In this document: in pieces, positions 1 to 64,000 of the stretch
Position numbering within the stretch: the stretch's first letter is position 1
Layout: each line of letters begins with the position of its first letter
Origin: Scilla litardierei
Taxonomy: Eukaryota; Streptophyta; Magnoliopsida; Asparagales; Asparagaceae
DNA: 64,000 nucleotides
Assembly (NCBI GenBank): GCA_030789695.1
Contig: CM061130.1
Coordinates: forward strand, 17,478,561 to 17,542,560
Reading direction: 5' to 3'
Position numbers and translations under genes: made by a program
The notes under the pieces: model-generated
Database searches by the model: none
What the model was told of the DNA's origin: nothing
What the model saw: the letters and a program-made list of their open reading frames with translations, nothing else

Positions 1-2
1 TT

Positions 3-86
3 GGAGTAAGCAGAAATCAACCGCCGCTGAATTGCACCACCCCTGAGGATGACGCGCGGCCATCGCACGCACCAAACGAGAATTGA
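3..86 (+). CDS. E1 upstream ORF (gag-protease or pol), last 27 codons
   Basis: The frame beginning at base 3 is open to a TGA at 84-86 and ends in residues RPSHAPNEN. The E6 gag-protease ORF ends similarly (YAPNIPH), and in E4 and E6 the same double hairpin begins 12-15 bases after the stop, as it does here. This position, rather than protein similarity, is the main support. Whether the missing upstream part includes RT and integrase cannot be told from the window. Confidence 0.4.
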   Translation, partial: GVSRNQPPLNCTTPEDDARPSHAPNEN

Positions 87-98
87 TATATTATGTGG

Positions 99-146
99 AG
101 TCGAGCTCATGACTGAAAACGAGCGCTTATTGGGAGGCAACCCAAT
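99..146 (+). promoter_or_regulatory. E1 double hairpin after the upstream stop (H0 and H1)
   Basis: H0 is AGTCG-AGCTCA-TGACT (99-114, one G-T pair). H1 is ATTGGG-AGGCAA-CCCAAT (129-146, perfect 6-bp stem). Between them lies AAAACGAGCGCTT, which is nearly the same in E6. The loops are kept while the stems differ between elements (see E4 and E6), so RNA structure is likely to matter. The function is unknown. Confidence 0.6.
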
Positions 147-379
147 TCCGTAGTTTTTGAAATTTCTTTCTCATTTCCTTATTTTTCTATTTTTATTTCC
201 TATTTTTAGACAAAATCACAAAAATTATAAAAATTTTGACGAGATTGTGTTTTGTGTAGGGCGGAACATCGGGGGCATGCGCATTGACATATAAATGGAA
301 GAAAGCCGGAGGAAGATAATGAAGTTGAAAGATTTGAGAAGGAAAGTGAAAGGGAAGGAGGAATGGGAGCTACAGGAAA

Positions 380-1112
380 CTCGGACCGAGCAGCTCAGCT
401 GCTCAGTCGAGTCAAACGGAGACGGATACATAAGCTCGGCCCGAGTATATTTAGACTCGGTCTGAGCAGAACATGACTCGGCCCGAGTATCAATCTGCTC
501 GATCGAGCTGTACATGCTGAAGAATTTAGCGAAAAACATCACTCTGCCAACCCGGGCAGAGCATGTTGACTCGGCCCGAGTAAGATACGACTCGCCCCGA
601 GCACAAACCTGCTCGGTCGAGTTTTACAGGGAGCCAATTTGGAGCAAAAACGTCACTCTGTTAACCCGGCCCGAGTCTCAACGACTCGGCCCGAGTCTCA
701 ACGACTCGGAGGGAGTATTTCATTTAAAACTTTTACGTTGACCCAAGCCGAGCAGTATATATACTCGGCCCGAGTCAATTCGTCCGATCTAAAAATCTAA
801 CTTCCCCCGATCCGGCCGAGCAGCTCTGCAGCTCGGCCCGAGCCACGTCGGAATTTTAACTGACCCCGTCGGTTTAAGTTTTTATTTTTACTTAAATTTT
901 TTTTTTACTATTTTCCCCCCCACAGCCAAATACCGGCGACGATCCCCTCCCGAACCCTCCCCGAACCATGCCCTAGGGCGCTGCTCGCTCCACACCACTC
1001 CCCGAGTTGATCGACTCGGTTTGCATCTCCCCCCGAGTCAATCGGCTCGGTCGGAACACCAAACGCCCCCTGAGTGCACGGCTCGAGCCGAGCTGTATCC
1101 AGCTCGGCCCGA
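380..1112 (+). repeat. E1 array of CTCGGCCCGAG-type palindromes upstream of ORF3
   Basis: The leader between the double hairpin and ORF3 is filled with variants of ACTCGGCCCGAGT and GCTCGGCCGAGC, more than a dozen in about 730 bases. The same motif recurs in the E1 LTR at 5588-5840 and hardly anywhere else in the element. The units are short, near-palindromic and irregularly spaced, so this is not a satellite. Confidence 0.7.
897..925 (+). promoter_or_regulatory. Splice-acceptor-like site upstream of E1 ORF3
   Basis: A long pyrimidine run (T-rich, then a C run) ends in CACAG at 921-925, about 390 bases before the ORF3 start. Env-position ORFs of Athila elements are thought to need a spliced or subgenomic mRNA, so an acceptor here would fit. 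It is a sequence-pattern call only. Confidence 0.3.
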
Positions 1113-1319
1113 GTCACATTGAATTCTCAATTTTCGCTTTTCTATTCGATTTTCTAACATTTTGATGGTTTCATTTGGCAGGTACTCTATTCTTACGGCA
1201 GTAGCAGTTGCGTGGATCAGCTTGGTCGATATTTCGCTCGTCCGCATCACCCGCACACTCAGTACACTCTTTCCTTGCTCTATTTTTTCATACCGTATTA
1301 TTTTTCTGCTCGCATCTCC

Positions 1320-3722
1320 ATGGTCCGCACTCGCGGATCGATCACGCCCCCCAGCTCGCGGGAAGAGACCGTCTTCTGGCGCGTCATCTTCCCGTCCGCT
1401 GCGGCGTGCACACACCACTTCCACTACCACACCCCCTATCACATCCACCATCCATACCACTGTCGCCACTACCGCCACTACCATCCCCTCCACCACCACA
1501 CCTATAGCATCAGCTTCTATCCCCTCCACCACCGCTGTCGCATCGCCTCCACCTTCCTCACCCCTAGTGACGACCCCATAGCTTCCATCCCCACCCACGG
1601 CATCAATTTCCGCGATAGAGCGCAGAGATCGTGCTATGCTAGGCTGCACCAGCGTCGTCTTATCCCCACAGTTTTCGTGCACGTCCCAGCCCTTACATCC
1701 CTTGGCATTCTCCAGGGCATCCACCACCTCTACCAGGCGATTGGTTTCGACCAATTCCTGGGAGTTCATGCCCCCACATACACCCGATTAGCCCTTGAGG
1801 GTCTTAGCTCCCTCACTTTAACCGACGCCAGTGACGGCATTACTTTTCGGCTCCTGGATCACAAGTACACAATCACTTTTGCTATGATCCGGGACTACTT
1901 GCACTTCCCCGCCGTCCCTGACCATAGGGCAAATTTTTTCCCTACCCACGACCTAGACGACTTTCACGCTTGCACATTTTGGCAGCGTATCTCTGGACTG
2001 CCCGAGTATCGCCCCAGCCTGGCAAAGGCCTCGTGCATTGTGCACCCGTGCCTTCGTTTTGCTCAGAGGCACCTGGCGTACACACTATTTTGTAGACCTG
2101 AGGTCGGGACTATGTCCCTCCCCGAGCTTACCCACCTTTGGGGTATGACCTGACCTCTTAGACTCCACCCAGATGGCTCCGCGCGACCATTCATGTTGTC
2201 TGACGCTGCCCTCTTGGCTGTGTCAGAGACTCTACCAGACAGCCACCTCTTACCACACCACATATATTTGCTGCGGTGGTTTCTTTACCATCTTTGCTAG
2301 GATCTTAGGTCTCTCTCTACCCGATGACTTGCACCGCCCTCCTGGCCCGACACGCCTCCCCACTGGCGTGCTCGAGCATATGCAGATTCTCCGCCCCTAC
2401 GGTGCTCGTCACTGGCGTTACCTCGTCGGCACTGGCCATGACACCCATATGATCCTTCCTGCCCCTGACCTGACGCATATTCATGCTGTCCAGTTAGACT
2501 GGATGATTCCTCAGGTTTTCCCACTCCCTCCGATTCACGACCTTGAGCCCCCTGGGGCACCGGTCGAGGCAGCCGCCGATGACCCCCGGCCCCCACTCCT
2601 TTGATTTCGAGCTCCTCAATTTAGCCACCCTGGTTGCCGGTCTCCCTGTCCCTCCCGCTCACACATCTTCTGGAGCTGCCTCTACCACCCATGTTTCCTC
2701 AGCTTCCACGGTCGTCGAGTCGTCGAGGACTGTCCTCACTTCCTGCCCCGACGCTTATATCACTTTAGCTGCTGTATCTGTGCCTGACGGCACAGATCTA
2801 CCTTTTTTCTGACGACATGATAGATTTAGATGCTCCCTCACTAGATCCTGTCCCCACCCTCCCACCTCTTTCAGAGCTTATGGCTTCTGCCTCATTGCTT
2901 GGCACCACATCCCCCTCACCGTCGGTTGTTTTCACGGAGTCTGTCGCGACATCTGTCCTCACTTCTGTGTCGTCGATAGCTCTAGCTTCTCTCACTAGCT
3001 CACCCTTGCCCACATACCACGCTAGGCCCGGTGCCTCGACTGCATCGGGTCTCTTATCACGAGTAGTGACCTACCGACATACCACCCGTACCCACCCCGA
3101 GCCTCGTTCCTCGGACTCTCGCTTGACCGCCCTCGTGGAGTTGACCTCCCGCCTACAGCAGGATTTCGACGATTTTCGTGAGGAGTCTAGGACTCACAGA
3201 TCTAAGGTAGAGTCGGATCTCACATCAATTCTAGACCTATTGAGACACCGTGGCCTACCTACGGTGATACTTGCTCACCCTCCCCCGCCTAGGCCATCTA
3301 CTATGGCTGACCCTGCACAGCTCCATTTTTCACTCTCGCTGGCTTCTGCAGAGCCTACGTCTTCTACCCTTGAGCCGTCAGCCATAGTCGATCTTCTCAC
3401 AGCCATGGTCCCGTACACTTCAGATCCTCCCTCCTCCACCATAGACCCCCCTGTAGCCCTCCCCACGTGTCCCAGCCACAAGACTCACCACCCACCGCCC
3501 CGGGTCCACAACAGAGGGACCCATCACCACCCCCAGAGGGTGGTGCCTCTGCTTGATACAGTCCTACCCAGATTTGGCCCCCCCATTTATTTGTGCCCAT
3601 TTGTCTCTTCGGGGCCCTGGTTTACCACATCTTGGGGGAGGCCCCCACTCATGCATCATTCCACATTGCATTACATCATGTCACTTTTTAATTTTTATTT
3701 CCTTTTTTCTTTATTCACATAG
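1320..3722 (+). pseudogene. E1 ORF3, broken plant retroelement ORF3 protein
   Basis: A plant retroelement protein of the Athila ORF / 'putative plant transposon protein' type, function unknown. The probable start is the ATG at 1320 (MVRTRG...), matching the basic start of the E6 protein. A Ser/Thr/Pro-rich stretch continues in another frame to about 1581. The core domain runs in the first frame to a TGA at 2153 (motifs AKASCIVHPCLRFAQR, GTMSLPELT). It resumes in a third frame from 2173 (ICCGG, PDDLHRPPGPT, RPYGARHW). The C-terminal Ser/Pro-rich part is in further frames (2543-2812, 2817-3722) and includes a coiled-coil-like stretch near 3120-3250. At least three frameshifts make it non-functional. 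Alignment with the intact E6 protein supports the call. Confidence 0.75.
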
Positions 3723-3790
3723 TTTTTTATCTTATTTTCACCGCCCATCCCACCCCGTGAGCATCATCTCCCTCTCACGAGCGATTTCTT

Positions 3791-3825
3791 AGCAGTGAGG
3801 ACACTGCTAGGTTTAGCTTGGGGGA
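3791..3825 (+). promoter_or_regulatory. E1 hairpin plus internal purine tract (module H2)
   Basis: A perfect 7-bp hairpin AGCAGTG-AGGA-CACTGCT (3791-3808) is followed by AGGTTTAGCTTGGGGGAT. The layout mirrors the hairpin and polypurine tract next to the 3' LTR at 5231-5269. It lies about 70 bases after the last ORF. It could be a second plus-strand priming site; this is inference. Confidence 0.5.
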
Positions 3826-5230
3826 TGAGCGCTGTCGCTTTATTTTTATTTTTATTTTTATTTTTTTTATTTTTTGCATTTCCTCCCTTATTTTCAGTTT
3901 TTATTTCACTTTTTCGCCACTTACCACCCCATTTTATTTTTCTCATTTTGCATAATATCTTTTGTTTTTCCTCATGCATGCATTCTCTTTTTATCTATTT
4001 CCACTTTTTCTCTTTTTCCCCTTATTTCTGCTGAGGATGGTCTGAATGATGATATCTCTCTAGGCCCTATTAGTTTTTAGCGATGCTTATCCCATTGGCA
4101 TGCTATTAGGATTAATTTCAGCTTTATCGTCTATATGCACGTATTTCTTTTGATGATCTGCTTGATTTAATACCCGATATGAATTGAAATCAATTGCATG
4201 AATTAGTATCTAGTATGATATATGTTGGGAAACGCACCAGGTTCACGCATCACTGTACACTTGGAGCACCTATTTTTATTATCTTATTCACTTCTGTTTG
4301 CATGCCTGTTGACATTGTGATTATTACCGCATGCTATTTTCAGTGTTCATTTAGAGAAGTGAATAACCCATGCTATATATGAGTTTAGTTAGAGTTTTAT
4401 TTTATCGAACTGATGTGCACCCTCTTATGAGTGAACCGAGTGTCCCACTATCTTCCTTCTCCACATATCTACTTTTTTCTCTACATATCAGTTGGTTACA
4501 CCCCTACAGCTACTTTATTGCATCTCACTCCCCATGTATAAAAATAAAAAGGCATAGCTTCTTATCTGTCAAAAAAAGAGAAAAAGAAAAAAAAGGAAGA
4601 AAGAATAAATATCGTCTTGTGCTATTCCATTAAGAAGCTATATCTCTTTCTGGGAAGAAAAAGAAATTAAATTTCATATCATTTTCATTGATGCGATGCC
4701 TCAAGCTAAGCTTAGGGGGGATAAACCAACTGATCATATGAGTGAGCTTGACATTAGAGTGGAGACGGTGCATGTCGGGGAGATTTAATAAAACCCAAAC
4801 TTTATGAATTACTTTAATTTTGGGGATTTTTCACGTATCGATTTGAATATCTGAATGGCATGATATTTTTATTCTCTATTGCATGTTGCGTGAATCTTTT
4901 GTGCTCCTTGTGTATATTTGATTGAAAGGGCGTTGTCAACTATTTTATACTAGACTCTACGGATTGCATGAGATTGATAGGATTTGATGGTGTTGTTTCA
5001 GTAGATCCCTATTCTTGCCTGCATTACGTGACATATGATTTATGAAGTTTGAAATTATCAATAGCATGCATGTTTAGCATTCAGAGCATCGTGATAGACT
5101 TTTTAGGCCTGAGATCTGACCGATCATCCTTAGCAATTATCTCTTATTCCTCTCTCTTTGTTTTTCACTTCTTTTATTTTCAGTTTTTTTCTTTTCATTT
5201 AGTTTCCCTCCCGGCGTACCGATTATTCGT
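3826..5230 (+). other. E1 non-coding 3' region
   Basis: About 1.4 kb between ORF3 and the 3' LTR is T-rich with many stops in all frames. Apart from T-rich low-complexity tracts (about 3840-4020) and an A/G-rich run near 4560-4600, I recognise no gene or motif. Confidence 0.6.
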
Positions 5231-5269
5231 CTTCCTCGAGGACGAGTAAGAGGTAAACTTAGGGGATTT
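5231..5269 (+). promoter_or_regulatory. E1 PPT-proximal hairpin and polypurine tract (module H3)
   Basis: CTTCCTCGAGGACGAGTAAG (5231-5250) folds as CTCG-AGGA-CGAG with outer CTT/AAG pairs. The polypurine tract AACTTAGGGGATTT follows and abuts the LTR start TGATGTG. The 23 bases from CTTCC to AAGAGG are identical to the E6 copy. Confidence 0.7.
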
Positions 5270-6792
5270 TGATGTGTCCATATTTTACATCATTTTCATA
5301 TCATATTTCCATCGCATTGCATGTCATCCCCACGTCCAAATCCCTCTTTTTACTGCGATTTTGGTATTTCTGACGATATTTCGAGTTTTGCAGTGTATTT
5401 TGAATTTTCAAGGATTTTGGAGCGATTTGGACCCCCGCCTGGGTTTGGACACATCCGACATGCTCATGAGCTTGTTGGCAGGGCTCTGGAGGAGTTCGCC
5501 GTGTTCTCAGAGCTGAAGGAGGAGAAGAAGGAGAAAGAAGAAGGAGACAGAGAGAGACAGTAGCAGCAAGGAGATTTCCCCGAAAATGCTCGACCCGAGC
5601 AGCTACAGCTCGGGCTGAGCCATGACACGCTGAAGGGAGCACAGATTCGGCCGACGTGGCCTGAGCAGGTCAGCTGCTCGGCCAGATGGTGTGCCCTGAG
5701 TATCCCCCGAGCAGCACCTGAGTATACGCTGAGCAGCCGACCGAGTCGCCCATCCTGAGCCCGAGCGAGACGCGACGCGGGCCGAGTTCCTTACCGAGCA
5801 ACTCCCACTCGAGCCGAGTCATATACTCGGCCGGCAGCTTCTGGGGCATTTTTGGAAGTTTGGTGAATCGCGCAGATTGCGCGATTGGCTGCTGAAGCTC
5901 GCGATGCGGGCTCGGCTGAAGGGGAGTTCACAGTACTAGTTTTTTTGGGGGAGGAGATTAGGAGAGCGGTAGAGATTGATTTGAGAGGAATTTTTGGATT
6001 GATTTTTGTAGCAAATTCTGGATCATTTATCGAAGATTATTGTTTTATGCTTTCTCTGGAATTGTTCTTCGCTCACTCTCATTGTAAGTAATTTTTAGCC
6101 CTAGTCTCTTTTGTTACAAGAAATGTTTTCCTAAGCAATTTCGATATTTTCGTGTGTCCCGACCACCATGAGTGAGTAGATTCCCTCTAGGGCCGATGGG
6201 TGAACCCTAGGATTTTAGGGGAAAATGTAGATCTGGATCCGTACATCGGATTGGGGATCTAGGGTTGTATTTCGGTAGATCCTACCGAATCCGTAGATAA
6301 TCCGGATTGAGATCGTGCCCACGGTCTGTGGAATTGATGTGCTTAAGGGGTATCTAAGGATTCGAATAAGGAAATCTACGGTCTGTAGAATCGATGTGCT
6401 TAAGGGCTATGTCGAGGGCTACTGCCATTGCATCGACGAGAGCAACCGAAATACCCCGCAATTCCAACCCACGAGAGTGGTACGAATTGGGGGATTAATT
6501 CCCTAGCCCTAATGCGATGTGAGGAACCTATCCAACATCAACCCCAACGATCCTAGCGACGATCCCTAAAGCCCTAGTTCCTCTTATTAAATTACACAAC
6601 AAAAATCATCAACTCAACCCTTTTACTCCGACCGCTACATTACTTCTAGATTTAGAAATTGACTGAGATTACCAAGGACACTATCACCGTCCCTGTGGGA
6701 TTCGACTATCTTATATACTACAACTCGACACCGTCCGTTTGCGGATTGAACACGTAGTCGTAGCCTAGGAGCCATATTACGCCTGACGATCA
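5270..6792 (+). repeat. E1 3' LTR
   Basis: It starts TGATGTGTCC directly after the polypurine tract and is about 1.5 kb long. Palindromes (CTCGGCCCGAG-like) occupy 5588-5840. A run of small hairpins lies at 6271-6489, including TTCGGTAG-ATC-CTACCGAA (6271-6289) and two with loop GGTCT. The partner 5' LTR is outside the window, so the end is set only by a likely ...GATCA or ...GACA terminus. Confidence 0.65.
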
Positions 6793-7165
6793 TGACACTG
6801 CCAGGTGGATCTTAGGTGTGGATTGCGGGCGCGTCAACCTTTCACTTCGCTTCAGCTTCAGGTCGGGTCGGACACGTGTGCATCACCCGGTCGGTTGGCT
6901 GTGTCCAACCGATCGGGTGGGGGCTAAAAGATGGCAATCTTCGTCGTTTGGCCCCCCTGGATCGCGTGTGACTCCTCCCGTTGCTCCGGGGACTTATGAT
7001 ATCTTCGTTATGTGTCCCCTACGCTGGCAATCTCCTGCAAACACACAAAAGCACAGAAAAGTGAAAGAAAACTAGAAAACACGAGAAAATGGATACGGGA
7101 TGGCGGAAAATAACGGAAAAACACAAAGAAGACGTGTGTGAATACATAAAATATACACACACGTC
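6793..7165 (-). mobile_element. E2: LTR fragment of an E4-related Athila-like element
   Basis: The segment ends GTGTGTGAATACATAAAATA...CACACGTCA, closely matching the end of the E4 LTR at 9750-9780, and carries CCGATCGGGTGGG-type motifs. It is a right-hand LTR or a solo LTR, cut on its left by E1, and its right end abuts E3 LTR sequence at 7166. Adjacent bases GGCAC (7166-7170) would be its target duplication, but the left copy is outside the window. Confidence 0.65.
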
Positions 7166-7634
7166 AGGCACCTAAGCCCAGCACCAGGGCCTAGGCGCCC
7201 CAGGCCAAGGCGCGCCAGGGCCTAGCGCCCAGGCCCCTGGGCTAGGCGCCCAATGCCCAGGTATGCCTGGACCGGGTGACCTAAACCCGGGCACCTGGGC
7301 CTGGCGCCCAGGCCCAATTCGGCCCATTGGTAGGTCACATGCCTAGTTTGGGCATGGGTAAGGGGCTATTTTGGGACTTTTGGGTTTCTCTCTATTAAAA
7401 ACCCTTTTAAATAGGTTTTCTGAACCCATTTGGACTCCGATTTGAGTGTGGTTTTCTTTGTAACTTTCACATGAAAATCCTCTTCCATGTCTATGCCTTT
7501 ATATAATAAATATGCTCGCAAACAATTTGCGTAGTATTTAAATACTATTGCATCAAATGAAATTAAACACACATCATTAATAAAAATACATTTGCATCAA
7601 ATACAGATGAACTGAGGGCATACATCCCTCAACA
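7166..7634 (-). repeat. E3 3' LTR, truncated
   Basis: It matches 53360-53864 throughout, including GC-rich CCAGG/GCGCC repeats, an ACCCTTTT...AATAGGTTTT stretch, and the end GGGCATACATCCCTCAACA. The rest of the LTR was separated by the E2 insertion. Confidence 0.75.
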
Positions 7635-8183
7635 TCTCCCACTTGCACTCCGGATCATTTATCCAGAATTCAAAAGCTATCGGCAAACTCTTTGCAGTTT
7701 TATGTCTCTGGTATCAAATGCATTTTCTCCCTAATTTCTACCTATTACTTAACAAAGGTCTCACTCTGTGTGAGACCCTACAGCATAACCCTACTACATG
7801 TGGGGCTCGAAACCCCAGACGGCAGTGACCACGAGCAGCATGTGTAGTCCCTGTTTCGGTAGCATACTTATGTGGTTAACTTATCGACATGAGTATTGTC
7901 GGGACCACCCTGATTGTGTCCGTGATGAATACAGCAGTTTTAGTCTCTTTGTCAAAACTATGCCGCTTAGTCAAACCTAGGGTATGGTGAACTATCAACC
8001 CTACTAGCTTGAAATTGGTTAGTCTCAATCGATCTTTAGTCAAATAATGTTGGACTTCTTCCTACTTACTCTGACCAGAGTTTTCACTAAAGATCGAACT
8101 AACACTGCGACACTAACTCCCTATAAACTGGAGAGACAAATCCTCTCTTGGTCATTACTCTCCTCGCACGCTTCGAGTTTCAT
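7635..8183 (-). other. E3 interior, 3' end
   Basis: It begins with the minus-strand polypurine tract next to the LTR. The remaining 540 bases have no conserved reading frame that I can identify. It stops at the E4 insertion; TTCAT at 8179-8183 pairs with GTCAT at 48157-48161 as an imperfect target duplication. Confidence 0.55.
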
Positions 8184-9780
8184 TGACTACCCATCCGTTT
8201 GACACGCAACCAGGACGGGGATACTAGAATTAGAATTAATAAACTGCAAGCGCATGGTGTCGAAGTGTGGCTTGGGGGTCGATCACGGGGAGGCGTGTGT
8301 TGTACTTGCAAACATTCAGGAACCGGACCACTCGGTGGATGAGCTACCTATTCTCGATTGGTTATTATGATTGTAAACTAATAGAACAGATGTAAAAGAT
8401 AAAAAGGCAACCTTGGACTTTGGCTTCCGCCCTAATCATGGATTCTCACTATTACGGTCCAAGGATATGAATATGACCGAATGCTAGGGTTTGGCGATGA
8501 GACATTACCTCTAAAAGTGGTACTTAGCGTCCCATAGGCCTGATATTTCGGTCGATGCCCAGGATGATACGCTAGGTCTACCCGGCTTCGGATGATGGGC
8601 ATTCCCATGTCCAACACCATCCGACTCCGGGAGCACTGAGTTCGCAACGATCGCTCCCAACATTTCATCCAAGCCGTTTCCACGTGCAAGGACTCAATGT
8701 CAACGCTAGGGGGTGAGCTATGGCTAGAGAATCAAACTCCCATTTTATTTCCTCTTGACCCAACGGTCAAAGGCGGTCTTTTTCCCGCCAATGACAATGA
8801 AACGCCCCCACATAACTATCAAAATCCCTAGATACAATCGGATCCCTAGACCTATGGCCGTTCTAGGAAGAACCCACGAAGGGGCTTCCACCAATGTCCT
8901 AGATTGAAGAACTACTCACTAAACATGGTAGCAAATACAATAACAGAAGATATAGCCATCAGAATTGAAATCAAGCAATTGTTCATTGTAGCAAATAGAA
9001 GCATAAACACAATATCAAAATATGAGAACGATCAAGGAACTTACACTAAGTGTTAAGTTGAAGCCGCTGAAAAATCCCTTAAACAGCTTAAAAAGTGGGG
9101 ACTCGTTTCTGGAAAAACCTAGCACTATTTATACAAGTGGGCAAGATGACATGGAATATTCCCACAAAAAGACAAAAACAGATACTCACCCGATCGGGTG
9201 AGACTTCACCCGATCGGGTGAAGCGATGGAAGAATATGTCTTCAGCTCTGATAAATCTCACCTGATCACTGAACCGATCGGGTGATTCTTAGATTTCTTG
9301 AGCTTGGGAAGCAGCAGCAGCTGACCCGATCCGTTGAAAGTGCCAACCCGATCGGGTCACAATACATGACCCGATCGGTTGACAAGTCAACCGACCGGGT
9401 GGGCTTTGGCCTTCAAAACTGCCCTCTGTCATACATCCACCCGATCACTGAACCGATCGGGTGAAACAGTCTCTTTTTCAGCACTGACACAGGCTGCATG
9501 ACCCGGTCGGGTGGCTATTCCACCCGATCGGTTGAGAGCTGATACATAGTCATCTATGACGAATGGCTCTCGGGATCTCGTGCGACACTTCACGTTGCTC
9601 CAGGGACTCATGATGTTGGCCTTATATGTCTCCTGCGCTAGCAATGTCTTGCAAATACACATAAACTCAACGAAAGTAAAATGAAACTAAAAACACAAAG
9701 AAACGGATACGAAATAACGAAAATCGACGAAAAACGACGGAGAAGACGTGCGTGAATATATAAAATATAAACACACGTCA
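8184..9780 (-). repeat. E4 3' LTR
   Basis: It starts TGACTACCC and ends ACACACGTCA on the + strand and matches 46544-48156. CACCCGATCGGGTG palindromes lie at 9187-9535. Stem-loops lie at 8524-8658, e.g. CGGATG/CATCCG enclosing ATGGG-CATT-CCCAT, and GGGAGC/GCTCCC. Confidence 0.88.
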
Positions 9781-9819
9781 AAATCCACCAAGCTGAACTC
9801 TTCCTCGTCTTCGAGGAAG
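9781..9819 (-). promoter_or_regulatory. E4 polypurine tract and PPT-proximal hairpin
   Basis: On the minus strand a perfect 8-bp hairpin CTTCCTCGAAGACGAGGAAG precedes AGTTCAGCTTGGTGGATTT, which abuts the LTR start TGACGTGTG. It is the E4 version of the modules in E1 and E6; the second stem half is G-rich here and restores pairing that E1 lacks. Confidence 0.7.
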
Positions 9820-10963
9820 AAGAGTGAGAATAGAAGCCCGGCGGGAGAAAATAGAAAGAGAGAAACAGAAAAAGAAAAAAGAAATCCTAGATTACCTGTC
9901 AGAGCCAATGGAAACAAACACAACACATTAAGAAGAATTCGAGATGCATAACACTAAGCCCAGGAATACGAGTTCCCACTAGTGTCGTGGGTTCACATGG
10001 TGAAGCGAGAGTGCGATTATGAGCTAGCCAACGGTGTAACTATCTAAATCATGCGATGAAGATCCATATAGACATATCCATGGAATGACCCAAATATCTA
10101 ATCAATTCAAGTTTGCGGTGAATAACAGTTCAAGCATGCATAAGAATAGAGTAAGAATAGAAACATGCCATATGTTCGGGACTCTACCACTAGACACTAC
10201 GAAATCACCGCACGATTGCCGAGATGATTGCTAGAAAGCTCACATGCCAAGTGTGTTCGAAAATGAAAGGGGTTGAGTAGGTTTGGAGGAGAGTACTTGG
10301 TACAAATTTTAGCCTTCTCTTTATTCACGGCGGTAGGAGTGATATTTACAACAGAAACTTTTCTTAGGTTTTAGATTTTTGTATTTTTTTTGGATTTTGG
10401 CTATACATATTCTTTCTTTTCTCTCTTTTTTGTTTTGGATTTTCCCTTTTTTTTTAATTTTTTGGATTTTTTGTAGAAGTAGCAAAATGTGCATTCTCCA
10501 AAAGTGGGAGAACGATGCGCTAGTAAGTGGCAAAATTGTGTACTCTCCCAAGTGGAAGTTAAGTACACGACGAGGGGATTTGCACAAAGCAAAACAAAAA
10601 AGAATTCGAATTCTAAACACTTGGCAAAAGGCATTTTTCGCGGATCAGAGCGTAAGCAACATGTGTTATCCTAGTCCTATTGGTAGAGTCCCGATACATG
10701 CGATTTGAAGCGTACATATATAGTTTGATTCATGCATAATGAAGCAGAAAGTAGAAGCAATATACTGCATATTCGAAATTGAAGCATGATAGTCTAGGGG
10801 TCATCCATGGATAGGCATATAAAACAAAATCACGACCTAGAAGCACACCAATTAGCTAGTCACAACACACAACTCAACACAAAAGGCAAAGTGAACCCAC
10901 GGAGCGTAAAATGCAACTGAACTTGGCTTCCTAAGGTTAGCGAAGATAGTTATCATTGCTTAG

Positions 10964-11025
<62 letters not shown>

Positions 11026-11492
11026 TTTAGTGGCAGTTTCATCATGCGGGGTCATCTCTAGGAGAAGGAGAATAAAAGGAAGGAAAAAAATAGAAAAACA
11101 CGACGAAAACGACTCAAAACAGCGAAAAAGACACGACTGACGCACATAGTGCGACTCCCTCAAGCTGAACGTTGCATTACCCTCAATTCAATAGGATGAA
11201 GTGCGGGAGGGCAACTAACAATGGGAGGGAAGTACACACGGACAAAGAAATGGAAAAACATGAAAACACAGAAAATGAGACGTAGAAAAATAAAGAAAAT
11301 AAAGACCGACACGGACTAGACAAAATACACACACAAGCACACAAGCACACACACATGATACGACAAACACACACGACGCGACCACAAGCACAAAATATAG
11401 ATCCACCCAAGCTGATCTCAACAATGCCTGAAAAAGATATGATCATGATGAATCAGAAAAACTGGCTAGGGGATAATTAGAGAAAAAAGAAA
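9820..11492 (-). other. E4 non-coding 3' region
   Basis: About 1.7 kb without a credible gene. It holds a (TG)n microsatellite (10967-11024), a CA-rich tract around 11320-11380, and two degenerate purine modules on the minus strand near 11160-11195 (GTTCAGCTTGAGGGAG) and 11400-11430 (ATCAGCTTGGGTGGAT). These resemble the element's own polypurine tract. Confidence 0.6.
10967..11024. repeat. (TG)29 microsatellite
   Basis: 58 uninterrupted bases of TG, 29 units, inside the E4 3' non-coding region. Confidence 0.97.
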
Positions 11493-13478
11493 TCAAGAGG
11501 CAGGAGCAGAAGGCTCCTCATCCTCCTCAGAAGAGAGTGGAGGGGTGTGGTCGGGAAAGTGTGTGGGAGAGGTGACGGGTGTGCGAAGAACTGGAGAAAG
11601 AGATCGAGATCGTGCACGGGCGGGCTCGGTGGGGATGTGAATGATGGGTGGGGTGTCGATGGTAACAGAGGGTGGTAGGGATACGGCGACTAATGAAGAG
11701 GGCGGGGGTAATGATTTTGCTCGCACAACGACTTGTTTCTTGCGACGCGAGTAGGCGGTGATGATAGAGGTGAAAGGTGGTGGAAGATCATCAGTAGGAG
11801 ATGGAAGTGGTGGGTCAACGGTAGTGGTAGGTAAGGAAGTAGTGGGAAGGGAAACAATGGTAGTATCAGACACTGGATGAATATGTGGAGGGGACGATCG
11901 TCTAGGAGGCGACGGAGGAGGTGATGGGGGTGGTGATAGTGGTAGAGCGTCGTAGATATGGGTCAGAAGACGAAGAATGGTGGCTACGTTTCACTCGAGA
12001 GCGATGAAACGAAGATGGGATAGAAAAGAGGTAGATAGATCCGAGGGGGCAGAGGAGGATGCGCCAGCGTGCAAAGTAGCAATCTCGGCCTCGAGAGCGA
12101 GGCGAGCAGTACACGACATAGTGTGTGTCGGTAGCAGTGGTCATACCGACACAAGAGGCTAGGCCATGCAGGGCCGTAGGCAGAGCCTCGAAAGAAACAT
12201 CAGTAGTAGCCGGGGTGGTGGTACTGGGTCCAGCCCCAGGGTCTCCTCAGAACTCAGGGATTTCCTGCTCGTCGAAGTGGGTGGCAGGAGAAGGTGATCG
12301 CCGAGCGTCAGGAAGAGTGAACTGAAGGTGCAGTCCCTTCAGAAACTCAGGGTCAGGTGGGAATGACCAATCTGCCGGAAGCTCAATCGTGACGCGATCA
12401 GGGTTCGGTAGAATGGTATAAGGTGCGGGGGGATGGCCATAGTTAAAAGCGAATCGACCGCCTTCAAGCGGCTTGATGATGTGAGTGTGCCGCAGGACAT
12501 CAATATCAATATGTATAGATCCTGGGGCATAGACCAAATCGGGTGGGATCTCGATGTTGAGAGGTGGATGTTGGGCAATGATTGTGATGATGCCACCGCA
12601 GCAATATTTGCCCTTATTCGCACGGCTAATGTCAACTAGTTTTTGAATTATCCATGAGGCGGCATTGATGTGAACGCGCGGTGCCTCAAAAGAGATCTCG
12701 TCAACACCGGGAATAAAGGGAAAAGTCATTGCACATAAAATGAAAAGATCTGGGATGGTTACGGTGCCGGACTTATCCCTTGGAAAGAAAGTGATGGAAA
12801 TAATGCGATGGGTGAGGCGGAAGACTGGGTGAATAATCGAAGAGGCCTTGGCCTTGGCCCAAGGATATTGATCGTGCAAGGTGAGACGTTTCCAAAAGAA
12901 GTCGACGTCAAAGTTGTCATGGAATTCGTTGGCAAGGGAGCTGCCTTCAAGATTAGGGAACCCAAAGATATCCTTGATAGTGGTCAAAGGAGCACGGAAA
13001 TTTCGGTTCCGAAGGCAAAAAATGATGTTCGACCCTGGCTCTATTTTGATCGTAGAAAGGAATTCTAGTGTGAGCATGGGGTATGAATGAGCATGTGCGT
13101 GGAGGAAGCTAAGCCATCCCAAGTTCGTGAACAAGGATTCGACTTCAGAGAAAACTCCGAGATCGAATAAGGTTTGGTTGTGCGCAAACTTAGAAGCGAG
13201 GTAAGGACGTTGTTCGAGGCGAGAGAAAAAATCTTTGTGGACTTGGGTCATATAGTGAATACCCTGTGGTCCAAGTAGTGGGTCTCTCGCTGGTACGACA
13301 GGTGGGGGTGGTGGCTGGGTAGGCGGTGTTTGAGGAGCGCGTCCACGTGTAGGACTGTGGATCTTTGCCTCTTCCGAGACGGCTCATCATCCATCATAGG
13401 CTGCTTTCCCTTATCTTTGTCCTTAGCTATGATATTGTGGAGATCGGATATGATATGCAAGATGATAGATGAGTGCAC
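11493..13478 (-). pseudogene. E4 ORF3, broken plant retroelement ORF3 protein
   Basis: Same family as the E6 ORF3 protein; function unknown. The largest open part is 13251-12247 (334 residues), carrying the core domain: KAKASSIIHPVFRLTHR, GTVTIPDLFILCAM and YCCGGIITIIAQ align with AKASAIVHPCLRIAQR, GTMSTPDLYMLYAM and ICCGGLITLLAL in E6. A different frame upstream (13478-13248) carries the basic, NLS-like stretch DEPSRKRQRS. The Pro/Ser/Thr-rich C-terminus is spread over 12144-11902 and 11873-11493. Frameshifts lie on both sides of the core, so this is a pseudogene. Confidence 0.75.
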
Positions 13479-14269
13479 ACAACAAATGACAAATCGTTAA
13501 AATGAAATTTCTGGGCAATGTAATAACAAAGATACGGAACGATTTTACCCAGCAATCGATGCGGGTCCTAGCTCCAAAAGCTCCCACAATGCGCGAGGTA
13601 GTGATCCGGAGAGCCGTCGCACACTAATCCAAAGAAAATAGAGTTTTTGAAAATTGGGGGAAAGTTGGTTAGGGCTAGGGTTTGTTCAGATTTGCAGCTT
13701 GAATGTGGTTAATGGAGGGGCTTTGATGGTGGGGGATTAGTGGATGAAGTGGAGGAGGATGATTAGTAACGGTAAGGAGTGATGGAGAAGATCGTGTGTA
13801 AGGAAATCCAAACGACGGGGTGGAAATAGGTTTTGAAGTCGAGTGGAATGGCAGTCAGGTGGGGGTTATATAGGGTTTTGGTCACCCGATCGAGTGGAAA
13901 TCCACCTGATCGGTTGGATCAATTTTCAAAAACTCTCTTGGATTAGCAGCTACAGGTCACCCGATCAGGTGAGAACTCACCCGATCGGTTGACCGCTCTC
14001 TGAAAAAACTTATAAAGTCTCTGTTTTAATTCACCCGATCAGTCACCCGATGGCCGACTGTATCACTCGTTTGGTTGGTTCTTCGACCGAAGTATGGCCA
14101 CTTACTGAAATAATCCACCCGATCGGATGGTGTATGACCCGATCGGGTGAGGCAATTCCTGCACAAAAAATTCAAATTCTCTAAGTTTCCGAACAAATGA
14201 TCCCCACAGCAGCATATATACACTAAAATTAATTGACTGATTTTATTAAAAGCCAGTAGAAGTTTAGGA
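13479..14269 (-). repeat. E4 ORF3 leader with CACCCGATCGGGTG palindromes
   Basis: This non-coding stretch separates gag-protease from ORF3. Between 13885 and 14145 it holds about eight full or decayed copies of CACCCGATCGGGTG, the same motif that fills the E4 LTR at 9187-9535. No gene is seen here. Confidence 0.7.
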
Positions 14270-14320
14270 CATGGGTTGCCTCCCATGAAACGCTCTTTTT
14301 TAAAGTCGTTCACTCGACTT
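14270..14320 (-). promoter_or_regulatory. E4 double hairpin after the gag-protease stop
   Basis: On the minus strand H0 is AAGTCG-AGTGAA-CGACTT (14320-14303, perfect 6 bp) and H1 is CATGGG-AGGCAA-CCCATG (14287-14270, perfect 6 bp). The first begins 12 bases after the stop codon at 14333. Confidence 0.65.
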
Positions 14321-14332
14321 CTGATACGATGT

Positions 14333-15801
14333 TCAAGGTGGCTTGAATGGGTGACGCTCGATGTTTGGCATCTTCTCAGCAGCTGGAATAAAAATTCTGG
14401 TTGTCGATGGTAGCGATAAGTGGACGGTCTCAATCACTCCCTGATTGGTAATATCCAGGGGCTTCTCCTTAGTGTTGGCGATACACGCCACTCTCTTCAA
14501 GATTCGCACTTCGTCGGCAGTGAGCACCAAAGGCTCCGTGCCCTTGCTCTTCATCTGAGCATTCTTTTCAAATCCAGGGGGAGTTGATTGGTAGACACAT
14601 TTTGGCTCAGAAATTTCCTCTTCGTCTAGCCTAGAGTGCTCCTCTACACTATCCAAGTCTTCAAGAGGGTTTCTAGAAAGAATTTCCAATGCTCCCGCTT
14701 CATAGACTTTCTCATCTTCAATCTCCAGAAGCTTGCAATTAGATTCCTCGGGTGGTAGCTTCATGGATACCGCTAAGTCGAATTCAACCGTTTGATCACC
14801 AACGTTCAAAGACAACTTTCCCTTCTTCACATCGATAAGCACACCGGTGGTCGCATTAAAAGGTCTTCCGAGAATAATCGGAGTATGATTATCCTCGGGC
14901 ATATCCATCACTACAAAGTCCACCGACACACGTACGCCGCAGACATCAACTGGTAGGTCGTCGACAACTCCCACGGGATATTTGACTGACCGATCCGCTA
15001 GGTGCAAAGACATCCCAGTAGGTTCCAGTTCTCCCATGTTGATTCTTCTGTAGAGTGAAAGGTGCATCAGACTCACACTTGCTCCGAAATCAACAAGTGC
15101 TCTATTGATATAAAATTCCCATATATAGCATGGAATCGAAAAACTTCCCAGGTCCTTAAGCTTTGGCGGTTCGGCTTGTTGAATCAGGGCGCTACACTCG
15201 GCCGTAAGAACCACCTTTTCTTTCCTTGTTCTCTTCGTCACTGGATCTTTGAGAAATTTTGCGTACGAAGGTATAGTTTCAATTGCTTCAAGGAACGGGA
15301 TCTGAAGACTTAGATCTTTCACCATTTCAAAGAACCTGCCATATTTTTCGTCGATCTTGGTCTTGGCAAGCCTTTGCAGAAATGGAACCAAAGGCTTGAA
15401 AACTCTCAAGTCTTCACCGTCATTCTTCTTCCTTTTTCTCAGAATCTTCCTTGGAGTCACGGGACTTGATGTTGAAGCTCCGTTGTCGTTCATCTCTATC
15501 TTTGGTTGCACAATGACAATGGGCACTTCCTTATCTTTCTCGACCTCCCGTGCCGGAATCTTTTTTCCAGTCCTCAAAACAATAGCGGAAACATTCGCTT
15601 GACTAGGTGTCAAGGCTAAGGTTTGGCTCGATGCTCTAGGATTCACCTCTGGTTGACCCGGCAATTGTCCTTGCGCCTTTTGGAGGTTGTGCAACCCCAA
15701 TTGGGTTACTTGGTCGACCAAGGATTTCTGCCCAAGTTGTAATTGTGGAGTGATCTTCTCCTGATTTGAAATGTATTGAGCTAGAAGGTTCTCAATCGGA
15801 G
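14333..15801 (-). pseudogene. E4 gag C-terminus and aspartic protease (3' part of split gag-pro)
   Basis: The frame is open for about 490 codons from the E5 junction. It holds a gag C-terminal region, a conserved PFLEAIETIPSYAKFLKD block, and a retropepsin-like domain with ALVDFGASVSLM at the active site (Asp-Phe-Gly instead of the usual D-T/S-G; Athila-type proteins often have D-L-G). ILGRPFNATTGVLIDVKKG marks the protease C-terminal half. It ends about 150 residues later at a stop with no RT. The first residues of the open frame derive from the E5 LTR, so the true 5' part is at 38147-38656. Confidence 0.75.
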
Positions 15802-18800
15802 TATAACGGCCGGTACCCACTATTCGTTATACGGCTGTGCGTATAGCAATTTTGAGTACCTGATTGATTTTGTTGCTTTGCATGTGAGTCGTGTTGTTGA
15901 GTCATTAGGGCCGTAGCACTTGGTTGTGTCCCTAGCAAGCCAACCCCCGACGTGTGCCCAACTTGGAATTATTGTCACCTTTGGGCCCCGTATCCTTTAT
16001 ACGCTTAATGTGCACGTATCTATTTTAGACCTTGTCTGTATCCGAACCCTATTGTGTGATATGCCGTTGTGACCCTCTCAGCGAGTATTAAATTGTGGAA
16101 TTATTTTGGAACGTCATTTCATGGGTCGTTCTCTCACGATTTGACCTTATTTGGCGAGACGTCGCGATTTTCACTTTTGTCACGAGGCCTTTTTATTTTT
16201 AATTTCGTTTCTCGTCATCGAAATTGTGATCCTTCTTCTCTGTCTTCTTTCTCTCGTCGTCTCGGTTACTCCAGTATTTATCTTACGATTTTTAGGCTTC
16301 GTTTGATCTACTTTCAGTATTTCGCCAACCATTAGCCGTTTAATCCTAAGTATCACATGGTTCTTTATCTTCCTAATAATTAGATAATAATAATATATCT
16401 CCTGATGTTAACCTAGCCCACATTTTTAATCTTGGCCCAACTCATTTAGACCCACGCACACTGCTCTTATTTTGGGCTTTGCATTCCTATAAGGAAATAA
16501 CAAAGGATTAAATAAACCCTAAGCCTAGCTATCCAGGTGCTACTCATGCTCACAAAACCCCATGGGCCTTCACGTACTGCACTTTCCCATCCCCCACACA
16601 GTTTTGGGTTTTTAAATGATGATAAATAATAAGTAAAGTTGGTGTATCCTATATGAACCCCCACGTGATCGAGCATTCCCCTAGTTCATTAAACCTAGGG
16701 CTTATTATTTACTCTCCCAGCGTCAAATTGGCCGCCGCCCCTCTATTTGTTATTCATGCGAAATTCTCCAGCGCCTCTTCTCCTCGCACTTTCGCCCGTA
16801 TCGCGGCCCCCTCGCAGCGCAGCAGCGACCCACCTCGCCGGACCCATCCCCGCGCGTCCCCAGGCGTAGCTCGGCATCTCCTGGCGACGTCCGACGTCCC
16901 CATGCGTCGCTCGACCATTCCCCGTCGACTCCCTCACCGGAGTGTGTCGCCCGAGACAGCGGCGGCACCGCCACACATGGCAGAGCCCCACGACAACCCA
17001 AACGCCGGCGCCTCTCCGAAGATTACTCTCATCATCACCCGCCCCTCGACAGCCTCCCTTTGAATGCCGACCACCTCCCCTATTTTCTCTCAATTCCTCT
17101 GCTCGAAATAGAGCCCCTTCCGCCGTTCTCGCCCCACCAAACGGCTGCAGCTCCTCCCCTTGGACTCCGCTCAGCCCGCCCAGAGACCCATCGCTGATCT
17201 CCCCGACCTCCTCTTCGACTAGACCGCCTCCCCACCCTGCCGCCAGCACAACACGCCGGTCGCCTTCTTCGCACCGCAGACCGCCGCCCCTCCGGTGCTC
17301 ATACGACGAGCTCTGATCTCCCCGACGCCGGCGGTCTCCTCAACAAGTTCGCCGCCAGCGTCTCCCCGTTTTCGACCGCCACCCCTATTTCGACTGCTTA
17401 TCCTCCGTCTGCCGTTGTCACTTGCGGGCACGACAACGACAACGAATCAGCAGGTGGTGAGTGTTACGAGCGACTGCTTATAATATTGGGTTGCTACCTA
17501 CATGCGTGAATATTTATACGAGCTAATGGTAATGGGTTAAGTCTTGATGGGGACTAGTTTTGCTTTAAAACTTACTACGTATGAACTTATAGCATAGCAC
17601 TACGTTTAAAAATATTTCATGGCAATTGGGGTTATAATTTTGATAAGATATCAGTTTAGTGTTATTATATTAGCCCTGTTATCATATATGTGTCTTTTTG
17701 TTAGTTCTGTTAAAGTATATGTTAGTTACTACATGTATGTTTATAACAGTGGGTATTGCTTTTATAAATGTAGGTTGATAACTAATATAAAAATGTAAGT
17801 CTTTATACAAGCTCTCCCATAATAATGTAACAACAGTCTTTGTAGTGCTTTAATAAGGGATATGTATTTTTGAGCATTATCTTATAATGATAACCCCAAT
17901 ATTTTTGTTATATTAAAATGTAAAGTTAGTAAGGTGTGTTAGTGATATTAATTATATGGGTTACTCTCTGAGGTCAGAACGTGTTAGTTACATAGGGTAG
18001 CATGTAGAGTTATAAATGGTAGTCAACCTGTGGTTAATAATTCCTTAGTTAACATTCTAAATCCATTGACGCAGATACGTTGTTCTTTTCGCTACAACTC
18101 TCGGGAAGCGAAATCGTCAAAACAGGTTTGGGATGATTGATTTGGAGCACATAGGGTGATCTGGACCATTGTTGAACTGAGACTATGAACGTTGTTTAGG
18201 CAAGTGAAACTTGCCAAGCTTTGCTTTAGGCCATGTTTTAGGCCACTTCCTTGTTTTAGCGTAAAAGAGACTAGACAGTGAAATGATAGCTGTCTAGACG
18301 CAACTTTAAGATCTAGCTTGACGAAGCTAGATCTGACACCCTGCCATGTCATTCATGCATTGTTATCTGTCATGTTTAAATTCCTTATCTGTACGCACAT
18401 AAACTGTTATCTGCCATGCATTGCATCTTACATGTCAAGCAAGTTGAATGTTGCATTCGTAGCACACGCTACAATACTTGTACTTCCTTGTTCAGGCTAG
18501 GTGCACCCCTATGCCATCATGAAAAACACTTCCTGGCTCGTGATCCAGAAGATGGGTGCCAGTCCATATACACGTGGAGGGGTAGGGATAAGCGATCACT
18601 TGAGCTTAGGAGTTGGCCCGATCAGCCACTCTAGCCAAAAGGCGTAATCTCTGTGCACGACGTGCTTACTAGACTTGTCCTTGTACTTGTGTTTGTTCTT
18701 GCAAAACTTGACATCCATGCCATGATTTAAATGCCATGCTCGTACTTTACTTTACTTGTTGCACTCATGCTATATCTGCCATGTCATTGCATCATGCTAG

Positions 18801-19344
18801 AACTGCTAGGTTGTTTACTTTTACTTTCAGTTTCCTTGCACAAGTCTCGTGTAGACTTGCTGACATGTGCCCCTTGCTCTTTTGGGTGTCACATGTTAGA
18901 CCCTGAGCCAGAGACCGTTGCTGAGTACGTGGTTATTGCTGACGCTGAGCCTGAGCCCTTGCCTGTCCAGGAGGGGTTTGTGGATACCGGTGACCAGTCT
19001 TAGTGACCTCGCTGAGTTCCCCTTTTGTTTAGGATTTCTGTTAGTTGTCGGTGCGTGGTACCTTTACTTTGTACGTTGTACTTTTGTTGGCAATTCTGGG
19101 GCCTTTTTAGACTCTTTTCTTTTAGCCTGGTGGCTTTTCTGTGATGTTGGGATTTATTTTTATGGATATTCTGAGATTTCTTTTTGTCTCATTTCCTTAT
19201 TATTATCTTTGTTTCGTATCGAAATTGCAAGGACCTGCCATTTAATGTTTATTGACGCTTATCGGACTTGCAGCTTTGCAGTTTCAAGTCTGAGCGGACC
19301 TACTCACGCTTCGCCTCCATATTTTTGGGAAGCGGGGCGTGACA
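15802..19344 (+). repeat. E5 5' LTR
   Basis: It matches 34599-38146 end to end. The region from about 16730 to 17450 is strikingly GC-rich and Pro/Ser/Ala-rich if translated; it then changes sharply to AT-rich sequence at a donor-like GTGAGT (17457). I do not regard the frames in the GC-rich part as genes because the two LTR copies differ there by frame-changing indels. Confidence 0.9.
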
Positions 19345-22211
19345 GGTTTTGTTGGTGGCCCACGCAGGTCTGTCTTGCAACTGCGAATTATCGGAACAAC
19401 GATAATAACTATGGAATGTCCATTAAATAAATTGCAACATCCGAGTCATAAGACTTGAGTCTAGTCGTTTTCATATGTCACTAGGTGGTAAGAAGACTTA
19501 GTTAGACGTCTGAGCTTGCTAGTTAGAGGTTCCTGATTGTTAGTTAGACTCCCTGCTAGGAATTGATTTAATCGTCTTAGGAGTTACCTTAGTGGTTCTT
19601 GTCTAACTCTGACCATATTAGACTTCTAGAATTTCTTTAGTCGTTCACTTGGGTTCATCGATTTCTGGCCAAGCTGAACGCATTTCATTACCGTCTAGCT
19701 CCTTAGAAAGTCTTAGCGTTTAGTTTCTTAATCTTAAGTTGATCGACCTTAGGAGTTTTCCCGTAGATTTTCCCAGGTCATACCCTAGGCGTATTTATGT
19801 TTTGATCATCCGACCATTTTCCTTGCCTCGATTCACGAGATCGCCTCATGACGATCGTCGTCAATTTTCGAACCTCTCCGTTACAAATCTTGAATCTTCT
19901 GAAAGTTATTTTTCGATTTCCCTTATTGAAAGTTTTCGCTAAGTTTACATTTTATTTTAAACCCTCTACGTATATATTTTTAAATTTAATTTTTTCACTA
20001 TTCGATTGAGTTAAAATCCTTTCGTAAATTTTGGAGTCTATTGGTTAAATTTTTTTTTATTTCTATCTCGTAGCGCATTGCTAACCAATATTTCTCGTAT
20101 TTTGATTTTAAACCCTATTACTATTTTGATAGTTCGATATACCATCTTTCTAAACTACGAAATTCATTTTATCCTTTTACTATATATACTTTAGGATATC
20201 TTCCAAGATAAATAGAATTTTAATTATCTTATATATATATATTTGTCCTAGATACGTTGTACCCGTACTTTAAAACCCTTGTATAAAACAGTTTCTTTTT
20301 GGCAAATCCTGGTTCCTCTTAAAGTAGTTTCACTATTGATTATTTTAAATTTTTCCCTAACTTAAAGACTTTGAAAGCATTTAACATGAGCCTAAATTCT
20401 TCAGTTAAATTTAATTCTTCGAATCTCGAAACTTTTGCCAAAATTATTAAATTATTGCTGCATAGCATTTTCTAACCAATGTCCTTAATGTTCGTGTAAA
20501 TGATTTACTTTCCTCCTGATAATTTTATATAAGCCAATAAACCATTTTCTCTTATTATGTATATTCGACTCAAACTTGTTCCGAACAACTTGTTTTATCA
20601 ATCTCCAAATATTTTTATACAGATGAGGACTCTAACTTTTGAAGTACAACAGTTTTCAAATTTCACGTATTTTAGCTTATGTTATTTACACTATTTTCTT
20701 TCTGTATCCTATAAGAGTATCACTACATCTCCCTTTCCTCTACCTAAATATTCACAAGTGAGTCGTTGTTTCACCTAACCAAGCTGTCTCCTTGTATTCG
20801 TCCTATCTGAACTCGTGCTTATCGATCCTTCATTCGTCACGCTTTCGACCTCGATCTCCCTCTATTACTTAGGATGTAGTGCTCGTCAATGACAGTGTCA
20901 ACTCTAATTTGTTAGTAGGCCCTTGGACCTTTGTGATGTTGTCGTGGTGCATGTACCTAAGTTGAGTATGTGGACTTGAATGAGTGTGCTCCCCTATAGT
21001 ATATTAATGTTTGCCTATTGTGTGATATATACATACTCAGAGTTATTCGTGATGTTATGAAGTTGTTTGTGTGTTAGTATTTATAGATATGTGTGAGGAT
21101 AGCTATACCACTCTAGGGGCGTCTGTGTGTATAAGAATCAGCGTTGAAATATCTAATGAGGTGTATGTAGTTGGAGATACTTATAATGGTTGAAATAATA
21201 TGTTGGTAAAGATATGTGTTTGATAGGTGTGATAATAATAGGTGTACGTATAGATAAGTGGGTAGGTCTATTATATGACCTATATGTTAGTACGTGTGAG
21301 TATGTGCTCGTACGTAGATACGTATTGTGCCTAGACGTAAGTAGTTATGTATTTGTTGCATGAGTATATATGTGATATACATATGGTAATAGGATTATAA
21401 TTTTGATTGGTATTGCTTGCTTTTATAGGATGTTGCATACGTGTATACCATGAGGTATACACGACTATTGCATATCTTAACTAGGTATGAAGTAGATGTG
21501 TTAGTATACTAATTATAGGTAGTAGGATATGGTGTGAATATATGTTCTACATGTGTGAGACTATACTGTGAATGTATGCATTAGGGAGGGTATTATAATT
21601 ATACGTGTGCTGATGTCTGTATTATTATTATGGTATATAAAGTAATTGAACTATGTGGGTGTTACCTGACTAAATATTAAGTGTGATTGACATATGGTAT
21701 GTATATGGTTATATTGGTAGATGTGTATATGTTGGAGTGGTATTGGTATAGGTATAAATACCGTGTTACATATATAGAGTATTTTGATATGTGTTTCGAG
21801 TCTCACTCAAGCTTGAGTGGGTATACTATAAGTATCTTGTTGCATATGTATGTGGTTGCGTGTAGTACCATGAATATAGCGATGGATGATGTATGTATAG
21901 TGATAGGATTGTTTGAGCCTGGTTGTGTTACGAACATGATTGTGGGTCGCTATACCAGTATATAGTTATCTGTATTGGTGACTATGGTATGTGTGGCGTG
22001 TCGTGAATATAGTTATAGGACCGTATGTGATGTGAATATATGGTGAAATATTTGCATGCATTGGAATGACTAAATAATTGTGAAATTATAGTAGTAGTAA
22101 GTGTAACTTAGATATAATAACATGATTGAATGTTGAGTGGCGTGACTACATGTGTTGATGTGTTTGGTATTGGATGTATACTAGGAAATATTAGGGAGTA
22201 GTATACACATA
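19345..22211 (+). other. E5 interior, left part
   Basis: 2.9 kb of AT-rich sequence with no coding frame of note. The right half (about 20900-22200) is rich in TATGTG/TATAC words. I could not recognise a primer binding site at the start. ACATA at 22207-22211 is the target duplication of E6. Confidence 0.6.
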
Positions 22212-22574
22212 TGATCGCGCCCCGGATACACGTCCCGAGGCGACGGTTGTAGTTTTACCGCAAGCGCACGGTATGGTGGCGAGCGGGTATCGAACACAGG
22301 GAGGACGAATGACCGTGCTTGCTCCTGATCAACCTGGCTATTTAGGAACAGAGATAATTGCCTTGGGCGATCCTGTCACAATCGTCAGACAAATTTGCGA
22401 AATATCAAATCAAATAAAGAACGTCTAGGGAAAGGGGAATCCCCACTACTCACCGTATTTCATAAATGTGGTTCGCCGGTATCGAAATCGCTAGAATGAG
22501 AATTTGGATGAACTAGTTGCAACTAAATGTGGAACCAAGCTCACGCTCTCGCGCTGTTGCCGGTCTATAACTAT

Positions 22575-22878
22575 CCTAGGTTTGGGTCCAATCTCTTGCA
22601 AACCCTAGCCTAGGGAAGCTAGCATTAAGATCAACATCATCGTCCAATTGCGCACCGAGCCCAATCTCTTGCAAACTCGGTCCACAATCTAAATTAGGAT
22701 AGTTCCTACCCGTCCAATCTCTTGCAAACGGGTATCGGCACGGAATTGCAACCGGAGGTCCTAGTATCGGTCCAATCTCTTGCAAACCGATACTTCGAAA
22801 ATCCGACTCCAACCCAATTCGGATTTCTAGGGCTTCCTATCAAATTGGGATCCAATCTCTTGCAAATCCCAATTGATA
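22575..22878 (-). promoter_or_regulatory. E6 LTR array of five constant-loop hairpins
   Basis: The loop CCAATCTCTTGCAA (+ strand) occurs five times. Each copy is flanked by different but complementary arms: GGGT/ACCC with outer CCTAGG/CCTAGG (22575-22614); ACCGAG/CTCGGT (22654-22681); TACCCGT/ACGGGTA (22707-22734); AGTATCGGT/ACCGATACT (22763-22794); AATTGGGAT/ATCCCAATT with outer TATC/GATA (22838-22878). Identical arrays lie in the other LTR (offset +10176). They sit in the 3' part of the LTR in sense direction, where R/U5 would be. Confidence 0.85.
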
Positions 22879-23355
22879 TGAATACCTAGCTATCCGTAGT
22901 AATTCGATCCCAATCTAATCCCTAATAACAATCCTAGCTCAATTTCTACCGATTCAACACAAATAGGAAATAGGGCTTGTAGGGTTCATCCCCACGCCCC
23001 GAGACGTGGAGACTACTCACAAATCATAGCAATAGCACAAAAATAATCAATGAAATAGGCAATGTAATTCATCACAACAATGATATAAACAATAAAAATA
23101 GAGTTTTTGGGGAAGAGAAATGCAAACCAATGTAGATCTTCAATTAATCCAACAAAAATCCAAGTTTTTCTCTTCTCCAATCACAATTAATAAAGCTAAA
23201 AAGTAGACTCAAAAAGCTGCAAAAAATCTGAGAGATAGCCCCCAAAACTAGGGCAAAAACAGAGCTTAAATAGCCCCAAAAATCGTCCAAAAATCCTGAC
23301 CAAAACGCCCCTGCACAGCCTGTTTTCCGCAAATTTCGCTACAGGCAGCGCATCG

Positions 23356-23730
23356 CACTCGGCCGAGTGACAAAAGTCGCTCGGCCGAGTGAAAACCCTG
23401 TCATTTTCCAGTAAGTTGTGGGCTTCAGGGGTCTTCAGTTCGGGGGCGGCTCGGCCGAGTGAGTTGTCGTCACTCGGCCGATGGCTTCACTTCACTCGGG
23501 CGGACGGGATTTACCACTCGGCCGAGTGGGTCTTCTGAAGCTCAGATGGCCGAAAAACAGTAACTTCGATATTCTGGAGGGGCTTCGTCTGGGCGCCACT
23601 CGGGCGGACGTGGTATCGTCACTCGGCCGATGTGGTCTCCGTCGCTCGGCCGAGTACACATGGAAATCGTGTCTGAACGGGTCGGCCGAGCGGTGTCTCG
23701 CTGGTCGGCCGAGTGGCTCCTCCACTCGGC
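23356..23730 (-). repeat. E6 LTR array of ACTCGGCCGAGT palindromes
   Basis: About ten full or near copies of CACTCGGCCGAGTG within 375 bases, 300-675 bases from the sense start of the LTR, in the probable U3. The motif returns upstream of ORF3 at 28800-29130. The copy at 33532-33906 in the other LTR is equivalent. Confidence 0.85.
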
Positions 23731-24031
23731 CGAGTGGGACACAAAAAATGCCCATTCTGCTTATTTTGGCCTCCTCGTCGCTCCTGCGACGTCCATTCTT
23801 CTTTCGCTCCTCTCCAACAGCAAAATACCCCTCGGGGAGGTCGTCGGTGGCCGTCTAGATTACGCGCATCTCGAGATCACTCCTAATCGCGCCAAATCAC
23901 CTGAAATGCGACAAAAACAACAAATCGTGAAAAGCATCGCAATATCGTCGATATATCGTGAAAAACATGATTTGGGCGATCCAAATGGCATGCAAACATG
24001 CGGAAAAAAGGTGTAAAATAAGGAGTGATCA

Positions 24032-24070
24032 AAATCCCCCTAGCTTGCCTCTTACTCGTCCTCGAGGAAG
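24032..24070 (-). promoter_or_regulatory. E6 polypurine tract and PPT-proximal hairpin
   Basis: Minus strand: CTTCCTCGAGGACGAGTAAG (CTCG-AGGA-CGAG with outer CTT/AAG), then AGGCAAGCTAGGGGGATTT abutting the LTR start TGATCAC. Primes plus-strand DNA synthesis; the hairpin role is unknown. Confidence 0.75.
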
Positions 24071-25620
24071 ATAAGTAAAAAGCGAACCCGGTGGATTCGG
24101 AAAACGAAAACGGCGAAAAAATGAAAAACGAAGAAGAATGAAAACCAAACGAAAATAAAGAAAGAAAGAAAGAAAGAAGCGAAGAGGAAAGATGCTAGAT
24201 CATTTTCTCAGGACGTGGGTTTCACTTACTCTTATAGCATGCACCGAACGAGAAATACATGTCAAAGAATCTCATTTTGATATCATAGTAGAATAGTGCA
24301 AGTAGAAAATAGAAAACCCACGAACAACGGTATGATCATGAAAAACGGAATGATTTTAAAATTAACATCGCCTGAATCATCTAAAGCGGTATACAAATCT
24401 CAGATCACACACTTTTCAATTGAACGCTTTCTATCTGGAGTATAAGAGTATCACATCATAGAATAGAGAGAATAGAAAAGTATGGATTTCATGAAATGAA
24501 TGCTAGGCTTAGATTTCTGGATTTCGTAAAGCTAGAAACAATCTCACCGAGTATAGAATATTACTTAGCCTAGGTTGTCGTGCAATGTCAAGTAGTCGCT
24601 CTCTCACACATCAATGGATCTCCTCCCCCAAGCTTATCTATAAGCGTGGTGGCACAAAAATATTTACATCCCCATTTTTATATAGCTCCAAAGGCAAAGA
24701 AGAGAAAGAAGAAAGAAAGTAAGCGAGATGGGATCTTTTATTGAGGATTTTTCCTCTTTTCTCTTTTTTTTTCTTTTTTTTTATTTTTTTTATATACAAT
24801 GATCCCAACTCAAAGAGAGATAATGATATACAAGAATGTTCTTCTCTCTTTTATTATATTTTTTTTTGGAATAAGAGATTTGGAGCTAGGAATTAATAGC
24901 GGGGGAAATGCCATAAAATAGAATCACTAAGGGGAGATTCACCAATGATTTTTAAAAGTAGAGAAATGATGTTCAAGATTTGTGGAGAAAGAAATAAATA
25001 TAACTCTCGGCTCACTCTATAAGACATGCACGACAACTTCAGCATGGTAATCTAATCTACTCAGTTTCGATCACAAAAAAGCTAACTAATCCAGATATAT
25101 CATAGCTAATCATCATTCAATCATCCGGAAGTGAAGTGTACAATTCATGCATATAGAAGTGATAAAGGAAAAGAAATCAGTACTCCAGATATATGCATTC
25201 AATGCGTGAATCTTGGTGTGTTTTCTGTGATAGCATACATATGAATATTCAGGCTCAGCTAATAATAAAATTTCATCCATTTTCATGAGGAAAAAGTGTG
25301 GGTTACTACTCCTAAATGCAAAGCAAGTCATAGCATATGATATCAGAAATGAAATCTAAGACACGACAAATATAGCATGCATATAGAATAAGCTAACTCC
25401 ACGTAGACATCATCACAGAAAATTCATCTCTAGCATGAGATGAAAAAGAAAGAAGTAAAGATAAAAGGAAAATAGAACTATGCAATGCGGCACACAGGAA
25501 AGTAAGGAAAACGTGATGCATGGCAAAACAAAAGGAAAATAACGAAAAATGAGTGCAAAAGTGAAAAGCGGTGTGAAAAACTGAAAATAAAGGTGGCAAA
25601 TCGAAAAAGAACGTGAGAGC
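24071..25620 (-). other. E6 non-coding 3' region
   Basis: About 1.5 kb, A-rich on the + strand, with no conserved frame. It contains low-complexity (GAAA)n near 24160-24180 and T-rich tracts near 24750-24870. No gene recognised. Confidence 0.6.
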
Positions 25621-25660
25621 TCACTCCCCCAAGCTAAACGGCACAGTGTCCTCAATGTGC
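25621..25660 (-). promoter_or_regulatory. E6 hairpin plus internal purine tract (module H2)
   Basis: Minus strand: GCACATTG-AGGA-CACTGTGC (8 bp, one mismatch), then CGTTTAGCTTGGGGGAGTGA. It lies 3' of ORF3 and its purine tract GCTTGGGGGA resembles the element's own polypurine tract GCTAGGGGGA. Confidence 0.55.
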
Positions 25661-26043
25661 AAAGTGTGGCACATAGAGAGACAAGAAATGTGAGGGGCAA
25701 GTGAGGATGCATGCATGATGGGAAGGAAGAAAAAAAAAAGATAATGAAAGGAAAGAAAAAAAAAGAAAGAAATGAAAATATGATGCGGAAATGATGCATG
25801 CACAAACAGGAGTGATATGAAAATAAATACGGCACCAAAAACGCTCCCTCTCTCCCTAAAAGATATATATAGATGTGATCAAAATGAGAATCCCAAGTAG
25901 ATATGATATGATATGCACAAAAAGATATGATCAAAAATATAATCCCAAAATAAGTGAGAGGAGGGGGGGTGGACAAAAGTGCATCAGGACCCAGCAGAGA
26001 CGGGCAGCACAACGGCAGGAATGGATAAAGGCATCAAGAGTGC
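25661..26043 (-). other. E6 spacer between ORF3 and module H2
   Basis: 383 bases of A/G-rich + strand sequence, non-coding. It is the 3' flank of ORF3 with nothing else recognised. Confidence 0.55.
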
Positions 26044-28233
26044 CTAAGAAGGCGGTGCCGCGCCGTCTCCGTCCTGAGGCGGAGGGGGTGGTGGTAGTGG
26101 TGTAGGCTGCTGAGCTGGGGTGGGCGTGGAAGTGGAAGCAGGTCTAGTGTGTGTGGAAGTGTGAGTGGGAACCTGCTGGGTGGGTGGTGGTACGCGCGGA
26201 AGACGCTCTAAGATCTGTGTCAGGCAGTAGTGGATCTGAGGGATCAGCTCGAAGCGTCCAGCCATCGTAGAGACGGTGGAGGACAGGGTCCGAAGGTCTC
26301 CTCTAAGACCACTCACCGCCACCTCAAGAGCACGTATGCTCTGCAGTACAGTGTCGGGTGGGGGTGGTGCAGAGGGACGCACCGGTCTAGGCTGCGCAGG
26401 GCGAGGCTGGCGTACGCGAGTGGAGTATGTAACGGGCTCAGCAGGGAAGGGGACAAAAGGTGCCGCGCCTGGAAATGTGGGCCGGGCCTCAGTGTGAGGC
26501 CGGGGCGGGCGGTGAGAAGTGGAGGCAGCGGCAGCGAAAGAAGAGTACAAAAGCGGCTGCGAGGCGGCTAGAGAGGTCGGTGGCACAGAAGTGTGGACAG
26601 ACGCCACGACGCTCTCAGAGAATACGGCAGCTGTGGAGACAGAGGACTCTACCGCTGGGGTGGAAGTGTGTGGACCGAAAGGCGCAATCCCAGCGGAGAT
26701 CATGCTAGCCATGGTCTCCACGACCGCGGCGAACGAGGGCTCTCCACTCTCAACAAAGGTCTGCGGGCGCTCGGGGAGAGCGGAGCAAAGAGGCTCCACG
26801 GACAGAGGGCCAGAGGTGGCAGCGGGAGTGGTGGGGACAGCCTCGGAAGTGGTGACAGTGGTGGAAGTGGGCTCAGCAAGGGTACTCTCGACACTGGCAG
26901 AGGTGGGGACAGAAGTGTCAAGAGCGGCGGAAACGTCAGGAACAGGCTGAGGGGCTACAGGGTCGACGGGGTCGGCAGGGGGTGCAGCAGGGTCTGCGGG
27001 AGCAGCCTGGGCAGCGTGGGCAGCGTGGGCCTGCTCGGCCTCCTCGGCCTCGAGCACGTACGCAGCGGGGATGAGGACATCCATCACTGGGAGCCAGTCA
27101 ACGTGGGCTGGTGCAATCTGGGTCCGAGCTGGGCTCGGGAGAATCATGTGGTCGGCACCGAAAGGGCCGTGCAACCAGACCCAGTGACGCTCACCATGCG
27201 GACGCATCATCTTCATCCGGGCCATAACATCTATCGACAAAGAGGTGGGGCCCGGGACGCGTCGCAAGTCGTCGGGGAAGTCCTCGCCGGTCATAAGAGC
27301 CAGCAAGGTAATCAGGCCACCGCAGCATATCGGTGAGCGAGCGCCCACCGATACAATGATGCGGTCTAAGTACCATGCCGCGATATCGATCACGACGGCG
27401 GGGACAAGCTCATCTCCATCCCTAGATAGAGCTCTGGGACGTGTCATCGCATAGAGCATGTAAAGATCTGGCGTAGACATCGTGCCCGGCTCATATCTGG
27501 CCAAAAATGTCGTCGCCATAAGGCGCTGGGCAATACGAAGGCAGGGATGTACGATGGCCGAGGCCTTGGCCCTACTAGGGTCAAAGGCGGCGTGGAGACC
27601 CGTGATACGTGCCCAGAAGGCACCTGCGTCGAAAGAGGGTGGGGGGATATGTGTGGGGCCATAACCGCGATCGGCTCCGGGGACTGCGGGCCAAGAGAAA
27701 AATGCTCTCATCATATCGAGAGTGACCTGGCACTCTCGATCCATGAACCGGAATGAGCATCCCTCATCGGTCCGGGCGATCGAACTCAAAACCTCAAGTG
27801 TCGGACGGGTAAAAGTATCCGCCGACACCTGGAAAAAATCTCGCCAGCCCACGTTGTCGTACAACGTGAGCATCCCCTCAAGTACCCCCAGGCGTCCTAG
27901 GTCAGCGAGGTGTGCGAACCTGGAGGGTACGATCGAGCGCTGGGAGATACGCTCGAAGACGGCGCGGTGTGCGTCGTCTCGGAAGGTAATCCCGAGCGGC
28001 CCGACCAGTGGAGCCGGTGGTGGTGGCTGTGGATCGGCGGGGAGAGGCTGTGCGGGCTGTGGGTGCACTGCAGGCTGTGCGGGGTGTGCGGGGCCTGCAG
28101 GCTGTGCTGGGTGGACGGCGTGTGTGGGGGAAGGAGGAGGAGACTCTTCCGCCTCGTGGGCGGGGCCAGTGTCATCCGACCTCTTCCGCTTAGCGGAAGG
28201 TCTCCTCGTCCGAGGCCGTGTCCGGGGCGGCAT
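26044..28233 (-). CDS. E6 ORF3, intact plant retroelement ORF3 protein
   Basis: About 729 residues from the ATG at 28233-28231; the frame is open upstream to 28404, but I prefer the internal Met because it starts the basic stretch MPPRTRPRTRRPSAKRKR, matched in E1 and E4. Residues 1-20 look like a nuclear localisation signal. Residues 35-80 are Pro/Ala/His-rich repeats. About 81-345 is the conserved core ('putative plant transposon protein' / Athila ORF type: AKASAIVHPCLRIAQR, ICCGG, PDDLRRVPGPT). A long Pro/Ala/Ser/Thr-rich tail follows, with a coiled-coil-like stretch near 620-670. No signal peptide or membrane segment is visible, so it does not look like an envelope protein. A pyrimidine tract ending CGCGCAG at about 28413 could be a splice acceptor. 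Function unknown. Confidence 0.8.
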   Translation of the reverse strand: MPPRTRPRTRRPSAKRKRSDDTGPAHEAEESPPPSPTHAVHPAQPAGPAHPAQPAVHPQPAQPLPADPQPPPPAPLVGPLGITFRDDAHRAVFERISQRSIVPSRFAHLADLGRLGVLEGMLTLYDNVGWRDFFQVSADTFTRPTLEVLSSIARTDEGCSFRFMDRECQVTLDMMRAFFSWPAVPGADRGYGPTHIPPPSFDAGAFWARITGLHAAFDPSRAKASAIVHPCLRIAQRLMATTFLARYEPGTMSTPDLYMLYAMTRPRALSRDGDELVPAVVIDIAAWYLDRIIVSVGARSPICCGGLITLLALMTGEDFPDDLRRVPGPTSLSIDVMARMKMMRPHGERHWVWLHGPFGADHMILPSPARTQIAPAHVDWLPVMDVLIPAAYVLEAEEAEQAHAAHAAQAAPADPAAPPADPVDPVAPQPVPDVSAALDTSVPTSASVESTLAEPTSTTVTTSEAVPTTPAATSGPLSVEPLCSALPERPQTFVESGEPSFAAVVETMASMISAGIAPFGPHTSTPAVESSVSTAAVFSESVVASVHTSVPPTSLAASQPLLYSSFAAAASTSHRPPRPHTEARPTFPGAAPFVPFPAEPVTYSTRVRQPRPAQPRPVRPSAPPPPDTVLQSIRALEVAVSGLRGDLRTLSSTVSTMAGRFELIPQIHYCLTQILERLPRVPPPTQQVPTHTSTHTRPASTSTPTPAQQPTPLPPPPPPQDGDGAAPPS

Positions 28234-28799
28234 ATCGGCCCCGAGCGCGCCGAAAAGTGAAAAAGGTGCGGCGTGTGCAAAAAGAGTGGAAAGAGTGTAC
28301 CAAAACACGCCGCGAGTGCTAAGCGGTGGAAGCGTGCGAAGTCCGCGCCTCCACGAAGTCCGAAACAGCCCGTAGGAGCTCCCCTGGCCTCCCCTAAGCT
28401 CCAATAAACAACCTGCGCGTGAAAAAGCGATATCACCGAGTAATAATCAAAATGTATGGAGCAATAGGGGTATAATGGATAGATATAGAAATTGATTTGG
28501 GTTAGGGGGGCGTTTAGCACATGGATCCTCAAAAAATACACGAAAAGAGGAGAAAACGGTGAAAATAAGCGAACCGGAGGTGATCGGAGACGGGGCTGCC
28601 GGCGGCGACTCGGGCGGGGTCCGGCGACGGTTGGCCGGCGGTGGCAGGCCGAGCGGCGGCGCGCGCGGGCTTGGTCGGGCGAGTGGGGGTGAGAACGAAG
28701 CGAGTTCGGGCGAGGGTAGGCGAGGGGGCGCGGGCGGATTTGGGAATTTTCGATTTCGAAATCCGCGCCCCCTTCGTCACTTATATAATAGAAAGTTAC
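28234..28799 (-). other. E6 ORF3 leader, proximal part
   Basis: Non-coding, partly very GC-rich (about 28590-28770). Apart from the acceptor-like site near 28413 I see no gene. Confidence 0.5.
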
Positions 28800-29130
28800 G
28801 ACTCGGCCGAGTGAAGTGGTCACTCGGCCGAGCGAGGCAATAGAAATTTTCTCCCCGATATCGCTTCGGCCGAGTGGCTTTGCCAGCCTCGGCCGAGTGG
28901 AGTAAGTCCATTCGGCCGAGTGACTCAAGCTACTCGGCATGACTCGCCCTAGGAGGGTATCCGTTTTACTCGGCCGAGTGAGTATATATACTCGGCCGAG
29001 TAACAGTTATATCGAAATCAAGAAAATAAACAGAGAGTTGGGTTCAGCAGACTTCCCTCGTTCGTGAGCGGCTCGGCCGGACGAACTTGTGTACTCGGCC
29101 GAGTGACTAGTATACTCGGCCGAGTGAGCC
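28800..29130 (-). repeat. E6 palindrome array upstream of ORF3
   Basis: Roughly ten copies of ACTCGGCCGAGT or close variants in 330 bases. The motif is the same as in the E6 LTR U3-like region, so ORF3 may have its own promoter built from LTR-type sites; that is inference. Confidence 0.8.
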
Positions 29131-29392
29131 TTAATTTCTGCTGTTTGCCTTCGTTTTGGCTCTAAACTCCGTCTTTCTTTCTCCAGTCGATTTCCTCCTC
29201 CTCCTGAGCGTCGAGCGCCTTCTTGGGGCGCTCCTCGTCGTCTCGTTCATCCTCCTCATGACGGATCTACCTATCTCCTCTCCTGTCAAGAAAAATCGGA
29301 CCCGTTATCACGAAATTTTTGGTCGGATGACTCAAAATACTAAAAATTTCTAAAACGAAAATAAAGAAAAAGTAAAAATAAAGCAAAAACCA
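29131..29392 (-). other. E6 spacer between the palindrome array and the double hairpin
   Basis: 262 bases of non-coding sequence. The part nearest the double hairpin is A-rich on the + strand (about 29340-29390), equivalent to the T-rich stretch after H1 in E1 (150-220). No gene seen. Confidence 0.5.
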
Positions 29393-29439
29393 TCGGGTTG
29401 CCTCCCGACAAGCGCTCGTTTTAGGTCGTGAGCTCGACC
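29393..29439 (-). promoter_or_regulatory. E6 double hairpin after the gag-protease stop
   Basis: Minus strand: H0 GGTCG-AGCTCA-CGACC (29439-29424, perfect) and H1 TCGGG-AGGCAA-CCCGA (29408-29393, perfect). It starts 15 bases after the stop codon at 29455. Confidence 0.7.
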
Positions 29440-29454
29440 CCCTATAATTTTCAA

Positions 29455-32229
29455 TCAATGCGGGATGTTTGGTGCATATGAGATGCACCCGTCGAACTTG
29501 CCGGGGAGCGCGCTTGGATTCGAACGTGGCGGCGTAGCGTTCTCCCGCGGTGGTCTCCTATCTCGAATAGTGTTGGGGGGAGGCTCCCCCAAGCTAGCAT
29601 TTGCCCCGGTCAACGGCTTAACCGGCGATGCCGATTTCCGTGCCGGCGGAGCTTTCTTTGGAGACTTTAATTTCGAGAGCTTGCAGAGCTCTCGAATCCT
29701 CGCGACATCAGCGTCGCCTTCATCTTCATCAGCGGAGAAGTCGGGGGAATCGTCTTCAATCTTTTCATCTTGGCCTAAATCCGGGCCTTCATCAAATTCT
29801 TCATCAAAAAGGGCACCAATTGAGTGAGGAATCACCTCCTCTATCACCTCATCAAGGAGGTCCATGTAATCAAGCTCCTCGTGGTAAGGCATGTGTTTCA
29901 TTGGCTTAGGAATGTGGAGCTCCACCTCGATGTTGCCGACGTTTAAAGTAAGTGTTCCTTCGCGCACGTCGACGATGACTCCGGCGGTGGCGAGGAAGGG
30001 GCGTCCAAGTATCAATGAGGTGTCTCCCTCCTCCTTAATGTCCATGATGACGAAGTCACATGGCAAGCATATTCCACCCGGGACTTGAAGTGGGATGTCC
30101 TCGGCGATCCCCACCGGCCTTGTTATCCGGCCATCGGCTAATTGAATGCGCATGTCGGTGGGCTTCAACTTTGTCCCGGTGTTAAGCCTTAAGAACATGG
30201 AGAGGGGCATGAGACTCACACTAGCCCCAAGGTCGACCAACGCCTTTTGAAGAGGCACGCCACCCAAAGTGCAAGGAATCTGAAAACTCCCCGGATCTTT
30301 AAATTTTGCCGGCTCCTTCTCTCTCTTGGTGAACCAAGAGCCCTCCTCGGCTAGCATTATCTTCTCCTTCCTTTTCCTCCCCGAAATCAAGTCCTTCAAA
30401 AATTTAGCATACGTGGGGATCTCGACGATGGCGTCGAGGAAGGGAATATTGAGGCTAACTCCCCTTAGATACTCGAGGAATTTCGCTAGCCTTTTCTCCA
30501 TTTTTGCTTTCGCTAGTCTTTGGGGGAATGGGACCGGTGGCATGAAGCGCCTTTCCTCAATTAATCGCTCCGCCCTAGATTTCTCCTTGTCTTGTGGCTC
30601 CTTCTCCTTATCAACCTCAACTACCGGCTCAACCGGCTCCAAGCTTTCCTCCACGGCCTCCTCAATAGGAATCGTGGCGGGGGTGGTGTCCTTCCCGCCT
30701 CTAGTAGTGACGGCAACTACGGCGTTGATGTGGCCCGTGTTGCCCCGTGGGTTTTGCTCCGGTTGCGCCGGCAATCTTTGAGTGTTCCGGTTGAGCAACG
30801 CTAATTGCTCCGATATTTGAGCCACTACGGTATTGAGAGATTCTTGCCCCGCCTTCAAAGTAGCATTCACCTTATTTTGCTCGACCATGAACGCCTCCAC
30901 TCTAGATTCGAAGTCGGTTCGTTGAGGAGCTTGTGGAGGGTTTTGATTTTGATTCCTCCACCCTTGGTTGTATCCGGGAGGCTTATACGGTGGGACTTGT
31001 TGCTTCGGTGGAAAGTTTTGTTGCGGAGGCCCCCTCGGTGGATAGTTTTGTTGTTGGGATGGTGGTGGTCGAGCTTGTTGAGGCGGTGGTTGTGGCGGGT
31101 TCAAGGCTCCTTCATTGTTGGCGTAGGAGAATCCCGGATGATTCCTTGCGGCCGGATTGGACCAATACCCTTGGTTCCCCGCAACATATTGTATTTGCTC
31201 CAAGGATCCTTCTCCTTGCTCTCCTCCCGAGTACATGACTTGAGATTGGTCTTGCCAATCACACATTTGGTTGGTCGGTGCGGAGGTGGATGGGCTTCCT
31301 TAGGGCTCCGTGATATATTTCTCCAATCTCTCCACCACCTTGTGGAGAGAATCAAATTTGCTCGTGAGCTCTGCTACGGCCTTCGCCTCGTAGATGCTAG
31401 TTGGCTTTAAGGAGGATGTGGAGTGTCCTCGCTCATCGCCCCACTGTTGGTTATTTGAGGCCATCTCCTCAATTTGGGCCGTAGCTTCCTCGGGAGTCTT
31501 TGACAAGATTGCACCATTCGCCGCGGCATCAATAATTTGTTTGGTCCCCGGTTGGAGACCGTTGTAGAAGCTATGAACTAGCTCCCAGTCCTCTATACTG
31601 TGGTGCGGGCATTGGTGCTGCAAATCCTTAAATCGCTCCCAAGCTTCATAGAGCGTCTCCTGTGGTCCTTGCTTGAAGGACATGAGAGCGCTCCGGATCT
31701 TCATCGTCTTGGATGGCGGATAGAATTTGTCAATAAATGCGCTCGCCAACTCGTCCCAAGTAGTGAAGACTCCGTCAGCCTGCGTCCTCAACCAATAGAG
31801 TGCCTTGTCCTTAAGCGTGAAGGGGAAGAGGCGCAGTCTGATAGCGTCGTTGGAGACCCCCGGCATCTGGAATGTGGCGCACTTTGACAAGAATAGTTGG
31901 ATGTGGTAGTGGGGGTTCTCATGTGCGTTCCCATGAAACGGGTCTTGTTGCATCAACACCACCAATCCAGTCTTTAGCTCGAAGTTCTTGTCGGCCGCCA
32001 ACCCCGGCATGGCAATGGACGAGGTGGTAGAAGAAGTCTTAGGCCGAAGCCTATCTCGAATCGAGATTATCCTTGCCATCCTTGCCGCCAATTCTTCAGG
32101 AGTTTCCGGGTTGGTCATATACATCCCTTCCGGATCTTGTCTCTTTTCCGCTCTAAGTCTCCGCGCGGTACGTTCGATCTCGGGATCAAATAATAAGTCT
32201 TCTGGGTCCGCCGTAGATCTCGTGTTCAT
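29455..32229 (-). pseudogene. gag: E6 gag-protease, one in-frame stop
   Basis: Structural protein and protease of the element. From the Met at 32229 (MNTRSTADPEDLL) the first 309 residues hold a retrotransposon gag domain (AIRLRLFPFTLKDKALYWL, WERFKDLQHQCPHH). A TAA at 31300-31302 interrupts the frame, which continues unbroken and in phase for about 614 more codons. The second part has a Pro/Gln-rich linker, the block PFLDAIVEIPTYAKFLKD, and a retropepsin-like domain with LVDLGASVSLMP and [18 protein letters not shown]. There is no RT or integrase before the stop at 29455. The TAA may be a nonsense mutation or a read-through site; only one stop and no frameshift in 2.8 kb makes either possible. 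Confidence 0.85.
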
Positions 32230-32363
32230 GCACAGGGGAAACAGAGTTTCAAAGAAATGATTAATACCGTGGAAGGGTTAGACAAGAAATAAGAAATAAA
32301 AATAATGATAATAATAAAAAGAAAAAGAATAGCTAGGGTGAAAAAGAATCAAACGCAATCGCC

Positions 32364-32381
32364 TCCCCGGCAACGGCGCCA
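32364..32381 (-). promoter_or_regulatory. E6 primer binding site, tRNA-Asp
   Basis: The + strand reads TCCCCGGCAACGGCGCCA, identical to the 3' end of plant tRNA-Asp(GUC) including CCA as I know it, six bases from the 5' LTR. The 134 bases between it and gag are the leader. Confidence 0.9.
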
Positions 32382-32387
32382 AAAACT

Positions 32388-34207
32388 TGATCGCGCCCCG
32401 GATACACGTCCCGAGGCGACGGTTGTAGTTTTACCGCAAGCGCACGGTATGGTGGCGAGCGGGTATCGAACACAGGGAGGACGAATGACCGTGCTTGCTC
32501 CTGATCAACCTGGCTATTTAGGAACAGAGATAATTGCCTTGGGCGATCCTGTCACAATCGTCAGACAAATTTGCGAAATATCAAATCAAATAAAGAACGT
32601 CTAGGGAAAGGGGAATCCCCACTACTCACCGTATTTCATAAATGTGGTTCGCCGGTATCGAAATCGCTAGAATGAGAATTTGGATGAACTAGTTGCAACT
32701 AAATGTGGAACCAAGCTCACGCTCTCGCGCTGTTGCCGGTCTATAGCTATCCTAGGTTTGGGTCCAATCTCTTGCAAACCCTAGCCTAGGGAAGCTAGCA
32801 TTAAGATCAACATCATCGTCCAATTGCGCACCGAGCCCAATCTCTTGCAAACTCGGTCCACAATCTAAATTAGGATAGTTCCTACCCGTCCAATCTCTTG
32901 CAAACGGGTATCGGCACGGAATTGCAACCGGAGGTCCTAGTATCGGTCCAATCTCTTGCAAACCGATACTTCGAAAATCCGACTCCAACCCAATTCGGAT
33001 TTCTAGGGCTTCCTATCAAATTGGGATCCAATCTCTTGCAAATCCCAATTGATATGAATACCTAGCTATCCGTAGTAATTCGATCCCAATCTAATCCCTA
33101 ATAACAATCCTAGCTCAATTTCTACCGATTCAACACAAATAGGAAATAGGGCTTGTAGGGTTCATCCCCACGCCCCGAGACGTGGAGACTACTCACAAAT
33201 CATAGCAATAGCACAAAAATAATCAATGAAATAGGCAATGGAATTCATCACAACAATGATATAAACAATAAAAATAGAGTTTTTGGGGAAGAGAAATGCA
33301 AACCAATGTAGATCTTCAATTAATCCAACAAAAATCCAAGTTTTTCTCTTCTCCAATCACAATTAATAAAGCTAAAAAGTAGACTCAAAAAGCTGCAAAA
33401 AATCTGAGAGATAGCCCCCAAAACTAGGGCAAAAACAGAGCTTAAATAGCCCCAAAAATCGTCCAAAAATCCTGACCAAAACGCCCCTGCATAGCCTGTT
33501 TTCCGCAAATTTCGCTACAGGCAGCACATCGCACTCGGCCGAGTGACAAAAGTCGCTCGGCCGAGTGAAAACCCTGTCATTTTCCAGTAAGTCGTGGGCT
33601 TCAGGGGTCTTCAGTTCGGGGGCGGCTCGGCCGAGTGAGTTGTCGTCACTCGGCCGATGGCTTCACTTCACTCGGGCGGACGGGATTTACCACTCGGCCG
33701 AGTGGGTCTTCTGAAGCTCAGATGGCCGAAAAACAGTAACTTCGATATTCTGGAGGGGCTTCGTCTGGGCGCCACTCGGGCGGACGTGGTATCGTCACTC
33801 GGCCAATGTGGTCTCCGTCGCTCGGCCGAGTACACATGGAAATCGTGTCTGAACGGGTCGGCCGAGCGGTGTCTCGCTGGTCGGCCGAGTGGCTCCTCCA
33901 CTCGGCCGAGTGGGACACAAAAAATGCCCATTCTGCTTATTTTGGCCTCCTCGTCGCTCCTGCGACGTCCATTCTTCTTCCGCTCCTCTCCAACAGCAAA
34001 ATACCCCTCGGGGAGGTCGTCGGTGGCCGTCTAGATTACGCGCATCTCGAGATCACTCCTAATCGCGCCAAATCACCTGAAATGCGACAAAAACAACAAA
34101 TCGTGAAAAGCATCGCAATATCGTCGATATATCGTGAAAAACATGATTTGGGCGATCCAAATGGCATGCAAACATGCGGAAAAAAGGTGTAAAATAAGGA
34201 GTGATCA
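32388..34207 (-). repeat. E6 5' LTR
   Basis: 1820 bp, equal in length to 22212-24031 and nearly identical. It contains the same five hairpins (about 32751-33054) and palindromes (33532-33906). Flanked by the second ACATA. Confidence 0.95.
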
Positions 34208-34560
34208 ACATATTTGTTTTGTGCGTAGGTAGTTATCTATACGTGAAGTACTAGGATTGTATTTGCTGGTGTGGACTATTTATTTGTTTGTGAGTATGTG
34301 TACCATGGTATGTAATAAGTGTTTAATAGTTATTTAAGGATGTACTGACTATATGAATGATTGAAGTACGTGTATAAATTTGACTGACTATGATAGGTAT
34401 ACGTGTATAATGTGCGTGAATATATATACATGTTCGTAGTGTTAATGTTTGAATACCTAGTGTATATATAAGCACTTGTAATGACTATACCTGGTTTGAA
34501 GTATAATGTGATATGATCGGGATAGCTACTAGTCTGGCTAGAGTTATATTTATAGTTAGA
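34208..34560 (+). other. E5 interior, right part
   Basis: Continues E5 after the E6 insertion; AT-rich, non-coding, same composition as 20900-22200. Confidence 0.6.
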
Positions 34561-34598
34561 AAGTCCGAGGACGGACTTTATTCTAAGGTGGGGAGGAT
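34561..34598 (+). promoter_or_regulatory. E5 PPT-proximal hairpin and polypurine tract
   Basis: AAAGTCCGAGGACGGACTTT is a perfect 8-bp hairpin with loop AGGA. ATTCTAAGGTGGGGAGGA follows and abuts the LTR start TGTAACGG. It has the same layout and loop as the hairpins next to the polypurine tract in E1 and E6, although the LTRs are unrelated. Confidence 0.75.
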
Positions 34599-37500
34599 GT
34601 AACGGCCGGTACCCACTATTCGTTATACGGCTGTGCGTATAGAAATTTTGAGTACCTGATTGGTTTTGTTGCTTTGCATGTGAGTCGTGTTGTTGAGTCG
34701 TTAGGGCCGTAGCACTTGGTTGCGTCCCTAGCAAGGCAACCCGCGACGTGTGCCCAACTTGGAATTACTGTCACCTTTGGGCCCCGTATCCATTATACGC
34801 TTAATGTGCACGTATCTATTTTAGACCTTGTCTGTATCCGAACCCTATTGTGTGATATGCCATTGTGACCCTCTCAGAGAGTATTAAATTGTGGAATTAT
34901 TTTGGAACGTCATTTCACGGGTCGTTCTCTCACGATTGGACCTTATTTGGCGAGACGTCGCGATTTTCACTTTTGTCACGAGGCCTTTTTATTTTTAATT
35001 TCGTTTCTCGTCATCGAAATTGTGATCCGTCTTCTCTGTCTTCTTTCTCTCGTCGTCCCGGTCACCCCAGTATTTATCTTACGATTTTTGGGCTTCGTTT
35101 GATCTACTTTCAGTATTTCACCAACCATTAGCCGGTTAATCCTAAGTATCACATGGTTCTTTATCTTCCTAATAATTAGTTAATAATAATATATCCCCTG
35201 ATGTTAACCTAGCCCACATTTTTAATCTTGGCCCAACTCATTTAGACCCACGCACACTGCTCTTATTTTGGGCTTTGCATTCCTATAAGGAAATAACAAA
35301 GGATTAAATAAACCCTAAGCCTAGCTATCCAGGTGCTACTCATGCTCACAAAACCCCATGGGCCTTCACGTACTGCACTTTCCCATCCCCCACCCAGTTT
35401 TGGGTTTTTAAATGATGATAAATAATAAGTAAAGTTGGTGTATCCTATATGAACCCCCACGTGACCGAGCATTCCCCTAGTTCATTAAACCTAGGGCTTA
35501 TTATTTACTCTCCCAGCGTCAAATTGGTCGCCGCCCCTCTATTTGTTATTCACGCGAAATTCTCCAGTGCCTCTTCTCCTCGCACTTTCGCCCGTATCGC
35601 GGCCCCCTCGCAGCGCAGCAGCGACCCACATCGTCGGACCCATCCCCACGCGTCCCGAGGCGTAGCTCGGCATCTCCAGGCGACGTCTGACGTCCCCATG
35701 CGCCGCTCGACCATTCCCCGTCGACTCCCTCACCGGAGTGTGTCGCTTGAGACAGCGGCGGCGCAGCCTCACACGGCAGAGCCCCACGACAACCCAAACA
35801 CCGGCTCCTCTCCGAAGATTACTCTCATCCATCACCCGCCCCTCGACAGCCTCCCGTTGAACGCCGACCACCTCCCCTGTTTTCTCTCAATTCCTCTGCT
35901 CGGAACAGAGCCCCTTCCACCGTTCTCGCCCCCACCAAACGACCGCAGCTGCTCCCCTTGGACTCTACTCAGCTCGCCTAAAGACCCATCGCTGATCTCC
36001 CCGACCTCCTCTCCGACTAGACCGCCTCCCTACCCCGTCGCCAGCACAACACATCGGTCGCCTTCTTCGCACCGCAGACCACCGCCCCTCCGGTGCTCAT
36101 ACCGTCGATGAGCTCTGATCTCCCCGACGCCGGCAGTCTCCTCAACAAGTTCGCCGCCAGCGTCTCCCCATTTCCGACCGCCACCCCTATTCCGACTGCT
36201 TATCCTCCGTCCGCCGTTGTCACTTGCGGGCACGACAACAGCAACGAATCAGCAGGTGGTGAGTGTTACGAGCGACTGCTTATAATAATTGGTTGCTACC
36301 TACATGCGTGAATATTTATACGAGCTAATGGTAATGGGTTAAGTCTTGATGGGGACTAGTTTTGCTTTAAAACTTACTACGTATGAACTTATAGCATAGC
36401 ACTACGTTTTAAAATATTTCATGGCAATTGGGGTTATAATTTTGATAAGATATCAGTTTAGTGTTATTATATTAGCCCTGTTATCATATATGTGTCTTTT
36501 TGTTAGTTCTGTTAAAGTATATGTTAGTTACTACATGTATGTTTATAACAGTGGGTATTGCTTTTATAAATGTAGGTTGATAACTAATATAAAAATGTAA
36601 GTCTTTATACAAGCTCTCCCATAATAATGTAACAACAGTCTTTGTAGTGCTTTAATAAGGGATATGTATTTTTGAGCATTATCTTATAATGATAACCCCA
36701 ATATTTTTGTTATATTAAAATGTAAAGTTAGTAAGGTGTGTTAGTGATATTAATTATATGGGTTACTCTCTGAGGTCAGAACGTGTTAGTTACATAGGGT
36801 AGCATGTAGAGTTATAAATGGTAGTCAACCTGTGGTTAATAATTCCTTAGTTAACATTCTAAATCCATTGACGCAGATACGTTGTTCTTTCCGCTACAAC
36901 TCTCGGGAAGCGAAATCGTCAAAACAGGTTTGGGATGTTTGATTTGGAGCACATAGGGTGATCTGGACCATTGTTGAACTGAGACTATGAACGTTGTTTA
37001 GGCAAGTGAAACTTGCCAAGCTTTGCTTTAGGCCATGTTTTAGGCCACTTCCTTGTTTTAGCGTAAAAGAGACTAGACAGTGAAATGATAGCTGTCTAGA
37101 CGCAACTTTAAGATCTAGCTTGACGAAGCTAGATCTGACATCCTGCCATGTCATTCATGCATTGTTATCTGTCATGTTTAAATTCCTTATCTGTACGCAC
37201 ATAAACTGTTATCTGCCATGCATTGCATCTTACATGTCATGCAAGTTGAATGTTGAATTCGTAGCACACGCTACAATACTTGTATTTCCTTGTTCAGGCT
37301 AGGTGCACTCCTATGCCATCATGAAAAACACTTCCTGGCTCGTGATCCAGAAGATGGGTGCCAGTCCATATACACGTGGAGGGGTAGGGATAAGCGATCA
37401 CTTGAGCTTAGGAGTTGGCCCGATCAGCCACTCTAGCCAAAAGGCGTAATCTCTGTGCACGACGTGCTTACTAGACTTGTCCTTGTACTTGTGTTTGTTC

Positions 37501-38146
37501 TTGCAAAACTTGACATCCATGCCATGATTTAAATGCCATGCTCGTACTTTACTTTACTTGTTGCACTCATGCTATATCTGCCATGTCATTGCATCATGCT
37601 AGAACTGCTAGGTTGTTTACTTTTACTTTCAGTTTCCTTGCACAAGTCTCGTGTAGACTTGCTGACATGTGCCCCTTGCTCTTTTGGGTGCCACATGTTA
37701 GACCCTGAGCCAGAGACCGTTGCTGAGTACGTGGTTATTGCTGACGCTGAGCCTGAGCCCTTGCCTGTCCAGGAGGGGTTTGTGGATACCGGTGACCAGT
37801 CTTAGTGACCTCGCCGAGTTCCCCTTTTGTTTAGGATTTCTGTTAGTTGTCGGTGCGTGGCACCTTTACTTTGTACGTTGTACTTTTGTTGGCCATGCTG
37901 GGGCCTTTTTAGAATCTTTTCTTTTAGCCTGGTGGCTTTTCTGTGATGTTGGGATTTATTTTTATGGATATTCTGAGATTTCTTTTTGTCTCATTTCCTT
38001 ATTATTATCTTTGTTTCGTATCGCAATTGCAAGGACCTGCCATTTAATGTTTATTGACGCTTATCGGACTTGCAGCTTTGCAGCTTCAAGTCTGAGCGGA
38101 CCTACTCACGCTTCGCCTCCATATTTTTGGGAAGTGGGGCGTGACA
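34599..38146 (+). repeat. E5 3' LTR
   Basis: 3548 bp, begins TGTAACGGCC and ends GGGGCGTGACA. By eye it differs from the left copy unevenly: many changes in the GC-rich 35530-36250 part and few in the AT-rich part that follows. Confidence 0.92.
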
Positions 38147-38656
38147 CGGACAGATCACTCGTTGTTGTTGATTGTACTGTTATTGTTATTAGGGCAGAGG
38201 TTGTTGTTGTTGAGGAGGAAGTTGTTGATACATTTGTTGAGGCGGAGGAGGTTGGTATTGTTGTTGTTGAGGAGGTTGCTGAAATTGTTGGTAGGGTGCC
38301 TTGTAGCTAAAATTCGGATGATTCCAATTGTTGGGAGAATATCCAGGGTTAGAACTTGTTCTTGGCAGATAAGGCGTATTTCCCGTAGGATTATAGAATA
38401 AGGCACTTGCTTGATCCACAAGCGCCAAAATCTCTTCAACACCGAAGTCTCCAATCACTTCAGTTTCCACGGCTTACTTGCTGTGGGCTAGTGGCACCTG
38501 ATCCAACTATAAACGCTGAAATTTGAGTGGAAAGCAAATCAAATTTGCTTGATAGCTTGTTCACTTCCTCAATCTGATGCATGCCACCGGCTTTTGGTGT
38601 CGCACGCTCATCACTCCACCTCTCGTTGTTGGATGTCATGTTCTCCAAGATAGTTT
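38147..38656 (-). pseudogene. E4 gag, middle fragment
   Basis: Between the E5 and E7 insertions, minus-strand frames encode the part of gag after the retro-gag domain: ILENMTSNNERWSDERATPK aligns with IEEMASNNQQWGDERG in E6. A Gln/Pro-rich stretch encoded by TTG repeats follows. A frameshift near 38460 and stops near 38155-38190 show decay. Confidence 0.65.
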
Positions 38657-40587
38657 TGTTGGATCTGGATCCTAGCCTAGAGGGGGGTGAATAGGCTAAT
38701 AAAAAATAATTCGTGCAACCCACGAATAAGCACACACAGTTATAGCAGCAACATGGTAAATAAAAGTAGACACAGAGTACACAGCAGATTTACCCTGGTT
38801 CGGTCGTCCCAACGACCTACTCCAGCCCCCAAAGCAGAACTAGTATTGAATAATGCAATAGATACAAAGGCACAAGTTAGAGCACGCTCAGAGCACCCTC
38901 TGCGTCTCTACACTCGCCAGGCTCTCAGTACCCCACACACAGTGTTTCCTCTCACTATCAATCCTAGCAAAGCTTTCTACTAGCTAGTCCCAAACTAGCT
39001 GGGTCCCGCTTGTCTAGTCCCAACTAGACAAGTCCCAAAATAGTCACAAAATATAGGTAAAGTTTTCCCTACAAGGATCTAACACAACAACTACACAAAA
39101 TAATAATAAATAGAGTTTAGGAATCTCAGTTTGTGTAGCGGCGATGTCCTCGTCAATCAGCACGGGTCAGATCAATCTAACAAGTAGTAGTCTCAGATGT
39201 CTCCCCCAAATAATTCGGCTCCCCTCTCGATGAAACTTGCACACGTCTCTTTGTAGTTCGGTCTGTCAAAAAGATCAAGAACAAAAAGTACAGATTAAAT
39301 GATGCGTAGGTATTTGCAAAGGAGAATAAGATTTAATCTTACCTATGCTTTGTGCTTGCTCCTCTCTGTTTTCGGCCAGCCCTACAACCAATAGTAAAGC
39401 ATGCGGCTGCTGCAAGTTTTTCAAGGGAGAGTTTTATTAGGTTGCGGCTTCACACATAAATTCATTTGATTCCTCAGAACATGGAGCACATGGACATGAA
39501 TAGGACCCCTTGCGCACGGCTCTTGGAGTATACAAAGGCCGGCCTCTTATATTTGTGCGCCTGTCACCAATATTTGATGAATCCCAGTTGATTTTGGCTC
39601 TTCAATGCTTGCGGCTCCCCCTAAGTCAACAAATGCGGCTTCCAATATTTCTTGGCATTGTCTCTGTCTTTAGCCCAAACACGTTGCCTGCAAACACAAA
39701 AATGCACAGCCAATCAAGGGATTCAAATTAAATTGGTGGGAGAATAATGATTTGAGGAAACACAACAACAGCAAAAGAACGGCCTAGCTTTGATAATTTC
39801 AAAGCTAAGAGCACTCAAAAATTCGGTGTGCTGCTCCTTTGAGAAATTGATTTCTCAAAAACGTTGCCCTCCTTTTCGTGCGGCCTTTGACCCTTTAATC
39901 TGTTGCCCAAAAAAAATTTTGCCCGCCTTTTCAACAAGTTCCTGCAAACAAAAAAAATCACATGGAAGAGTTAAAAAACATGGCAGCTCCTCTTTGAATG
40001 GTCGGCCCTTGGGGATATTTTGTAACACACGCTCTTGGGCAACTTTTTGTTGTAGCCGTACGGAATTAATTTCGAGAGGGAAAATGTCAATGGTCGGCCT
40101 CTTTTTAATTTTTGTTGTTGTGCATCTTTTCAACCCTATAGGATGGGTTTTTATAGGGTGATGATGGGGTGATGCGGTTACGGGGAATCCTATTTTGAAT
40201 AGGAGATTAGAGATTTGGTTCTATCACTTTGCACCACACGTAGGAGATATGATTTGATCAATTTGGGATTTGATAGCAATTCAAATTGGATATGAAATTT
40301 AAATTAATCTTTAATTGATTTGACCAAATCCCAAGTTGATTCTATCTCCCTCCACGTTGACCAAGTCAAATCGCTTTGTGTATAGCAATTCCTCCACCGG
40401 TTGACTAAGTCAAACTTCTTTGTGCACACACACTCCTTCTCTCCCAATATGCTATACGAATAGCAATTCTGCCAAATAGCGAAAGACGTGTCGTTTCGTC
40501 GATCCTGAAACACACTAAGCACACACTTCAGATATAACGATATGTTTGTCATCATCAACCCAAGATCCTAGATCGTTGCTTCCAACA
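38657..40587 (-). repeat. E7 3' LTR
   Basis: Matches 43718-45649 with scattered substitutions. TTGACCAAGTCAA (40357-40369) and TTGACTAAGTCAA (40401-40413) are back-to-back W-box-like palindromes near the sense start of the LTR. Confidence 0.93.
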
Positions 40588-41877
40588 ATCTCCCCCTTTT
40601 GGTGATGACAATCCCATAAAAGATTTGAGCTATAAGCATGGGTGTGTGAAGTGTGTTGAAGGGTGTAATGATATATGATGTATGGATGAGTCATTCAAAC
40701 ATTACAAAGCATATATTCAAGTATTTTTCAAGCTCCCCCTTCAACAAATAATACCGACATCAAACACCACACAAATCTTTCACAAATCTTTCTCCCCTTT
40801 TGTAATCACCAAAAGTGGATTAATGAAGTCACAAAATATTCCATGCAAAAAGAAACCATTATTAAATGTAGTGTGCAATTTGCATGAGTTTTCTAAGGAA
40901 TAGACAATTCAAGCTCATGGAATTTTATAACAAGACTTCTCCACCTTTGTGTAAGTGTAATGTTATAGACAATAAAGTACAAGAGGAGATTCGATTTCAG
41001 AAATCAATCCACATTTTCCAATTTTCATGAATATCGCGAGGATTGAATTTTCCCACCTCATCAAAGATGAGTTCAAGTTACCGAACCCCGAAACATGGCC
41101 TAAAAGGACTTTTAAATGCGGGGTGGCATTGCTTCACGAGTTATATACACCAACGCTAATGATTACCCATTTAGCACAAGTTGGATACTCGTGGGTTGTG
41201 TTTTAGCCATGAAGTGTATCCATTTTTCATACGGAGCAATTTTTATTTTTTTCTTTCATTTGCAAATTTTTTTTGCTCAATTTTAATTCATGGCTAAACA
41301 CTTCATATCCCTTAGAAAATTCAGAATTTAACCATTCCTTCATTCACTTTCCATTATTCTTCAAAAGAATCTCCAAAAGCACTAAAAAGTCAATTATCGT
41401 GAAAGTGCAAATGTAGGTGTAGAAGTCAAGTTTAAAACTTATGAGACATGTCATGGCTACTAAAAAGAATAACATCATGTTCATGTAGCTACAACAATAA
41501 TGAATTGACTTCTACAAGGGATAGATTGATCATTCATACAATACCACTTAAGAGATTCATAAGAGGATAATCAATAAGCACAATTTTTTTTATTTTTGAT
41601 TTTTTTTCAGAAATAAAAACATTTAAAAAATCATGCATGCAAGCACACAAAATAAAATAAAAACAAGCACACAAAAAATCTATGAAGGTATGCAATGAAA
41701 TGCAAAGAGGGATAAAAATTATACCTTCTCGTCGCTATTTGGCTAAGGAGCTAAAAGAATGAAGCTTCCAATTTATTACTCCCCGCCAAATCTCCACCTT
41801 ACCTACATAAAAGGTGTTAAGTGTGACCTTGGAATCCAACAAGGTCCACTAGTGTTAGCAAAAATTGTTTTAGGAAC
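40588..41877 (-). other. E7 non-coding 3' region with polypurine tract
   Basis: Minus strand: right after the gag stop the frame still reads VPKTIFANTSGPCWIP, the usual continuation of a SIRE-type polyprotein, and then coding is lost. The deletion point of pol therefore lies near 41800. The rest is T/A-rich, ending in the polypurine tract at 40588-40601. Confidence 0.65.
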
Positions 41878-43680
41878 TCACACTTGTTTAAACTTGATAG
41901 TAGTGTTCCTATATTTACAATAATATGAAGTGTGGCCTACACTATCACAAGTAAAGCACTTTGCATACAAGTTCTTTGCAATAGAGGGTGCATTGTGGAA
42001 TTTCTTGAATTTTGACTTTTCAACGTTTTTCAAACCGAATCCAAGTCCTCTTCTATTATTACCATATAATTGATTCTCTAAAATGGTATCCAACGATTGT
42101 TTTCCCATAGAGAATTTCTTAATGGCTAATTCAAGATTAGAGACTTTAGATTTTAACAATTTATTTTCTTCCACAAGCAATGTGCATTTACTTATAAAAG
42201 CTCTCTTGTTTTCCTCTTCCTTCTTTTTAAATTCAATCATTTTTCTTTTAAAATCATTATCCAACATGCAAAATTTATCATTAAGCTCTCTAATCACATA
42301 GTCTTTTTCAGTTTCGAGCTTAATCAAATCAAGTTTAAGCATGCTAATATTATTCATCAAGGAAGGGCAAGAGAGACAAGGTGCTTCATCATTAAAACTG
42401 GACTTTTCCTTTTTCAAAGTGTCAATAGTAGAGTCACGAGCAACAATATCAATTTTGAGTTTTTCAATCTCTTTAGACATTTCATATTCAGATTGTTGCA
42501 TTTCAAAATTCTCATTTTGATAATCATATATAGTGGATTCAAGCTCTACTATTTTATCTTGCATTTCTTTACAAAGAGTACGGAGTTCAGTTTTACTACC
42601 AGAAATTACCTCGTCGTATATTCCCATCAATGCCATGCATGAGTGGGCTTCATGTTCTTCCTCCTCACTCTCAGCTTCGCTGTCCATATCCCAAGTTAGC
42701 ACCTTGGATTTTCCTTTTTCCTTAGCGACCTGAGCGGTCTCATATGGGCAATCCCTCATTCGATGTCCTCTTTTCTTGCATTTAAAACAAGTCATTCTAT
42801 TAGTAGCATTCTGATCATAAGTTTGCTTAGAAGACTGAAAAAAGTTAGAGTGATTAAACATGGGTGCCATTTTTGTTCTTCCTTGCTTGGTCTAGACATA
42901 TTTTCTGAAATTTCTGACCATTAGCGCTATGTCATCATCTTCTTCTTTACTTTCGTCAGCTTTCAGAGCAATTGGCTTGGTAGCTTTCTCCTTCTCCTCA
43001 GGTTTCTCCCTTTTATCCACGTTTTGCAATTCAAGCTCGTGGGACATTAGATTACCTATCAAGTCCTCCACCCTCATCTGCGATAGATCCTTCGCTTCTT
43101 GGATGACAGTAACTTTAGGCCTGAAAGAGCTTGGCAGTGCTCTTAATATCTTTCTCACCTGTTCAAGGCTAGAATATGGCTTACCGAGTGAACTAGACTT
43201 GTAGACAATGTTGGTGAACCTCGCAAACATTTCTGATACGGTCTCTGACGGTAGCATGCGAAATCCCTCATATTCCGTGCTAAGAAGTGCACGTCTAGAC
43301 TCCTTCACCTGTGACATTCCCTCGTGCGTCACCTCCAAAGTATGCCATATTTCCTGCGCAGTTAGACAATGTGAGATACGATTGAATTCAGATTTATCTA
43401 ATGCACAAATGAGAGCATTCATAGCTTCAGCATTAAGAGAATAAAGCTTCCAATCATTATCATCCCATTTATCATCAGGTTTAAGCATCTCAGTATTTTC
43501 AATTTTAATAACAGGTGATTTATAGCCTTTTTCAACAATTTGCCAAGCTTTATAATCAATAGAAATCAAGTAGATTCTCATACGATTTTTCCAATAAGCA
43601 TAGTCTACTCCATTAAATCTAGGTGGACGTGAAATAGACTGACCCTCAGCAAAAGCACTATCAATGTGGTACATGGTCAA
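41878..43680 (-). pseudogene. gag: E7 gag, SIRE-like, with one internal stop
   Basis: Capsid-type protein of a copia element. From the Met at 43680 the frame gives about 262 residues (RPPRFNGVDYAYWKNRMRIY; UBN2-like copia gag), a TAG at 42892-42894, then about 338 more in the same frame. The second part has a zinc knuckle CFKCKKRGHRMRDC, a long Glu/Lys-rich coiled-coil region, and a second knuckle CFTCDSVGHTSYYC. The final TGA (41878-41880) falls where related proteins have Trp (KQV-W-VPK), so it also looks like a point mutation. The domain order is usual for SIRE gag. Confidence 0.85.
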
Positions 43681-43702
43681 ACTAGGCTAGATCTACTAAA
43701 AT

Positions 43703-43715
43703 GGCTCTGATACCA
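43703..43715 (-). promoter_or_regulatory. E7 primer binding site, tRNA-iMet
   Basis: Minus strand TGGTATCAGAGCC, the standard plant copia primer site, two bases from the 5' LTR. Confidence 0.9.
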
Positions 43716-43717
43716 CT

Positions 43718-45649
43718 TGTTGGATCTGGATCCTAGCCTAGAGGGGGGGTGAATAGGCTAATAAAAAATAATTCGTGCAACCCACGAATAAGCACATGCG
43801 GTTATAGCAGCAACATGGTAAATAAAAGTAGACACAGAGTACACAGCAGATTTACCCTGGTTCAGTCGTCCCAACGACCTACTCCAGACCCCAAAGCAGA
43901 ACTAGTATTGAATAGTGCAATAGATACAAAGGCACAAGTTAGAGCACGCTCAGAGCACCCTCTACGTCTCTACACTCGCCAGGCTCTCAGTACCCCCACA
44001 CACAATGTTTCCTCTCACTATCAATCCTAGCAAAGCTTTCTACCAGCTAGTCCCAAACTAGCTGGGTCCCGCTTGTCTAGTCCCAACTAGACAAGTCCCA
44101 AAATAGTCACAAAATATAGGTAAAGTTTCCCCTACAAGGATCTAACACAACAACTACACAAAATAATAATAAATAGAGTTTAGGAATCTCAGTTTGTGTA
44201 GCGGCGATGTCCTCGTCAATCAGCACGGGTCAGATCAATCTGACAAGTAGTAGTCTTTGATGTCTCCCCCAAATAGTTCGGCTCCCCTCTCGATGAAACT
44301 TGCGCACGTATCTCTGTAGTTCGGCCTGTCAAAAAGATCAAGAACAAAAAGTACAGATTAAATGATGTGTAGGTATTTGCAAAGGAGAATAAGATTTAAT
44401 CTTCCATATGCTTTGTGCTTGCTCCTCTCTGTTTTCGGCCAGCCCTACAACCAATAGCAAAGCATGCGGCTGCTGCAAGTTTTTCAAGGGAGAGTTTTAT
44501 TAGGTTGCGGCTTCACACATAAATTCGTTTGATTCCTCAGCACATGGAGCACATGGACATGAATAGGACCCCTTGTGCACGGCTCTTGGAGTATACAAAG
44601 GCCGGCCTCTTATATTTGTGCGCCTGTCACCAATATTTGATGAATCCCAGTTGATTTCGGCTCTTCAATGCTTGCGGCTCCCCCTAAGTCAACAAATGCG
44701 GCTTCCAATATTTCTTGGCATTGTCTCTGTCTTTAGCCCAAACACGTTGCCTGCAAACACAAAAATGCACAGCCAATCAAGGGATTCAAATTAAATTGGT
44801 GGGAGAATAATGATTTGAGGAAACACAACAACAACAAAAGAACGGCCTAGCTTTGATAATTTCAAAGCTAAGAGCACTCAAAAATTCGGTGTGCTGCTCC
44901 TTTGAGAAATTGATTTCTCAAAAACGTTACCCTCCTTTTCGTGCGGCCTTTGACCCTTTAATCTGTTGCCCAAAAAAATTTTGACGGCCTTTTCAACAAG
45001 TTCCTGCAAACAAAAAAAATCACATGGAAGAGTTAAAAAACATGGCAGCTCCTCTTTGAATGGCCGGCCCTTGGGGATATTTTGTAACGCACGCTCTTGG
45101 GCAACTTTTTGTTGTAGCCGTACGGAATTAATTTCGAGAGGGAAAATGTCAATGGTCGGCCTCTTTTTAATTTTTGTTGTTGTGCATCTTTTCAACCCTA
45201 GAGGATGGGTTTTTATAGGATGATGATGGGGTGATGCGGTTACGGGGAATCCTATTTTGAATAGGAGATTAGAGATTTGGTTATATCACTTTGCACCACA
45301 CGTAGGAGATATGATTTGATCAATTTGGGATTTGATAGCAATTCAAATTGGATATGAAATTTAAATTAATCTCTAATTGATTTGACCAAATCCCAAGTTG
45401 ATTCTATCTCCCTCCACGTTGACCAAGTCAAATCGCTTTGTGTATAGCAATTCCTCCACCGGTTGACTAAGTCAAACTTCTTTGTGCACACACACTCCTT
45501 CTCTCCCAATATGCTATACGAATAGCAATTCCGCCAAATAGCGAAAGACGTGTCGTTTCGCCGATCTTGAAACACACTAAGCACACACGTCAGATATAAC
45601 GATATGTTTGTCATCATCAAACCAAGATCCTAGATCGTTGCTTCCAACA
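43718..45649 (-). repeat. E7 5' LTR
   Basis: 1932 bp partner of 38657-40587, flanked by AGTTT. The W-box-like palindromes are at 45419-45431 and 45463-45475, about 175-230 bases from the sense start. Confidence 0.93.
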
Positions 45650-46369
45650 AGTTTCGGCATCCACTTCATTTCTCGACATGAAAGATCCACCCGCTGCGGT
45701 ATCCATAGAGGAATTCAAATTGTCCCGCAGTCCATTATAGAATAAGTTGATTATTTGCCAACGGGGGAGCTCGTGGTGAGGATACTTCCTTTGTATTTCT
45801 TTGTACCTCACTCATGCTTCATGTAGCAACTCATGGCTAGCTTGGAAGAAAGAGGAGATATCACTCATCAGCTTCATCGTCTTCCCTGGAGGAAAGAACT
45901 TGTTCAAGAATGCGTTCGAAAGCCACTCCCAAGTAGTGACGGTGCTGGGGTCCTTGCCCCTTAGCCATTGCTTCGCTTTATCCTGTAGAGAGAACGAGAA
46001 TAACCTTAATCGAATAGCCTCGGTTGATATGCCATTGGTCTTAAATGTCTCACACTTATCCAAGAAAGAGTCTAAGTGCTCGATGGGATTCTCCATGGGA
46101 GCTCCAGAAAATTGTTCTTGTTGGATCCGAGCCACAAGTGATGGCTTCAACTCAAAGTTTTTGGTCGTAATGGCTGGAGGTTAAATGCTGGATGTAGACC
46201 CAATAGACGGCATCGAATATTCGAGAAAAGACTTTGGAGGAGTGACATTTGCTGCCATGGTGGCAAATTCTTCTCTTCTTCTTCTTTCTACATTCAAACG
46301 CCTTACGGTAGCGTTGATCTCAGGATCCAAAGGAACTAAATCGTCGAGACTCCTTGAGTTCCTGAGCAT
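45650..46369 (-). pseudogene. gag: E4 gag, N-terminal part
   Basis: The Met at 46369 starts MLRNSRSLDDLVPLDPEINA. The frame stays in phase through the retro-gag domain (AIRLRLFSFSLQDKAKQWLR, INLFYNGLRDNL) but is cut by a TAA (46181-46183) and a TGA (45812-45814). The TGA is at HEA-W-VRYK, consistent with TGG to TGA. The frame ends at the E7 insertion and resumes at 38656. Confidence 0.8.
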
Positions 46370-46518
46370 GTAAAATTAAGATATACCGTGAAGCACTTAC
46401 GGTATGATACGAAAAAAACAAATAAAAATAAAAATGTAGAATGTGAAAATGATCACGAGGTGAAGATGTGAGCTAGTCTCAAGGATTACAAGGTCCTAAG
46501 TGTAACAAGCATATTGCC

Positions 46519-46536
46519 TCCCCGGCAACGGTGCCA
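46519..46536 (-). promoter_or_regulatory. E4 primer binding site, tRNA-Asp
   Basis: + strand TCCCCGGCAACGGTGCCA, one mismatch to the tRNA-Asp 3' end found intact in E6 and E9, seven bases from the 5' LTR. The leader between it and gag (46370-46518) is non-coding. Confidence 0.85.
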
Positions 46537-46543
46537 TAAAGCT

Positions 46544-48156
46544 TGAACACCCGCCCGTTTGACACGCAACCGGGACGGGGATACTAGAATTAGAATTTGT
46601 AAACCACAAGCTAACGGTGTCGAAGTGTGTCTTGGGGGTCGATCACGGGAATGCGTGTGTTGTACTTGCAAACATTCAGGAACTGGATCACCCGGTGGAT
46701 GAGCTAGCATATTCTCGATTGGTTGTCAAGATTGTAAACTAATAGAACAGATGTAAAAGATAAAAAGGTAACCTAGGACTTTGGCTTTCGTCCTAATCAT
46801 GGATTCTCAATATTACGGTTGAAGGATAGGAATATGACCGAATGCTAGGGTTTGGCAGTGAGACGTTGCCTCTAAAAGTGGTACCTAGCGTCCCAATGGC
46901 CCGATATTTCGGTCGATGCCCAGGATGATACGCTAGGTCTACCCAGCTTTGGACGGTGGGCATTCACATGTCCAACACCATCCGACTCCGGGAGCACTAA
47001 GTTTGCAACGATCGCTCCTAACACTTCGTCCAAGCTGTTTGCAACGATCGCTCCTAACACTTCGTCCAAGCTGTTCCCACGTGCAAGTACTCAATGTCAA
47101 CGATAAGGGGTGAGCTATGGCTAGAGAATCAAACTCCTGTTTTATTTCCTCTTGGCCCAACGGTCAAAGGCGGTATTTTTCCCACAGATGACAATGAAAC
47201 GCCCCACGTAACCATCAAAATCCATAGATCCAGTCGGATCCCTAGACCTATGGCTGTTCTAGGAAGAACCCATGAAGGAGCTTCCACCAATGTCCTAGAT
47301 TGAAGAACTACTCACTAAACATGGTAGCAAATGCAATAACAGAAGATATAGCCATCAGAATTAAAATCAAGCAATTGTTCACCGTAGCAAATAGAAGCAT
47401 AAACACAATATCAAAATATGAGAACGATCAAGGAACTTACACTAAGTGTTATGTTGAAGCAGCTGAAAAATCCCTTAAACAGCTTAAAAAGTGGGGACTC
47501 GTTTCTGGAAAAACCTAGCACTATTTATACAGTGGGCAAGATGTCAGGGAATATTCCCACAAAAAGACAAAAACAGACGCTCGCCCGATCGGGTGAAACG
47601 ATGGAAGAATATGTCTTCAGCTCTGATAAATCTCAGCCGATCACTGAACCGATCGGGTGAGTCTTGGATTTCTTGAGCTTGGGAAGCAGCAGCAGCTGAC
47701 CCGATCGGTTGAAAGTACCGACCCGATCGGGTCATAATACATGACCCGATCGGTTGACAAGTCAACCGACCGGGTGGGCTTTGGCCTTCAAAACTGCACT
47801 CTGTCATACATCCACCCGATCACTGAATCGATCGGGTGGAACGGTCTCTTCTTCAGCACTGACACATGCTGCATGACCCGATCGGGTGGCTGTTCCACCC
47901 GATTTGTTGAGAGCTGATACATAGTCATCTTTGACAAATGGCTCTCGGGATCTCGTGCGACACTTCCCGTTGCTCTAGGGACTCATGATGTTGGCCATAT
48001 ATGTCCCCTGCACTAGCAATGTCCTGCAAATGCACATAAACTCAACAAAAGTAAAAAAGAAACTAAAAACACAAAGAAACGGATACGAAATAATGAAAAT
48101 CGACGGAAAACAACGGAGAAGACGTGCGTGAATATATAAAATATAAGCGTACGTCA
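46544..48156 (-). repeat. E4 5' LTR
   Basis: 1613 bp. It includes a perfect tandem duplication of 36 bases (47001-47072) not present in the left copy, an 8-bp stem CCTAGCGT/ACGCTAGG (46884-46937), and CCCGATCGGGTG palindromes (47583-47908). Confidence 0.88.
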
Positions 48157-51100
48157 GTCATCCAACCAAATGCCTTTCAATGGGGCTTTCCCGAGGCTAC
48201 ATCAGTGATCTAAGCGACACTGTTCACGTACAGGTTCATACCATGACCTCAAGTCAAAAGATCAACTTGCCTATCATCACTAAGATTTATCATTGACAGA
48301 TTGGTCAATATTAACCATGTGATAACTCTCGTTAGGTCGTTCAGTAAACTCATTCTCCAATGAGCACATGTGTCTCGTCTTCGACTTCGCCAAGCAAACG
48401 ACCACGAGATCATCGTCACTATTACATGGTGAAGACTAAGACACAATGGTCTATCCGATGTGTCGATATCCTTTTCTCGAAACATCTACGACCACGAATG
48501 TTTTTAGACCTATGCTACAATCGGTCAAACACTTCTCCATGATCGAGATCTCCATCTTGATACATGTTTGACCTCGCATTAAGTCTCGGGACTATACCTA
48601 AGTTCTAACAAAGACTACACTATTATTAACTTAGGTAAATTCTTACCAACCAGCTTACTGTTATTACGAACAAGATGTTTGTATACATACACATGGATGA
48701 ATTTGCCTCAAGGGCATACCCACTCTCAACATCTTTCACTTGCACTCAGGCCAATTTATCCCGGTATCTCATACCGCATTTACACATAAGTCTCTAGACT
48801 TTATGTGGTAGAGTCTTCGCGAGTGGATCTGCTAAACCATCTTCAGTATAGACTTAAGGGGTTCTATGTTTCTGCTAGATCACGAATTTGAATCTCATCC
48901 AAATCGTTTCTTAGTACTCTTGGAATCTATAAAATTTGTCTTGCCTGGATCTCATCCAGATTCTCGTCATGTACGAGCATAATCCAAAAAAGCCACTGGT
49001 TATCAGGATGGTTCATAATTGTTGCTGATAAACTGTCAAACTCTTTGACCACTTTGTCAAAACATATGTTCCAGCTCCTTGATGCCTCATATGCCTTTTT
49101 TGCTCTCACTGACCTTGAAAATTCTATAAGTTTGTTCTTCTAAATTATATTTAGAAAACATATATATATTCTAGTCTTTGTGGTCTTCATGAGTATTTAC
49201 ATCGAGTCTGATTCGAATAGATCTGTACACAACTGTTGGCAAGAAAATTTCATCACAATCCGTTTATAAGAGTTCTGATGATAACTGTTCTCAACCAGTA
49301 TAACTTGTACTTCACTATTTTCCATCTGCACTAATCTTATGTCTCGAAAATTCACTTGCAGCCAAAGGAAACACTTTCCTTGGATACATAAACTTAAGAC
49401 CATACTTTATTTACGTGCACGGACCTTTTTCGGATTGCATCAAGCCATTTCTTAGAGTCACTACTCCGAATGGCATCTTGGAAGTTGTATAGGCCATCAT
49501 CAACTATGATGTCTTACTCGACTTTTCGTCTCACGAGACTCAAGTAATCCTTTAACTTCCTAACCATTAATTTGAGGAATATCATATTGATAAGGTCCTC
49601 ACAGAACCTTATCAAGAAACTAGGCATTACTATCTCGGACTTAACCTAGAAGGAGGATTGTAACTCAAAGTCACTTGCCATGCATCGCACCATGTCTAAC
49701 AGAGTGCAATTCATGCTCTCCAACACACTGATGTGTTAAAAACTTGACCTTAGAGAAAATCTTATTCTCTTTTAATTACGCAAGAATTATATACCAAAGT
49801 ATTTGCCTCTTCGATCCAATCGAAGTGATTCAAATACTTCTATTATTGAGTTCTTTATTTTATTAGACTTGTGTTTCATCAAGAACACGTGTCGTAATAA
49901 GATAAGAATACCATATCATGGCTAATTTAGACTTGGGTCCGGATATATCTGTATGTATGCGACCATGAGTTCTCCAATTCATTCTCCCACTGTTTTACAG
50001 GAATGGAGTTTTTGACCATCATACCTTTAAGACAAATCTCACAAGTGTCTTTCGACTCATAATACGAGAAGTCAAGAGACTCCTCTTTATGTAACTTGTC
50101 AAGTCTGTTTTTTTCGATACGGCCTAGTCAATATTTGGCATATATATACTTTGTTACTAACTTGCACATTCATATATTAACTCTTAATACAACATTGTTA
50201 TACATTATAATCACATCAAAACACTTCTTCTAAAGTAGTGTGACGACATTTGCCAAGTATAAGTCTCATATGGCCTAAAGAAAACTTTTGTTCATTAGCC
50301 AGTATGTGAGACTATTTTTCTTTGTATAATAATTATTCTGAAATTTTAGACATCAAACATGTCCCATTTTCAGTTCCTCCTACTATGCCTTGTCTTATGA
50401 TAAACCAAATATTCTTTCTCAATGAATTGTCCTTAGTGCCTTCTCCTTTCTAAATCACATTTAGACATTTTTTATCCTAACACAAATATTAGCTATGCAA
50501 GCATCACATGCATCCAAACAATTGAGCTTTACAACCTTGAGGAGACTCAACAAGTTGTTCGTCTCAAGATCTAATTTGGATACATGGTTTTGCACCGCTC
50601 TTACTCTCATCTTCGAGTCAAACAATTTGATCGAAGTTTCGAACCTTACGGATTGAAACAGTTTTCCATACAACCTTGAGAAGACTCAACAAGTTGTACG
50701 GAGAAACGTGCTTTAAACATCAGTATGTTCAAGCTGACCCTACTCATAGAGGCGAGTGTTAAGTAGTGTGCTTTTATTGTGTTAGACTTTAGAGCTTAAG
50801 GAAATCATTGTCCTTAACTCAGTGATTAATATCAGTGAGAACATAGTTTGGTTTATTAAATATTCCTTAACCAATCATATTGTCCAGTTGACTTATTTGT
50901 TTTAAGGATATTAAGATTTGGATTCCACTGGTAAAACATAGAATTACCCTAGTTTAGCACATGTTCATGATTTTTAAATATAGTTAAAATGGTTTTTATT
51001 CAACCATATCCTCCCACTATTTTTACGATCATCTTTAGTCATATAGATGAACGAATATAGTTATTTAATGGGAGAGGGACCCAACCATCGTAAGCTTCAC

Positions 51101-52370
51101 AGCCTTGAGGAGACTCAACAAGCTGATCGACTTTGCAGTTGGTAGATAAACTCATTATCAATCACATCACATGTGACTCCATATTGATTTCTATCCCTAA
51201 TCACTTATGACCTTGAGGAGACTCAACAAACTATAATGACTAGTCTACTCGAACCCTTGTTTGCATGTCTAATATTGACTTGCACCGATACTCGAGGAAA
51301 CCCGACACAGCGGTTTGGGTTAATACCAGACTACATCACATGTATGATGGAGTCGGTTTCTAAAAGAGACCATGTCATAGCTTGAGGAGACTCAACAACC
51401 ATGACAGGCATCTTTTAGTCCCCTAATCCAAAAACAAGGAGGACTACGACTAACCTTGAAGAAGATTTTTAACGTAATTGACTAGATGTAATCGACGGTT
51501 TCACATAATCATAATTCGCATCCTTGCGATCAAGCGGAACACGGTCAGGGATTTGGCTAGGCCACGATCAATATCCCCAGTCGAGCTAGGGTGATCCACA
51601 ACACTAGTCAAAAAACACTAGATCGGATCATGGTCCATCGAAGGAAACTAATTATTCATATGTGTGCCATCGACTAGAAATGGCTTCATTAAAACTAGTT
51701 AATCCTATCAACTAGTTGAATCCTAAAATTCGAAACTATTAGAATTGCTTAATAACTTTTTAATGTCCTTATCAACTATAAGGATATTTAGAGTGCTATC
51801 CTAATCATGTATTCGGCATTTAAAATTCAAGTTGCAACAATTTAAATCATAGACTTTGTGAAAAATTATTATTAGAACAATTAAAATAATAATTATGGGA
51901 GAGGGCTACCCTAATCATGTATTAGGAGTTTAATTTGTTGCAACATTTTTAAATCATAGCATATCCATCAAAAATTATCTTATAATTTTCTACAAGTTTT
52001 TAATAGCTACCCTAATAGTTTTTCTTGAATTATCACATAATCAATAAGAACTAATATAACCATTATCAACTAAATAATTTAGCAGATGACAGATCAACTA
52101 AAATTTATCTCATAAAAATTAGCTAACATGAAACTTAAAATATCTCATAAAGTTAAGTTGCATTAAAAATTATCATATAATTTTAAAGATTTAATTATTA
52201 AAATTATCACATGATTTTAAAAATTAAATCTAAGTTTCAAAAACAATTTTCAAAAATAAAAATGTCACATGGAAACGACTATTTTAATAGTAAAATAAAC
52301 AATTTCATCTCATGGAGAAACATGCTATATCATATACATTTTATAAATGCAAAATATAGATCAAGTAGAC
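48157..52370 (-). other. E3 interior, main part, non-coding
   Basis: 4.2 kb with stops in all frames and no gag or pol signature. It holds six hairpins at 50531-51398. At 48710-48745 a sequence like a second LTR end plus polypurine tract (ACTCTCAACA, then TCTTTCACTTGCACTC) appears, suggesting part of 48157-48728 is an LTR fragment of a related copia family. AT-rich sequence fills 51700-52370. Confidence 0.55.
50531..51398 (-). promoter_or_regulatory. E3 array of CTTGAGGAGACTCAA hairpins
   Basis: The core CTTGAGGAGACTCAACAA occurs at 50536, 50675 (one change), 51104, 51212 and 51381, with a divergent CTCGAGGAAACCCGACAC at 51291. The inner stem is TTGAG-GAGA-CTCAA. Flanking arms differ and mostly pair: ACAAC/GTTGT (twice), CAGC/GCTG, TTAT/ATAA, ACCG/CGGT, GTCAT/ATGAC. 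In sense direction they lie about 1-1.9 kb after the primer binding site. Confidence 0.75.
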
Positions 52371-52384
52371 TGGCGTTGATACCA
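52371..52384 (-). promoter_or_regulatory. E3 primer binding site
   Basis: Minus strand TGGTATCAACGCCA, tRNA-iMet-like (TGGTATCA core), one base from the LTR start at 52386. Confidence 0.75.
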
Positions 52385-52385
52385 A

Positions 52386-53864
52386 TGTTGGGTTTTCTGT
52401 GTCCTTATGGCAATAAAATCGACGTTCGGCCCAAGTCGGACGGACAACGAGATCAAACAAGCAGCGGAAAACCAAATTTAGAACAATTTTAAATCAAGCC
52501 CTAAAGAAAACAAACCCTAGCCATGATCTCTATTATCCCGGGGTTGGGTCCGACCAACTCCTAAAGACAGATCTATCTAACAGTTGCAATTATAAACGCA
52601 TGAATTAATAAACTACATACCTTTCACTTCGTTTCCACAGAATACGAAGCGTTGTTTTCAGCAACATTTCTTTGGCCCCGCGTCGCTTCTCCCAAGCCGA
52701 ACCACGTCCCGAGCCGCACTTCGTCCCGAGCCGAATCGCTTTCCAAACAGCACCGTATCCCGAGGCGAGCAACACCATTGTCGCGATCCAACCACGCACC
52801 GAAGAAAATTTCACCTTGAGTGGATCCTTCATCAAGACTTCGGATCCGATCCGAACTCCTTCGTAGCTTTTCTAGAGTCCGATCAGGAGCAATGAAGAAT
52901 TTTGGGAGAAAAGAAAATATTAATTTAAGTCTGAATCCGAACGCTCAAAATTTTTTGGAGCTTTTCAGATTTGAAGACTTGGTGCGAGTTTCAAGGAGGG
53001 GGGTTGGCCCCTATTTATATAGGTGGCTGACCCCTCCCCTTCTCATCATATCTAATGTGGGACTAAAGATTTTGGAAGAAAAATTAATTAAAGTTTGCCT
53101 TTCACAAAGGCCAATCTTTAGTGAATTTTTCATCCCTCATAGTTGAGCTCCGCAAGTGATACAACCTATCAAATCGAAGAGCACTGAACGGTGAACACAT
53201 AGAAACAAACGAAAATCAATTCTGACTTCGTTTGACCCCTCAAACATCATCACAAAGTTTAGCAAAACCTCATTTTGCCGAAAATTCCAGTCGCCAAAGA
53301 GCGCATAGGGTTTCTCAAACCTGTGGGGCCCATAATGGGGCCCACCTGCCTTCTCTTCCAGCTAGGTGCCCAGGCCTGAACTGGGCCTGGGCACCCCAGG
53401 CCCAGGCGTGCCTGGGCCTAGTGCCCAGGCACCTGGATTAGACGACCCATGCCAGGCACGCCTAGGCCTGGCACCCCAGACATGGGCGCCTAGGCCTGGC
53501 ACCCGGGTTGGGCCTGGGTTCCCAGGTTTGGGCACCCAAGCCCAGTTCGGCCCATGGACTAGTCCCATGCCCATTTTGGTCATGGGTAAATGGCTGTTTT
53601 GGGCCTTTTTTGGTTTCTCTTTATTTAAAACCCTTTTTAATAGGTTTTGTGAACCCGTTTGGACTCCGATTTGAGCGCGGTTTTCTCTGTGACTTCCACA
53701 AGAAAATCCTCTTTCATTTATATGGCTTCATATAATAAATAGGCTCGTAAATAATTTACGACGTACTTAAATACTATTGCATCAAATGCAATTAAACCGA
53801 CATCCTTAATATTACAATCCATTTGCATTAAATACAAATGATCTGGGGCATACATCCCTTAACA
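52386..53864 (-). repeat. E3 5' LTR
   Basis: 1479 bp, TGTTGGGTTT...CCCTTAACA. GC-rich CCCAGGC/GCCTGGG repeats occupy about 53360-53540, also present at 7170-7320 in the truncated copy. Confidence 0.85.
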
Positions 53865-55044
53865 CTCCTTATAGGTCGGACATAACCGCCCCGAGCCCCT
53901 TTCAAGTCATCCACTGACTTAAGCATCGGAGGGGATTTGGTCGGGTCCCAGACCCGACCCCCTGATGATTTCTCTTATGTTGTGATCTACGAAGATGACA
54001 CAGAGTTAGGTTGGGCTTCAACCCAATAAGCACAGACGTAGCTCTCTCCCACCCGGGATCGACTCTCTGCGGGTCCCACTCCTCTGTCGATGAAGCATCC
54101 TGTCACCTGAGGCATCCTCGTCGGCCCAATATCATGTATGACGGATTTTTTCCGTCAATAGCTGGCATCGTCGGTTGGAACTAAGAGTCAACATCCTCGT
54201 CACTCTCTAACACTGACGATGTTAACTAGCCCCCCACCAATCAACATCTCCTCTCAATGCGAAAGAATAGAGCTTCTTCTGCCACCCTACTTAACTCTGC
54301 TACTCAAGTCTTCTTTCGGTCTTCTTTTTCCCCTCTAAGACCAATTGTCTAATGAATTATATCCTGGCAAGAAGATTCTCATTTCTCTCAATGAAGCATG
54401 GCTCAGACCCCCAATGAGCTCTTGACTAATTATAAGCTCTTGATTCCAACCTAAACACATCAGCTCTCAAAACATGGATCACTAAGATCCATGATGAGCC
54501 CATAACCCCACCTTTTCTGCCACTCATCGGAGAAGATCCACCGTCGACATCCTTGCCTTCGAGATCTCTAGCCTAACGTGAAAGCGCCTCCATCTTTGGT
54601 GATCTCTTTCTGACGCCCAGATCTCCTGCATTCGCCACAAGACCATCACCCTCGAATGTGTTCGCAAGATCGTCTCTGACGACGACATTTTCCTCCTGGG
54701 CCTCACCTATGCAGGGCTCATTGAGGCTCTCTGGCTCGTTGCCGACTCTTTTTCCAATCTAAGCTGCTTTGTGTGGCCTTCTTTGGGAAGCCCAGATTGT
54801 GGCAGAGCTATATGCCCGAGCTATCGAGCTTAGGCGAAAACCCTGATGCCAACAGGTGAACCAAGTTGCTTAGAGAGAGGAGGCCGAATTGCCATGCCTC
54901 TTCACTCGGGGATGGCCAACTAAGCTGCTTGGGGGTAAAGGCTAACCCAAGATGCCTCCTTCAAGCTTAGACCGATGTCTCCCTCTTCCCGCTACATTCA
55001 GGCCAACCCAATCTGCCTCCTCCAAGATTCGATCTGAGCCATCC
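53865..55044 (+). mobile_element. E8: Tat-like LTR end and degraded leader or gag
   Basis: 53865-54158 resembles the 3' part of a Tat-type LTR (GACTTAAGCATCGGAGGGG, then a hairpin GACGGA-TTTT-TTCCGTC-like end). AGCTGGCATCGTCGGTTGG at 54161-54179 looks like a decayed primer site of the TGGCGCCGTCGGTGGGA kind. The following 860 bases would be leader or gag but have stops in all frames. E3 lies on its left and E9 is inserted on its right. The family assignment is from recalled motifs. Confidence 0.45.
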
Positions 55045-56927
55045 TGGTGGGCTCCGAAAGGTGCTTCTCTCAAGCGCAAGAGTCCGTTCAAGTAGTAAAA
55101 TCTGGGAGTCCAGATGTCGAATCCTCGGGAGAATCTGTTGAAACCACAAGTCTAAATCAAATAGAGTAACTACGAATAAAATCTAAACACTTTAATAGTG
55201 ATGGTGAAGGTGGTATGAAAAGTGTGGTGATGGAATTGTCACGTGTGATCAAAGCAAACAACGAACTCTAATTCGTGAAGAATAGATATAAAAAGCATGT
55301 ACATGGCATGGGTTCATTAGGATCAGCGAATCGTAAGCTTTGGTTGATCAAGTATAACACAACGAAACCTCCTTTTAGGAGCAAATCGTCGGAAGATATC
55401 CTTTTGGGAGTTAACGCATCGATTCTAATAGAATATCGCTAAAGTTGTAAACGTGTATACGAAGTATGAAGCTCTCTTTTGGAGAGATCAAATCTCACCC
55501 TTGTGGGGTGATCATCTACTAGAACAATTCTTTTGGAATACGAAATAGTAGATTTAAGAGCGACGATTAAAACTTTAGCAAATACAACGATTAAGCGCAA
55601 TAATACAACCAGAGAATACGATTCACATCACCTAATTATCCCACACCATGCACATAAAATATTTAGCTACTCATGGTGCAGAAATAAACAATTTTCAGAT
55701 TCAAATTCATAAGTTTCATAGCAAAATACGGAAGTTTAGAGGCAAAATACAAGCTAATACACCCAAATACAAGCTAAAGTTGAAGAGAATATCACCAAAA
55801 ATCTCTGAAAAGTCTTCAAAACTCTCTGAAAATTAGAAACAAGGCTCTGGAATTTTACAGAATTTTTTCAGAAGAAATTTCGGCCTCTAAGTGCTCCAAT
55901 ACGCCAATTATACGCCCAAAAACCCTAGAATACGCTTAAATAATAAGATTGCGGGTTTATTGGGCTTAACGGGTTCAAACCCGACTCAAATCCGCACCCG
56001 GATCAATCTAGGCCGCTCATCTCGAGCGGGGTAAATTATAGCCGTCCGATCAGCTATAGAAAATGCGGGATTTAACGTGGGTCTGCCACGTGTCTCTTGT
56101 CGAACGGATCCGCGCCCGCTTAAAAATCGAGTTCGGATCGACCTCGCCTTCGTTTCGTCACCATAGGATCATCATCCGACGATCAATGCGTAGCCACGTC
56201 GCCCTCGTAAATCGCTGATCACGGATTCGTTGCGGGCTGATTGTTGGCCGTTGGATGAAGCACGGACGAAGGGGATGACGCCACGTCGCTCGAGCGCTTT
56301 GAATTTGCGGGGCGATTGGTAGCCGTCTGATCGAGCGGGGGTTGTGTTGGATGTCGACACGTGGCAAAGGAATTCGCCCGCCTTAGCTCGCGATCCGCTC
56401 GTCTGTGGACCCTTGGATCAGGATCGCGCGGCTGATAATTGGCCACGTCGCCCGCTGTATTTGTTACCCTTCGAATGGATTGGAGTCGATATGAACCGTC
56501 AGATATAGATCTAACGGTCGCCACTTCCGCTCGCTGAGGATCGTTGGATTGGGCGGAGATGCGGTGGATGCGTGCCACGTGGGTATAGATACGGTACAGC
56601 GACCGTATTTTTGTATTTCTGACGTATTTGCGTCGTATTTCTTCATTTAAAGTGTATTCTGCATTCAAAAATACACAGTAATTAGCACAGATCTCAGAAA
56701 AATACAAATAAATAGTCGGTGGAATCGTGAGATCGAGACCAAGCTAAGAAAAATATAAAATGTGCAGAATTGCATCGTTAAATGCTGTTTTGTGCTCAAA
56801 TAGTGTGTTTTCTCTAATAAATAAATGTGTAGAAAATACGTATGTACTAGAGACCAATATAGCATCACATGAGCACAAAATAGGGATAAATAGGGGGTTA
56901 AATACGCAATATTGAACCCAAATCACA
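55045..56927 (-). repeat. E9 3' LTR
   Basis: 1883 bp, TGGTGGGCTCC...CCAAATCACA on the + strand. It has a run of hairpins with loop CTTTTGG (55369-55553) and repeated CCACGT/ACGTGG words at about 56090-56590. Confidence 0.88.
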
Positions 56928-56962
56928 CCCCCCAACTAGCGTTTTGCTAGTCTCTAGCAAAA
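56928..56962 (-). promoter_or_regulatory. E9 polypurine tract and PPT-proximal hairpin
   Basis: Minus strand: TTTTGCTAG-AGA-CTAGCAAAA (perfect 9 bp, 56962-56942), then CGCTAGTTGGGGGG abutting the LTR start TGTGATTTGG. Confidence 0.75.
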
Positions 56963-58204
56963 AGAGCGATTAAAAATACACCTAGATCACCTTATCAGAT
57001 CTCAAATTACTCACCCTCATACTACTACGACAAAAGAGATATCCAAACACTAATATCAATATTTCAAACTCATCAAGTAATGGTACTTGTGGGTTTTCAA
57101 AAAAATGAAAGTCAAGCATCTCAAATGGTTATAAAATAGACTCAAATTCACTATCAATTACTTCATAGCTCATAGTACACAAAATCAATGGCCCACACCG
57201 TTCAATCAAATATTTTAACTTGGGGCGTAGATGGTTCATGCAAAGCAAGCATCAAAAGTAGGATGGTATCAAGACATACACACGTCAATCTCTATTCATA
57301 GGAACGCACACCACATCTTGCGTTTTCTTTAAGCTTTGGAAGTTTTCTTGCCTCGCTAATCATGCACACTTATTCTCTATGTTCTTTCACTTTTCTCCAT
57401 AGTTCCGCGTAACGCGCATCAAGCAACATTCGCAGAAAAGTATATAACTTGGATCGCTCCATCAAATAATTGAGGTTCCGGTCAATGGCTCCCAAATCAG
57501 ACGATAATAGGGCATTAGGCCAAGAAGGACCCCTCGGACTGTACTACTCAAGCCAACCAAGTTATTTCTTTAATAGCACATTTATTCATCATTTTTTTCT
57601 CATCCATCTCATTTTTTTTCTTCTTTTGTGTGTGCATAAACAACTTGGCAAGATAACTTCCTATTCTTTAATTGTTCACAAGAATGGGTATCCTAATCAT
57701 TTCAAATAACGTGGTACGTTTTTCTACCCAAAATCACACCAAGCATGCAAATGGCAATGAATACGAGATAAAGAACAATGCTCCAGTTAATTTATGAATT
57801 ATTGGCACATGAATTTTGGTGTGTTCCAATGAAAGCATACCACTTGCTAATCCATAATTTCTAGATTCATTAAGTCGTCAATTAATCTTGCCATTGAGAT
57901 GTGTAAAAAGAAATTCACCACAAGCACTCACATTCATGTAAAATAAGATTGAAATGTTGAATAATAGTGGTGGAGAAAATAAATCACGAGTGTACGGTGG
58001 TGAATAAATATCGAGAAATTTCATCACATGAGGGTCATTTCTAGGCAGAGATAGATTTTGGTGATATTTCTTAACTCAAAAAAATTTTTTTTTTTCAATG
58101 CAAAAAGGGAACTAAAAAAAATAAAATCCTAGAAGAAAAAGAAAAAGAAAATAAAAATCCAAAGAAAATAAAAAGAAAATAAAAATCCTAAAAGTTATTT
58201 CCCT
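56963..58204 (-). other. E9 non-coding 3' region
   Basis: 1.2 kb without a recognisable gene; A-rich low-complexity tracts at 58080-58195. No ORF3, no double hairpin. Confidence 0.65.
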
Positions 58205-58238
58205 CCCCCCAACTTAAAATAGACATTGTCCTCAATGT
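58205..58238 (-). promoter_or_regulatory. E9 hairpin plus internal purine tract (module H2)
   Basis: Minus strand: ACATTG-AGGA-CAATGT (perfect 6 bp, 58238-58223), then CTATTTTAAGTTGGGGGGAG. It begins 35 bases after the pol stop. The purine tract AGTTGGGGGG is identical to the element's own polypurine tract 1.27 kb away. Confidence 0.6.
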
Positions 58239-58272
58239 TAGGACGAGGGAATCATGGAAAGAACACACCTGA

Positions 58273-61200
58273 TTAGTTCCCACCCGAAGGTGGGTCTGTG
58301 AGATCCATGGTGCTTGCTTCCTTGGTCCAAGGCTCGTGAAAATGTTTCAATCTCTGGCCATTCACCTTGAACTCGCTTCCATCTTTCTCATTTAGTAAGA
58401 GCACAGCGCCATGTGGGAAAACTTCTTTGACGACGAAAGGTCCATACCACCTAGAGCGAAGCTTCCCAGGAAAGATGTGCAGCCTGGAATTGTATAGGAG
58501 TACTTTTTGGCCTGGGGTGAACTCCCTCCTCAAAATCATCATGTCGTGGACGGATTTCATCCTTTCTTTTGAAATTCTAGCGTTGTCGTACGCATTTCTC
58601 CTCAATTCCTCCAGCTCCAACAATTGTAACCTGCGAGAAGAAAAAGAGACATCAGTATCAAAATTCATTTTCTTTATAGCCCAATAAGATCTATGCTCTA
58701 TCTCAACAGGTAAATGACAAGACTTCCCAAAAACTAGACGGTACGGTGACATCCCCAAAATTGTTTTGTAGGCCGTCCTGTAGGCCCACAACGCTTCGGG
58801 TAAGCGCAAGCTCCAATCTTTCCTTGATGGATTCACCGTTTTCTGTAGAATTCCTTTGATCTCTCTATTTGCTAACTCTGCTTGACCATTGGTTTGGGGG
58901 TGATACGGAGTAGAAACTTTATGTGTGACCCCAAACCTCTTCATTAAAGTAGCGAACATGCGGTTGCAAAAATGAGACCCTCCATCACTGATCAAGGCCT
59001 TGGGCACTCCAAACCTAGAGAAAATGTTCTCTTTGAGGAACTTAAGCACAACGGAAGTGTCGTTCGACCTACAAGGAATAGCTTCCACCCATTTAGAAAC
59101 ATAATCAATACAAACCAAAATATAAGCATATCCAAATGAAGGTGGGAAAGGTCCCATGAAGTCTATGCCCCAACAATCAAATATTTCAATCTCTAAAATG
59201 GGGTTCAGAGGCATCATGTTACGTTTAGTAATACCCCCTAATTGTTGGCATGCAGCACAAGTCTTGCAATAATGAAATGTGTCTTTAAACATAGATGGCC
59301 AATAAAAGCCACATTGCGAGATTTTTGCCACAGTTTTGTTCGCTGAAAAGTGTCCACCACATACTCCATCATGGCAAAATTGTATCACACTGGTTATTTC
59401 ATGATCAGGAATGCATCTCCTAACAATTTGGTCACTACAATATTTATATAAGTACGGATCATCAAAGAAGAAATATTTTACCTCGTACTTGAACCGTTTA
59501 AAGTCTTGAAGAGACCAAGTGTCAGGGGTCTTACCAGTTACCAGATAATTAACGATATCAGCATACCATGGAGAGGTGGAGACGCTAAAAAGATGCTCGT
59601 CGGGAAAGGAGTCCTTCAAGGGCACATCTGCTGAATCAAGGCCTACTGTCAAACGTGATAAATGGTCAGCTACTAGATTCTCCACGCCTTTCTTGTCCCT
59701 GATTGTGACATTGAACTCCTGCAACAATAAAATCCATCGTATCAATCGAGGCTTAGCATCTTTTTTAGATAATAAATATTTTAAAGCAGAGTGATCAGTA
59801 TATATCAAAATTGGTGATCCTAAAATATAGCTCCTGAATTTTTCCAACGCAAAGACTACTGCCAGCAACTCCTTCTCTGTTGTTGTATAATTCCTTTGAG
59901 CGTCATTTAATGTCTTGCTGGCGTAGTAAATCACTACTGGAACTTTGTCTTTTCTTTGGCCTAGGACTGCACCAACTGCGTAATTGCTAGCATCACACAT
60001 TATTTCAAATGGTAGGGACCAGTCTGGCACCTGTAAAATAGGAGCAGAAATCAGCAACTTCTTTAAAGTTTCAAAAGAAAGTTGACACTCAGGTGTCCAA
60101 ATAAAGTCCACATTTAAAGTAAGTAAGTTGCAAAGAGGGCGAGATATAGCGCTAAAATCTTTGATGAACCGCCTATAAAATCCTGCATGTCCTAAAAATG
60201 ATCTGATGTCCTTCACGCATTTGGGACTTGGTAGCTTCTCAATTACCGCTACCTTGGCTCTGTCTACCTGTATACCATCTTTAGAAACCAGGTGACCTAG
60301 GACAAGTCCCTCTGTAGTCATAAAATGACACTTCTCCCAATTCAATAGGAGGTTCTTTTCAATGCACCTGTCGAGAACAAGAGCCAAGTTAGCCAAACAA
60401 TCATGAAAAGAGCTACCATATACTGAAAAATCATCCATAAATATCTCAACGATTTTCTCAACCATATCATCAAAAATACTTAGCATGCATCGCTGAAAAG
60501 TAGCTGGAGCATTACATAAACCAAACGGCATTCTTTTAAATGCAAAAGTACCAAAGGGACAGGTAAAAGTGGTCTTTTCCTGGTCCTCAGGTGCAATCTC
60601 AATCTGGTAATAACCTGAATAACCGTCTAGAAAGCAATAATATTCATGTCCAGCTACCCTCTCTAAAATTTGGTCAAGAAATGGAAGAGGGAAATGATCT
60701 TTTCTAGTTCTAAAATTCAACTTCCTATAGTCTATGCACATCCTCCAACCTGTGGTGGCTCTAACTGGGATAAGCTCATTATTCTCATTTTTAACCACGG
60801 TGAGGCCAGACTTTTTAGGAACAACCTGTGTAGGGCTAACCCACTTGCTGTCAGAAATAGGATATATAATGCCTGCATCCAATAATTTTAGTACCTCGCC
60901 TTTAACCACTTCTTTTAATGTTGGATTTAACCTACGTTGCATTTCTCTAGTGGGTTTGGCGTCATCCTCTAAATAAATGTGATGCATGCATACAATAGGG
61001 CTTATACCTTTAATGTCAGCAATGGACCAACCAATAGCACCTCTATGTTTCCTCAGCACATCAAGTAAAGAGCTTTCCTGCTCTAAAGAAAGTTTAGAAG
61101 ATATTACCACAGGGAAGCTGTTTTCATCGCCAAGAAAAGCATACTTAAGGTAGTCAGGAAGTGGCTTCAACTCTGGCTTTGGATCCTCCACCTCAGATGA

Positions 61201-62448
61201 AATTTGAATTGATGCATTAGGTGGCAAAGCCTCGAACCTAGGCTCCCATATCGCATTGAGCTCCTTCACGTTCTCCTGCACAAAAGATATGTCATCAGAA
61301 TCACCAATAAGAGTCTCAACAATAGAAGCATCATCAGAAAATTCAGAACAAATATAATCATCCACCAACGAATCAATCATATGCACCCTCTCAATCTCGT
61401 CATCCACATGTGGCAACTTGCAAGTATTAAAGATATTCAAATCTAAAGTCATGTTGCCAAAAGTAATTTTCAGTTGACCATCCCTACAATTTATTAAAGC
61501 ATTGCATGTCGCTAGGAATGGTCTACCTAGGATGATAGGAGTAGCATTGGCAGTTTGGGGTCCCTGGATGTCTAGAACTATAAAGTCCGCGGGGTAGTAA
61601 AATTTGTCCACCTGAACGAGGACATCCTCAATGCATCCCTTTGGAACTTTAATAGATCTATCAGCTAATTGTAATATAACAGATGTAGGCTTTAGCTGTC
61701 CTAACCCAAGCTGCACAAAAATAGGATATGGCAATATATTGACACTAGATCCTAAATCCAATAAAGCATTTCCAATTTTCTTAGTGCCAATGGTGCAAGT
61801 GATGGTGGGTGATCCAGGGTCTCTAAATTTAGGTGGTGTATTTTGTTGCACAATAGAGCTAACCTGTTCAGTCAAGAATGCTTTCTTTTTCACATTTAAC
61901 TTTCTTTTAACAGTGCACAAATCTTTCAGAAATTTAGCATAGGCAGGTATTTGATTAATAGCGTCAAGCAATGGAATATTGATCTGGCACTTCTGAAAAA
62001 TTTCACGAATTTCAGTTTGATACTTATCTTTGCTTTTCTGAAGTAGCCGATGAGGGTAGGGCGCTGCAGGTACGTATGCTGCGGGTTCCTTCTCTTTAAT
62101 GACGCTTTTGCTCAAACCCACTTCCGTGCTCTTTTCCTGCAGCTCCTCTTGCTCTTGAATTTCCTCTTGCTGGATCTGAATATCCTCTTCCTGCTCAGCT
62201 TGTTTGCTCGGTGGATCAGGCTTTTGAATCTCTTTTCCACTCCTCAAAGTGGACACCGCTTGGCAAGGCTTCATATTATTTCCTGCAGAAGAAGATGAGC
62301 CCATATTAGGATTTGGAATTGACTGAGATGGAAGCTTACCTTTTTCTAATGTCGCTGTAAGCCTCGCCAAGCTCTCGCTCATCTGCTGATTCTGAGTCTG
62401 CTGAGCCTGAAATTGAGCCTGCTGCTGCTGCATCTGGGCTTGTTGCAA
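58273..62448 (-). CDS. pol: E9 pol: protease, reverse transcriptase, RNase H, integrase
   Basis: 1391 codons in phase with gag, separated by one TAA. Residue numbers count from the codon after the stop. Retropepsin: [12 protein letters not shown] near 229-240 (Asp231) and [13 protein letters not shown] near 306. Reverse transcriptase about 500-720, with [15 protein letters not shown] and FMDD at 670-673 (Athila-type variant of YMDD). RNase H about 815-930 (Asp819, Glu860, Asp885). Integrase: His1026, His1033 and Cys1061/1064 zinc finger, then Asp1096 (WGIDFMGP), Asp1155 (ISDGGSHF), Glu1191, and a C-terminal RWYGPF stretch. All catalytic residues I looked for are present. It could supply enzymes to elements such as E6; that is inference. 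Confidence 0.93.
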
Positions 62449-63633
62449 TTAGATAAGCTGCTGAAGCGCATCGCCAAATGGTTGCATCTGTTGTTGTTGC
62501 ACTGGCTCAGGGTCCCTCCTCTGGTTCCCACCTTGATAGTTGTTGTTGTTGTATTGAGGTTGTCGGAACGGAGGGGGAGCCTGCTGCTGCTGAGTCTGCT
62601 GATTGGGGCCCCAGTTCAAGTTTGGATTGTTGCGCCACCCCTTGTTAGAATTGAAGTTCTGGTAGTTCGAAGAAACTTGATTCACCCCAGTAGGATTTCC
62701 TAACATGCTCTTTAAGGCTGGAAGTGTAGGACAAGCACTAGTGTCGTGGCCACCAACGTCGCAAAGTGCGCAAATCTGCTCTATCTCGACTGCTTTGGCC
62801 TCTTTCAGATTCATGGCGTGAAGCTTGTTTGAGATCATGGCCTCCATCTTTGCCTCCAACGCATCCTCTTGCTTCAAATTATAAACTAGTCCTCGCGTAG
62901 GCTGGGATGGTGCAGAATGGCCTCCTCTCTCGTAGTCTGAAGTGGTGTCCCATGTCTGCGCATTTTCTGCTATATCCTCCAGGTACGTCCAAGCTTCGTC
63001 TGGCTCTTTATCAAAGAATCCTCCATTGCACATCATCTCTACAAATTGCTTCATTTGCGGCTGCAGTCCATCGTAGAAGAAGCCAATAATCCTGCTTTTG
63101 TCGAAGCCATTGTGCGGACATGCGAGCAGCAACTCATTGAACCTTTCAAATGCTTGGTAGAATGTTTCTTCGCTTTTCTGGGCAAAGTTCATAATCTGCC
63201 GCTTCAGTCCCTGTGTCCTGTGAATAGGAAAAAACTTCTTTAGAAATTCAGCCTGCAAATCAATCCATGTAGTAATAGAGCGTGATGGCAATGCATTCAA
63301 CCAATTTTTAGCTTTGTCTTTTAATGAGAATGGGAACAGTTTAAGATATATCGTATCCTCGCTAGTTTTCCCATCAAAGCATGTCAAGCAAACCTCCTCA
63401 AATCCTTTAATATGAAGATATGGATTTTCCTTGTCTAACCCATGAAAGGTGGGTAAGAGTTGGATCACCCCAGGTTTAAAATTGAAAGAATTTGCATCGG
63501 CAGGTAAAACAAAGCATGAAGCAGTGCTAGTCCTAGTGGGTCGAAGTAAATCTTTTAAAGTCCTAGGCACTCCAGGTTGCACATTATTCTCGTTATTGTT
63601 GCTAAAATTTTCATCCATATTATTATTAGCCAT
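62449..63633 (-). CDS. gag: E9 gag
   Basis: About 394 residues from the Met at 63633 (MANNNMDENF); the frame is also open 16 residues upstream to 63681, but the Asn-rich start fits better. Retro-gag domain: YLKLFPFSLKDKAKNWLNAL and ERFNELLLACPHNGFD. One zinc knuckle CALCDVGGHDTSAC (CX2CX4HX4C) binds RNA. A Gln/Asn-rich tail follows. The frame ends QQLI then TAA (62449-62451) and goes on as [10 protein letters not shown] into pol. Athila gag-pol is usually one ORF, so the stop is either a recent CAA to TAA change or a read-through codon. Confidence 0.9.
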   Translation of the reverse strand: MANNNMDENFSNNNENNVQPGVPRTLKDLLRPTRTSTASCFVLPADANSFNFKPGVIQLLPTFHGLDKENPYLHIKGFEEVCLTCFDGKTSEDTIYLKLFPFSLKDKAKNWLNALPSRSITTWIDLQAEFLKKFFPIHRTQGLKRQIMNFAQKSEETFYQAFERFNELLLACPHNGFDKSRIIGFFYDGLQPQMKQFVEMMCNGGFFDKEPDEAWTYLEDIAENAQTWDTTSDYERGGHSAPSQPTRGLVYNLKQEDALEAKMEAMISNKLHAMNLKEAKAVEIEQICALCDVGGHDTSACPTLPALKSMLGNPTGVNQVSSNYQNFNSNKGWRNNPNLNWGPNQQTQQQQAPPPFRQPQYNNNNYQGGNQRRDPEPVQQQQMQPFGDALQQLI

Positions 63634-63798
63634 ATCAAAACGTCGAGTCAACCTATGTGTCCTAGGAGTCCTATGCCACATACACTAGCACAAATATTTT
63701 TTTTATATGAAGGCAAACAAAAGTTTATATACAATAAAGTGGAAGGATCTCACCGAAGGTCCTCTGAATGAATTAAACCGTAGTAACAAACCGTTCTC

Positions 63799-63816
63799 CC
63801 CGGCAACGGCGCCAAA
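63799..63816 (-). promoter_or_regulatory. E9 primer binding site, tRNA-Asp
   Basis: + strand TCCCCGGCAACGGCGCCA, perfect, six bases from the LTR. 63634-63798 is the untranslated leader. Confidence 0.92.
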
Positions 63817-63822
63817 AACTTG

Positions 63823-64000
63823 GTGGGCTCCGAAAGGTGCTTCTCTCAAGCGCAAGAGTCCGTTCAAGTAGTAAAATCTGGGAGTCCAGATGTCGAATCC
63901 TCGGGAGAATCTATTGAAACCACAAGTCTAAATCAAATAGAGTAACTACGAATAAAATCTAAACACTTTAATAGTGATGGTGAAGGTGGTATGAAAAGTG
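63823..64000 (-). repeat. E9 5' LTR, first 178 bases in the window
   Basis: Matches 55045-55222 with a single difference (CTATTG against CTGTTG). It continues past the window end. Confidence 0.95.

Follow-up and report, generated by a model that had tools for sequence, protein, structure and literature searches.

Five tandem hairpins with one constant GNRA-capped tip in the predicted leader of an Athila-like LTR element of Scilla litardierei

Fixed loops carried on different stems have been described in the 5' region of coronavirus genomes, where the repeated UUYYGU hexaloops of SL5 belong to hairpins proposed as a packaging signal (PMC10927501). Structured leader RNAs of LTR elements are represented by SL-C/SL-D of MLV and Psi of HIV-1, retroviral signals in which tetraloop hairpins, dimerisation and Gag binding occur in one region (PMC7599994), and cis-acting packaging regions have been described for the LTR retrotransposons Ty1 and Ty3 (PMC4974528). 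In plants, the Athila, Calypso and Diaspora elements combine long LTRs and a primer site of tRNA-Asp type with gag and protease; use of a tRNA-Asp primer has been reported for Calypso and Diaspora, and Athila and Calypso carry an extra envelope-like region (PMC1142308).

Here, an array of five hairpins is described from the LTRs of an Athila-like element of Scilla litardierei, located in a window of 64,000 nt (assembly GCA_030789695.1, contig CM061130.1, positions 17,478,561 to 17,542,560), to which all coordinates refer. Like SL5, the array presents one fixed loop on different stems in a 5' region; in SL5, two or three hexaloops sit on one four-way junction (PMC10927501), whereas the array belongs to a plant LTR and each of its five GNRA-capped tips has a rod of its own. 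SL5 may be regarded as the nearest precedent met for fixed loops on varied stems, and no relation by descent is suggested. Like the MLV and HIV-1 signals, the array is a structured leader RNA of an LTR element (PMC7599994), but retroviral psi lies downstream of the primer site (PMC3902901), whereas the array lies upstream of it, within the LTR, and would act on Gag only under the reading proposed below. That proposed role is shared with the packaging regions of Ty1 and Ty3; in Ty1, part of a pseudoknot lies within that region (nt 237-380), and the consulted sections of that source mention no repeated-tip array (PMC4974528). The host element resembles Athila, Calypso and Diaspora in its primer site, LTR length, gag and protease, but no hairpin array is mentioned in the consulted sections of the account of these elements, in whose main text the word 'hairpin' occurs 0 times (PMC1142308). 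Within the open-access literature, no account was found of a plant element with such an array, and a search for the loop in three spellings gave no match.

The host element (22212..34207, minus strand) was delimited by its LTR pair and flanks, and characterised by its coding pieces and a pol query. The 5-bp target duplication ACATA stands on both sides of the element (22207-22211 and 34208-34212), whose 1820-bp LTRs (3' LTR 22212..24031, 5' LTR 32388..34207, both minus strand) differ at 7/1820 positions. The element is young, with an insertion age of about 0.15-0.28 My at assumed plant substitution rates. The primer binding site TGGCGCCGTTGCCGGGG (32365..32381, minus strand) is of the tRNA-Asp type. 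Domain matches on the minus strand identified a gag ORF (31300..32277; PF03732, E 6e-21), an aspartic protease ORF (29455..31299; PF13650) and an ATHILA ORF (26044..28446; PF03078, E 1e-10). A stop separates the adjacent gag and protease frames (29455-32277, minus strand); in a relative, L195, a single open frame holds both domains. No reverse transcriptase was found in the element, as the pol query matched the protease region only and there was no RT domain match. Long LTRs, the 5-bp target duplication, the tRNA-Asp type primer site, PF03732 and PF03078 are all features of the Athila lineage; since placement by RT has no basis in an element in which no RT was found, it is called Athila-like only. 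A motif search found no zinc knuckle in the frames of the element; a knuckle does appear in the majority consensus of an alignment of 33 Gag sequences. In the protein collection, 120 of 1576 gag relatives were listed and had at most 50% identity; close relatives of the host element seem to be poorly sampled or left out there, and gag queries found no relatives in the viral or prokaryote collections. The sole Rfam match in the window, to snoR71 at 31595-31700 (plus strand, antisense to gag), scored 41.7 bits against a cut-off of 40 and is probably a chance match just over the threshold.

The array occupies 22579..22874 of the 3' LTR (minus strand; LTR nt about 1158-1453), where it is defined by exact tips, arm pairing, covariation and a covariance model, and its copy in the 5' LTR, predicted to lie in the transcript leader, occupies 32755..33050 (minus strand; exact tips, fold and covariance model). 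On the plus strand, the loop CCAATCTCTTGCAA occurs exactly at 22588, 22661, 22714, 22772 and 22852, and again in the other LTR at 32764, 32837, 32890, 32948 and 33028. Read in sense, successive tips (TTGCAAGAGATTGG) start at intervals of 80, 58, 53 and 73 nt, and complementary arms flank each of them. The first hairpin in sense, h1 (22843..22874, tip 22852..22865), pairs AATTGGGAT with ATCCCAATT and has the outer helices CAA/TTG, TTC/GAA and CGGAT/ATCCG; h2 (22763..22794, tip 22772-22785) pairs AGTATCGGT with ACCGATACT and has a covarying outer helix AGTCGGA/TCCGGTT. They are followed by h3 (22705..22736, tip 22714-22727; TACCCGT/ACGGGTA) and h4 (22652..22683, tip 22661-22674; ACCGAGT/GCTCGGT), and by h5 (22579..22610, tip 22588-22601), whose stem has only 4 Watson-Crick pairs (GGGT/ACCC) before a 3x3 internal loop and then CCTAGG/CCTAGG. 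All five lie on the minus strand, each with the exact tip; h1, h2 and h5 rest on the fold, the covariance model and the aligned copies, h3 and h4 on the covariance model and diverged copies.

A reading made from the letters of the window alone (hereafter the sequence-only reading) had proposed a constant loop on five different, compensated stems, and this description holds. The arms beside each loop form 35/40 Watson-Crick pairs with their own partners, against a mean of 19.6 over the 120 possible 3'-to-5' arm assignments (binomial P 1.1e-16), among which the real assignment alone reaches 35/40; copies from the genome, described below, strengthen the case. The arms had been called unrelated between copies: they are different, but not wholly unlike, sharing 27/80 positions (34%) between hairpins with the loop-adjacent base excluded. 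The contiguous pairs per hairpin number 9, 9, 7, 7 and 4 with G.U allowed. In a five-row hairpin alignment, both sides change in 8/9 stem pairs, and the covariation score was reached by 0/500 shuffles; the number of pair types, a weaker measure, was reached by 8/500. The spacers between hairpins are mostly unlike, with 1/15 spacer pairs outscoring all but 2/200 shuffles. When the window was scanned for hairpins with an 8-base loop word in common, no second group of five emerged, nor did five shuffles contain one; the only other group, of three hairpins, lies near 7200, and in a looser scan for shared-loop hairpins other groups reached three or four only. A covariance model built from the five hairpins recovered the ten hairpins of the two LTRs (minus strand, E below 1e-7) and nothing else in the window better than E 0.8, and no Rfam family matched the array above its gathering score.

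Three further structures near the tips were considered. An adjacent hairpin with a shortened loop (22799-22826), proposed by the sequence-only reading, was paired in 540/615 cells of the aligned copies with 1/8 pairs covarying; alternative helices that use the same bases pair better (0.97 and 0.96 paired; 1/5 and 4/7 pairs covarying), and the hairpin is probably not a separate unit. Downstream of h5, a candidate sixth, simpler hairpin (22543..22554, minus strand; GCGC-GAGA-GCGT) is GAGA-capped, is paired in the folds and has no UUG/G part; a tip-like match occurs at its position in 8/20 copies. A 12-nt palindrome with a TTGCAA core, TAGTTGCAACTA (22514..22525, minus strand), also lies downstream of the array and was picked out post hoc (7/1000 shuffles). 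A count of four palindromes of at least 12 nt outside the loops was discarded as an artefact of cutting the loops out.

What had been presented as a loop of 14 bases turned out, in sense RNA, to hold a small hairpin: the tip reads UUG, CAA, GAGA, UUG, G, and CAA and UUG form a 3-bp inner helix capped by GAGA, a GNRA tetraloop. The pairing probability of this helix is 0.56-0.68 in the fold of the predicted leader, and three pairs with a GNRA tetraloop arise in 0.8% of random 14-mers. The helix was followed through the host genome (3.68 Gb assembly, including one contig of 824.7 Mb), in which tip counts represent copies sharing descent and not independent events. The exact CAA-GAGA-UUG tip occurs 167,774 times, and CAC-GAGA-GUG, in which the third inner pair is changed on both sides, 32,129 times, so that this one genome contains about 200,000 intact tips; the two half-changed forms occur only 247 and 304 times, and reversed-pattern controls for the four forms gave 5, 6, 1 and 3. 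These counts show that no lineage with a broken third inner pair has spread far. Pairs of loops 67-97 nt apart were found 11,671 times (reversed-pattern control 0), the listed ones being mostly the second and fourth tips of ordinary arrays. K-form tips (3,523; most of the 100 listed read TTGCATGAGAGTGG) were set aside, CpG decay of the CAC form and U.G tolerance fitting them equally. In the viral collection, 120 contigs matched the 14-mer, and each of the 80 that were listed has one match, taken as chance; the two-loop pattern was found in 0 viral and 0 prokaryote contigs.

In the predicted leader, stem-pair probabilities are near 1, with exceptions in the outer pairs of the h1 and h3 stems, at a single mismatch in h4 and at the h5 internal loop; h1, h2, h4 and h5 cap longer interrupted rods. 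Without comparison between copies, the window sequence gives good folds for either strand (z -6.3 sense, -5.8 antisense), and its folding excess is not special by itself, 5/105 background segments (minus-strand window segments in steps of 608) being as extreme, or 6 for the other LTR copy. The strands were told apart only by comparing copies: the consensus fold of 77 arrays reaches -78.2 kcal/mol in sense versus -13.3 kcal/mol in antisense, and that of 60 arrays -89.8 versus -34.1; sense alignments with shuffled columns (12 of them) gave -26.6 (sd 4.4). The 60-array alignment has 166 G.U cells versus 70 A.C cells. Because of the sense-strand consensus fold and this G.U excess, the constraint appears to act on sense RNA and not on DNA, and the strand that matters is the minus strand instead of the plus strand on which the hairpins were originally presented.

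A TATA-like word, TATTTAA, lies at LTR nt 760 (23266..23272 in the 3' LTR, 33442-33448 in the 5' LTR; minus strand, motif search), and transcription is predicted to start about 30 nt downstream of it. Such a word was found 300-520 nt upstream of the first intact tip in 60/63 cases, which come from 62 loci with at least one locus counted on both strands and include 30 near-identical ones; in three diverged loci, two of them about 72-75% like the LTR of the host element, the distance is 357, 387 and 403 nt. The array is predicted to lie in the leader because it falls in the last third of the LTR, read in sense, and follows the TATA-like box; from this arrangement we infer the transcription start and the presence of the array in genomic RNA. 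The proposed placement in the leader stands as a prediction from this position. None of five AATAAA-like words occurs in the LTR, so that no poly(A) site could be placed and no boundary drawn between R and U5. The predicted leader extends 1190 nt to the gag AUG and contains 7 upstream AUGs.

Arrays were collected from one genome, that is from one host lineage, by tip and loop patterns, and loop conservation is overstated because the copies were picked in this way. A less biased estimate comes from h1-h3 tips in copies picked via h4 or h5, of which 45/57 are exact and 12/57 have one change (19 of the 20 copies). In one set of 13 diverged copies and in another of 20, every copy has at least five tip matches. 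A further 20 copies, on seven other contigs, were picked via a half-changed tip, a choice that works against the array reading. In relatives, h3 reads TATTCGT/ACGAATA for TACCCGT/ACGGGTA, h4 reads CTCGAGT/GCTCGAG for ACCGAGT/GCTCGGT and h2 reads TGGT/ACCA for CGGT/ACCG, with pairing kept each time, and the h4 tip reads CAC-GAGA-GUG. The only difference between the two LTRs of the host element that lies close to the array leaves a G-C pair in one and a G.U pair in the other, in the outer helix of h5. With these further copies included, five tips in order were found in 80/84 arrays (no five-tip path in L157, L231, L234 and L237), of which 77 are distinct, the other three being duplicates, with identity down to 71%; in an earlier set, such a path was found in 62/64 arrays (not in L157 and L211), 60 of them distinct. 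The 30 near-identical copies L121-L150 were left out of the covariation sets.

Changes in paired positions were then tallied by branch on a tree built from columns outside the hairpins, with a null in which substitution positions were shuffled per branch (300 trials). On internal branches, 5 stem pairs had substitutions on both sides that preserved pairing (null 0.45, 0/300 shuffles; 4 in one of two other reconstructions), as did 4 pairs of the inner helix (null 0.19, 0/300). When partners were slid by 1 or 2 positions, only 0 or 1 such changes remained. One-sided, uncompensated stem changes, which the sequence-only reading had named as evidence against itself, are present, but mostly date from after insertion: among changes that start from a pair, stems keep pairing in 51 and break it in 41 on terminal branches, versus 35 and 12 on internal branches, and for the inner helix the numbers are 11 and 25 versus 5 and 3. 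Broken pairs on internal branches fall below the null for both stems (12 vs 29.5) and inner helix (3 vs 14.2; 0/300 each). This contrast is as expected if selection acts on replicating lineages only, with small internal numbers for the inner helix. A first tally on 60 arrays went in the same direction (two-sided stem changes 5 vs 0.32; broken pairs 15 vs 25.5, reached by 3/300). A stricter covariation test over all pairs (APC G-test with a branch-permutation null) placed 1/77,028 pairs above threshold, and this was not a base pair; the few deep branches give that test little power, and its result still counts against strict significance for single pairs.

Similar arrays occur beside pol genes. 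The region L197, directly upstream of the LTR with the diverged array L185, has RT, RNase H and integrase matches, in broken frames, to the gypsy element of the window. Between the arrays L184 and L183, L194 holds pol, accompanied by an ATHILA ORF in L193 and by a copia-type gag, apparently inserted. L195, flanked by the arrays L181 and L182, represents a second pol-less type, with gag 88-96% and protease 91% like those of the window. Taking the order of parts to delimit single elements, the array would be common to the pol-less element and to pol-bearing relatives.

Other repeats were noted in the window. Many copies of the palindromic word CTCGGCCGAG lie at 23340-23760 and 33520-33940 (in the LTRs of the host element, upstream of the TATA-like box) and internally at 28777-29150. 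In another LTR pair (9150-9550 and 47600-47930, minus strand), ACCCGATCGGGT-type dyads lie upstream of a TATA box (fold z -7.4), a different word in the same layout. An LTR-like pair at 8183-9780 and 46543-48156 is about 90-92% identical, and its primer site at 46520-46536 is of tRNA-Asp type but for one mismatch; this seems to be an older element that later insertions have broken up. One of its LTR copies has an exact tandem duplication of a 36-bp unit (47001-47075), of which the 8183-9780 copy has one unit. A gypsy element with gag and pol (55045-63814) has the same primer-site type at 63798-63814, and its 5' LTR is cut by the window end; shared-loop hairpin scans did not find the five-tip array in it. 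Short palindromes around CCCAGGCC and GGCACCC form GC-rich clusters (7184-7320 and 53379-53540), which adjoin a pair of stretches that are 84% similar.

The array is almost certainly a structural RNA under selection, with a predicted place in the leader. An origin by chance or by simple tandem duplication, for which one may cite that all copies come from one genome and are related by descent, is refuted by the arm assignment, the shuffles and the branch tally, only the real assignment giving paired arms, the shuffle tests giving 0/500 and 0/300 and the spacers being mostly unlike; its probability is negligible. A source of small RNAs or a feature of the DNA (tandem CCAAT sites, cruciforms or mutation copying one arm from the other) would agree with the CCAAT on the antisense strand, and hairpin RNAs can be diced and inverted repeats can arise by mutation, but the consensus fold and the G.U tolerance are sense-specific, and the matched changes hit single pairs in otherwise conserved stems and in a 3-bp inner helix, which makes both versions very improbable. 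In Athila6, siRNA854 has been reported from the region 3' of gag/pol (PMC3276544).

The UUGCAA in each tip might support kissing contacts between two genomic RNAs, as TTGCAA is palindromic and the 12-nt palindrome downstream has the same core; dimerisation through these loops is nevertheless disfavoured because 32,129 tips read UUGCAC, which is no palindrome, with the inner helix kept, so that the loop palindrome expected of a dimer-initiation site is not kept across copies. A 6-nt palindrome moreover occurs in 13% of random 14-mers, and we consider this role quite improbable. A translation element that leads ribosomes by shunting or internal entry past upstream AUGs would suit a predicted leader of about 1.19 kb with 7 of them; long leaders with AUGs are common, however, and neither mechanism needs five identical tips, which leaves this reading improbable. 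The main rival is an export or stability element comparable to CTE/RTE, whose tips would recruit a host RNA-binding protein that exports the unspliced RNA of the element. Identical repeated sites on variable helices, and their presence in a pol-less element and in pol-adjacent LTRs, fit such a role as well as they fit packaging, and frames without a zinc knuckle favour a host partner. Packaging signals more typically sit in the leader near the primer site, which speaks against export, and we hold it to be rather unlikely as the main function.

Docking of Gag is our first choice, with nuclear export second, because a fixed tip on five changing stems, the form expected of a multivalent protein site, is found in the predicted leader of an element that would depend on the proteins of others. 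The tips would be recognised by a protein, and the array may well present all five to Gag, by which the RNA of the element would be chosen for packaging, a reading to which we give slightly less than an even chance. Each tip (an asymmetric UUG/G internal loop, a 3-bp helix and the GNRA tetraloop) would then be a weak binding site, and five together would allow strong, cooperative binding by oligomerising Gag. The stems would merely space the tips, any paired sequence being sufficient, and their sequence would be free to drift while paired because they only hold the tips apart. That the motif search found no zinc knuckle in the frames of the host element counts against Gag, since binding of the knuckle type would have to come from a partner; a pol-less element would need this mark for packing by the machinery of a pol-bearing relative.

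To our knowledge, the selection of RNA by plant LTR retrotransposons, and the use of pol-bearing elements by pol-less ones, are largely open questions. With its clear boundaries, fixed tip and changing stems, this compact RNA makes the question of packaging selection testable, and its huge copy number in one genome provides a natural record of mutations in an RNA motif. Tentatively, and with less confidence than in Gag docking as such, the array may represent the first multivalent packaging code in a plant LTR retrotransposon, in which five interchangeable GNRA-capped Gag-docking tips per RNA would be shared by pol-less and pol-bearing elements and would form the basis of cross-packaging.
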